From contig PGYS01000015.1 in the NCBI GenBank assembly GCA_002839795.1, positions 1 through 36,909 of the forward strand: a stretch of 36,909 nt of DNA. Direction: 5' to 3'. The notes beneath the pieces were generated by a model. The model was not told the origin of the DNA. It worked only from the letters and a program-made list of their open reading frames with translations, and did not search any database. Positions 1-36,909 of this stretch are shown in pieces. Made by a program: the position numbers and the translations under genes. The number at the start of each line of letters is the position of its first letter. Within the stretch, counting starts at the first letter, position 1. Source of the stretch: Ignavibacteriae bacterium HGW-Ignavibacteriae-3 (GTDB lineage Bacteria > Bacteroidota > Ignavibacteria > Ignavibacteriales > Melioribacteraceae).

Positions 1-98
1 TTACAATTTATTATGTTATTTTTTAATAAATGAAAAGCGTTTTAAGGGAAATAAATAATTAATTTATTTTTTTAGGATAAATCATATATGAAATTATT

Positions 99-248
99 AT
101 GCAGGACCCAGAACTTCAGAAAAAACTTGGCGATGCTCCGCCTGTATTTCTGAGAAGAGCAGCAAGAATTTTTGGATTTGCGGCATTAACAACCGGAATT
201 GTTTTAATTCTACTTATTATTTATTCAATGCTTTTCTTATACCAATAA
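99..248 (+). CDS. small single-pass membrane protein (49 aa)
   Basis: A 49-codon ORF begins at an ATG and ends 24 bases before the 16-heme cytochrome gene. Its first half is charged and soluble (MQDPELQKKLGDAPPVFLRR). From about residue 24 to 48 it is one continuous hydrophobic helix ending in YQ. The arginine-rich stretch before the helix suggests the N-terminus stays in the cytoplasm. I do not recognise the family. Its place just ahead of a membrane cytochrome fits a small accessory subunit, but that is inference. The nearest Shine-Dalgarno-like run (AGGA at 74-77) is better spaced for an ATG at 88 in another frame, which gives only a 21-residue peptide, so the start is uncertain. Confidence 0.45.
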   Translation: MQDPELQKKLGDAPPVFLRRAARIFGFAALTTGIVLILLIIYSMLFLYQ

Positions 249-272
249 TTTACTATTTACGGAGTGCGATTA

Positions 273-2690
273 ATGTATTCTTCTTCAAAAAAATTGTTTA
301 TAGGTAACTGCCTCTTTTTGTTTATTCTTTTTCTAAGTTCAAAGTCATTCGCGCAGGAATTTAACTGCGCCGATTGCCACGAGAACGTAATTCAAAAATC
401 GGTTCACAACGAAGTTATCGGCTGCCAGGATTGTCACGATGGGATAAAAGATGAGAGTCATGCCGAGAAGAAGAAATACACAAAAGTTAAATGTGAAAAC
501 TGCCATGAAGAGTACGCCAATTTAGTTAACAGCGATATTCATCATAGACTCAAAGGAAGAGTAAAGACTCCACCCGATTGTAAAAAATGCCATGGCACTC
601 ATGAAATAAAAACTCCGCCAAAAGAGAATAAATTAAAAGTGAAGGAATACTGTTCCAAGTGTCATACAAGCATGATTCTTGCCAATCCATACCACTCAAA
701 AGCAGTTGAGGGGAATAAATGTATAAGCTGTCACAAGCAAAATGGTTTTACTAAACTCAGTGAATCAGTTCACAAAAACCTGGAATGCGCAGATTGCCAC
801 AATTACATTTCTCATAATCTTACTAATCATTCCAAGAATGTTGTCGCCACGCAAAAAGCGGATTGCTATCTGTGCCATTCATCAATCGCCAAGGAACATA
901 GAGAAAGTATTCATGGCATTTCGTTATATGAAGGAATTGATGAAGCCGCAATGTGCTGGAACTGTCATGGTTCCCATGAAATTAAAAAAGTAAAGGATCA
1001 ATTAAGCCTCGTTTACCCCACAAACCTTGGAGCTACGTGCGGTAAATGTCATGACAACCCAAATCTTGTTAAGAAATTTTCATTCGGTGTTAAAAATCCC
1101 GGACTACTATATTCGACTTCTGTCCATGGCCAATTAGTAGCTAAGGGAAGTTTAAGTTCGGCAAACTGCAGTCTGTGTCACGGTGTCCACGATATTAAAA
1201 ACCGGGTTCAGCCGGGCTCTAAAATATCGTCATTTAATGTACCCGAAACCTGCGGGCAATGTCACCGGCAAATAGCTGATGAATATGAAAAATCAGTTCA
1301 TTGGATTCGTGCGAAAAAGGGAGTTCGCGAGTCTCCCGTTTGTAATGATTGCCACAATGAACATAGCATTCACGCTGTAAATACTCTCGACAAAAAAATA
1401 GAAGCTAAAAAACTTCAGCAGCGAACATGTATGATTTGCCATCAGGATCCGAAAATAGCTGAGCGATTCGGTGGAACCGGAAGCCAGGCTAAACAATACG
1501 AGGATAGTTATCATGGTCTGGCAGTCATGCGGGGTGATAAAGATGCCGCAATGTGCGTAGACTGCCACAGCATCCACAAAATTCTTCCCGAGAATAATCC
1601 TGAATCCACGGTTAGCCAGGCTAACATTACGGCAACGTGTAAAAAATGCCATCCGGAAGCAACTGATACATTCGCAAAAAGTTATTCTCACATGACCTTG
1701 GATCAGACAGCTTCCAAAATTGAGAGCATAGTAACTTTTATATATCAGTGGCTAATAATATTAGTCATTGGCGGAATGATCTTACATAATCTTCTGATTT
1801 TTGTTTTCGAAATAAAGAAAAAACGCCGTCACGAAAAGGGTGAAATTACAATACCGCGTTTTACGAAAAATGAAGTTATTCAGCATCTACTTCTTCTTAC
1901 TTCATTTATAATTCTTGCTGTAACGGGATTCGCACTCAAATATCACAGCAGCTGGTGGGCTGAACTCCTTCACATGTTTGGATTAAGCGAAACTGCCCGC
2001 CAGTATACGCATCGTGTCTCCGCGGTAGTGATGATTGTTGCCAGTCTCTACCACATCTATTATTTAGCCTTCACTGCTCGCGGAAGAGACTTGCTTAAAA
2101 ACCTCATCCCAAAATTTCACGATCTTACCGATGCGAGAGATAATATTCTGTACTATCTAAAGCTGAAAAAAGAGAAGCCAAAATTTGAAGCGTATGATTA
2201 CACGGAAAAAGCAGAATACTGGGCTCTTATCTGGGGTACTATAGTTATGGGAGTAACCGGTTTTATCCTATGGTTCCCTACTGTAGTTGGAGATTGGGCA
2301 CCGGTTTGGCTGATCAAAGTAAGTGAATTAATTCATTTTTATGAGGCCATTCTTGCGACACTTGCTATTCTTGTCTGGCATTGGTTCTTTGTAATTTTTC
2401 ATCCCAATGAATACCCCATGAGCTTAACCTGGATAGACGGAAAAATGTCGCTTCATAAATACCGTCATCATCATGAAAAGCACTTTAGAAGAGTGGTTCT
2501 GGACTGGAAAGAGTATAAAAAAGGAATTAAAGATCAGAATAAACTTAGCAACAGCACAAATCTTTTCACCTCTACATTGGAGAAGAACGGATTAAATCCC
2601 GATCTTATTATTCAGCACGAAATTGACAACGATCCGGAATTAAGAGTATGGCTGGAGGAAAAACTTGAGCCCAAGGTGGATAATGAGTAA
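273..2690 (+). CDS. 16-heme c-type / cytochrome b fusion, CbcL-like inner-membrane quinol oxidase
   Basis: An 805-residue protein with a signal peptide (hydrophobic to about residue 28, ending SFAQ). The periplasmic part, to about residue 480, has 16 CXXCH heme c motifs (CADCH, CQDCH ... CKKCH). The C-terminal part has about five membrane helices (roughly 488-510, 534-555, 577-600, 649-671, 686-710) with histidines in a cytochrome b561/formate-dehydrogenase-gamma-like arrangement. The same c-plus-b architecture occurs in Geobacter CbcL, a quinol-oxidising inner-membrane cytochrome of metal respiration with nine c hemes, so this is a longer relative or analogue. The ATG at 273 is chosen over the GTG at 264 because GGAG at 261-264 is correctly spaced for it. 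The inferred role is moving electrons from quinol to periplasmic cytochromes. The acceptor cannot be read from sequence. Confidence 0.85.
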   Translation: MYSSSKKLFIGNCLFLFILFLSSKSFAQEFNCADCHENVIQKSVHNEVIGCQDCHDGIKDESHAEKKKYTKVKCENCHEEYANLVNSDIHHRLKGRVKTPPDCKKCHGTHEIKTPPKENKLKVKEYCSKCHTSMILANPYHSKAVEGNKCISCHKQNGFTKLSESVHKNLECADCHNYISHNLTNHSKNVVATQKADCYLCHSSIAKEHRESIHGISLYEGIDEAAMCWNCHGSHEIKKVKDQLSLVYPTNLGATCGKCHDNPNLVKKFSFGVKNPGLLYSTSVHGQLVAKGSLSSANCSLCHGVHDIKNRVQPGSKISSFNVPETCGQCHRQIADEYEKSVHWIRAKKGVRESPVCNDCHNEHSIHAVNTLDKKIEAKKLQQRTCMICHQDPKIAERFGGTGSQAKQYEDSYHGLAVMRGDKDAAMCVDCHSIHKILPENNPESTVSQANITATCKKCHPEATDTFAKSYSHMTLDQTASKIESIVTFIYQWLIILVIGGMILHNLLIFVFEIKKKRRHEKGEITIPRFTKNEVIQHLLLLTSFIILAVTGFALKYHSSWWAELLHMFGLSETARQYTHRVSAVVMIVASLYHIYYLAFTARGRDLLKNLIPKFHDLTDARDNILYYLKLKKEKPKFEAYDYTEKAEYWALIWGTIVMGVTGFILWFPTVVGDWAPVWLIKVSELIHFYEAILATLAILVWHWFFVIFHPNEYPMSLTWIDGKMSLHKYRHHHEKHFRRVVLDWKEYKKGIKDQNKLSNSTNLFTSTLEKNGLNPDLIIQHEIDNDPELRVWLEEKLEPKVDNE

Positions 2691-2837
2691 ATAAGCCGGA
2701 TATTTAAATTAGAGTCGAATTAAGGAAGGTTGCCTATTTTACACAAATGGGCTATATTTAAATAAGATTAATAAGTTCTTTTATATATTTCACTGTAATC
2801 ATTATCATTCATAAAAATATTCCATGGAGGAATTAAA

Positions 2838-3362
2838 ATGAATTACAAAACAACTTTACTCACATTGATTATTGCTGCCTTTCTTGTTCTTCCCTCGAAT
2901 CTGAGAGCTCAGGCAAAATATGTCGGAACTAAATCATGCAGCATGTGCCATAAAACCGAAAAACAAGGACAGCAATTTAAAATTTGGCAGGACAGCAAAC
3001 ATTCACAAGCCTATAAAGCTCTATTAACTGCTAAGGCCGATGAGATCTCGGCAAAAAAAGGCGGAAAGAAAGCCGCTGAAAATCCAGAATGCTTGAAATG
3101 CCACGTCGGTGACGCATCATTAATTGCCTCAGCATTTAAGGAAGACGGAGTACAGTGCGAAACGTGTCATGGTGCCGGCTCAGAGTACAAGGCCATGAGC
3201 GTTATGAAAAACAAAGCTGAATCAATCAAAAAAGGCATGACCGAATTCAAAGACGTTGAAAAGTTTTGCACTACTTGTCATAATTCCAATAGCCCGACTT
3301 TCAAGGAATTCAAGTTTTCAGAAATGTTGAAAAAAATTGCTCACCCAACACCAAAAGGATAA
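2838..3362 (+). CDS. tetraheme cytochrome c554-like periplasmic carrier
   Basis: A 174-residue protein with a Sec signal peptide ending near residue 25 (LRAQA) and four CXXCH motifs: CSMCH, CLKCH, CETCH and CTTCH. The first motif sits in YVGTKSCSMCHK followed by a WQDSKHSQAY segment, the pattern of the cytochrome c554 family. A strong Shine-Dalgarno GGAGG lies just before the ATG. The barrel gene starts 21 bases after its stop, so it probably heads the operon running to 6903, and it lies 147 bases after the 16-heme gene. A soluble shuttle between the inner-membrane cytochrome and the outer-membrane conduit is the likely role. Nitrogen-cycle functions known for some c554 proteins are not supported by any neighbour here. 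Confidence 0.85.
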   Translation: MNYKTTLLTLIIAAFLVLPSNLRAQAKYVGTKSCSMCHKTEKQGQQFKIWQDSKHSQAYKALLTAKADEISAKKGGKKAAENPECLKCHVGDASLIASAFKEDGVQCETCHGAGSEYKAMSVMKNKAESIKKGMTEFKDVEKFCTTCHNSNSPTFKEFKFSEMLKKIAHPTPKG

Positions 3363-3383
3363 TCTTACTTCTTAGAGCTAAAA

Positions 3384-4652
3384 ATGAAAAAAATATTTTT
3401 GTTAGTATTGTTTTTAAGCCTGCCATTAATGATTTCTGCTCAGAATCTTAATGGCAGTATCTCTTCCTCATTTTACACATTTGAAAGATTTGATGATCTG
3501 AACACTTCCGACACATTCATCCGCAACTACGAAGCATTGTCTCTCAATTTTAATTACAATAAAGTTTCTCTCAGAACAAGATTAAATTTTGAAACAAATC
3601 TCGGCAACACGCTTGAGAGCGATCCGAGACTAAGATTTTACAATTTATTTCTTGAAGCACGGGACATTTTTGATGTATTCACAGTAAAATTGGGAAGACA
3701 GCCACTGTTTACGCCGGTTGGCGGCGGATTGTACGATGGTGTCAATCTAAAGTTCAGGTATTCCGGAGTTTCATTAACGGGATTTTACGGCGGGAACGTA
3801 CCGGCATACCAGAAGTTGAATATCACCAATGATTTTAAAAATGATTATGTACTGGGCGGAAAATTTGAAGTGAACTTTCTTAATCACTTTAATTTCGGAC
3901 TGAGCTACATCGATAAGAATTTCAAACCGATGGATTTCACTGCCTGGCGCCTCGATGGAAATTTAAATCTTATCCAGGTTCTCATAGAACAAAAATCCAA
4001 TCAGTATAAATTTATGACCGCGGAAGCATCGTATTTTCTGGACGGGAAAATTAATCTTGATACTCGCTATGAGTATGACGTCAATTATAAAACAACGTCA
4101 AAATTTGAGGTCAGCGGACGAGTTCAGGCAACCGGAGAATTGGGCGTTGATGTTTATTATAATTTCCGCGAACCGAAGATAAGGTATAACTCAATCTTTT
4201 CTGTTTTCGATTATGGAAACTCCCAGGAAATAGAAGGCGGAGTTGATTATAAATTCAGCAAGGATGTGACTGTTTTTGGTAAATACGGCTATGTGAAATA
4301 CAAAGACGAAAATTCCGGACGCATTAATTTAGGCACAACTACCAAGTACGGAACTTTAAGCTACCGCAGAACATTTGGATATGCCGGAGAACTCTACGTA
4401 ATATCATTTTACACGGGACATTCCTTCGCGGACGGATTTATAACCCCTTCCGTAGGTATTGCATTTACAAATTACAAATTATCCCCTGATGCCGAAGTGA
4501 ATAATATCACGACATTATTGGGCGGAATTAATCTGAGACCCGGGAAAGAGTTTTCGTTCGATCTGCAGGGTCAATATTTCAACAACAAAATTTACAAGAA
4601 TGATTTCAGAATCCTGTTCAAAGTAAATTACTGGTTCAATACTAATCTCTAG
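3384..4652 (+). CDS. outer-membrane beta-barrel, putative porin of a porin-cytochrome conduit
   Basis: A 422-residue protein with a signal peptide (residues 1-19, ending ISAQ). The rest is alternating polar and aromatic/aliphatic residues in short repeated strands with turns such as GGGLYDG and NDFKNDY, consistent with an outer-membrane barrel. There is no plug domain and no heme motif. The length is close to the porins of Geobacter porin-cytochrome complexes (about 400 residues) and much shorter than MtrB. It sits between a tetraheme and a 14-heme gene with gaps of 21 and 6 bases, which is the main argument that it sheathes a cytochrome wire. Sequence alone could also fit another porin. The barrel call is firm, the conduit role is inference. 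Confidence 0.75.
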   Translation: MKKIFLLVLFLSLPLMISAQNLNGSISSSFYTFERFDDLNTSDTFIRNYEALSLNFNYNKVSLRTRLNFETNLGNTLESDPRLRFYNLFLEARDIFDVFTVKLGRQPLFTPVGGGLYDGVNLKFRYSGVSLTGFYGGNVPAYQKLNITNDFKNDYVLGGKFEVNFLNHFNFGLSYIDKNFKPMDFTAWRLDGNLNLIQVLIEQKSNQYKFMTAEASYFLDGKINLDTRYEYDVNYKTTSKFEVSGRVQATGELGVDVYYNFREPKIRYNSIFSVFDYGNSQEIEGGVDYKFSKDVTVFGKYGYVKYKDENSGRINLGTTTKYGTLSYRRTFGYAGELYVISFYTGHSFADGFITPSVGIAFTNYKLSPDAEVNNITTLLGGINLRPGKEFSFDLQGQYFNNKIYKNDFRILFKVNYWFNTNL

Positions 4653-4658
4653 ATAATT

Positions 4659-5867
4659 ATGAAAATAAAATATTTTTATACTGCCTTAGCCCTTACTCTT
4701 ATTTGTTTTTTGACAATTGCGGCAATTAGCAAAGATGCACCGGGTCACGAAGGAGCAACGAACAAAGATATTATCAAATTCTCTCATAAGGTTCACAAAG
4801 AAGTTACTGATTGCGCATCCTGTCATACACTGGCCGGTGAAAGTACTTCACTTAACACCCGCCTTCTTCCCGAAAAATCAGTTTGTGCAACCTGCCATGA
4901 TGTGGATGATGATAAGAATTGCAACCTCTGCCATTACGATGAAAAATACGAACCGCTTCTAATGAAAAAAGCCGAATTAATATTCGATCATAAATTCCAT
5001 ACCGCCGATCAAAAAATGGCCTGTGAATCCTGTCATAAAGGATTGGGCGAGGTTGATTATAGTTTTGAGTCCATTACCGCAAAACCAGCGATGATTGTAT
5101 GCTATGATTGCCATAATGGAAATTCTGTCGCCGCCAATGTGTGCGAATCCTGCCATATTTCAACAGCGGGGCTTACTCCGCAGGATCATAAGCAGGTATC
5201 ATTCTTCAAAAATCACAAATTCAGCGCGTCAAGAGAAAATTCCCAGTGCCAGATGTGTCATGACAACACTTTCTGCGAATCATGTCATACTTCCACAACA
5301 ATGATCACAGAGAAAAACAGTGCGCGTGATTTTTATACCCCCTATTCCCCTCATAAATACACTGATAATACAAAACAGCAGGCCATAACCCGCGTGCATG
5401 ATTTGAATTACCAGTACACTCACGGAATTGAATTAAAGGGGAAAACGAACGAATGCCAGACATGTCATCAGCCTGAAGTATTCTGCGGTAAATGTCATGA
5501 TTCCAATTCAAAGGATTTTGCACTTTCCGGAAATATTCCAAAGTCTCATAAAGCTCCGAATTTTGTAACAATCGGCGTCGGAACGGGCGGCGGACAGCAC
5601 GCAGTGCTTGCAAGAAGAGACATTGAAAATTGTTCGTCATGCCACGATGTACAAGGTGCAGACCAAAACTGTATTCTATGCCACGTTGATAATGACGGAG
5701 TGAAAGGTACGAATCCAAAAACACATGCAAGAAATTTCGGACGCGATTTTGATAAGGGAGACTGGCATTCCGATCGCGGATCAGTTTGTTATTCATGCCA
5801 TACGGATGCCAATGCACGCCCAGGAGGAATTAAAGGGGTCGGTTTCTGCGGCTATTGTCATAACTAA
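4659..5867 (+). CDS. 14-heme periplasmic c-type cytochrome
   Basis: A 402-residue protein with a signal peptide (about 1-24, no convincing lipobox) and 14 CXXCH motifs spread to the last residues (CASCH, CATCH, CNLCH ... CGYCHN). Extra histidines (FSHKVHK, FDHKFH, HKFSAS) lie where distal ligands of bis-histidine hemes are expected. The gene starts 6 bases after the barrel stop, so the two are probably translationally coupled. In known porin-cytochrome complexes (OmaB/OmbB, MtrA/MtrB) the partner of the barrel is a periplasmic cytochrome of 8 to 10 hemes. This one is larger but is in the right place. Which side of the outer membrane it occupies cannot be proved from sequence. Confidence 0.85.
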   Translation: MKIKYFYTALALTLICFLTIAAISKDAPGHEGATNKDIIKFSHKVHKEVTDCASCHTLAGESTSLNTRLLPEKSVCATCHDVDDDKNCNLCHYDEKYEPLLMKKAELIFDHKFHTADQKMACESCHKGLGEVDYSFESITAKPAMIVCYDCHNGNSVAANVCESCHISTAGLTPQDHKQVSFFKNHKFSASRENSQCQMCHDNTFCESCHTSTTMITEKNSARDFYTPYSPHKYTDNTKQQAITRVHDLNYQYTHGIELKGKTNECQTCHQPEVFCGKCHDSNSKDFALSGNIPKSHKAPNFVTIGVGTGGGQHAVLARRDIENCSSCHDVQGADQNCILCHVDNDGVKGTNPKTHARNFGRDFDKGDWHSDRGSVCYSCHTDANARPGGIKGVGFCGYCHN

Positions 5868-5889
5868 AATTATAACTCTCGGATAGATT

Positions 5890-6903
5890 ATGAGATATAC
5901 AAAATTATATTTTACCTTTATCGTTGTAATGGGAATGCTTTCGTTTTCGTGCAGTGATTTACAGCAGGATATTACTGTTCCATCCAAGGTGAGTTTACAC
6001 GGTGTGGGTGTGTTAAATCCTTCTTCCGCATCTTATCACGGATTATCAGTAAAGGAAAAAAAGCTGGAAAGCTGCAGGCAATGTCACGCCTCCGATTTAA
6101 CCGGCGGCACTGCTTTTACTACCTGCAATACGTGCCATCCAGCACTGACCATTCATAACTCTAATATTAATAATCCGTCCTCAGCAGGATTTCACGGCAG
6201 ATATATTGCTTCAAAGAATTGGAGTATGAGTTCCTGCACAATGTGCCATGGAATAAATTATGCCGGCGGTGTTGCAAGTCCTTCATGTAATACTTGTCAT
6301 AAAAATGCCGGCGGTCCCGAAGCGTGCAATACCTGCCACGGCAGCTTTGCAAATCCTGCTTTAATAGCACCTCCCACTGATCTTAGCAGAAATATTGATG
6401 CAAAATTTCCCGGCGTGGGCGCTCACAATGCCCATTTATTCACAGCTAAAATCGGAGCCGTTGCATTTTGCAATGACTGCCATATCGTACCCGCAAGTTA
6501 TTCGGCAGCAGGTCATATTGACAATTCACCAAGGGCGGAACTTCTTTTCCCCAAAAAGAACAATTTTGAGACGGGAAATGCCTCTTACAATTATACCAGC
6601 TACACATGTTCCAATACATATTGCCATGGTGGATTTGCCTTCTTAAAATCAAACTCGCCATACGCGTTTGCCTACACTGCCGATAAGATAGAGGGAAATG
6701 TTAATCTTCCTGTCTGGAACAAGGTTGACGGAACTCAGATGGCCTGCGGCTCCTGCCACGGTCTTCCCCCGAAAGGGCATATGGATGCGAAACTTGAAAG
6801 TTGCGGTACGTGTCATCAGGGAATTGTAGATAAGACCGGAAAGATAATCGACGCGACAAAACATATGAACAGAAAAATAAATGTCTTTAATCTTGAGTAT
6901 TAA
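5890..6903 (+). CDS. 9-heme outer-membrane lipoprotein cytochrome with CX4CH motif
   Basis: A 337-residue lipoprotein with signal MLSFSC and lipid-bearing Cys21, a loose Bacteroidota-type lipobox. It has eight CXXCH motifs and one expanded CX4CH (CSNTYCH, residues 240-246). The segment from CSNTYCHGG through PVW to CGSCHGLPP matches the layout of the Geobacter CxxxxCH...CXXCH cytochrome family found in surface cytochromes. Residues 42-83 and 94-136 are an imperfect internal repeat built on NPSSA, HG, CxxCH, GG and CNTCH. It follows the 14-heme gene by 22 bases and is last before the terminator at 6920. The likely place is the outer-membrane surface, as terminal or penultimate reductase. The substrate is unknown. 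Confidence 0.83.
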   Translation: MRYTKLYFTFIVVMGMLSFSCSDLQQDITVPSKVSLHGVGVLNPSSASYHGLSVKEKKLESCRQCHASDLTGGTAFTTCNTCHPALTIHNSNINNPSSAGFHGRYIASKNWSMSSCTMCHGINYAGGVASPSCNTCHKNAGGPEACNTCHGSFANPALIAPPTDLSRNIDAKFPGVGAHNAHLFTAKIGAVAFCNDCHIVPASYSAAGHIDNSPRAELLFPKKNNFETGNASYNYTSYTCSNTYCHGGFAFLKSNSPYAFAYTADKIEGNVNLPVWNKVDGTQMACGSCHGLPPKGHMDAKLESCGTCHQGIVDKTGKIIDATKHMNRKINVFNLEY

Positions 6904-6919
6904 TTAGCGATTTGTTCCT

Positions 6920-6945
6920 AAGCCGCTTTAGAGCGGCTTTTTTTT
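6920..6945 (+). terminator. rho-independent terminator of the conduit operon
   Basis: A perfect 8-bp stem, AAGCCGCT with AGCGGCTT around a TTAG loop, runs into an eight-base T tract 17 bases after the 9-heme gene stop. It separates the cytochrome operon from the regulator gene. Confidence 0.9.
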
Positions 6946-6954
6946 AAACTTTTT

Positions 6955-6979
6955 TGAAACATTATGAAACAATGAAACA
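6955..6979 (+). promoter_or_regulatory. three direct TGAAACA repeats before the sigma-54 activator
   Basis: TGAAACA occurs at 6955-6961, 6965-6971 and 6973-6979, ending two bases before the activator ATG, with a TGTTCC at 6913-6918 further up. The same half-site (TGRAACA in either orientation) recurs in the gap after the activator gene. This suggests the activator binds here and controls its own expression. The position over the ribosome-binding region favours repression, which is inference. Confidence 0.5.
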
Positions 6980-6981
6980 AA

Positions 6982-8316
6982 ATGTCCATAAGCGATAACT
7001 TAAAAGACCATATACTTGACTCGATTGCCGAAGGTGTTTTTACCGTAGACAAAGATTTTAAAATAAATTTTTTCAATAAAGCCGCAGAAAAAATTACCGG
7101 ATACAAACGCGACGAGGTGCTTGGAAATTTCTGCAAGAATGTTTTCCGCTCACAGGTATGCTATTCAAATTGTCCTATAGCTATAGTTTTAAGGACCCAG
7201 AATAATCTTTACGATTTTGAATCGGTGATAAAAACTTGTGTTGGAGATGAGAAAACTATTAAGCTCAATGCCGCGGTTCTTTACAACGATTTAAATGTGC
7301 CGGTCGGCGGGATTGTATCATTCAGGAATCTTTACGAGTTCGAAGCGATAGGGATTGATTTACAAAAAGAAACTTTCTTCAACGGTATAATCGGCCACAG
7401 CCGTCAGATGAAGGAAATTTTTGAATTGATAGAGGAGATTTCGGAGACCGATGCACCGGTGTTCATTCAAGGTGAATCCGGAACAGGAAAAGAACTTGTA
7501 GCTAACGCAATTCAAAAATTGTCTAACAGAAAAAATAATCCGTTTGTTAAAATTAATTGTTCGATATTTCCTTCAAACCTTCTCGCCAGTGAATTATTCG
7601 GACACGTTAAAGGTGCGTTCACGGATGCATTTAAAGACCGCCCCGGAAGATTCGAAGTAGCAGAGAAGGGTACTATTTTTCTGGATGAAGTTGCAGAGAT
7701 GCCTCTTCAGATGCAGATTCAGCTGCTTCGTGTTCTTCAGGAGGGAACTTTTGAAAGAGTCGGTGAATCAATCACCCGCAGAGCCGACGTTCGCGTTATA
7801 GCGGCAACGAATATTAATATAAAAGACGCACTTAAAAAGGGCCAGTTCAGGGAGGATCTGTTTTACCGGTTGAATGTCATTCCTATCGTGATTCCCCCGC
7901 TAAGGGAAAGACCGGAAGATATTATTCCCCTGGTGAAATATTTTTTAAATAAGTTTTCTCTTTTTTATAAAAAACAGATAACCGAATTGGAAGAAGGCGC
8001 ATTCGAGATTTTGTTGAATTACCAATGGCCCGGTAACATTCGCGAACTGGAAAATGCAATTGAGTATGCTTTCGTAAGAACAATTAAGAAAAACATTATA
8101 GAATCAGCTAAGCTCCCCGTGAGCATTATCGAAGGAGTAAAAAGTCCCCCCGTAAAATCAACCTTAACATTTTTCCCGGTCTCAAAAGAACGTGCAGATC
8201 TTCTTTTCCTTCTTGAAAAAAATCTATGGAACAAGAGCAAAGTTGCAAAGGAGCTTAACATAGGACGTACCACTCTATGGCGTAGGATGAAGAAATTAGG
8301 GTTAACGAACCAATAA
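6982..8316 (+). CDS. sigma-54-dependent activator: PAS, AAA+, Fis-type HTH
   Basis: A 444-residue bacterial enhancer-binding protein. A PAS domain spans about 10-115. The AAA+ domain has Walker A GESGTGKE at 164-171, GAFTDA (a variant of GAFTGA) at 211-216, Walker B TIFLDE at 231-236 and the arginine region FREDLFYR at 289-296. A helix-turn-helix lies at about 415-440 ([18 protein letters not shown]). It has no receiver domain, so it is a direct sensor rather than a response regulator. The PAS domain holds Cys51, Cys60, Cys64 and Cys86, a possible redox or metal site. It sits between the two cytochrome transcription units, and a -24/-12 promoter lies 156 bases after its stop, so the 11-heme/rhodanese operon is the obvious target. 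Confidence 0.93.
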
Positions 8317-8317
8317 C

Positions 8318-8431
8318 TGTTCCTGTGTTCCACATTACCGCGAAACATGTTCCACTCCAAAATCCGAGTCAATTCTTCGAAATTAACAATTATGCTTGCC
8401 GCGTTATAGCAACCTGAAACAAACTGTTCCA
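8318..8431 (+). promoter_or_regulatory. cluster of upstream activator half-sites (TGTTCCA / TGAAACA)
   Basis: Half-sites are at 8318-8323 (TGTTCC), 8326-8332 (TGTTCCA), 8342-8354 (GAAACATGTTCCA, a near-palindrome) and 8415-8431 (TGAAACA, three bases, TGTTCCA). They lie about 65 to 180 bases upstream of the predicted transcription start, the usual distance for sigma-54 enhancer sites, and match the repeats ahead of the activator gene. The spacing between half-sites varies, so the exact operator unit is unsure. Confidence 0.6.
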
Positions 8432-8471
8432 AATTGAAAAGAAAAAGGTCATTTAGGTGCGATTTTAATAA

Positions 8472-8487
8472 TGGCATTTAAGTTGCA
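8472..8487 (+). promoter_or_regulatory. sigma-54 (-24/-12) promoter for the 11-heme/rhodanese operon
   Basis: TGGCATTTAAGTTGCA fits the consensus TGGCAC-N5-TTGCA with one mismatch and exact GG-to-GC spacing. It lies 48 bases before the 11-heme gene, giving a leader of about 37 bases. Location directly after a sigma-54 activator gene and its putative enhancer sites supports the call. Confidence 0.78.
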
Positions 8488-8534
8488 ACTGTAGCCCGAC
8501 AGATAAATTTTAATTCAATTACCGGACAAATAAA

Positions 8535-9908
8535 ATGAAAATGCGATTCATAATACCGTTATTATGTGTATCCGCGCTGTTTGCATTCATAAGCTGCGCT
8601 GACAAAGATACCGAAGATCTAAATGAACCCTCCCCAACGATTGAGAAATCCATCGCTTCCTGCGAGGGCTGCCATACAAATTATACTACATTAAAAAAAG
8701 TTTATTCCCCTGATCCCGTTGAAAGCGAAGGCGCCGGGTGCGGCGGCGAAACGCCACACTTCGAGCCTTATGACCGCGTTTATCTCGGCGGAGACGGATA
8801 TCAGACTTTCAAAAACAATATTCATGGAAAAATGCCTTGTGTGGCTTGCCATAACGGAGTAGACGGCACAAGCGATAAGTCAAAGGCACACTCAGGTAAT
8901 TTTATTAAAAAACCATCCTCGCGAAGTGATGCTAAATGCGCAAGCTGCCACCCGGACGTTTACAATCGCACAAAGAACAGTATTCATGAACAAGGATGGG
9001 GACAAAAATCTATGGTGGTTCTCCGATCCGGTTTATCAAATATTCCGAGCGGATTCGATCAGCTGTCCTCGGTTATGAAAGAGGGATACGATAAAAACTG
9101 CGGCAAATGCCATGCTTCCTGCGGTGACTGCCATGTGAATAGACCAAAGGCGGGAGGCGGCGGTTTGGCAAACGGGCATGCATTTACAAAAACTCCGGAC
9201 ATGCGAAATGTTTGCGTTACGTGCCATGTAAGCAGAGGTGGTCATGCCTACTTTGGCCAGGCTGCAGGAACGGTACCAGATGTGCATCTTACAAAAAAGC
9301 AATTTACGTGTCTGAATTGTCACACACAAAATGAAATTCATGGCGACGGTAATATATATGATCAACGTTATAAAATGGGAATGCTTCCAAAATGCCAGAA
9401 TTGCCATACAGGCATTGAAAAAAGCAACAATTATCATCAGGCACATTTAAATTCATTTTCATGCAATACCTGCCATTCACAGGATTATAATAATTGCGGA
9501 AGCTGCCATATAGGCGGCGAAGGTGCGCGAATACCTTCCTATCAGGGATTCAAAATTGGAATGAATCCAATTCCTGAAACAAAGACATTCAAGTATGCAG
9601 TATTAAGACAATCTCTTACGGCCCCTGACAGCTGGAAAAACTATGGTGTGGCAACACTCCCTAAATTTGATGCTAAACCAACATATAAATACTCCACACC
9701 GCACAACATCATTCGATGGACATCACGCACAACGGTTGGTACCGGCAAAGCTTGCTATGACGCATGCCATGTTATAAAGAACACTGACGGAACTTACAGA
9801 AATAAACAACTCTATTTATTCAAGAGCGATCTACAAAGCTGGGAGTTAAGTGCCACGCAATCCATTACCGTTGACGGCAAACTTCCCTCCAAATGGGATG
9901 TTAAATAA
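8535..9908 (+). CDS. 11-heme outer-membrane lipoprotein cytochrome
   Basis: A 457-residue lipoprotein with signal ending FAFISC and lipid Cys21, followed by an acidic ADKDTED stretch like Bacteroidota surface-export signals. It has ten CXXCH motifs, two almost fused (CGKCHASCGDCH), and one expanded CX3CH (CYDACH, Cys407-His412). After the last CXXCH, near residue 330, there is a long heme-poor region containing only the CX3CH, possibly a substrate or docking part. It is controlled by the sigma-54 promoter at 8472, separately from the conduit operon, and the rhodanese lipoprotein follows after 61 bases. A conditionally expressed surface reductase is the best guess. I cannot assign it to a characterised family. 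Confidence 0.83.
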   Translation: MKMRFIIPLLCVSALFAFISCADKDTEDLNEPSPTIEKSIASCEGCHTNYTTLKKVYSPDPVESEGAGCGGETPHFEPYDRVYLGGDGYQTFKNNIHGKMPCVACHNGVDGTSDKSKAHSGNFIKKPSSRSDAKCASCHPDVYNRTKNSIHEQGWGQKSMVVLRSGLSNIPSGFDQLSSVMKEGYDKNCGKCHASCGDCHVNRPKAGGGGLANGHAFTKTPDMRNVCVTCHVSRGGHAYFGQAAGTVPDVHLTKKQFTCLNCHTQNEIHGDGNIYDQRYKMGMLPKCQNCHTGIEKSNNYHQAHLNSFSCNTCHSQDYNNCGSCHIGGEGARIPSYQGFKIGMNPIPETKTFKYAVLRQSLTAPDSWKNYGVATLPKFDAKPTYKYSTPHNIIRWTSRTTVGTGKACYDACHVIKNTDGTYRNKQLYLFKSDLQSWELSATQSITVDGKLPSKWDVK

Positions 9909-9969
9909 TTTGTTATACACTAAACATATAAAATCAATGCAACACAAAACAAACAAAGGAGTTACAAAA

Positions 9970-10989
9970 ATGAAGCTTAGAAATCTTTTTTATCTGATGT
10001 TAGTACTTCCCTTTTTATTCATTTATACGGGATGCAGCAAGACTGAGGATAGCCCTGTCGAGCCGACTGCGGTTAATGAAGCACAGGTTCTTGCCGAGTA
10101 CTTAGAAGCTAACGGCGATTTTTTGAATTTAACTGCTCCCGCAGTAATTACAGCCACAGATGTAAATTCACTGCGCTTAACAAATCCTACAAAATTGCTG
10201 GTGATTGATATCCGCAGCGCTTCTGACTTTGAAACTAAAGGTCATATCGAAGGAGCCAAACAAGTTGACCTAAAAAATATTGTTACATACATGCAGACCG
10301 CAAATTCGACGCAATATGAAAAAGTTGTGATTGCATGCTATTCAGGACAGACCGCTGGTTATGCCGTATCACTTCTAAGACTGTTGGGCTATACAAATGT
10401 ATTTTCACTTAAATGGGGAATGTCTTCCTGGAATGCATCCTGCGCATCATCCTGGGCAGCTCCGAGTATCGGAAACAATTATACAAATTTCGTTACTACT
10501 TCAACACCTAAAGCCGCCGCCGGAAGTTTACCTGTCCTGAATACCGGAAAGAAAACCGGTAAAGAAATCCTTGAGGCCAGAATAAGTACACTTTTGGCAA
10601 CTGCCAGCGCGAGCCCATTTGACGATATCAAAGTTGCATGGGGCACGGTAACTGGCGCGCTTTCAAATTATTATATTGTCAATTACTGGTCACAGACAGA
10701 CTACGATAAAGGTCATCTTCCCGGCGCAATTCAGTATACCCCAAAAGCTGACTTAAAATTATCAGCTAATTTGAAAACATTACCGACTAACAAGACTATT
10801 GCACTATATTGCTACACGGGACAAACTTCAGCACAGGTAGTTACGATCCTTAAAATTTTGGGTTACGATGCAAAATCTTTATTATTCGGTGTTAACAGCA
10901 TGAACTATGATTGGATGGCCACCGCAGGAATTTCAAATCAATTTAAATCAACAGAAATAAACGCTTTTCCTTTCGTAACCGGTAAGTAA
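9970..10989 (+). CDS. lipoprotein with two rhodanese domains
   Basis: A 339-residue lipoprotein (IYTGC, lipid Cys22, then SKTED). Two rhodanese-like domains follow: the first about 60-160 with active-site loop CYSGQT (Cys123), the second about 195-320 with CYTGQT (Cys281). Both catalytic cysteines are present. The DIR motif of the first domain is replaced by NYW in the second. The frame is open upstream to 9850, but the ATG at 9970 has GGAGTT six bases before it and starts the signal peptide. It is probably co-transcribed with the 11-heme gene and ends at a strong terminator. Rhodaneses move sulfane sulfur, so a link to polysulfide or thiosulfate is possible. Many rhodanese-fold proteins have other roles. 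Confidence 0.88.
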   Translation: MKLRNLFYLMLVLPFLFIYTGCSKTEDSPVEPTAVNEAQVLAEYLEANGDFLNLTAPAVITATDVNSLRLTNPTKLLVIDIRSASDFETKGHIEGAKQVDLKNIVTYMQTANSTQYEKVVIACYSGQTAGYAVSLLRLLGYTNVFSLKWGMSSWNASCASSWAAPSIGNNYTNFVTTSTPKAAAGSLPVLNTGKKTGKEILEARISTLLATASASPFDDIKVAWGTVTGALSNYYIVNYWSQTDYDKGHLPGAIQYTPKADLKLSANLKTLPTNKTIALYCYTGQTSAQVVTILKILGYDAKSLLFGVNSMNYDWMATAGISNQFKSTEINAFPFVTGK

Positions 10990-10997
10990 CATTTACG

Positions 10998-11030
10998 GGG
11001 AAATCTCTTTCACAAAGAGATTTCCCTTAT
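10998..11030 (+). terminator. rho-independent terminator after the rhodanese gene
   Basis: A perfect 13-bp stem, GGGAAATCTCTTT with AAAGAGATTTCCC around a three-base loop, is followed by TTATTATATT nine bases after the stop codon. It ends the sigma-54-controlled unit. Confidence 0.88.
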
Positions 11031-11063
11031 TATATTAAGCTTAATTTTTGTCGGTATTATAAA

Positions 11064-11525
11064 ATGAAAGAGATGTTGGGTAATCAGTATTTCATGGCGC
11101 GCAATTATCCCGCGGCCCAAGGCGAATTTGAAGAATGCCTGGTCAAGAACCCGAAAAACAAATCAGTAAGGAAAAAATTAATTGTCTGTTATACACAGAC
11201 AGGGAGAATTAAGGAAGCGATAAAATTTTTTAACGAATTGATTGCCGAGGATATACAATTTATAATCAACACCAATCCTGTTACAGACGATTGCCCCTGC
11301 CCTGAGCTGGTTGCCAAAATTGAGGGTCAGGGAATATTCAACGAGGAGTCATTGGATTATTGCATCGTTCTGGGCATAATCTGGTTGTATTGCGATATCT
11401 CAAAATCATTAGAATATTTTATAAAAGCCAATGAGAAAGCGCCCGATGATGAGACGCTGGCATTTACATTAAATACATTGGAACGTTATATAGATAGCCA
11501 CCCCATAAATAAACACATTGTTTAA
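11064..11525 (+). CDS. small TPR-repeat protein, function unknown
   Basis: A 153-residue soluble protein without a signal peptide. Residues about 5-60 form helix pairs with TPR spacing (NQYFMARNYPAAQGEFEECL and VCYTQTGRIKEAIKFF), and a further TPR-like pair lies near 100-145 (LGIIWLYCDISKSLEYFIKA). A CPCPE cluster in the middle is not a heme motif. It stands alone between the terminator at 10998 and the heme operon, 142 bases before the HemX-like gene. Probably a protein-interaction scaffold. No specific role can be read. Confidence 0.7.
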   Translation: MKEMLGNQYFMARNYPAAQGEFEECLVKNPKNKSVRKKLIVCYTQTGRIKEAIKFFNELIAEDIQFIINTNPVTDDCPCPELVAKIEGQGIFNEESLDYCIVLGIIWLYCDISKSLEYFIKANEKAPDDETLAFTLNTLERYIDSHPINKHIV

Positions 11526-11667
11526 TTCAGCTTATTAGCCCCGATTTTCAACATATTACCTCATTTTCCCTGCTTTAGAAAGATTTTGGAGCCGTTTTTT
11601 CATAATTTTGGGTTCACAAAATCGGATGTTTTTGATCCGTGAAGTAACAATTTAATTAAGAGTGAAG

Positions 11668-12492
11668 ATGCTTCAATCAATTTATCTCTTTAATATACTT
11701 TTGCCGGTATTTTATTTTTTGGTTTTCATTATCTACGGATATGACTTCTATCAGGAAAATAAGACCGTAAATAATTCAAAGCGAATCATATTATTTATAA
11801 CGCTGCTGCTGCACACTTTTTTCCTGGTCTCCAGAACAATAGAATATAATCACCCTCCTATCACGAACAAATTTGAGATTTTTTCAATTATATCTTTCTC
11901 TATTGGTTTTTCCTACTTTGTACTTGAACTTCTGACCGATATCAGAGGCACAGGTACATTCATAATTTTCTTTTCATTTCTGTTTCAGATAATCTCATCA
12001 CTTTTTGTTGAGCATACATATATAGTGCCCGAAGTTTTGAGAAACCGTCTGCTGGGGCTTCATGTTATTAGTGCGCTTTTAGGTTATTCCGGAATTACTA
12101 TCTCCGCTGTTTATGGTTTATTATATCTGCTGCTCTACAAAAACCTGAAATCGAACAAATTCGGATTGATTTTTAACCGGCTGCCTAATCTGGAAATTTT
12201 GGAGAAACTAAGTTTTTATTCGGCAGTCATCGGATTTGTTCTCTTAACTTTTGCCATTGTGATTGGAATAATCTGGCTTCCAAGCGCGTTTCCGGAATTC
12301 TCCTACTATGACCCGAAGCTTATAGGAACCTTTATAGTCTGGCTGATTTATGGAATCGGCATAGTGAATAAATTTTTGGAGAAATTGTACGGAAGAAAAG
12401 TAATACTTTATTCTTTATTTGGTTTCATTGTTGCCATTATGTCTCTTATAATCACGAATACGTTAGCAAAGACGTTTCACTCGTTTTATTGA
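11668..12492 (+). CDS. HemX/CcsA-like integral membrane protein
   Basis: A 274-residue protein with about eight membrane helices. The order and conserved histidines (LLHTFF near residue 48, LGLHVIS near 128) fit the CcsA/HemX family of cytochrome c assembly proteins, and its place directly before hemA is where hemX sits in Bacillus and relatives. The tryptophan-rich heme-handling loop of true CcsA (WGWDP type) is degraded to SYYDPKLIGT, so heme ligation may be lost or altered. A GTG at 11662 is in frame; the ATG at 11668 is equally likely. HemA starts 10 bases downstream. In Bacillus HemX lowers GtrR (HemA) level; a like role here is inference. Confidence 0.75.
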   Translation: MLQSIYLFNILLPVFYFLVFIIYGYDFYQENKTVNNSKRIILFITLLLHTFFLVSRTIEYNHPPITNKFEIFSIISFSIGFSYFVLELLTDIRGTGTFIIFFSFLFQIISSLFVEHTYIVPEVLRNRLLGLHVISALLGYSGITISAVYGLLYLLLYKNLKSNKFGLIFNRLPNLEILEKLSFYSAVIGFVLLTFAIVIGIIWLPSAFPEFSYYDPKLIGTFIVWLIYGIGIVNKFLEKLYGRKVILYSLFGFIVAIMSLIITNTLAKTFHSFY

Positions 12493-12502
12493 AAGTTTTA
12501 AA

Positions 12503-13828
12503 ATGAATTTAGTCGGTATATCTATAAATCATAATACATCCCCTCTCGAACTTCGCGAGGCGGTTCATCTGAGCCGCAGTGATATTGTCGAATTCATACC
12601 GCTTTTGAAAAAAAAATATTTTTCTGAAGGAGTAGTAATTTCCACCTGCAACAGAACGGAGATTTTCGGTTTTCCGGAGAGTTCAGGGCTTGATCCCGAA
12701 CCGCTTATGGAAGTACTGATGGAATTCAAATCCGGTGCGGATATAAAACCCCAACACATTAAAAGATACTTTTCATGCGGTGCAGTTAAACATTTATTCG
12801 CAGTAGCTTCAGGAATCGATTCTCTCATCATCGGAGACAGTCAGATTCTCGGCCAGGTTAAAGAGGCGTTTGAGATATCTGAAGATCTTAACTTTGCAGG
12901 TTCCGTCCTTAGGAGGATTTTTGATACGGCGACTCGTGTAGGTAAGCGGGCAATTAAAGAAACAACTATAGGTGAAGGCGCCGTAACAGTTAGTTACGCC
13001 GCAGTCCAGGTCGTTGAAAAAATATTTGCGAATCTTGAGCGCAAATCTGCTCTTATAATCGGAGCCGGAGAAACCGGCGAACTTGCAGCGGTTCATTTGC
13101 ATGATAAAGGCATAGGTAAAATCGCAATTTCAAACAGATCAGTAGACAGGGCCGAAAAATTGGCCGGCAAAGTCCACGGCGAGATTGTGCCGTTTCAACT
13201 CCTTGGCGAACATCTTCATAATTACGATATTATAATCAGTGCGACCAGCGCGGAAAAACTTATAGTTACATTTGAAAATGTAAGCTCCGCAATGAAAAAA
13301 AGGAGAGGGTCTCCGGTAGTTTTAATGGATATTGCTGTTCCCCGTGATATTGATCCCGAAGTAAAAAAAATTGATAATGTTTTCTATCATGATATGGATT
13401 CTCTAAAGATTATTGTTGGGCAGAATGTGCAGAAGCGTAAAGATCAGATTCCGCTTGTCGAGAAAATAATTATGGAAGAACTTATAGGATTTTTCGGCTG
13501 GTATAATACACTGGACGTTGTTCCGACCATTAAAACAATGAGATCATTTTTCGAAGAAATAAGGAAAGATGAGCTTGAAAAGATCAGAAATAAGGTTAGC
13601 GATGAAGATTATGTTAAAATTGAAGATATGACACGGAGGATGATCGGCAGGCTGCTTCATAATCCGACGGTTAAATTAAGGGAGTTTGCGGAAACAGGGG
13701 CGAATATAAACGACGTCACAACCAACACAATGATTTTAAAAGAACTATTCAATCTGGATCATCCATCGGACAACGGCGATGATACCGGCAGTAAAATAAA
13801 TTGCAAGGAAGAACTTGACAAAAAATAA
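12503..13828 (+). CDS. hemA: glutamyl-tRNA reductase
   Basis: A 441-residue enzyme reducing glutamyl-tRNA(Glu) to glutamate-1-semialdehyde with NADPH, the first committed step of C5 heme synthesis. The catalytic cysteine is Cys49 in STCNRTEIF. The substrate motif GDSQILGQVK and the NADPH-binding LIIGAGETGELA follow in the usual order, with a helical dimerisation tail from about 320. Length is normal for the family. It overlaps hemC by 14 bases and is separated from the HemX-like gene by 10, so it is the first enzyme gene of a tight operon. Confidence 0.97.
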   Translation: MNLVGISINHNTSPLELREAVHLSRSDIVEFIPLLKKKYFSEGVVISTCNRTEIFGFPESSGLDPEPLMEVLMEFKSGADIKPQHIKRYFSCGAVKHLFAVASGIDSLIIGDSQILGQVKEAFEISEDLNFAGSVLRRIFDTATRVGKRAIKETTIGEGAVTVSYAAVQVVEKIFANLERKSALIIGAGETGELAAVHLHDKGIGKIAISNRSVDRAEKLAGKVHGEIVPFQLLGEHLHNYDIIISATSAEKLIVTFENVSSAMKKRRGSPVVLMDIAVPRDIDPEVKKIDNVFYHDMDSLKIIVGQNVQKRKDQIPLVEKIIMEELIGFFGWYNTLDVVPTIKTMRSFFEEIRKDELEKIRNKVSDEDYVKIEDMTRRMIGRLLHNPTVKLREFAETGANINDVTTNTMILKELFNLDHPSDNGDDTGSKINCKEELDKK

Positions 13829-14759
13829 ACTCGTAATCGGATCACGCGGAAGCGAACTCGCGCTATGGCAGGCCAAATTTATCAAGAAAGAACTTGAGAG
13901 AAAAAATAAAAATCTTTCTGTCGAGATTAAGATTATAAATACTAAAGGCGATAAAATTCTTGATGTTGCTCTTTCAAAGATCGGAGATAAAGGACTCTTT
14001 ACCAAAGAGCTTGAAACTGAATTGCTGAAAGGTACGATTGATCTCGCGGTTCATAGTCTTAAAGATCTTCAGACAGAAATTCCCAATGGATTGAAACTTG
14101 CCGCGGTAACAAAACGGCACGCGGTGGAAGATGTATTAATTGCCCGTAAAAAAGGCGTAAAGATCAGTAATTTGCCCGTTAATGCGGTTGTTGCTACGGG
14201 CTCGCTCAGAAGGAGATCTCAATTGCTTCATCTCCGCCCGGACATTAAAGTCGAAGAGCTTAGAGGCAATGTGCCTACACGGATAAGAAAATTTAAGGAC
14301 TCTAAGTGGGATGCGATTATATTAGCCCGTGCCGGCGTTGAGAGACTGAAACTCAATAAATATATTTCAAGTATTATCAAAACTGCCGAGATTTTACCCG
14401 CAGTCGGTCAGGGCGCATTAGGCATTGAGATCAGAGAAGACAATAAGCGTGCTGAAAAAGTTTTAAAATCTATTGATCACATAAAAACGTTTACAGCTGT
14501 CCGCGCTGAGCGTGCGCTCTTGAAAGCACTTGAAGGAGGATGCCAGGTTCCGATCGGTGCCTACGCGGAGGTAAAACCAAACGGATTATATCTTGAAGCA
14601 GTGGTTGGCTCTGTTGACGGTTCAATTACATTCAGGAAAAAATTATGCGGTACGAAAACCAATCCTGAAAAACTTGGACAAAAATTAGCAAAGGACCTTT
14701 TGAAAGCGGGTGCAGATTCTGTGCTAAAAGATGTTTATAACAGTGTGCGTTCAAAGTGA
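13815..14759 (+). CDS. hemC: hydroxymethylbilane synthase (porphobilinogen deaminase)
   Basis: A 314-residue enzyme joining four porphobilinogens into hydroxymethylbilane. Seen: the N-terminal IGSRGSELALWQ, the catalytic Asp84 in HSLKD, the arginine cluster GSLRRRSQ, and Cys243 in EGGCQVPIGAY, which carries the dipyrromethane cofactor. Translation must start at TTG 13815, inside the end of hemA, because there is no ATG before the conserved N-terminus; AAGGAAG lies just upstream. It ends in a GTGA overlap with hemD. Confidence 0.97.
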   Translation: MTKNKLVIGSRGSELALWQAKFIKKELERKNKNLSVEIKIINTKGDKILDVALSKIGDKGLFTKELETELLKGTIDLAVHSLKDLQTEIPNGLKLAAVTKRHAVEDVLIARKKGVKISNLPVNAVVATGSLRRRSQLLHLRPDIKVEELRGNVPTRIRKFKDSKWDAIILARAGVERLKLNKYISSIIKTAEILPAVGQGALGIEIREDNKRAEKVLKSIDHIKTFTAVRAERALLKALEGGCQVPIGAYAEVKPNGLYLEAVVGSVDGSITFRKKLCGTKTNPEKLGQKLAKDLLKAGADSVLKDVYNSVRSK

Positions 14760-15541
14760 ACTTGCTGATAAATAAAACAATATTAATCACCAAGAGCGAA
14801 TCGGATGCTAAAAATAATCTCGATCTTTTGATAAATGAAGGCGCGGAAATAATTTATTGTCCGACGATTAAAATAATACCGGCAGTAAATTCTCCGGAAC
14901 TGGACGATGCTTTGATGATGTTTAATAATTTTAATTATCTGATATTCACGTCATCTAATGCCGTTGATGTCTTTACGGCTGTCGCAAGGGAAAGGAAGAT
15001 CAATTTATCAAGAATAAAAGTTGCTGCTGTCGGCATAAGTACGGCTGAAAAGTGTGAGGCCAGTGGAATAACAGTTGATATTTTACCGGATGAATTCAGC
15101 TCCAGCGGATTGATTGATAAGTTTTTAGAATTTGATCTGACCGGCAAAAAAATACTAATCCCCGGCTCTTCCTTCTCACGCAGTGAATTAAGTGAGGGTC
15201 TTAGAGAGCTTGGTGCGGAAGTGTATTCGGTTCCGATTTATGATGTTGCCACAAATGATATCGGCAGCTTAAAAAATATACACAAGAAGATTCAGAGGAA
15301 ACATCCGAACTTATTCGTTTTTACCAGTCCTTCTTCTTTTTACGGATTTCTAAAAATTATGAGTGTCGCTGATACAGATAAATATTTTTTATCAAGTATT
15401 ATTTGCTCAATCGGTTCAACAACGGAAAGCGCAGTCAGAGAAAAAGGACTTTCTGTTCACATAGTACCACAAGTATTCTCGCTGCATGGAGTTTCTGAAG
15501 CGATAATAAATTATTATAAACTTACTGCCAACATGGCTTAA
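14756..15541 (+). CDS. hemD: uroporphyrinogen-III synthase
   Basis: A 261-residue protein of the HemD fold, which closes hydroxymethylbilane with inversion of ring D. The family is divergent; seen here are the N-terminal KTILITKSE, the TSSNAV loop near residue 65, ILIPGSSFSRSEL in the middle and FTSPSSFYGF in the C-terminal half. The start is GTG 14756, overlapping the hemC stop by four bases. Position between hemC and hemE makes the assignment secure despite low conservation. Confidence 0.93.
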   Translation: MNLLINKTILITKSESDAKNNLDLLINEGAEIIYCPTIKIIPAVNSPELDDALMMFNNFNYLIFTSSNAVDVFTAVARERKINLSRIKVAAVGISTAEKCEASGITVDILPDEFSSSGLIDKFLEFDLTGKKILIPGSSFSRSELSEGLRELGAEVYSVPIYDVATNDIGSLKNIHKKIQRKHPNLFVFTSPSSFYGFLKIMSVADTDKYFLSSIICSIGSTTESAVREKGLSVHIVPQVFSLHGVSEAIINYYKLTANMA

Positions 15542-15552
15542 TTGGAGGATTC

Positions 15553-16599
15553 TTGACCAAATTAAAAAACGATTTGTTTCTTAGAGCTTGCAAGGGAAAA
15601 CCCGTTGAATACACGCCCATTTGGATAATGCGCCAGGCGGGCAGATATCTGCCTGAGTACCGTGCGGTCCGGAAAAAATCAGATTTTATATCAATGTGCA
15701 AAACACCGGAACTTGCCGCTGAAGTAACAATTCAGCCGGTGGATCTTATCGGGGTTGACGCGGCTATTATCTTCTCCGATATTTTAGTTATACCCGAGGC
15801 AATGGGAATGCATCTTGAAATGATCGAAAGTAAAGGACCAAAACTGCATAATCCTATACGATCAATGGATGGCATCAACAAGCTAAAAACTATTGACCCC
15901 TTCGAGGACTTGAAATATGTTCTTGACGCTGTTCGTTTAACAAAAAAGGAATTAAACGGACGTGTTCCTCTAATAGGTTTTGCCGGCTCTCCCTGGACTC
16001 TTATGACCTATATGGTTGAGGGTGGCGGTACAAAAAGTTTTTCTGAAATTAAAAAATTTATTTACAATCACCCGATGGCGGCTCATCTTCTGTTAGACAA
16101 AATTGCAGATACAGTTGCCGATTACCTTTCCGCTAAAATTGAAGCCGGGGCAAACGCTGTCCAGATTTTTGATACATGGGGCGGAATACTTTCTCCGACT
16201 GACTTTGAAGAATTTTCACTCAGGTACATTAAAAAGATCGTTTCAAATATCAGAAGAAAAGATGAGCCTGTAATTGTATTTGCAAAAGGCGTACATTACA
16301 AATTAGATGAACTCGCGGACTGCGGAGCAGATGTTATTGGGCTGGATTGGACGATGGAAATAGGGAAGGTTAGGAATAAGATCGGTGATAAGGTTGCATT
16401 ACAGGGGAACCTGGATCCGACAGTTTTATATGCTGATAAAGAAAAAATCAGAAATGAGGCAGTTAGAGTTCTAAAATCATTCGGCAAACATACAGGTCAT
16501 ATTTTCAATCTCGGTCATGGAATTCTGCCGGACGTTCCGCCGGAAAATGCGAAGTTTTTAGTGGATGTAGTGAGAGAAGAAAGTAAAAAATTTCACTGA
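15553..16599 (+). CDS. hemE: uroporphyrinogen decarboxylase
   Basis: A 348-residue enzyme removing four carboxyl groups from uroporphyrinogen III to give coproporphyrinogen III. The signature IWIMRQAGRYLPEYR lies at about residue 23, with GFAGSPWTL, FDTWGG and the C-terminal NLGHGILPDVP also present. The start is TTG 15553, four bases after GGAGG; no ATG precedes the conserved N-terminus. It lies 11 bases after hemD. The operon is interrupted after it by a decayed gene. Confidence 0.97.
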   Translation: MTKLKNDLFLRACKGKPVEYTPIWIMRQAGRYLPEYRAVRKKSDFISMCKTPELAAEVTIQPVDLIGVDAAIIFSDILVIPEAMGMHLEMIESKGPKLHNPIRSMDGINKLKTIDPFEDLKYVLDAVRLTKKELNGRVPLIGFAGSPWTLMTYMVEGGGTKSFSEIKKFIYNHPMAAHLLLDKIADTVADYLSAKIEAGANAVQIFDTWGGILSPTDFEEFSLRYIKKIVSNIRRKDEPVIVFAKGVHYKLDELADCGADVIGLDWTMEIGKVRNKIGDKVALQGNLDPTVLYADKEKIRNEAVRVLKSFGKHTGHIFNLGHGILPDVPPENAKFLVDVVREESKKFH

Positions 16600-16630
16600 A
16601 AGTAATATTATAAGAAAGGAATACTTTTGA

Positions 16631-16831
16631 AATCATACCGGCATATCAGTAAGGGAGAATGTTGCCGAAGGATTTGATATAGACGGCGATAAAGAATTTG
16701 TAAAGTTTCTTTATTACTCAAAAGGTTCGGTCGGATAAATTGGAAGTTTATTAAGTGTGGCTGTTGAATTAGGTTATCTTGAAATTGAACATTTTAATAG
16801 TTTAAAGCGTGAGTGTCCGGAGATTTTTTAA
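16631..16831 (+). pseudogene. remnant of a four-helix-bundle (S23/IVP family) gene
   Basis: In one frame the stretch reads HTGISVRENVAEGF, then DKEFVKFLYYSKGSVG, an in-frame TAA at 16736, then LLSVAVELGYLE to a stop at 16829. This matches the middle and end of four-helix-bundle proteins related to those encoded in 23S rRNA intervening sequences (typical SIPSNIAEG, KEF..FL..A.GS..EL). The N-terminal third is missing: a TGA at 16628 directly precedes the frame. It fills most of the 327-base gap between hemE and hemN. I see nothing else in that gap. Confidence 0.75.
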
Positions 16832-16926
16832 CAACTTTTAATTTTATTAAATATATGTCAACTGAATAGAAGCATTCTTAGTTTTTGAGCGAAGATTCAT
16901 TTCTTCCTCTGATAATTGGAGTAATA

Positions 16927-18303
16927 ATGTTCAACATAGATCTAGAGTTAATAAAAAAATACGACAGGCCGGGACCCAGGTATACAAGTTATCCTACGGC
17001 TCCGCATTTCAATGATTCGTTCACGCCTGATAAATATCTTGATGAGATAATCCGGACAAATAACGAATCAAATCCTCCTGAGCTTTCGCTGTATTATCAT
17101 CTTCCCTTTTGCGACACGCTCTGTTATTTCTGCGGATGCAATATGATTATCACCCGCAACCGGGACCGAATTCAGGAGTACATAAAGTATCTTAAGAATG
17201 AAATTGATATGCTCCGAACATATATTGTTCCGGGGCGCAAAGTCGCCCAGCTTCATTGGGGCGGCGGAACTCCCACTCACCTTAATCCTGATGAAATTGC
17301 GGACCTGATCACGTTTATCAATAATAGTTTTGAAATAAAGAATGGCGCCGAGGAAGGCTGTGAAATTGATCCGAGAGGACTCACTCAAGAACATTTGTCT
17401 GCTCTTAAAGACGGCGGTTTTAACCGCATTAGTATGGGAGTTCAGGATTTTAACGCTCAAGTACAAAAATCCGTTAACAGAATTCAGCCGGAGGAGATGA
17501 CCAGGCAGGTTGTATCATGGATTCGTGAACTCGGATTCCAAAGCATTAATCTGGATTTAATGTACGGACTCCCTTTCCAGACTCTCCAAACATTTGAAAA
17601 AACAGTCGATGCGACAATTGACATCTCTCCCGATCGTATTGCTGTTTTCAATTATGCACACGTTCCCTGGATGAAAAAGCATATGGCACTTATAAAACCA
17701 GGGGATCTTCCTGCAGCGGAAGAAAAACTGGAAATCCTGAAAATGACAATTGAAAAACTGACCGGCGCGGGGTATGTTTTTATCGGTATGGATCACTTTG
17801 CCAAACCGGATGATGAACTTGCAATCGCTCAGCGTGAAAAGAAATTGTACAGGAATTTCCAGGGTTACAGTACTCACGCCGGCACGGATCTCTATGGAAT
17901 GGGAATTACCAGCATCAGTCAAATAGGCAGATCCTACTCACAGAATAATAAAAAGGAAAAAGATTACTTTGACGCCATAAATAATGAAACTTTCCCTATC
18001 GAACGCGGTGTTTATTTAACTGACGATGATATTTTACGCCGGCATGTAATTTCAAAAATAATGTGCGATTTTGAACTTGAATTCAAACCCGTTGAAAAAC
18101 AGTTCGGAATAGAATTTGAAAAATATTTTGATTCTGCACTCAGAGGGATGGATGAATTTATTGCAGACGACCTTGTTAAAATTGAAAACAGGAAACTTAC
18201 AATTACACAGATGGGAAGATTGCTGATCCGCAATATTGCGATGAATTTTGACGGGTATATAGAGCGCAAGGAAGATACAGCAAGATATTCAAGAACAGTT
18301 TAA
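16927..18303 (+). CDS. hemN: oxygen-independent coproporphyrinogen III dehydrogenase
   Basis: A 458-residue radical SAM enzyme converting coproporphyrinogen III to protoporphyrinogen IX without oxygen. The N-terminal DRPGPRYTSYPTAPHF is typical of true HemN rather than HemW. The [4Fe-4S] site is Cys62, Cys66, Cys69 with Cys71 (CDTLCYFCGC). HWGGGTPTHL and a C-terminal HemN domain follow. The frame is open from TTG 16885, but the ATG at 16927 has GGAG five bases upstream and matches family length. HemH follows after 22 bases. Choice of the anaerobic enzyme fits a life at low oxygen. Confidence 0.96.
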   Translation: MFNIDLELIKKYDRPGPRYTSYPTAPHFNDSFTPDKYLDEIIRTNNESNPPELSLYYHLPFCDTLCYFCGCNMIITRNRDRIQEYIKYLKNEIDMLRTYIVPGRKVAQLHWGGGTPTHLNPDEIADLITFINNSFEIKNGAEEGCEIDPRGLTQEHLSALKDGGFNRISMGVQDFNAQVQKSVNRIQPEEMTRQVVSWIRELGFQSINLDLMYGLPFQTLQTFEKTVDATIDISPDRIAVFNYAHVPWMKKHMALIKPGDLPAAEEKLEILKMTIEKLTGAGYVFIGMDHFAKPDDELAIAQREKKLYRNFQGYSTHAGTDLYGMGITSISQIGRSYSQNNKKEKDYFDAINNETFPIERGVYLTDDDILRRHVISKIMCDFELEFKPVEKQFGIEFEKYFDSALRGMDEFIADDLVKIENRKLTITQMGRLLIRNIAMNFDGYIERKEDTARYSRTV

Positions 18304-18325
18304 TGGATTAAGAAAGGAACCTCAT

Positions 18326-19279
18326 TTGAGGAAAATTGCAGTTGTATTATTTAATCTCGGCGGACCTGATTCTATTGAGGCAATAGAACCATTTTTATAT
18401 AACCTCTTTTGCGATCCTGATATTTTTAACCTGCCGTTCGGACAAAAACTATTTGCCAGATTTATTTCCAGCCGCAGGGCGCCAAAGGTGGCTGAGGAGT
18501 ATAAGCTCATAGGCGGTAAATCGCCGATTGGAGAGTGGACAGAAACTCAAAGATCAATGCTGGAATCTAATCTCAGGATGGATTTTAATTCTATCGATGT
18601 CTATACAGCGATGCGCTACTGGAAACCATTTACGAGTGAGGTCGCTGCGAAAGTTGCGGCTATGAATTATGATAGAATAATCCTGCTTCCTTTGTATCCT
18701 CACTACTCTATAACAACTACCGGTTCATCTTATAACGAATGGAAACGCTTTTATCATGGCGACGATTCAAAAGTAGTTTTAATCAACAGCTATTATCTTA
18801 ATGAAAAATACATCGCCGCCATTAATCAGAGAATTGATGAGACAATACTTAGATTTCCCGCTCAAGTGAGTAATGAGATTCAAATTGTATTCAGCGCGCA
18901 TGGAACACCAATTAGCCTTGTTAAGAAAGGTGATCCTTACAGTAAACATATAAAAGACACCGTCGAAGCAGTTATGGATTCAAGGAATCATTCCCACGAA
19001 CATCATTTATGTTTTCAGAGTAAAGTCGGACCAATGAAGTGGCTTGAGCCTGCTACTGACACGATGATAGAAGAACTTGCCGGGAACAATAAAAAGCACT
19101 TGCTGATTGTACCGATTAGCTTCGTCTCCGATCACGTTGAAACTTTATTTGAACTTGATATTGAATACCGGCACGTTGCCGATGAAGCCGGCATCGATAA
19201 TTATATTGTAATGAAGGGATTGAATGACTCCCCTCTATTTGTTGAAGCCCTTGCCGGGCTTGTAAAAGATAAGTTGTAA
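18326..19279 (+). CDS. hemH: ferrochelatase
   Basis: A 317-residue enzyme inserting Fe(II) into protoporphyrin IX, the last step of heme synthesis. The active-site His192 is in FSAHGTPISLV and Glu272 in FVSDHVETLFELD. NLGGPD at the N-terminus and SPIGEWT near residue 66 are family marks. The start is TTG 18326 preceded by AAGGAA; no ATG is available ahead of the conserved KIAVVLFNLGG. It lacks the C-terminal membrane anchor of plant or animal forms. Confidence 0.96.
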   Translation: MRKIAVVLFNLGGPDSIEAIEPFLYNLFCDPDIFNLPFGQKLFARFISSRRAPKVAEEYKLIGGKSPIGEWTETQRSMLESNLRMDFNSIDVYTAMRYWKPFTSEVAAKVAAMNYDRIILLPLYPHYSITTTGSSYNEWKRFYHGDDSKVVLINSYYLNEKYIAAINQRIDETILRFPAQVSNEIQIVFSAHGTPISLVKKGDPYSKHIKDTVEAVMDSRNHSHEHHLCFQSKVGPMKWLEPATDTMIEELAGNNKKHLLIVPISFVSDHVETLFELDIEYRHVADEAGIDNYIVMKGLNDSPLFVEALAGLVKDKL

Positions 19280-19344
19280 CTCTGTATCCGATCAGAATAA
19301 CGATGACCATACTTGATTTGAATAATTACTTTGTGGAGTTATAA

Positions 19345-21450
19345 ATGCAGTCATCAATTCGCAAACTGGTATTATTTGTTTTATTAATAACCGCAATCAC
19401 ACCGGCACAAGAGATGAAAATGCAAAATCCTCTATTAAGCGAATGGAAGACTGAATTCCAGACACCGCCATTTGACCTGATAAAGAGTGAACACTTTCTG
19501 CCTGCTTATGAAGAAGGAATGAATCAGCAAAAAAGAGAAGTTGAGGCAATAGTAAATAATAATGAGAAGCCGACATTTACGAACACAATTGAAGCGTTTG
19601 AGAAAAGCGGTAAAATTTTTATAAGAGTAAATAATGTTTTCAATTGCCTCACGGGCGCCAGCACGAACGATGCCCTTCAGGGAATTTATATGAAAGTTGC
19701 GCCTTTGATTGCCAAGCACTATGATGATATCTATCTCAACGGGAAATTTTTTGAAAGAGTTAAAAGCATTTATGCGGAAAAAGATCAGCTTCATCTGACA
19801 ACAGAACAGAAAGTAGTTCTCGAACTGTACTATCGTGATTTCTTACGGGGAGGAGCTAATCTCTCCGGAGAAAAGAAAGAGATATTCAGACTAATCAATG
19901 AAAAACTTTCCCTTCTCGGAGTAAAATTTGGAGAGAATATACTCAAGGAAAGTAATTCCATAGGATTGATCCTCGATAAACACGAAGATCTTGACGGATT
20001 GCCGGAAGGAGTTGTTCAGGGCGCCGCCGAGACAGCTAAAGCAAAAGGATTGAACGGAAAATGGGCTTTTACGCTTCAGAGACCGAGCTGGACACCTTTT
20101 CTTCAGTATTCCACAAGAAGAGATCTTAGAGAAAAATTATTTAAAGCATATCTCAACCGCGGAAATAACGGCGATCAGTTTGATACAAAAAATATAATCC
20201 GGGAAATTATATCCTTACGAGTTGAGAGGGCTAATTTACTCGGCTATAAAACTCATGCCGATTTCAAACTGGAAATTAATATGGCCAGGAATCCGGATAA
20301 TGTTTACAAATTCTTAAATGATTTATGGACACCTTCATTGAAGAAAGCCGGTACAGAAGCCGCTGCTTTGCAGAAAATGATTGATGATGAAGGCGACAAC
20401 TTCAAATTGCAGCCCTGCGATTGGTGGTATTACGCGGAGAAAGTTAAAAATGATAAATATGCGCTTAACGAAGAAATGCTTCGCCCTTATTTTAAAATTG
20501 AAAATGTGATTGCAGGAGCATTCGGTGTAGCCACAAAACTTTTCGGATTGATATTCGTTGAAAGAAAAAATATTCAGGTATATCATCCTGATGTAAAAGT
20601 TTTTGAAGTTAAAGAGACCGACGGGAAACATGTCGGCATATTATATACTGATTATTTCCCCCGTGACGGCAAACGAAGCGGTGCCTGGATGAGCGAACTG
20701 ACGGGACAATCTAATATTGGCGGGAATTATGTTTCACCGGTAATATATAATGTTGGCAATTTCACAAAACCCACAAAAGATAAGCCCGCTCTCTTAAGTT
20801 TTGATGATGTAAATACCTTATTCCATGAATTCGGCCATGCTCTTCATACCCTTTTGGCTGTTTCTGTTTATCCTTCCGGCAAAAGAGTCCCTATTGATTT
20901 CGTTGAACTTCCATCACAGGTAATGGAAAACTGGGCATCGGATCCGGAAGTTCTCAAAATGTACGCAAGACATTTTGAATCCGGAAAACCGATTCCCCGG
21001 GAATTGATAGATAAAATAGAGAAGTCCGGTCAATTCAATCAGGGTTTTGAAACTGTTGAATATTTAGCGGCATCATTTTTAGATATGGACTGGCACACAA
21101 TATTAGATACTGTTAAAAAAGATGTCAATGAATTCGAAAGGAAATCCCTGATGAAACACGGATTGATCCCTGAGATTGAATCAAGATACCGCAGCACAAA
21201 TTTCCAGCATATTTTTTCAGACGACGGATATTCAGCAGGATATTACGGCTATATCTGGGCAGCTGTTCTGGATGCTGACGCATTCGCCGCTTTTAAAGAA
21301 ACCGGTGATGTGTTCGATAAAAATACGGCAAGGGCCTTCAGGACTCTTCTTGAGAAAGCCGGAAGCGACGACCCGATGATTCTATATAAAAATTTCAGAG
21401 GAAGAGAACCGAATGTTGATGCCCTTTTGATTAAACGGGGACTTAATTAA
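19345..21450 (+). CDS. dcp: M3-family zinc metallopeptidase, peptidyl-dipeptidase Dcp-like
   Basis: A 701-residue M3 peptidase. The zinc site is HEFGH at 494-498 with the third ligand Glu521 in DFVELPSQVMENW. The N-terminal FQTPPFDLIKSEHFLPAYEEGM region is typical of the Dcp/oligopeptidase A branch, and length matches Dcp (about 680). A signal peptide (1-21) suggests the periplasm, where it would trim peptides. GTGGAG precedes the ATG. It lies in the heme gene run, 65 bases after hemH and 64 before hemG, with no evident link to heme. Whether it cuts dipeptides (Dcp) or longer peptides (PrlC) cannot be told from sequence. Confidence 0.88.
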   Translation: MQSSIRKLVLFVLLITAITPAQEMKMQNPLLSEWKTEFQTPPFDLIKSEHFLPAYEEGMNQQKREVEAIVNNNEKPTFTNTIEAFEKSGKIFIRVNNVFNCLTGASTNDALQGIYMKVAPLIAKHYDDIYLNGKFFERVKSIYAEKDQLHLTTEQKVVLELYYRDFLRGGANLSGEKKEIFRLINEKLSLLGVKFGENILKESNSIGLILDKHEDLDGLPEGVVQGAAETAKAKGLNGKWAFTLQRPSWTPFLQYSTRRDLREKLFKAYLNRGNNGDQFDTKNIIREIISLRVERANLLGYKTHADFKLEINMARNPDNVYKFLNDLWTPSLKKAGTEAAALQKMIDDEGDNFKLQPCDWWYYAEKVKNDKYALNEEMLRPYFKIENVIAGAFGVATKLFGLIFVERKNIQVYHPDVKVFEVKETDGKHVGILYTDYFPRDGKRSGAWMSELTGQSNIGGNYVSPVIYNVGNFTKPTKDKPALLSFDDVNTLFHEFGHALHTLLAVSVYPSGKRVPIDFVELPSQVMENWASDPEVLKMYARHFESGKPIPRELIDKIEKSGQFNQGFETVEYLAASFLDMDWHTILDTVKKDVNEFERKSLMKHGLIPEIESRYRSTNFQHIFSDDGYSAGYYGYIWAAVLDADAFAAFKETGDVFDKNTARAFRTLLEKAGSDDPMILYKNFRGREPNVDALLIKRGLN

Positions 21451-21514
21451 CCTTATGCGGGAATTATGATTTATATTTATCCGGTTTTAAATTATTCTTT
21501 ATCTAAAAACTAAA

Positions 21515-22912
21515 ATGAAATCAAAAAAACAAATAACTATACTCGGCGCGGGTATTTCCGGTCTTGCTGCTGCGCACTGGCTCAGGAAAGACGGATTTGA
21601 AATTAGAATTCTTGAAGAGAAAAGCCGCCCCGGCGGAGCAATGGAAACCATCAACAAAGACGGATTCCTGGTGGACTTTGGACCCAACAGCGGACTTGAA
21701 ACAACTCCGCTCATACGCAAGATTGTTGATGAAGTAGGGCTTTCAGATCAAATGATTTATGCCAGCGATATTTCAAACAAGCGATTTATTCTGAGGAATA
21801 ATCACCTTCATGCATTGCCAACGACCGTCTCTGTTTTTCTTAAAACAAAATTATTTTCTTTAAAGGGGAAGCTTCGTTTATTCGGAGAACCATTCGTTGG
21901 CAGATCAGCAGACGGCTATTATCAAAGTATTGCTCACTTTGTTCAGCGCAGACTTGGCAAAGAATTTTTAGATTATGCTATTGATCCATTTGTAAGCGGA
22001 GTATTTGCGGGTGATCCGCATAAATTGAGCGTGAAATCTGCATTCCCCAAACTTTACCGATTGGAAGAAATTTATGGTGGATTGGTAAAAGGAATGATAC
22101 GCGGCGCCCGCGAAAGGAAAAGAAGTCTGGAGGAGTCAAAGCAGAGCGCCAAAATGTTTTCTTTTATTAACGGGATGCAATCTTTCCCGGAAGCTATAGC
22201 AAACAGTCTGAGCAACAGCATTATATATGATTGCAGAGTTTTGAAAACAGAACTCAATACGGAATCAAAGAATGGTAAATGGAAGATTTCGTATGAAAAG
22301 CACGGTACCCGGCAGGAAGTTGAGACGGACTTTGTGATTTCGACGCTTCCCGCTTATACAGCCTCACAAATATTCGGATCTTTAAGCACTGATCTTGTAA
22401 AACATCTTGATGACATTTATTATCCTCCTGTGATGGTTTTGTTTCTCGGATTCAATAAAAAAGATATCGGAACACCTCTTGACGGATTTGGTTTTTTAAT
22501 TCCTTCCAAAGAGAAGAAAAAATTCCTCGGCGCAATCTGGAGTTCCACAATTTTTCCAAACCGATGCGAAGATGACAAAGCAGCATTCACACTATTTGTG
22601 GGAGGCGCCCGGTCACCTCAACTTTTTGAAACTGATATAGACATAATAATTGATAATGCAGTAAAAGAATTCAAAGAGACAATGAAAATTACCGCCGATC
22701 CCCTTTTAATCCGGTATAAAAAATGGCAGCAGGCAATTCCTCAGTATAATCTCGGATACATTGAGCATGAGAATTATTTTGATAAATTTGAAAGTGAAAA
22801 TTCCGGGATAATCCTTGGAGGAAACTATAGAGGCGGAATTTCTGTGGGAGATTGTGTTAAGAACTCGGAACTACTTTTCAATAAAATAAAAAAATTAATA
22901 GAACACGGATGA
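21515..22912 (+). CDS. hemG: protoporphyrinogen oxidase, FAD-dependent (HemG/HemY type)
   Basis: A 465-residue flavoenzyme oxidising protoporphyrinogen IX to protoporphyrin IX. The FAD-binding GAGISGLAAAHWL is at the N-terminus, with RPGGAMET and the amine-oxidase fold C-terminal GGNYRGGISVGDCV. This is the flavin monoamine-oxidase-like form (called hemY in older work), which uses oxygen in studied cases but may use other acceptors. The last five codons (LIEHG and stop) are made by a repeat element starting at 22896, so the C-terminus may be shaped by that insertion. HemB follows after 84 bases. Confidence 0.93.
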   Translation: MKSKKQITILGAGISGLAAAHWLRKDGFEIRILEEKSRPGGAMETINKDGFLVDFGPNSGLETTPLIRKIVDEVGLSDQMIYASDISNKRFILRNNHLHALPTTVSVFLKTKLFSLKGKLRLFGEPFVGRSADGYYQSIAHFVQRRLGKEFLDYAIDPFVSGVFAGDPHKLSVKSAFPKLYRLEEIYGGLVKGMIRGARERKRSLEESKQSAKMFSFINGMQSFPEAIANSLSNSIIYDCRVLKTELNTESKNGKWKISYEKHGTRQEVETDFVISTLPAYTASQIFGSLSTDLVKHLDDIYYPPVMVLFLGFNKKDIGTPLDGFGFLIPSKEKKKFLGAIWSSTIFPNRCEDDKAAFTLFVGGARSPQLFETDIDIIIDNAVKEFKETMKITADPLLIRYKKWQQAIPQYNLGYIEHENYFDKFESENSGIILGGNYRGGISVGDCVKNSELLFNKIKKLIEHG

Positions 22913-22983
22913 CACAGATTGAACGGACTTACACTGATCGATCTGCGGATAGCAGTACAATCCGCGTACTCAGTGTTCTATTA
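22896..22983 (+). repeat. 88-bp palindromic intergenic repeat element
   Basis: Perfect 11-bp inverted ends, TAATAGAACAC at 22896-22906 and GTGTTCTATTA at 22973-22983, enclose GATCGATC (22936-22943) and a smaller stem GCGGAT/ATCCGC (22945-22950 and 22960-22965). The 13-mer AATAGAACACGGA also occurs at 30067. It overlaps the hemG stop and ends 13 bases before the hemB start. Confidence 0.6.
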
Positions 22984-22996
22984 GCACGGAGAAAAT

Positions 22997-23980
22997 ATGG
23001 CAACATTTCCAGTTAAAAGATTAAGAAGATTAAGATATAATCCCGGCGTACGGGATCTTGTTCGAGAAACGTTATTGACGAAAAATGATCTTATCTATCC
23101 GCTGTTTGCCGTTCCGGGACAGAAAATAAAAAAAGAAATTAAATCGATGCCCGGAGTATTCCAGATGTCCGTAGATGTTCTTGTAGAGGAATGCAAAGAA
23201 GTTGAGAAACTGGGAATTCCAGCCGTAATACTATTCGGCATCCCTGAGCATAAGGATGAAGTCGGTTCGGGTGCTTATGATCCGAAAGGAATTATTCAGC
23301 AGGCGGTTCGGGCCATTAAAAAATCAACCGGTAAATTGGTAGTTATTACGGATGTTTGTCTGTGCGAATATACATCGCACGGGCATTGCGGTGTTCTGGA
23401 CGGTGAAAGGATTTTAAATGATGAGACAGTTGAACTGCTGGTTAGAGAATCTGTATCTCACGCTGAAGCCGGCGCCGATATTATTGCCCCTTCCGATATG
23501 ATGGACGGAAGGATAGCCGCAATCCGTAAAGGACTTGATGAAAACGGATTCAATGAAATACCGATTATGAGTTATGCAGTGAAATATTCTTCGGGGTATT
23601 ACGGGCCCTTCAGAGACGCGGCTGAATCAGCCCCGGCTTTCGGAGACCGCCGTTCGCATCAAATGGATATTGCCAATGCCTACGAAGCCCTGCGCGAGGC
23701 AGAAAGTGACATTGAAGAAGGCGCGGATATTATAATGGTAAAACCCGCAGGCGCCTATCTTGATATTATCTGGCGTGTAAAGGAAAAATTCGGAATGCCA
23801 ACTGCGGCTTATCAGGTCAGCGGTGAGTACGCTATGATTAAAGCAGGCGGAAGGAATCAGTGGATCGATGAAGAACGCGTTATGATAGAATCGCTCATTG
23901 CAATCAAACGCGCCGGCGCCGATATGATACTTACTTATTTTGCAAAAGAAGTTGTGAATTATCTGGATAAGAACAGATAA
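22997..23980 (+). CDS. hemB: delta-aminolevulinic acid dehydratase (porphobilinogen synthase)
   Basis: A 327-residue enzyme condensing two 5-aminolevulinates to porphobilinogen. The catalytic lysines are Lys196 ([14 protein letters not shown]) and Lys249 ([10 protein letters not shown]). [14 protein letters not shown] at 119-132 carries Cys121, Cys123 and Cys131, the three-cysteine zinc site, so this is a zinc-type enzyme rather than the magnesium-only type. GGAG lies a few bases before the ATG. In pathway order it acts between hemL and hemC although it is encoded late in the cluster. Confidence 0.97.
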
Positions 23981-24055
23981 ACATTTCATTCTCTTGTTTG
24001 ATTAAATCTTATGCGAAAAATCATTCATGAGAGATTTTAATGCGCACGTAATAAT

Positions 24056-25357
24056 ATGACGGGGAATACTTCATCCGAACCTGATAGTCCTGGTATTGAG
24101 CCAGGCAGCCCGGCGAAGCTCAGTCGGTCTGAAAGACCGAGGATAAGCTGGCAGGCTACATTTGCCGGCTTACGGCACAGGAATTACAGACTCTGGTTCA
24201 TCGGACAGATAATTTCATTATTCGGTTCATGGATGCAGATGACTGCCCAGGCATTTTTTATTTTTGAACTGACCCGTTCTCCTGTATTTCTGGGATATGT
24301 AGGATTTGCGAATGGATTACCCTCCTGGCTGTTCATGCTTTACGGCGGAGTAGTGGCAGACCGGATCTCGAGAAAGAAAATTCTTATCATCACCCAGACC
24401 ATTATGATGGTCCTTGCCTTAATTTTGGCATTATTAACATTCACCCAGATAGTTTTACCATGGCATATTATAGCTTTAGCATTCCTGCTTGGTATTGCAA
24501 ATGCTTTTGACGCTCCTGCCAGGCAGGCATTCGTAAATGAGCTTGTTCCGAAAGAAGATTTGTTAAACGCAATAGCGCTCAATTCTATGATGTTTCATTC
24601 AGCCGCGGCTATTGGTCCTGCCGTCGCGGGTATAACATATGCCGTTCTTGGTCCGGGCTGGTGCTTTACTATTAACGGAATTTCTTTTCTCGCGGTAATT
24701 TTTAATCTGGTTAAAATGAGTTTTGCCGCGTCTGAAAAGAAAATTTATAGAAAGTCTATCAGTAAAGATCTTATGGACGGATTAAAATATCTGAAGACTC
24801 AAAAGCAGATTCTCAGGATCATGTTGATAATTTCATTCTCTACAATGTTTGGATTGAGTATTGCTACATTGTTCCCTGCATGGGCAATTAATATTTTACA
24901 TGGAGATGCAACTACAAACGGATATTTACAGGGTTCGAGGGGAGTCGGAGCGGTTATATGTTCTCTGGTTATCGCGTCAATGAGTCAATATATATCAAGA
25001 GGAAAAGTACTTCTGCTCGGTTTAGCTTCATTACCCGTATTTATGATTCTTTTTTCGATTAATTCATCATTCGTTTTATCCGCACTGATTCTCGTCGGCA
25101 TCGGCGCAGGAATTATTGCTGTAAATAATCTGGCGAACGGATTAATTCAAACTCTTGTCTCTGAGGATTTCAGAGGAAGAGTTATGGGAGTCTACAGTTT
25201 CAGCTTCTTCGGATTTATGCCTGTAGGAGCACTATGGATTGGAGTCCTGGCAGAGCATGTTACATCCCCTTACGCGATAATGATTAATGCAATAATTCTG
25301 CTGTTCTTCACAATATTAATCTGGATTAAATCACCGCGTCTCCGCAGGAACGATTAA
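24056..25357 (+). CDS. MFS transporter, EntS-like (MFS_3 family)
   Basis: A 433-residue transporter with about 12 membrane helices. LRHRNYRLWFIGQIISLFGS at the start of helix 1 and GGVVADRISRKK in the 2-3 loop mark the MFS_3/EntS family of exporters. The first 35 residues are proline- and serine-rich and not conserved; the DNA coding for them holds two hairpins (24089-24105 and 24124-24140). No SD is clear at ATG 24056. It lies between hemB and hemL. An export role for a heme intermediate, heme or siderophore is possible from context only; relatives export many different molecules. Confidence 0.88.
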   Translation: MTGNTSSEPDSPGIEPGSPAKLSRSERPRISWQATFAGLRHRNYRLWFIGQIISLFGSWMQMTAQAFFIFELTRSPVFLGYVGFANGLPSWLFMLYGGVVADRISRKKILIITQTIMMVLALILALLTFTQIVLPWHIIALAFLLGIANAFDAPARQAFVNELVPKEDLLNAIALNSMMFHSAAAIGPAVAGITYAVLGPGWCFTINGISFLAVIFNLVKMSFAASEKKIYRKSISKDLMDGLKYLKTQKQILRIMLIISFSTMFGLSIATLFPAWAINILHGDATTNGYLQGSRGVGAVICSLVIASMSQYISRGKVLLLGLASLPVFMILFSINSSFVLSALILVGIGAGIIAVNNLANGLIQTLVSEDFRGRVMGVYSFSFFGFMPVGALWIGVLAEHVTSPYAIMINAIILLFFTILIWIKSPRLRRND

Positions 25358-25494
25358 TCTGCCGCAAGTCTTTCCTTCCGGATTGTTTTCAATTTGAGCA
25401 ATCTTAAGCTAATTTCAATTCTATTTAAAAATGTAAGTTCGCCGCACAGAGTCATTTTCAAAACGATTTTTTGTAAAAGAATTTATAACTATTT

Positions 25495-25523
25495 TTGACA
25501 CAACTTTTAAGCAAAGATTCTAT
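25495..25523 (+). promoter_or_regulatory. possible promoter of hemL
   Basis: TTGACA at 25495-25500 is followed after 17 bases by TTCTAT at 25518-25523, 20 bases before the hemL ATG. The -35 is perfect but the -10 is weak. The 186-base gap after the transporter gene makes a separate hemL promoter plausible. Confidence 0.35.
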
Positions 25524-25543
25524 TAATCAACACAGGAACAAGA

Positions 25544-26833
25544 ATGAGAATTACCAAAAGTGAAAAATTATTTGAAGAAGCTAAAAAATATATTCCCGGA
25601 GGAGTGAATTCCCCCGTCCGGGCATTTAAGTCCGTAGGCGGATCTCCGCGATTTATGTCAAATGGTTCCGGTTCAAAAATGCATGACGTGGATGGTAACG
25701 AATTGCTTGATTATATCGGCAGCTGGGGTCCGCATCTGTTCGGTCATAATCCGGAATTCATAAAAGATTCTCTGATCAAAGCAATAGAGAACGGTACAAG
25801 TTTCGGCGCTCCCACAGAAATTGAAATTGAAATGGCTAAACTTATCACAGAGCTTGTTCCGTCTGTTGAATTGGTCAGAATGGTTAACAGCGGCACTGAA
25901 GCTACTATGAGCGCCGTTCGGGCCGCGCGAGGATATACAGGAAGAGAAAAATTTATAAAATTTGAAGGGTGCTATCACGGACACGGAGATTTCTTCTTAA
26001 TCAAAGCAGGTTCAGGCGCATTAACTTTCGGCGTACCCACAAGTCCCGGAGTAACAAAGGGAAATGCCGCAGATACTCTCGTAGCAGATTTTAATGACAT
26101 CAATTCAGTTAAAAAATTAATTTCACAGAATAAAAATGAAATTGCCGCGGTAATAATTGAAGCTGTGGTAGGAAACATGGGAACTGTCCGGGCAAGTGAT
26201 AAATTCATAAAAGAATTAAGACAGATATGCAATGAAGAAAAAATTATTCTCATTTTTGATGAAGTGATGACGGGATTCCGTCTGGCTCAGGGAGGAGCTC
26301 AGGAAATTCTTGGCGTAAAACCCGATCTATCTACTTTTGGTAAAATTATTGGAGGGGGTCTGCCGGTCGGAGCATACGGCGGAAAGAGAGAAATTATGGA
26401 AATGGTATCCCCAAGCGGTCCTGTTTATCAGGCCGGAACATTGAGCGGTAATCCTCTGGCAATGAACGCGGGTTATGCCGCTCTTACTTATATCAAAGAT
26501 CATCCGGATGTTTACAAATCCCTTGAGCAGAAATCTGCATATCTGGAAAACGGTATAAAGGATGGTATAAAATCGGCAGGAAAAAACTATCAATTCAACC
26601 GTGTCGGTTCAATGATGACTTTCTTTTTTACGGAAGAGCCTGTAACGGATTATAACTCGGCAGTAACATCAGATACCAAACTTTACGGCAGATATTTTCA
26701 TGAAATGCTCAACCGGGGAATTTATCTTCCCCCTGCTCAATTTGAAGCCATGTTTGTTTCAACCGCACATACAATTGATGACCTTGATAAGAGTATAAAC
26801 GCAAATTTGGAAGCTCTAAAAGCTATTGTGTGA
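25544..26833 (+). CDS. hemL: glutamate-1-semialdehyde 2,1-aminomutase
   Basis: A 429-residue PLP enzyme making 5-aminolevulinate from glutamate-1-semialdehyde. The PLP lysine is Lys267 in STFGKIIGGGLPVGAYGG. PGGVNSPVRAF near residue 18, NSGTEATMSA near 115 and FDEVMTGFR near 238 are the family signatures, and length is normal. AGGAAC lies before the ATG. It completes the C5 route with hemA; it is the last heme gene in the window, 246 bases before the radical SAM gene. Confidence 0.97.
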   Translation: MRITKSEKLFEEAKKYIPGGVNSPVRAFKSVGGSPRFMSNGSGSKMHDVDGNELLDYIGSWGPHLFGHNPEFIKDSLIKAIENGTSFGAPTEIEIEMAKLITELVPSVELVRMVNSGTEATMSAVRAARGYTGREKFIKFEGCYHGHGDFFLIKAGSGALTFGVPTSPGVTKGNAADTLVADFNDINSVKKLISQNKNEIAAVIIEAVVGNMGTVRASDKFIKELRQICNEEKIILIFDEVMTGFRLAQGGAQEILGVKPDLSTFGKIIGGGLPVGAYGGKREIMEMVSPSGPVYQAGTLSGNPLAMNAGYAALTYIKDHPDVYKSLEQKSAYLENGIKDGIKSAGKNYQFNRVGSMMTFFFTEEPVTDYNSAVTSDTKLYGRYFHEMLNRGIYLPPAQFEAMFVSTAHTIDDLDKSINANLEALKAIV

Positions 26834-26848
26834 CGGTTAAAAAAAAGG

Positions 26849-26885
26849 AAGCCGGCACCCGCTCTTATGGAGCGATTGTCGGCTT
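26849..26885. terminator. strong hairpin after hemL, possible terminator
   Basis: A 9-bp stem (26849-26857 with 26877-26885, one G-U pair) and an inner 5-bp stem (CGCTC/GAGCG) form a hairpin 15 bases after the hemL stop. The U-run is on the wrong side for hemL: eight A residues precede it (26839-26846), so the canonical terminator orientation is the minus strand. On the plus strand only TTT follows. It may still end hemL or act both ways. Confidence 0.5.
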
Positions 26886-26919
26886 TGAGGGTGTATGAAT
26901 CAAACTTTGTTTTTTTTAT

Positions 26920-26960
26920 AGATGAAGGAACGAACATGTTTCTTAATGGCTCTTTCATCT
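26920..26960 (+). other. structured non-coding segment before the radical SAM gene
   Basis: AGATGAA (26920-26926) pairs with TTCATCT (26954-26960), or alternatively AAGGAAC (26925-26931) pairs with GTTTCTT (26938-26944). Two exclusive hairpins after an eight-T run (26910-26917) could be a leader or small RNA. No known riboswitch class is recognised. Confidence 0.3.
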
Positions 26961-27079
26961 ACTGATATTATCGAATATAATGGGAATAACTTTATACTGC
27001 ATTCTAAATTATTTTTACCCGCCCCAAGAATATTCTCATTTAACGGCGAATTATGATAATGAATAAATAAAATTTAGAA

Positions 27080-28069
27080 ATGGCTTTTATCCCATCATAT
27101 ATAAAACTACTTGAAACTGGAGAATTAAAGAAACGGGCCGAGTCCGCATTAAAAATTCTTCAACATTGTTTAAGCTGTCCTCAGGAATGTGGCATAGATA
27201 GAACAAGCCGGGAGAACGGTTTATGCCACAGCGGCTACTTTCCTATCCTTTCCTCCTTTACTCCTCATCACGGTGAGGAGCCGGTACTTTCCGGTTCAAG
27301 GGGCGCCGGAAATATTTTCTTCGGAAATTGCAATCTGAAGTGTCTTTTTTGCCAAAACTATGAAATAAGCCAGAATTGGAATGCCGAAAGAAAGAATGAA
27401 GTTTCGTTTGAAGAACTCGCGGACATAATGCTGCTGCTTCAATCCAGAGGATGTCATAATGTGGGATTCGTTTCTCCAACACACTTCTCCGCACAAATTC
27501 TTAAATCTGTTTTAATTGCGGCTGAAAATGGATTACATCTTCCCCTCATTTACAATTCGAACGGATATGATTCCGTTGAAATGCTAAAACTATACGACGG
27601 AGTTGTTGATATTTATCTGCCAGATTTTAAATACGGTGACAACGAAACTGCAAAAAAATATTCCAACGCTAGGGATTATTTCGATCATGCCTGCCGAGCC
27701 ATTAAGGAAATGTTCCGGCAGGTAGGCGACGAACTTATTTACGAAGATGGAGTAGTTGTCCGGGGACTGATTATCCGTCACCTTGTATTGCCCAACGGAT
27801 TGGCCGATTCAGAAAAGGTATTTAAGTTTATATCCGAAGAATTGAGCCCCAATGTTCATATCTCACTTATGTCTCAATATTATCCGACGAATAAATCGCA
27901 CCTGGATATTCTTATAGACCGGCCCATAAGGCAGTCCGAATATGAAAAATCTCTTGTGTTAATGGAATTATACGGCCTGCACAATGGATGGGCACAGGAG
28001 ATGGGCAGCCAGGAGTTCTACCGCCCGGATTTTAATTCGGGGAGAGACAATCCATTCCGGAATAAATAA
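27080..28069 (+). CDS. radical SAM protein, PflX-like (pyruvate formate-lyase activase related)
   Basis: A 329-residue radical SAM protein. The [4Fe-4S]/SAM site is Cys84, Cys88, Cys91 in CNLKCLFC. An additional N-terminal cysteine set (Cys30, Cys33, Cys37, Cys49; CLSCPQECGIDR) is typical of the PflX branch. GAGNIFFGNC precedes the cluster and YLPDFKYGD lies mid-protein. The family is named after formate-lyase activases, but its substrates are unproven and no glycyl radical enzyme is encoded nearby. It is transcribed towards the acyl-CoA synthetase gene, with 15 bases between the stops. Confidence 0.85.
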   Translation: MAFIPSYIKLLETGELKKRAESALKILQHCLSCPQECGIDRTSRENGLCHSGYFPILSSFTPHHGEEPVLSGSRGAGNIFFGNCNLKCLFCQNYEISQNWNAERKNEVSFEELADIMLLLQSRGCHNVGFVSPTHFSAQILKSVLIAAENGLHLPLIYNSNGYDSVEMLKLYDGVVDIYLPDFKYGDNETAKKYSNARDYFDHACRAIKEMFRQVGDELIYEDGVVVRGLIIRHLVLPNGLADSEKVFKFISEELSPNVHISLMSQYYPTNKSHLDILIDRPIRQSEYEKSLVLMELYGLHNGWAQEMGSQEFYRPDFNSGRDNPFRNK

Positions 28070-28084
28070 AAAAGAATATATTTT

Positions 28085-29992
28085 TTATAACCTGCCGATT
28101 ATAGTCCTGTTCTGATGATTACAAATATCCTTTCCTTCTTGTGTAAAAAGAAAATCAATTCTGTTCTGATAGAATTCTGTAATCCTGCCTCTGACAATTT
28201 TTAATGTGCTGTTCATAAACTTATTCTGTTCCGTGAATCCTTCTCCCAGGACAGCAATCGCGGAGGGAATCCATCTTTCAGGAAACTGACCGGCCGAAAT
28301 TCCACCCGATCTGAATTTTGACACTTCGCTTTCGAGCATTTTTAAAATTGCGGTTTGTCCTTCAGATGAATGGTGAGATATTTTATTTTCGTTTGCCCAG
28401 TGTAGGATCATTTCTTTGTTGGGGACAACGAGAGCAACGGTATACGGAGATTGATTATTATAGAGCATGACCTGTTCGATATAAACGGATTGTTCCGTAA
28501 GCGCCTCTTCAATACCTTCAGGACTGTATTTTTCTCCATCGCTGCTGATGAGAAGGCTCTTGAACCTCCCCAGCACGTACAGGAAGCCGTCACTATCGAA
28601 GTAACCAAGGTCTCCCGTGTAAAGCCATCCATGCTTTAGCGTTTCTTTCGTCGCAGCGTCATTTTTCCAGTAACCCACCATAACATTTTCTCCTCTCACA
28701 ACAATTTCCCCTTTTGCTCCTGGAGGCAGTTCAACCCCTTCGGTGTCGCAGATTTTCACTTCCAGATCGGTCACAATGGCACCCGAGGACCCGAGTTTAT
28801 GCTTCAGCGGAAGATTGGCTGAAATTACAGGTGCGGCTTCTGTTAATCCGTATCCCTGGAACATTGGAATTCCGATTGCATAGAAGAAATGCTGAAGATC
28901 TATATCAAGGAGGGCTCCTCCGCCGATAAAAAATTCCAGCCGGCCGCCGAAGCTCGCTCTTATCTTGCTGAAGAGTATTTTATCATAGAACTTATATAAG
29001 GGCACGGCAAAAATCTTTTTTCCTTTTCCTTTGTTATAACCGTTGCCGTTATATTCATATGCCGTTTTAAGAGCCGCGTTAAACATTTTTTCCACTACAG
29101 CGCCTTTTTCCCTAATTCCCTTCTCAATATTTTTTCTGAAATTTTTTGCGAGCGCCGGCACGCTTAACAAAAAAGTTGGACGTATTTCTTTAATATTCTT
29201 CGGAACGTTTTTAAGAGTCTCCATTGGAGTCCGGCCCTGCTGAACCGAGGCCATGCTGGCGCCGTTTTTCATCAAAGTATATATCCCCGCCGTATGGGCA
29301 AATGCGTGGTCCCACGGAAGCATTAATAATGAAACGTAGCTCTCCGGTATCGGGAGAAGTTTGGAGGACTGTTCAACATTAGCGGTATAATTACGGTGAG
29401 TTAATATTATCCCCTTTGGATCGGCAGTAGTTCCTGATGTATAGCAGATATTCGCATAGTCATTTTCCTTAACTGAATTAATTCTTGCTTCAAATTCACG
29501 TTTGTAATTCTTAAGGAATTCATCCCCCTCTTTCATTAAATCTTCAATAAATATTTCATCTTCATCTTTTTTCCCGGGTTTATCAAGCAGTATGATTTTT
29601 TCCAGATCCGGCAGATCGTTTTTAATCTTTCTTATTTTGTCCAGATTATTTTGTGAAACTACAACCATTCTGCTGCCGGAATGCGCAAGTCTGAATTTGA
29701 GATCGTTTAGCTCCTCAACTTTGGTGGATACGGGGACATTTATCGCACCCGTAAATAATATTCCCAATTCGCTGATGACCCAATAATTTCTTCCCTCGGA
29801 AATTAGAGCGATCCTGTCTCCGTTAGTTATTCCGTAATTGATGAGTCCTGCGGCAAAGCTATGGACTGATTTTCTCATTGCGGAATAAGTTGTTCCTTCA
29901 TAACCAGTTCCCCGGTTTTCCCACATAAGGATATTATCACCGTAACGATTCACGCTTTCTTCAAATAAATTCGGAAGTGTCCTTTCTTTCAT
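28085..29992 (-). CDS. long-chain acyl-CoA synthetase (AMP-forming)
   Basis: A 635-residue ANL-superfamily ligase activating fatty acids to acyl-CoA through acyl-AMP. The P-loop YTSGTTADPKG is at 184-194, GYGLTEAAPV in the middle, and GWLYTGDLGYFDSDGFLYVLGR near residue 470. Overall length and the DSDGFLYVLGR region fit the FadD15-type long-chain synthetases common in Bacteroidota. No signal peptide, so cytoplasmic or membrane-associated. Its nearest - strand neighbour is the barrel gene 196 bases upstream, so it is probably its own unit. Chain-length preference is not readable. Confidence 0.92.
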   Translation of the reverse strand: MKERTLPNLFEESVNRYGDNILMWENRGTGYEGTTYSAMRKSVHSFAAGLINYGITNGDRIALISEGRNYWVISELGILFTGAINVPVSTKVEELNDLKFRLAHSGSRMVVVSQNNLDKIRKIKNDLPDLEKIILLDKPGKKDEDEIFIEDLMKEGDEFLKNYKREFEARINSVKENDYANICYTSGTTADPKGIILTHRNYTANVEQSSKLLPIPESYVSLLMLPWDHAFAHTAGIYTLMKNGASMASVQQGRTPMETLKNVPKNIKEIRPTFLLSVPALAKNFRKNIEKGIREKGAVVEKMFNAALKTAYEYNGNGYNKGKGKKIFAVPLYKFYDKILFSKIRASFGGRLEFFIGGGALLDIDLQHFFYAIGIPMFQGYGLTEAAPVISANLPLKHKLGSSGAIVTDLEVKICDTEGVELPPGAKGEIVVRGENVMVGYWKNDAATKETLKHGWLYTGDLGYFDSDGFLYVLGRFKSLLISSDGEKYSPEGIEEALTEQSVYIEQVMLYNNQSPYTVALVVPNKEMILHWANENKISHHSSEGQTAILKMLESEVSKFRSGGISAGQFPERWIPSAIAVLGEGFTEQNKFMNSTLKIVRGRITEFYQNRIDFLFTQEGKDICNHQNRTIIGRL

Positions 29993-30066
29993 TCTTTATC
30001 CCGTTAATTACTTACAAATTAAAATAAGACTTCGGCAGGACTTTCACACTTTGATTTTTTAAAAAG

Positions 30067-30079
30067 AATAGAACACGGA
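30067..30079 (+). repeat. second copy of the AATAGAACACGGA repeat end
   Basis: The 13 bases are identical to 22897-22909 at the left end of the element after hemG. The rest of the 196-base gap (29993-30188) does not match that element, so this is a partial or diverged copy. Otherwise I see no gene in the gap. Confidence 0.45.
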
Positions 30080-30188
30080 CCGGCAGGCGGGTTATCATTA
30101 TCGGTTAGACTCATAATCAATCATAATCTCTTAAAAATTAAGCGTTCAACCGGACCATATCCTTGCAGGCAACCTTAACTTTATTGCC

Positions 30189-30827
30189 TTAAAAATAAAA
30201 TCTGAAGCCTGCGCGCATCATAATACCGCTCATATCATAACTGCGTTCGAATGTGTGTCTGATTCCGGTTCCCGAATCTCTTACATCATACTGCCAGCTT
30301 GGTTTAGAATAATGATAAGAGATTTCCGCGATCGCGTCTGATCTTCTACCAAGTTCATACATCAAACCGAAGCCAAGCCGCCATGAAAAATCGAACGCAC
30401 CGCGGAATTTATCATCACTCGGATTGCTGTAATCTCTGTAAAAGATAAGAAGCACCTCGAGTCCGGCGGCGCCCGTAACAAATGCCCTGGTTCTCTGGGC
30501 AACTATCCAATTGCCGGTTACGCTTCCCATAATCGGCACGGAGTGAAGATTTGTCTTGGCACGCAATTCATTCAATGTGCTGTTCGGACCGTAAAGATCA
30601 TTAATCTGAGAAATAAATTTCTGATCAACATAATTTTTTTTGAACCAGTCTGCGCTGTAACCGATCAGGAAGTTATCATCCACATACCAGCCGCCTTCGT
30701 AGCCGATAATGAATCCGGCGTCCGTTGCGCCGGGAGTGAATAAGCCAAGTTTTACGGATGAAAATTTTGACTGCGCCGGAAGAAGAATCGGCGCTAAGAC
30801 GAGTAACAGACAGATTATTTTCTTCAT
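30189..30827 (-). CDS. small outer-membrane beta-barrel protein
   Basis: A 212-residue protein with a signal peptide (1-18, ending LLPAQ) and alternating amphipathic strands (AFDFSWRLGFGLMYELG, AIAEISYHYSKPSW), ending in GFRFYF with a terminal phenylalanine as in many outer-membrane proteins. About eight strands fit. I do not recognise the family beyond OmpA/opacity-like small barrels. It lies downstream of the T9SS cytochrome gene but beyond that gene's terminator, so it is a separate unit. Confidence 0.7.
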   Translation of the reverse strand: MKKIICLLLVLAPILLPAQSKFSSVKLGLFTPGATDAGFIIGYEGGWYVDDNFLIGYSADWFKKNYVDQKFISQINDLYGPNSTLNELRAKTNLHSVPIMGSVTGNWIVAQRTRAFVTGAAGLEVLLIFYRDYSNPSDDKFRGAFDFSWRLGFGLMYELGRRSDAIAEISYHYSKPSWQYDVRDSGTGIRHTFERSYDMSGIMMRAGFRFYF

Positions 30828-30963
30828 TTTATAACCCGTACAAATTGTGTTTCTTGTATTTCAATTAAGATGCCCGGAAAAATTTAACTATTTGCATTTA
30901 TTTTGATGCTTTAAAATAGATTTTGTTTTGTTAAATGAACAATTAGTTTTCAAAAGTATATAA

Positions 30964-30991
30964 AAAAAGGCGGTCATCAGACCGCCTTTTT
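30964..30991 (-). terminator. bidirectional terminator after the T9SS cytochrome
   Basis: A 12-bp perfect stem, AAAAAGGCGGTC with GACCGCCTTTTT around ATCA, lies 25 bases after the cytochrome stop on the minus strand. U-tracts on both sides allow action in either direction. Confidence 0.9.
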
Positions 30992-31016
30992 GAGAAAATG
31001 TGTTTACCGGTTTATT

Positions 31017-32507
31017 CTATTTAACTAACAGCATCTTTCTGGCGTAAGCAAATTCGGATGCTTCTAATCTGTAAACATAAACACCGGTTGCTAAATTTGA
31101 GCCGTCAAATTTAACTTCATGCGTGCCGGCATTCATATTAGCGTTGATAATTGTATTGATAAGTTCACCGGTAATGGAATAAACTTTCAATGTAACAGCC
31201 GACGATTTTGGCAGAGCAAATTTAATTGTGGTAGTTGGATTAAATGGATTAGGATAGTTTTGAGATAATCCGAAAGCCGATGGAATATCATTTGTTCCGG
31301 CTACACTAACAGGTTTACTATGCATTGCTTTTGCTTTAAGTGAAGCCCAGGCAACATCTTTTGTAGTATGGCATTGTATACAGGAATAATCCAAAGTCAC
31401 ACCCGAAATTCCATTCGCATCCTGCTTTATAAATTTAAAACCAACCGGAGGAGTTGCAGTATTATTAATTGTCACTATATTATCAAACATTGTAATAGGG
31501 TCAGTTAAAATTTTCCAGTAGTGCGCGCTTTGATCGGAAACGTAAGCTGTAAGCTGATCTCCGTTTCTCGCAGCGAACGGCATATGGCAATCTGTACATT
31601 TCGCCATAGTTTTTGATTCTTCGTGTCCAACAATTGTTTTATTGGGGTGACAAGATTCGCATTTAGCTGATACGCCGCCCAGATTGAAATAAACTCCTTT
31701 ATGTGAATCATGACATGTAGCACAGGTGAAATTGGCTTTGCCATGTTTCGAAGCAAGAAGCATGTCTCCCTGTTCCCGATGTCTGATAAAACCTGTACTT
31801 ATAGTCCCAACAGTTCTTGCTTGCCATTCAACACGTTTATCCCACGTGTAAGTTGTTGTGCCCTCGTTACGGTCTCTCGCATGGCAATTGTTGCATGAGT
31901 TTAGACCTTCTTTAGGTGGTTTATTAGAGATATTTGATGTATGTGATTTTGCCGGGCCGTGGCAACCTTCGCATCCAATTCCGGCCTCAGCCCAGCTGCC
32001 TTCAATCCCAGGATACATGTTGAATTCGGTTGTCTTGGTTTTGCTCGCACCGGTTGTATGGCACTTATAACAGGAATAAGTGTATGAAGCCTTTGTTAAT
32101 GAGCCGGATGTATAAGGCACCCATTTTTTAGTACTTAGATTATATTGGTGGTTAGGACCATACATCAGGTATCCTTCCTTATCAAGAAAACGGGCGTTGG
32201 AATGATATCCTCCAACAACAAATCCTATATCTCCCCATGTTAATCCTGCAGGAGCACTCGGAACTCCGGAATTCAAAGTATAATTGACCTGTGTCCCGAC
32301 AACTTTTTGGGCTGTAAGTACGGGGTATGATGGCGGATTACCACCAAGTATTTTTTGAATCTTATAAGGATGACCTGATTGCTTCCAGTTATTATATTGT
32401 GCTGAATGACAATTTTTACATGCCTCACTCCCGGCATATTCCTGAGCCATCATAGTACCATAACTCAGTAGCACTATTGAGAAAATAAAAAGTATAGATT
32501 TTTTCAT
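31017..32507 (-). CDS. octaheme c-type cytochrome with T9SS type A sorting domain
   Basis: A 496-residue secreted protein. Signal peptide 1-21 (MMAQ), then a c554-like start (AGSEACKNCHSAQYNNWKQS) and eight CXXCH motifs (CKNCH, CYKCH, CEGCH, CNNCH, CATCH, CESCH, CTDCH, CIQCH) to about residue 385. Residues 408-496 are a type IX secretion sorting domain (LSQNYPNPFNPTTTIKF, then GVYVYRLEA and the KMLLVK end). Heme is attached in the periplasm, so a folded holo-cytochrome would have to pass the T9SS channel to the surface. It is preceded by a two-component operon and followed by a terminator. Surface electron transfer is the likely role; the acceptor is unknown. Confidence 0.88.
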   Translation of the reverse strand: MKKSILFIFSIVLLSYGTMMAQEYAGSEACKNCHSAQYNNWKQSGHPYKIQKILGGNPPSYPVLTAQKVVGTQVNYTLNSGVPSAPAGLTWGDIGFVVGGYHSNARFLDKEGYLMYGPNHQYNLSTKKWVPYTSGSLTKASYTYSCYKCHTTGASKTKTTEFNMYPGIEGSWAEAGIGCEGCHGPAKSHTSNISNKPPKEGLNSCNNCHARDRNEGTTTYTWDKRVEWQARTVGTISTGFIRHREQGDMLLASKHGKANFTCATCHDSHKGVYFNLGGVSAKCESCHPNKTIVGHEESKTMAKCTDCHMPFAARNGDQLTAYVSDQSAHYWKILTDPITMFDNIVTINNTATPPVGFKFIKQDANGISGVTLDYSCIQCHTTKDVAWASLKAKAMHSKPVSVAGTNDIPSAFGLSQNYPNPFNPTTTIKFALPKSSAVTLKVYSITGELINTIINANMNAGTHEVKFDGSNLATGVYVYRLEASEFAYARKMLLVK

Positions 32508-32591
32508 ATCGGGCCTATTATATATGGATAAAATGATCTTAATTCCTCTGAAAATATATCAGACTTTCTTGTATTTATAAAGACAACAATG

Positions 32592-32607
32592 ATGAAAAAT
32601 TTTTCAT
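32592..32607. promoter_or_regulatory. 16-bp perfect palindrome upstream of the octaheme gene
   Basis: ATGAAAAATTTTTCAT lies 85 bases before the cytochrome start (minus strand). A 15-of-16 match occurs upstream of the adjacent response regulator gene at 34795, so it may be that regulator's operator. Confidence 0.45.
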
Positions 32608-32666
32608 TTTAATTAGCAGACAGGGAGTCTTAGTTTTTGATCGGAGGAGCGATGGTTTTTATACGT

Positions 32667-34067
32667 TTATTCTTCTATTTTGATGTATGGGAGAGTTATA
32701 CAAAAGATTGTTCCTTTCGGAGAATTGTCCGATACCTGAATTTTGCCGTTCATAGAGATAACGATCGATTTGACAATACTCAGGCCGAGTCCATAGCCTA
32801 CAATACCTATTTTTTCCGCGGATTCACTTCTGTAAAAACGCTCGAATACCTTTTCTTTTTCACTGTCAGCAATACCAATGCCCTTATCCTTTACAATGAC
32901 ATTTATGCAGCCATTTGAAGAATTAGATATTACTTCAATTATATCATCTTCAGATGAGTATTTAAGCGCATTACCGATTAGATTTTCAATGACAATAATA
33001 AAATTCTCTTCCTTGCCCCGAACGTAGAGATTATTTGAAATAAAATAGTAGATTCTCTGCTGGGGGAATAAAATCTTAATATGTTTTTCAAACAGAGATG
33101 TCAGATTAAAAATCATATTGCTCTGTCCGCTATCTCTCCCTGTACGGGAAATAAGTAAGAGCGACTTAACTATTGATATCATCCGGTCGCTCTGCTCCTT
33201 AACAACTTCAAGAGATTGTTTTATCTCTCCGTGATATTTCTTCTTAGTCAGCGCAAATTCAAGTTCAGAAGAGATTGCCGTTAAAGGGGTCATTAACTGA
33301 TGGGATGCGTTATCCGAGAAAGCAGAGATCTGCTGAATTTGAACCTCAAGACGCTCAAACAGATTATTTAAAGTAATTTTCAATTTATTGATTTCATCGT
33401 TCGGGTCGGAATCAAGCTGAAGACGCTCTTTCAGGTTAACCGCAGAAATATTATTCGCAGTTTCTATTATCTTATTTATTGGCTGGAATAGTCTTCTGGA
33501 AATAAAAATGCTGAGAGCTATAATTATAATCAGAACAAAAGGAAGAATAAGCAAAGTGTAGGATAAAATACTTTTTAATGCGGCTACGAGCTTCTCTCTT
33601 CTGAAGGAAAGTTGAACATAACCAAAATGTTCGCCGTCATCATTGATCAATTTTGCATAGCCTGTGCGTACAACTTCAGTTTTTGTTTCCGAATCGTCAA
33701 AATATTCATTGTCAGTAAATTCCGGGTAAGCTAAAGGAATTTGACTGAAATATTTAAGATTTTCACTCCCCAGCAATATTTTTCCCTCAATTGTATATAT
33801 CTGAAGGAAAAAAGTGTTATCAGTTATTCGCACCAAATCCGATTCCAGGAATTCTTCCGGCCGAATAATTTCAATTGCTCTGTCTTTTACTTTGAATGAC
33901 GATACTATGTGCTCAATTTCATGTCTTATTTTTGCATCAAGCACGGACGTCAACTGATATTTTACAACTATATAAATCAGGATATTGAAAATTACAAGGA
34001 AGGAAAAAAATGCCGTGCTAATCCAGATACTGTTTCTAATAATAGTTCTTGAGAGTGGAATTCTCAT
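32667..34067 (-). CDS. sensor histidine kinase
   Basis: A 466-residue membrane kinase. Helix 1 at about 13-36, an extracytoplasmic sensor of about 130 residues, helix 2 at about 166-191, then HAMP. The phosphorylated histidine is His256 (SHQLMTPLTA). The ATPase domain has the N box ENLIGNALKYS (361-371), DKGIGIA (394-400) and GYGLGLS (424-430). The sensor part has no cysteine or heme motif, so its signal is unknown. It starts 3 bases after the regulator gene stop and is co-transcribed with it. Confidence 0.94.
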   Translation of the reverse strand: MRIPLSRTIIRNSIWISTAFFSFLVIFNILIYIVVKYQLTSVLDAKIRHEIEHIVSSFKVKDRAIEIIRPEEFLESDLVRITDNTFFLQIYTIEGKILLGSENLKYFSQIPLAYPEFTDNEYFDDSETKTEVVRTGYAKLINDDGEHFGYVQLSFRREKLVAALKSILSYTLLILPFVLIIIIALSIFISRRLFQPINKIIETANNISAVNLKERLQLDSDPNDEINKLKITLNNLFERLEVQIQQISAFSDNASHQLMTPLTAISSELEFALTKKKYHGEIKQSLEVVKEQSDRMISIVKSLLLISRTGRDSGQSNMIFNLTSLFEKHIKILFPQQRIYYFISNNLYVRGKEENFIIVIENLIGNALKYSSEDDIIEVISNSSNGCINVIVKDKGIGIADSEKEKVFERFYRSESAEKIGIVGYGLGLSIVKSIVISMNGKIQVSDNSPKGTIFCITLPYIKIEE

Positions 34068-34070
34068 TTT

Positions 34071-34739
34071 TTAATCTCCAAGAAAAACATATCCCTCGCC
34101 GTAAACTGTTTTTATACATTTGCCGGGTGTAATACTCTCCAAACGCTTACGCAGATTTTTAATTGTAACATCAACAAAGTTTGTCCCCGGCGTATAGTTA
34201 ATACCCCAGACTTTCTCGAAGAGCGTTTCTCGATTAATAACAACGCCTTTGTTAGAGACAAGAAAGTGCAAAAGAGCAAATTCTTTTTCTGTTAACTTGA
34301 GTGACGATTCACCTGATTCAACGCAGTGAGTGAAAAGATTAAGAGAAAAAGAGCCGCAATGCAGAACAGGTTCGGCAGATGCGGTTCTTCGGATTACTGC
34401 TTCAATTCTTGCAAAAACTTCTTCAATGTTGAATGGTTTTGTTATATAATCATCCGCCCCTGCTTTAAGAGCGTCAATTTTATTTGATACATCGCTCAAT
34501 GCGGTCAGCAGGATTATCGGGGTATTATTGCCGCTCTCCCGGATTGCCTTACAAACCTGGAGACCGGTCATTTTCGGCATCCGCCAGTCAAGCAGAATTA
34601 TATCGAAATTTTCATTCTCAAGAGAGGATATTACGGCAGCGCCATCGGATACAAGTTTTGCCGTGTAACCTTCAGCGAGAAAATTTTTTTTGAGAGAGTT
34701 GGCAATTGCCTTCTCGTCTTCAGCAATTAAAATGTTCAT
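34071..34739 (-). CDS. OmpR/PhoB-family response regulator
   Basis: A 222-residue two-domain regulator. In the receiver domain the phosphoacceptor is Asp51 (LLDWRMP), with acidic Glu7/Asp8, Thr79 and Lys101 (DYITKPF). The C-terminal winged helix (about 125-220) has LTEKEFALLHFL and the recognition region VDVTIKNLRKRLE, ending GEGYVFLGD. It is the first gene of the regulator-kinase pair. A near-palindrome at 34795, repeated upstream of the octaheme gene, is a candidate target and would imply autoregulation. Confidence 0.95.
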   Translation of the reverse strand: MNILIAEDEKAIANSLKKNFLAEGYTAKLVSDGAAVISSLENENFDIILLDWRMPKMTGLQVCKAIRESGNNTPIILLTALSDVSNKIDALKAGADDYITKPFNIEEVFARIEAVIRRTASAEPVLHCGSFSLNLFTHCVESGESSLKLTEKEFALLHFLVSNKGVVINRETLFEKVWGINYTPGTNFVDVTIKNLRKRLESITPGKCIKTVYGEGYVFLGD

Positions 34740-34794
34740 TTATTTCCAATCCTGATACTTAAAAATAGTTTATTTTCTTCTCCGCATACCAAAT

Positions 34795-34810
34795 ATGAAA
34801 AATATTTCAT
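34795..34810. promoter_or_regulatory. near-palindrome upstream of the response regulator gene
   Basis: ATGAAAAATATTTCAT differs at one base from the palindrome at 32592. It lies 55 bases before the regulator ATG (minus strand), in the gap after the CcmF gene terminator where the promoter must be. Confidence 0.4.
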
Positions 34811-34870
34811 AATTACATGCTCAAGTAAAAAAATAATTCGACTCGCGCTTAATACAGGACGCTCTAAAAA

Positions 34871-34900
34871 CAAAAACCCCGCTATATGCCGGGGTTTTTG
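34871..34900 (-). terminator. rho-independent terminator of the CcmF-type gene
   Basis: An 11-bp stem, CAAAAACCCCG with CGGGGTTTTTG around an eight-base loop, lies 29 bases after the stop of the heme lyase gene. T-rich sequence follows in the minus direction. Confidence 0.88.
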
Positions 34901-34929
34901 TTTGTTGGTTAAAAGCATAAAACTAATTT

Positions 34930-36909
34930 CTAAGCCAGTGATTCTTTGGATCTTCTGAATGCCGAGATTAAAAATCCTGCGACTACTACTATTACCCCGA
35001 TCCAGACCAGGCTTATAAAAGGTTTAATGCTGGCATCCACAGTTAAGACCTCTTTTGCCGAGCTCATAGTAGCATTGGAGCCTGAAAGTTTTGCCATTTC
35101 CAGATTTACCTTTCCGGAAGCATCCATGGCACCAAGTTTAATGGAAAGATCTGCATCTTTTATTTCCACCGGTACATGTTCCTGTTTACCATTTACGGTT
35201 TTCATTACAGGTTCAACTTCGTAGGTTTTGTAATTATATTTTACGGTCAATTTCGCTCCGACCTGGAAATCCTTTCCTGCCATCATGGCACTCTGAACAT
35301 CGGCGGGAAAATTAAATGAGTTGAAAGTAATATCCGCGCCATTGTAATTCCTGGTCTCCCCTTTCTGAATTGAAAGTGTATTTCCTGCCTGGGATTCATT
35401 TCCTTCCGAGTAGCTTACCGGTTCGATATAAAAGTCCTTTGTGAAGCCGACCAATATATCGGGCTCTCTCATCAGACTGTTATTGAATTCGGCAATGAAC
35501 ATGACCGGAGACATTGTATTAGTGCTGCCATCCTTACTTATCTCGATGTTCATCTTATATTTCTTTCCGCCGTCAAAAGGTTCAATTCCCTTGAATGTGA
35601 GATCGTGCCCGAACAAACTTACAGTTTCGCCCTTAACAAGGTCGATCTGTTTCTGCTGTGTATGCCCCCCTGTTGCAATAACTCCTACTAAAAAGAGAGA
35701 AATGCCAAGATGAGCAATGTATGGTCCGACAAATGATTTTCTTCCGCGGAAGATTTTGAATGCTATTTCCCCGTTCACGAAGAGGGCGAAGAGGGATGAG
35801 AAAGCGAGAAGAATAAGCATCGGATTATTGAGACCACCGAAAATTATCATCAGCAACGTACCTACGACAGTAGCAATAACAGAAAATCTGGACTGGCTCC
35901 AAAGATCTTTCCGTTCTGTAACCTTCCATTTTAATAACATGCTCAAACCGTTCAGCAAGGAAATAATAATCGCAATAGGAAGATTCAGTTCATTGTAAAA
36001 ACTTGTCTGGACAGTCCTTCCGAATATAGGCGCCGAAGTACCGACTAAAATAATAATGGCAGAAGCTATTAAAGCAACAGAACCCGTAAAAAGAGCAAGT
36101 TCTCTCGAGAGGACATTCTCTTCAAAGGTAAAGTTGAGTGTAAGAAATTTCCACCTGTAAATAACTCCGCCAATTCCAATAATCGTGAAAGCGGAGAGAA
36201 AGACTACAAGGAACCAGTAAACCATCATTCCCGGTTCTCCGAATGAATGAACCGAGGCATCACCAAGAATACCGCTTCTGGTGAGGAAAGTACTGTAAAG
36301 AACCAGGATATAGGTCATTATGCTCAGAATAAGATTCATCTTGACAAATCGTCCCACACCGCCCTTTTCCTGCGCTTTCTTCTGAACAAGAAGAGTATGA
36401 ATGGATGCAACTCCTATTATCCAAGGAACAAGGGATGAATTTTCAACAGGATCCCAGCCCCAGTATCCGCCCCATCCCAAAACACCGTATGCCCAGTATC
36501 CGCCCAGCATAATCGCAAGACCAAGAACGCATGTCCCGGTGAGGACCCAAGGCAACGCCTGTTTAACCCAGTCCTTGTATTCATTTTTGATAATGGCAGC
36601 CAGTGCAAATGAAAACGGAACTGCCGACATTGCGAAACCAACGAACAGAATCGGAGGATGGATTTGCATCCAGAAATTCTGAAGCAAAGGATTCAGCCCC
36701 TTTCCCTGAATTATAAAATCGTTTATCGGGATATTGTTGGCTAGTAAAGCGGCATAAAGTTCTTTGCCCATCTGAACGAATTGTTTGTTCGATTGGGGGT
36801 CGCTGAATATATAATTTTGCAATGCGGATAACGAAAGAAACGCGGGATTGATATTTTTCAGTTCAATAAAATCACGTTCCATCCAGATATAATGAAACGG
36901 AGATTTGAG
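34930..36909 (-). CDS. ccmF: CcmF-type cytochrome c heme lyase (5' end outside window)
   Basis: The C-terminal 659 residues of a large polytopic membrane protein; the frame stays open to the window edge, so the apparent ATG at 36882 is probably internal. The tryptophan-rich heme-handling loop GWGGYWGWDPVENSSLVPW, the histidine in LQNFWMQIHPPILF, and the C-terminal periplasmic domain followed by a last helix (PFISLVWIGVIVVVAGFLI) are CcmF family features. It attaches heme to CXXCH cysteines in the periplasm, the step every cytochrome in this window needs. Other ccm genes would be expected beyond the edge. CcsA is an alternative name used for such proteins, but length and the C-terminal domain favour CcmF. 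Confidence 0.92.
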   Translation of the reverse strand, partial: LKSPFHYIWMERDFIELKNINPAFLSLSALQNYIFSDPQSNKQFVQMGKELYAALLANNIPINDFIIQGKGLNPLLQNFWMQIHPPILFVGFAMSAVPFSFALAAIIKNEYKDWVKQALPWVLTGTCVLGLAIMLGGYWAYGVLGWGGYWGWDPVENSSLVPWIIGVASIHTLLVQKKAQEKGGVGRFVKMNLILSIMTYILVLYSTFLTRSGILGDASVHSFGEPGMMVYWFLVVFLSAFTIIGIGGVIYRWKFLTLNFTFEENVLSRELALFTGSVALIASAIIILVGTSAPIFGRTVQTSFYNELNLPIAIIISLLNGLSMLLKWKVTERKDLWSQSRFSVIATVVGTLLMIIFGGLNNPMLILLAFSSLFALFVNGEIAFKIFRGRKSFVGPYIAHLGISLFLVGVIATGGHTQQKQIDLVKGETVSLFGHDLTFKGIEPFDGGKKYKMNIEISKDGSTNTMSPVMFIAEFNNSLMREPDILVGFTKDFYIEPVSYSEGNESQAGNTLSIQKGETRNYNGADITFNSFNFPADVQSAMMAGKDFQVGAKLTVKYNYKTYEVEPVMKTVNGKQEHVPVEIKDADLSIKLGAMDASGKVNLEMAKLSGSNATMSSAKEVLTVDASIKPFISLVWIGVIVVVAGFLISAFRRSKESLA

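What the first reader, a model, noticed from the sequence alone, without database searches (positions are those of the whole stretch)
273..6903. Candidate porin-cytochrome electron conduit in an Ignavibacteria-type genome
Five adjacent + strand genes encode a quinol-facing 16-heme/b fusion, a 4-heme carrier, an outer-membrane barrel, a 14-heme cytochrome and a 9-heme surface-type lipoprotein. The last four have gaps of only 6 to 22 bases and end at one terminator. Order and content match the logic of Geobacter and Shewanella conduits, but the component sizes differ (14 hemes next to the barrel, 9 in the lipoprotein), so it may be a separate lineage of conduit.
Basis: partly seen in the sequence, partly recalled or inferred. 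Interest (0 to 1): 0.85.

Follow-up and report, generated by a model that had tools for sequence, protein, structure and literature searches.

The report
Ignavibacteria outer-membrane electron conduit operon
These genes very probably build a protein wire that carries respiratory electrons through the outer membrane to targets outside the cell; the same kind of gene set was described in the related bacterium Ignavibacterium album in 2014, and here it proves to be widespread across the bacterial class.

Summary
Five + strand genes encode a 16-heme/b-type fusion, a 4-heme protein, a Cys-free outer-membrane barrel, a 14-heme cytochrome and a lipoprotein with 8 CXXCH plus one CX4CH. The last four are spaced 6-22 bp and end at a terminator.

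The most likely mechanism is a porin-cytochrome (Pcc) electron conduit. The idea is not new: Shi et al. 2014 (PMC4245776) described the Ignavibacterium album pcc cluster with this order, a 400-aa/14-heme cytochrome and an outer cytochrome with an atypical motif. They already called it distant from the other Pcc groups.

Added here: the barrel is found in 125/146 sampled genomes of the order and 95/149 of the class. A cytochrome of at least 10 hemes lies directly downstream in 76/78 loci. Fourteen hemes are kept in 54/61, and the CX4CH in 72/73. AlphaFold gives a plug-free barrel of about 24 strands (pLDDT 89). Its most conserved segment is a 17-residue loop that the model leaves unresolved. 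The quinol module is interchangeable (CbcL-like or ImcH/Rieske/cytochrome b). A sigma54-type module, an 11-motif lipoprotein plus a rhodanese lipoprotein, is linked to the conduit in a subset.

Direction, acceptor and physical assembly remain inferred. Verdict: new member of a known kind.

The parts
87..248 (+). C-terminal 53 residues of the upstream split diheme cytochrome b (second quinol module); the gene is cut off by the contig start
   Evidence: 91% identical to the C-terminus of the 284-aa cytochrome b of L035, which follows a 19-heme cytochrome
264..2690 (+). CbcL-like quinol oxidase: 16 c-heme motifs fused to a FdnI/HydC-type cytochrome b
   Evidence: 16 CXXCH; PF01292 E 5.5e-16, TIGR01583 E 2e-12; FdnI chain 1kqf_C E 0.002
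2732..2752 (.). imperfect inverted repeat GCCTATTTTACACAAATGGGC with a TATATTTA just after it; possible promoter/operator of the four-gene unit
   Evidence: recurs upstream of the 4-heme gene in close relatives; function not tested
2838..3362 (+). periplasmic 4-heme cytochrome (cytochrome c554-like), carrier between the inner membrane and the conduit
   Evidence: 4 CXXCH, PF13435 E 2e-14; precedes the barrel in 58/78 loci
3384..4652 (+). outer-membrane beta-barrel of the conduit, about 24 strands, no plug
   Evidence: AlphaFold model pLDDT 88.6, 24 strands; Foldseek best hits PapC/FimD 24-strand ushers; most conserved loop 263-279
4659..5867 (+). 14-heme cytochrome, predicted wire through the barrel
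   Evidence: 14 CXXCH; 14 proximal and 12 further His invariant in the 14-heme relatives; 54/61 relatives keep 14
5890..6903 (+). surface-type lipoprotein cytochrome, 8 CXXCH + 1 CX4CH
   Evidence: lipobox Cys21, TIGR01904 E 2e-11; CX4CH aligned in 72/73 relatives; C-S-[DE] after the lipid Cys
6920..6939 (+). intrinsic terminator of the four-gene unit
   Evidence: 8-bp stem, T run
6982..8316 (+). PAS-AAA+-Fis sigma54 activator of the linked surface module
   Evidence: PF00158 E 7e-69, PAS_9, HTH_8
8472..8487 (+). -24/-12 (sigma54-type) promoter-like site TGGCATTTAAGTTGCA
   Evidence: 1 mismatch; similar sites at -51 to -64 in relatives, 5/14 with <=2 mismatches vs 0.27 expected
8535..9908 (+). 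linked lipoprotein cytochrome, 10 CXXCH + 1 CX3CH
   Evidence: within 10 kb of the barrel in 16 of 44 genomes that hold both
9937..10989 (+). lipoprotein with two rhodanese domains, catalytic Cys present in both (CYSGQT, CYTGQT)
   Evidence: PF00581 E 1.5e-26, 2 stretches; loops and lipobox

Best explanation
This is the Ignavibacteria-type porin-cytochrome conduit. Menaquinol is oxidised at the inner membrane by the CbcL-like 16-heme/b protein (or, in relatives, by an ImcH/Rieske-cytochrome b module). Electrons pass to the 4-heme periplasmic protein, then to the 14-heme cytochrome threaded through the ~24-strand barrel, then to the surface lipoprotein cytochrome, and so to an extracellular acceptor (metal oxide, humics, an electrode or a sulfur species). 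Shown here: gene content, conserved order, heme motifs, predicted barrel fold, lipobox. Inferred: that the parts bind one another, the heme order, the direction (outward) and the acceptor.
For: Barrel in 125/146 order genomes, almost always one copy, and 95/149 class genomes. A cytochrome of >=10 hemes directly downstream in 76/78 loci, a further multiheme gene after it in 73/78, the 4-heme gene before the barrel in 58/78, all five genes in 22/78. Barrel to 14-heme gap usually 1-15 bp. Fourteen hemes kept in 54/61 and CX4CH in 72/73 although identities to the window proteins fall to 30-45%. Barrel model with ~24 strands and no plug. Even the one distant barrel outside the class is followed by 12-heme and 8+3-heme genes. 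Quinol-facing modules adjoin the conduit: fused b-type here, NapC/NirT plus Rieske plus cytochrome b in L088. Same gene set in I. album, PMC4245776.
Against: No physical or genetic evidence for any member. The 14-heme model is poor in its C-terminal half (pLDDT <50), so insertion was not modelled. I. album was reported unable to grow on Fe(III) or Mn(IV) oxides (PMC4245776). Foldseek TM-scores of the barrel are only 0.3-0.55. Barrel and 14-heme distances correlate (r=0.90), but each also correlates 0.86-0.90 with the housekeeping gene hemA, so this shows shared descent rather than binding.
Confidence: 0.87

Rival explanations
1. The barrel is an ordinary substrate porin and the cytochromes form a purely periplasmic respiratory chain; the lipoprotein faces the periplasm.
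For: No curated conduit-barrel model hits the barrel; Pfam gives only weak Porin_4. Foldseek hits include ordinary porins.
Against: 76/78 barrels sit immediately before a >=10-heme gene; only two weak paralogues lie away from cytochromes (L113, L114). The most conserved segment is a loop, not a pore-lining strand. The lipoprotein carries C-S-[DE]-rich residues after the lipid Cys, reminiscent of Bacteroidota surface-export signals (known from memory, not tested).
Confidence: 0.07
2. The conduit's main job is extracellular sulfur, selenium or tellurium chemistry: the sigma54-controlled 11-motif lipoprotein and the twin rhodanese lipoprotein are its dedicated terminal enzymes, as proposed around Geobacter extHIJKL.
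For: 11-motif lipoprotein within 10 kb of the barrel in 16/44 genomes holding both, and next to the conduit in another family of the class (L080, L081); intact rhodanese Cys loops; Geobacter extHIJKL has a rhodanese lipoprotein and extI loss impairs selenite/tellurite reduction (PMC6148476).
Against: Most barrel genomes lack the module at the locus, and neither the barrel nor the rhodanese hits Ext-named families in NCBIfam. It looks like an accessory branch with its own promoter.
Confidence: 0.12
3. The conduit runs inward, taking electrons from Fe(II), cathodes or partner cells into the quinone pool.
For: CbcL/MtoC/MtrH homologues occur in both Fe(III) reducers and Fe(II) oxidisers without sequence signs of direction (PMC6295460).
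Against: Known relatives are chemoheterotrophs; Melioribacter reduces Fe(III) (PMC6137239); Ignavibacteria are enriched on anodes (PMC7399161).
Confidence: 0.06

Closest known systems
Ignavibacterium album pcc cluster IALB_1840-1837 (Shi et al. 2014, PMC4245776)
   Same: Order periplasmic c-Cyt, porin, 14-heme ~400-aa cytochrome, outer-membrane cytochrome with an atypical heme motif; one cluster per genome
   Different: Here the lipoprotein has 8+1 motifs and a CbcL-like gene lies upstream; IALB sequences could not be fetched by name, so identity to them was not measured
Geobacter sulfurreducens Pcc (OmbB-OmaB-OmcB) and ExtABCD
   Same: Barrel + periplasmic multiheme cytochrome + lipoprotein cytochrome(s); variable lipoprotein against a conserved barrel/cytochrome pair (PMC6148476)
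   Different: 8-heme OmaB and 12-heme OmcB against 14 and 9 here; reported as distantly related (PMC4245776)
Shewanella MtrCAB
   Same: Same overall logic
   Different: MtrB_PioB (PF11854) not found in the held genome; 14-heme protein far below the DmsE/MtrA cut-off (21 against 192 bits)
CbcL/MtrH/MtoC quinol oxidoreductases (PMC6295460)
   Same: N-terminal multiheme part fused to FdnI-like cytochrome b; 3-23 hemes known, Ignavibacteriae members listed
   Different: 16 hemes; hydropathy shows 5 rather than 6 membrane helices in the C-terminal part
Geobacter extHIJKL
   Same: Rhodanese lipoprotein associated with a conduit
   Different: No Ext-family model hits the barrel or rhodanese; here the rhodanese sits beside an 11-motif lipoprotein cytochrome

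Membership tests
Porin-cytochrome (Pcc) conduit | Outer-membrane barrel gene next to a periplasmic multiheme cytochrome gene | tested here: met
   76/78 loci; barrel model pLDDT 88.6
Porin-cytochrome (Pcc) conduit | Outer-membrane lipoprotein cytochrome in the cluster | tested here: met
   lipobox, 8 CXXCH + CX4CH; further multiheme gene in 73/78
Porin-cytochrome (Pcc) conduit | 18-22 transmembrane strands predicted for the porin | tested here: inconclusive
   AlphaFold model 24 strands, amphipathicity 22-24 peaks; published counts used another method
Porin-cytochrome (Pcc) conduit | Sequence homology of the barrel to Geobacter OmbB | not testable with these tools
   no Geobacter sequence could be fetched; Shi 2014 found the I. 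album set with Omb/Oma/Omc queries
Porin-cytochrome (Pcc) conduit | The parts form one complex that moves electrons across the membrane | not testable with these tools
   needs purification and a proteoliposome assay
I. album-type pcc | 14-heme, ~400-aa periplasmic cytochrome and outer cytochrome with atypical motif in the same order | tested here: met
   402 aa, 14 CXXCH; CX4CH against the published description
MtrCAB/MtoAB | MtrB_PioB barrel (PF11854) | tested here: not met
   0 matches in the genome
MtrCAB/MtoAB | Decaheme MtrA/DmsE family | tested here: not met
   TIGR03508 21.4 bits against cut-off 192
CbcL/MtrH/MtoC | Multiheme N-terminus fused to FdnI/HydC-like cytochrome b | tested here: met
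   16 CXXCH, PF01292, TIGR01583
CbcL/MtrH/MtoC | Six transmembrane helices | tested here: inconclusive
   hydropathy finds five after the signal peptide; some published members have five or four
Geobacter Ext (ExtH/ExtI) | Match to Ext-named family models | tested here: not met
   barrel and rhodanese give no Ext-named hit; only a weak ExtM hit for 8535-9908

The most novel reading that the evidence does not exclude
Ignavibacteria carry their own, vertically inherited conduit lineage: a ~24-strand barrel enclosing a 14-heme wire long enough to cross the membrane alone, with swappable quinol oxidases and surface cytochromes, plus a sigma54-switched rhodanese/11-motif branch that sends electrons to extracellular sulfur compounds.
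Probability: 0.2. Interest if true: 0.6.

Novelty: new member of a known kind. Interest (0 to 1): 0.35.

Why it matters
Ignavibacteria are found on anodes and in iron-rich sediments, yet a 2024 study still calls the extracellular electron transfer mechanism of Ignavibacteriaceae 'not known' (PMC10874420). Showing that one conduit is a near-universal, mostly single-copy core of the order gives that question one obvious target.

Tried and rejected
MtrB-type conduit in the genome: none. Solved relatives of the barrel by sequence: none. The small ORF near 99-248 looked like a separate one-helix subunit; it is the C-terminus of the truncated upstream cytochrome b. Co-evolution of barrel and 14-heme protein as proof of binding: rejected, because hemA correlates as well. 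A sigma54 promoter for the conduit operon itself: not found (1 of 54 upstream regions). Structure of the 14-heme protein: low confidence, not interpreted beyond the N-terminal c7-like half. Plasmid-borne relatives of the 14-heme protein: none. Fetching I. album or Geobacter sequences by name was not possible; the single genome-contig scan returned two close relatives only.

Full report
WHAT IS THERE. and one search confirm five + strand genes. 264-2690 encodes 808 aa with 16 CXXCH and a b561/FdnI-type membrane domain. 2838-3362 encodes a 4-heme cytochrome c554-like protein. 3384-4652 encodes a Cys-free protein with a signal peptide. 4659-5867 encodes 14 CXXCH in 402 aa. 5890-6903 encodes a lipoprotein with 8 CXXCH and one CX4CH (CSNTYCH at aa 240). 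Gaps are 147, 21, 6 and 22 bp, and a T-tailed hairpin follows at 6920-6939.

HOW CONSERVED. A search with the barrel finds it in 95 of 149 class genomes and 125 of 146 order genomes, almost always once. With a profile, 57 of 58 positive genomes in the phylum sample belong to the class; the one outside (G377, E 2.6e-13) still has 12-heme and 8+3-heme genes directly downstream (L112). In 78 loci read in detail, 76 have a cytochrome of at least 10 hemes directly after the barrel, 73 then a further multiheme gene, 58 the 4-heme gene before the barrel, and 22 all five genes. One of the two exceptions (L115) is cut by a contig end, the other (L116) lacks the neighbour. The 14-heme count holds in 54 of 61 (12 in 5, 11 in 2); the lipoprotein varies from 3 to 28 CXXCH, but its CX4CH is aligned in 72 of 73.

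THE BARREL. AlphaFold2 with 58 homologues gives mean pLDDT 88.6 and 24 strands with no plug domain. Foldseek places the 24-strand ushers PapC and FimD among the top hits, with modest TM-scores of 0.4-0.55. An independent amphipathicity count on the alignment gives 22 peaks at threshold 2.5 against 12.8 +/- 2.2 in shuffles. So a wide lumen is plausible, although only a complex model or structure would show that a cytochrome fits. The most conserved 12-residue windows of the whole barrel lie at 261-279 (consensus REPxIRYNSIFSVFDYGN), the loop the model leaves unresolved (pLDDT <50 at 268-276). I infer, without proof, that this loop contacts the cytochrome.

THE 14-HEME PROTEIN. All 14 proximal His and 12 further His are invariant among the 14-heme relatives, enough for 12 bis-His hemes; the other two distal ligands are unidentified. 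Profile hits in the PDB are c7-type cytochromes, best 3ov0 (E 2e-27), with MtrA of 6r2q at E 1e-5. The AlphaFold model is unreliable after about residue 205.

INPUT SIDE. In the closest relatives the fused 16-heme/b gene is itself preceded by a 19-heme cytochrome plus separate cytochrome b (L035). Bases 87-248 of the window are the C-terminus of that cytochrome b, so the contig begins inside a second quinol module; bases 1-86 do not continue the frame and are probably an assembly edge. In another family (L088) a NapC/NirT-type protein with a CX3CH motif (ImcH-like), a Rieske protein, a cytochrome b and an 11-heme protein take that place. Swappable quinol modules feeding a constant barrel/14-heme core fit a conduit.

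OUTPUT SIDE. Downstream lie a PAS-sigma54 activator, an 11-motif lipoprotein and a twin-rhodanese lipoprotein. Of 44 order genomes with both the barrel and a strong match to the 11-motif protein, 16 have them within 10 kb (by chance well under one, my estimate from genome size). In two loci of a different family (L080, L081) they follow the conduit lipoprotein directly, without the activator. A -24/-12 site lies at 8472-8487 (sites of up to two mismatches occur about as often as chance across the whole window, so position and recurrence carry the weight). In 14 upstream regions 5 have at most 2 mismatches against 0.27 expected, at -51 to -64. So the activator probably switches this branch on rather than the conduit. 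Rhodanese lipoproteins also occur in Geobacter extHIJKL (PMC6148476), but no Ext-family model is met.

WHAT IS KNOWN. Shi et al. 2014 (PMC4245776) report the I. [quoted passage not shown] they state that 1839 and 1838 are distantly related to all five Pcc groups. PMC7399161, PMC6137239 and PMC6344600 report OmbB-like clusters in further Ignavibacteria. PMC6295460 lists CbcL homologues with 3 to 23 hemes, two from Ignavibacteriae. The finding is therefore a new member of a known kind. PMC10874420 (2024) still calls the mechanism in Ignavibacteriaceae unknown, so the gap is experimental.

LIMITS. No Geobacter sequence could be compared. Direction, acceptor and assembly are inferred.

Noticed in passing
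window 31017-32507 (-): 8-heme cytochrome with a type IX secretion C-terminal sorting domain (Por_Secre_tail E 2e-10): a likely secreted or surface cytochrome outside the conduit operon.
   Followed up: no
window 11662-26833 (+): CcsB-like cytochrome c biogenesis gene followed by a nearly complete heme biosynthesis cluster (hemA, C, D, E, N, protoporphyrinogen oxidase, hemB, hemL; ferrochelatase by eye). In about a dozen relatives ccsB-hemA directly follow the conduit lipoprotein.
   Followed up: partly
window 2732-2752: Imperfect inverted repeat GCCTATT...AATGGGC upstream of the 4-heme gene, recurring with changes on both sides in close relatives; possible operator or leader hairpin.
   Followed up: partly
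L052 and L078: Giant versions of the conduit lipoprotein with 28+1 and 26+3 heme motifs in the same position.
   Followed up: no
window 1-86: AT-rich contig start that breaks the frame of the upstream cytochrome b, probably an assembly edge.
   Followed up: partly
window 6982-8316, PAS domain near aa 50-66: Three closely spaced Cys ([16 protein letters not shown]) in the PAS domain of the sigma54 activator; could bind a metal or Fe-S cluster and sense redox.
   Followed up: no
L088 positions 437-4933 (oriented along the conduit): ImcH-like protein, Rieske, cytochrome b and 11-heme cytochrome in a row upstream of the conduit in another family: a bc-type complex apparently wired to a conduit.
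   Followed up: partly

Follow-up and report, generated by a model that had tools for sequence, protein, structure and literature searches.

The sigma-54 activator gene at positions 6982 to 8316 of the window (the whole stretch of 36,909 nucleotides analyzed here, from Ignavibacteriae bacterium HGW-Ignavibacteriae-3) very probably drives the adjacent cytochrome/rhodanese operon, through predicted enhancer dyads and a predicted sigma-54 promoter in the gap between the two. The evidence comprises the arrangement of the sites, the presence of sigma-54 in the genome, and the conservation of the control region among relatives approached from both the activator and the cytochrome side.

Control region and regulatory protein

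The activator gene (plus strand) encodes a predicted one-component bacterial enhancer-binding protein (bEBP) and is followed on the same strand by genes for a multiheme c-type cytochrome lipoprotein (8535 to 9908), a double-rhodanese-domain lipoprotein (9970 to 10989), and a small TPR protein (11064 to 11525). For the rhodanese gene, a mechanically called GTG start at 9850 was rejected in favor of 9970. Upstream of the activator (264 to 6903), the gene set named the main conduit in the original prediction encodes a 16-CXXCH/cytochrome b561 fusion, a 4-heme cytochrome, a weak porin match, and 14- and 8-heme cytochromes. Directly downstream of the TPR gene (11662 to 23980), a cytochrome c assembly gene is accompanied by a nearly complete heme biosynthesis cluster (GlutR, HemC, HemD, HemE, HemN-like, ferrochelatase, amine-oxidase-like, and ALAD).

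The gap between the activator stop and the cytochrome start is 218 bp long and contains four TGRAACA half-sites, at 8326 and 8348 on the minus strand, 8415 on the plus strand, and 8425 on the minus strand. Four perfect half-sites were not obtained in any of 2,000 dinucleotide shuffles of the gap, nor four within 120 bp in any of 200 shuffles of the window. Over its full length the window contains 22 matches where 13.4 were expected, a number reached by 1 of 100 shuffles. The predicted distal UAS cluster (8318 to 8354, about −180 to −144 relative to the predicted start) consists of an imperfect direct repeat, TGTTCC-TG-TGTTCCA, followed by a dyad, CGAAACATGTTCCA. The predicted proximal UAS dyad, TGAAACAAACTGTTCCA (8415 to 8431), begins 57 bp 5′ of the TGG of the −24 element. 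The predicted −24/−12 promoter, TGGCATTTAAGTTGCA (8472 to 8487, plus strand), has the exact GG-N10-GC spacing that had been claimed for it; the GC at 8485 to 8486 would place the start near 8497 to 8498, in line with the predicted start near 8498. TGGCATTTAAGTTGCA is the top-scoring −24/−12 site on both strands of the 36.9-kb window under our own weighting, and the only one-mismatch match when mismatches are simply counted. The observation of half-sites and promoter holds up and clearly exceeds chance expectation.

The activator carries an AAA+ sigma-54 interaction domain (PF00158, E = 7e-69, residues 136 to 302), a C-terminal Fis-type helix-turn-helix (HTH; PF02954, E = 2.8e-10), and a PAS domain; no receiver domain match was found, and the protein is therefore regarded as a one-component regulator. 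Its best NCBIfam match is PrdR (NF041552, residues 7 to 438), an identity rejected at 352.3 bits against a curated cut-off of 795 bits. Absence of rpoN was named beforehand as an observation that would speak against the circuit, and the genome does encode one rpoN (a single Sigma54_DBD match, C27). It also encodes 12 sigma-54 AAA+ activators with clear scores, and five more matches are weak.

We infer that the neighboring activator binds the dyads at 8318 to 8354 and 8415 to 8431 and opens the promoter. Bound there, it would contact RNA polymerase-sigma-54 waiting at 8472 to 8487, and its hydrolysis of ATP would open the promoter of the predicted cytochrome-rhodanese(-TPR) operon, which would be silent until the PAS domain, with its conserved CX8CX3C, receives a signal.

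The region before the activator is organized differently. A terminator-like hairpin with a T run (6920 to 6939, plus strand) appears to end the conduit operon; one such element against a shuffle mean of 2.2 is weak alone, and comparable GC-rich hairpins followed by a T run can be seen at the matching place in many relatives. The hairpin and the activator ATG are only about 37 bp apart, and this space is filled by three direct TGAAACA half-sites on the plus strand (6955 to 6979; at 6955, 6965, and 6973). The original prediction placed the same half-sites on both sides of the activator. They are indeed present on both, but as three direct repeats on the 5′ side and as inverted dyads on the 3′ side, and the 5′ ones occur in a minority of relatives only. 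Half-sites in any form lie close before the activator in only 13 of 42 other loci, among them L049, L051, L099, L103, and L105 with direct repeats comparable to those of the window, and L059, L097, L098, L102, L108, and L111 with other arrangements; autoregulation is therefore a lineage trait at best. The repeats at the start codon suggest that autoregulation may have been added in the sublineage of the window. If transcription from the conduit operon runs through the terminator, the activator would be coupled to that operon; a promoter that overlaps the repeats would make it autoregulated. The short distance between hairpin and ATG leaves the activator without an evident promoter of its own, which counts against the preferred reading.

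Conservation among relatives of the activator and the cytochrome

Searches with the activator, covering 57 relatives and 294 genomes drawn from the class, yielded 43 loci in 41 genomes (the window, 27 further stretches, and 15 new loci), taken from the best matches with weaker paralogues left out. These loci are related by descent and share genomes with the 80-locus cytochrome set described below, so the counts are not independent. Conservation within the gap establishes the presence and wiring of the predicted promoter and of the activator-specific enhancers. A −24/−12 site lies about 130 to 170 bp past the activator stop in 40 of the 43 loci, with half-sites 5′ of the promoter. The strict pattern TGG[CT]A-N6-[TC]TG was found in the gap of 24 of the first 28 loci, compared with about 0.3 expected from shuffles; the misses were L056, with its long gap, and L066, L070, and L074, in which the site is present but the ORF call begins 5′ of it. 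The best score was at least 15.2 in 40 of 43 gaps. In two of the remaining loci (L065 and L101), the gap extends past the scored 260 bp and the site falls beyond that stretch, and for the third (L056), a site was seen in the corresponding record L145. Aligned on TGG, the sites of 42 loci (without L056) have invariant GG and TG, an invariance that is partly due to selection since the site was picked by best score in each locus; mean information over all columns was about 0.3 to 0.4 bit. Half-sites in TGAAAC-type loci cluster at −44 to −59 and −118 to −166 from TGG, the proximal ones with peaks at −55 to −59 and −44 to −48. The putative control region is thus conserved within a gap that otherwise shows little conservation. 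In L059 (also L198; genome G024), the enhancer-plus-promoter block is doubled in tandem 5′ of the cytochrome.

Walker A and FLDE are present in all 43 activator rows, and the sigma-54 contact loop reads GAFTDA in 39 (including the window), GAFTGA in 2, and GAYTDA in 1, with none found in 1. The prevalence of GAFTDA rather than GAFTGA speaks against the preferred reading; some variants of the GAFTGA motif are reported as functional, and GAFTDA is not named among them in the available part of that report (PMC6615313). An rpoN gene was found in 39 of the 41 genomes with an activator orthologue and was not detected in G019 (86% complete) and G028 (99% complete), which also counts against the proposed circuit. 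The activator of G028 (L073) sits on the longest branch of the tree, and its cytochrome is unlinked.

Targets 3′ of the activator vary. The window and most TGAAAC-type loci have the cytochrome, rhodanese, and TPR genes, and in most loci without a cytochrome of the window type, a TPR homologue is the first gene past the activator. It is accompanied by a 7- or 8-heme cytochrome in L060, L066, L070, L072, L074, L108, and L111 (that of L060, the only member of this group scanned, bears a T9SS tail), by a C_GCAxxG_C_C/split-Soret-like cytochrome with a T9SS tail in the scanned loci L067 and L061 (other loci of this kind were assigned by length, two CXXCH, and similarity), and by a 15-CXXCH protein in L058. 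Two of 28 TGAAAC-type loci have a class-V aminotransferase/cysteine-desulfurase-like target (L050 and, from partial sequence, L053). The proposed role as a switchable terminal acceptor module would therefore fit the window and most relatives, but not these two loci.

A search of named genomes with the cytochrome alignment returned 147 relatives, and the analysis used the best 80, which belong to Melioribacteraceae, other Ignavibacteria, Bacteroidales, Kapabacteria, Desulfobacterota, and a Planctomycetota MAG. The activator was adjacent in 23 of the 80 loci and absent in 47 with at least 1,700 bp seen, while five loci with less than 400 bp upstream were dropped and five were not classed. Stygiobacter electus (L117), a cultivated relative, shares the layout of the window. 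At least three half-sites were present in 23 of 23 loci with an adjacent activator, compared with 2 of 47 without, and a −24/−12 promoter in 23 of 23, compared with 6 of 47. Reversed motifs gave no comparable contrast. Given the shared ancestry and the overlap with the 43 loci, no weight is placed on a p-value for these counts. In L142, the dyads and promoter are kept behind unrelated upstream genes, with no activator within 2.8 kb; the sites persist without an activator next door and are therefore not a mere by-product of the end of the activator gene. With rpoN in the genome, the expected domain set in the activator, and site and promoter conservation that tracks activator presence, the prediction of a self-contained sigma-54 circuit appears sound. 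In two Desulfatitalea loci (L151 and L169), a divergent activator, 34 to 38% identical, faces the same cytochrome, with a near-perfect −24/−12 element, TGGCAC-N5-TTGC; this arrangement looks like an independent recruitment of sigma-54 control.

Enhancer specificity and competing explanations

The recognition helix of the activator reads (I/V/M)GR(T/S)TLWR in 28 loci and (V/I)(D/N)R(T/S)T in 15. Most half-sites are TGRAAC in 27 of 28 loci of the Gly group and TGCAAC in 14 of 15 loci of the Asp/Asn group, so that the two traits match in 41 of 43 loci. The exceptions are L056, for which no sites were counted because its long gap led to the choice of a false promoter, and L075 (Asn), which has both types in a ratio of 3 to 2. 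In a tree built without the HTH, the Gly rows form one group (support 99/97) and both traits change once; because there is a single change (one independent pair), the association cannot reach significance. Striking as the coupling is, it reflects one event only, and we keep it as a hypothesis. A tentative and somewhat doubtful extension is that these are insulated one-operon switches, in which a change at one helix position, between Gly and Asp/Asn before R-T-T, re-tuned the TGAAAC enhancer to TGCAAC and thereby lets two paralogous circuits coexist in one cell without cross-talk. Both activator types occur about 11 kb apart on one contig of G007 (L050 and L074) and together in G012 (L056 and L075); under the re-tuned-enhancer reading, L075 would be a surviving intermediate. 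A paralogous split with different half-sites is a natural experiment for studying how enhancer-binding proteins change their DNA specificity.

Further targets were sought in the genome of the window. TGRAACN{3,6}GTTYCA occurs at 6 places, compared with 2 for the reversed control, and TGRAACAN{0,25}TGTTYCA at 6 places. The original prediction had proposed looking for half-site pairs near other −24/−12 promoters; the seven other dyads examined (five from the former pattern and two from the latter, with C141 and C220:72396 left out) all lie inside ORFs, with no −24/−12 element within 260 bp. No second target was found, and the system therefore looks like a single-operon switch. Likewise, a search of 26 genomes for GTTTCA-N25-55-TGGCA-N6-TTG gave no second shared target among the 30 loci looked at: all 12 with at least four half-sites were activator-target loci by coordinates, and the other 18 had one or two.

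With a dozen clear sigma-54 activators in the cell, and with L142 retaining the sites away from any adjacent activator, another of these proteins could read the dyads and the −24/−12 element while the neighbor regulates something else. We consider this improbable, because half-site type follows the recognition-helix group of the adjacent activator and because, where that activator is absent, the same target lacks the sites in 45 of 47 loci. Even less credible is that the half-sites are an operator for sigma-70-type control, the −24/−12 match being due to chance and the gene being transcribed from another promoter. The −24/−12 consensus is indeed short, and 4.4% of single-gap shuffles reach 15.2. 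However, almost every locus has the site at a similar distance past the activator stop, with its GG and TG unchanged, and no sigma-70-like site was found in 8317 to 8534, although the phylum may use other promoter types.

Related systems and the nature of the signal

Local enhancer-binding protein circuits beside cytochrome operons have been predicted before, and in Geobacter extracellular electron transfer is known to come under sigma-54 control. DVU3142-Ohc of Desulfovibrio vulgaris, a circuit predicted by comparative genomics, likewise combines an enhancer-binding protein gene with a neighboring multiheme cytochrome operon equipped with a sigma-54 promoter and binding sites for the protein (PMC4641369). 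According to the available part of that source, DVU3142 is divergent from an octaheme/inner-membrane complex, whereas the activator of the window lies upstream in tandem, with sites 3′ of its own stop, and its target pairs a lipoprotein cytochrome with a rhodanese. Sigma-54 also reaches extracellular electron transfer genes in the RpoN regulon of Geobacter sulfurreducens, often with enhancer-binding proteins near their targets, but in a different phylum, and no dedicated one-operon cytochrome switch of the present layout was found in the accessible portion of the report (PMC2725144). Among the Geobacter porin-cytochrome clusters extABCD, extEFG, and extHIJKL, the last includes a rhodanese-family lipoprotein, ExtH; as far as the available text goes, it is flanked by LysR- or TetR-type regulators, and ExtH replaces an extracellular cytochrome, whereas the rhodanese of the window stands beside its cytochrome (PMC6148476). 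PrdR and other enhancer-binding proteins of Clostridiales likewise control local operons through multiple UAS, given in the part of the source at hand as TGT-N10-12-ACA, unlike the TGRAAC-N3-5-GTTYCA type seen here (PMC6615313).

No description of regulators of these genes in Ignavibacteria was found in the PMC literature searched; the available part of a multi-omics paper on Melioribacter roseus (PMC5492636) does not mention rhodanese, multiheme, or decaheme and names Sigma only as a supplier of reagents, and the accessible sections of PMC12545173 and PMC12316311 contain nothing on the system. The unusually well conserved family of activator-cytochrome circuits is thus new, with no earlier description in that literature. 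For Ignavibacteria, in which little is known of the acceptors of surface cytochromes, it supplies a defined and testable control element, and whatever induces the switch should indicate the natural substrate of the cytochrome-rhodanese pair found across several phyla.

The cytochrome was originally described as an 11-heme lipoprotein. The lipobox and the 11 motifs are present, but as 10 CXXCH and one CXXXCH rather than 11 CXXCH; as the CXXXCH (C407-H412) is invariant in 39 alignment rows, the term 11-heme is defensible. The lipobox Cys21 is invariant in nine rows and present in at least 90% of the 39-row alignment. Its lipobox and hemes would place the protein outside the cell, probably reducing an acceptor. 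In profile comparison, it resembles 1SP3, which we take to be an octaheme tetrathionate reductase, over residues 176 to 308 (E = 5.4e-4, weak), and alignment of a cytochrome model of mediocre quality (mean pLDDT, 66) with VIA-align gave Z = 7.5 at an rmsd of 5.1 over 243 aligned residues (next row, 2.8). Foldseek with the same model returned no match at E ≤ 0.001, and a single-sequence PDB search with the cytochrome no match.

In the PAS domain, Cys51 and Cys64 of the CX8CX3C motif are conserved in 43 of 43 rows and Cys60 in 41 of 43, which suggests thiol, sulfur-species, or redox sensing; a cue of this kind would be the most likely signal. An appreciable possibility, short of an even chance, is that the regulon is primarily sulfur- or thiol-related and not respiratory, with the cytochrome-rhodanese pair handling extracellular sulfur species that the PAS cysteines sense. 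This reading concerns the signal and is compatible with the proposed wiring by the neighboring activator. It is favored by the rhodanese directly 3′ of the cytochrome in all 80 loci (the best 80 of 147 relatives), by the cysteine-desulfurase-like targets, by the genes beside the activator in L061, and by the likeness to 1SP3. Against it, the ligand is deduced from context, the Z and E values are weak and multiheme proteins yield spurious CXXCH alignments, and the position 3′ of a porin-cytochrome conduit in many relatives favors respiration.

The cytochrome and the double-rhodanese lipoprotein form a constant pair in these 80 loci (L112 to L191), which span several phyla and mostly lack the activator. 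In L061 (1 to 2699), a TGCAAC-type activator lies 3′ of an ArsP permease gene, two thioredoxin-like genes, and a DsbD-type gene; this setting hints that the signal of that activator may be arsenic/thiol redox.
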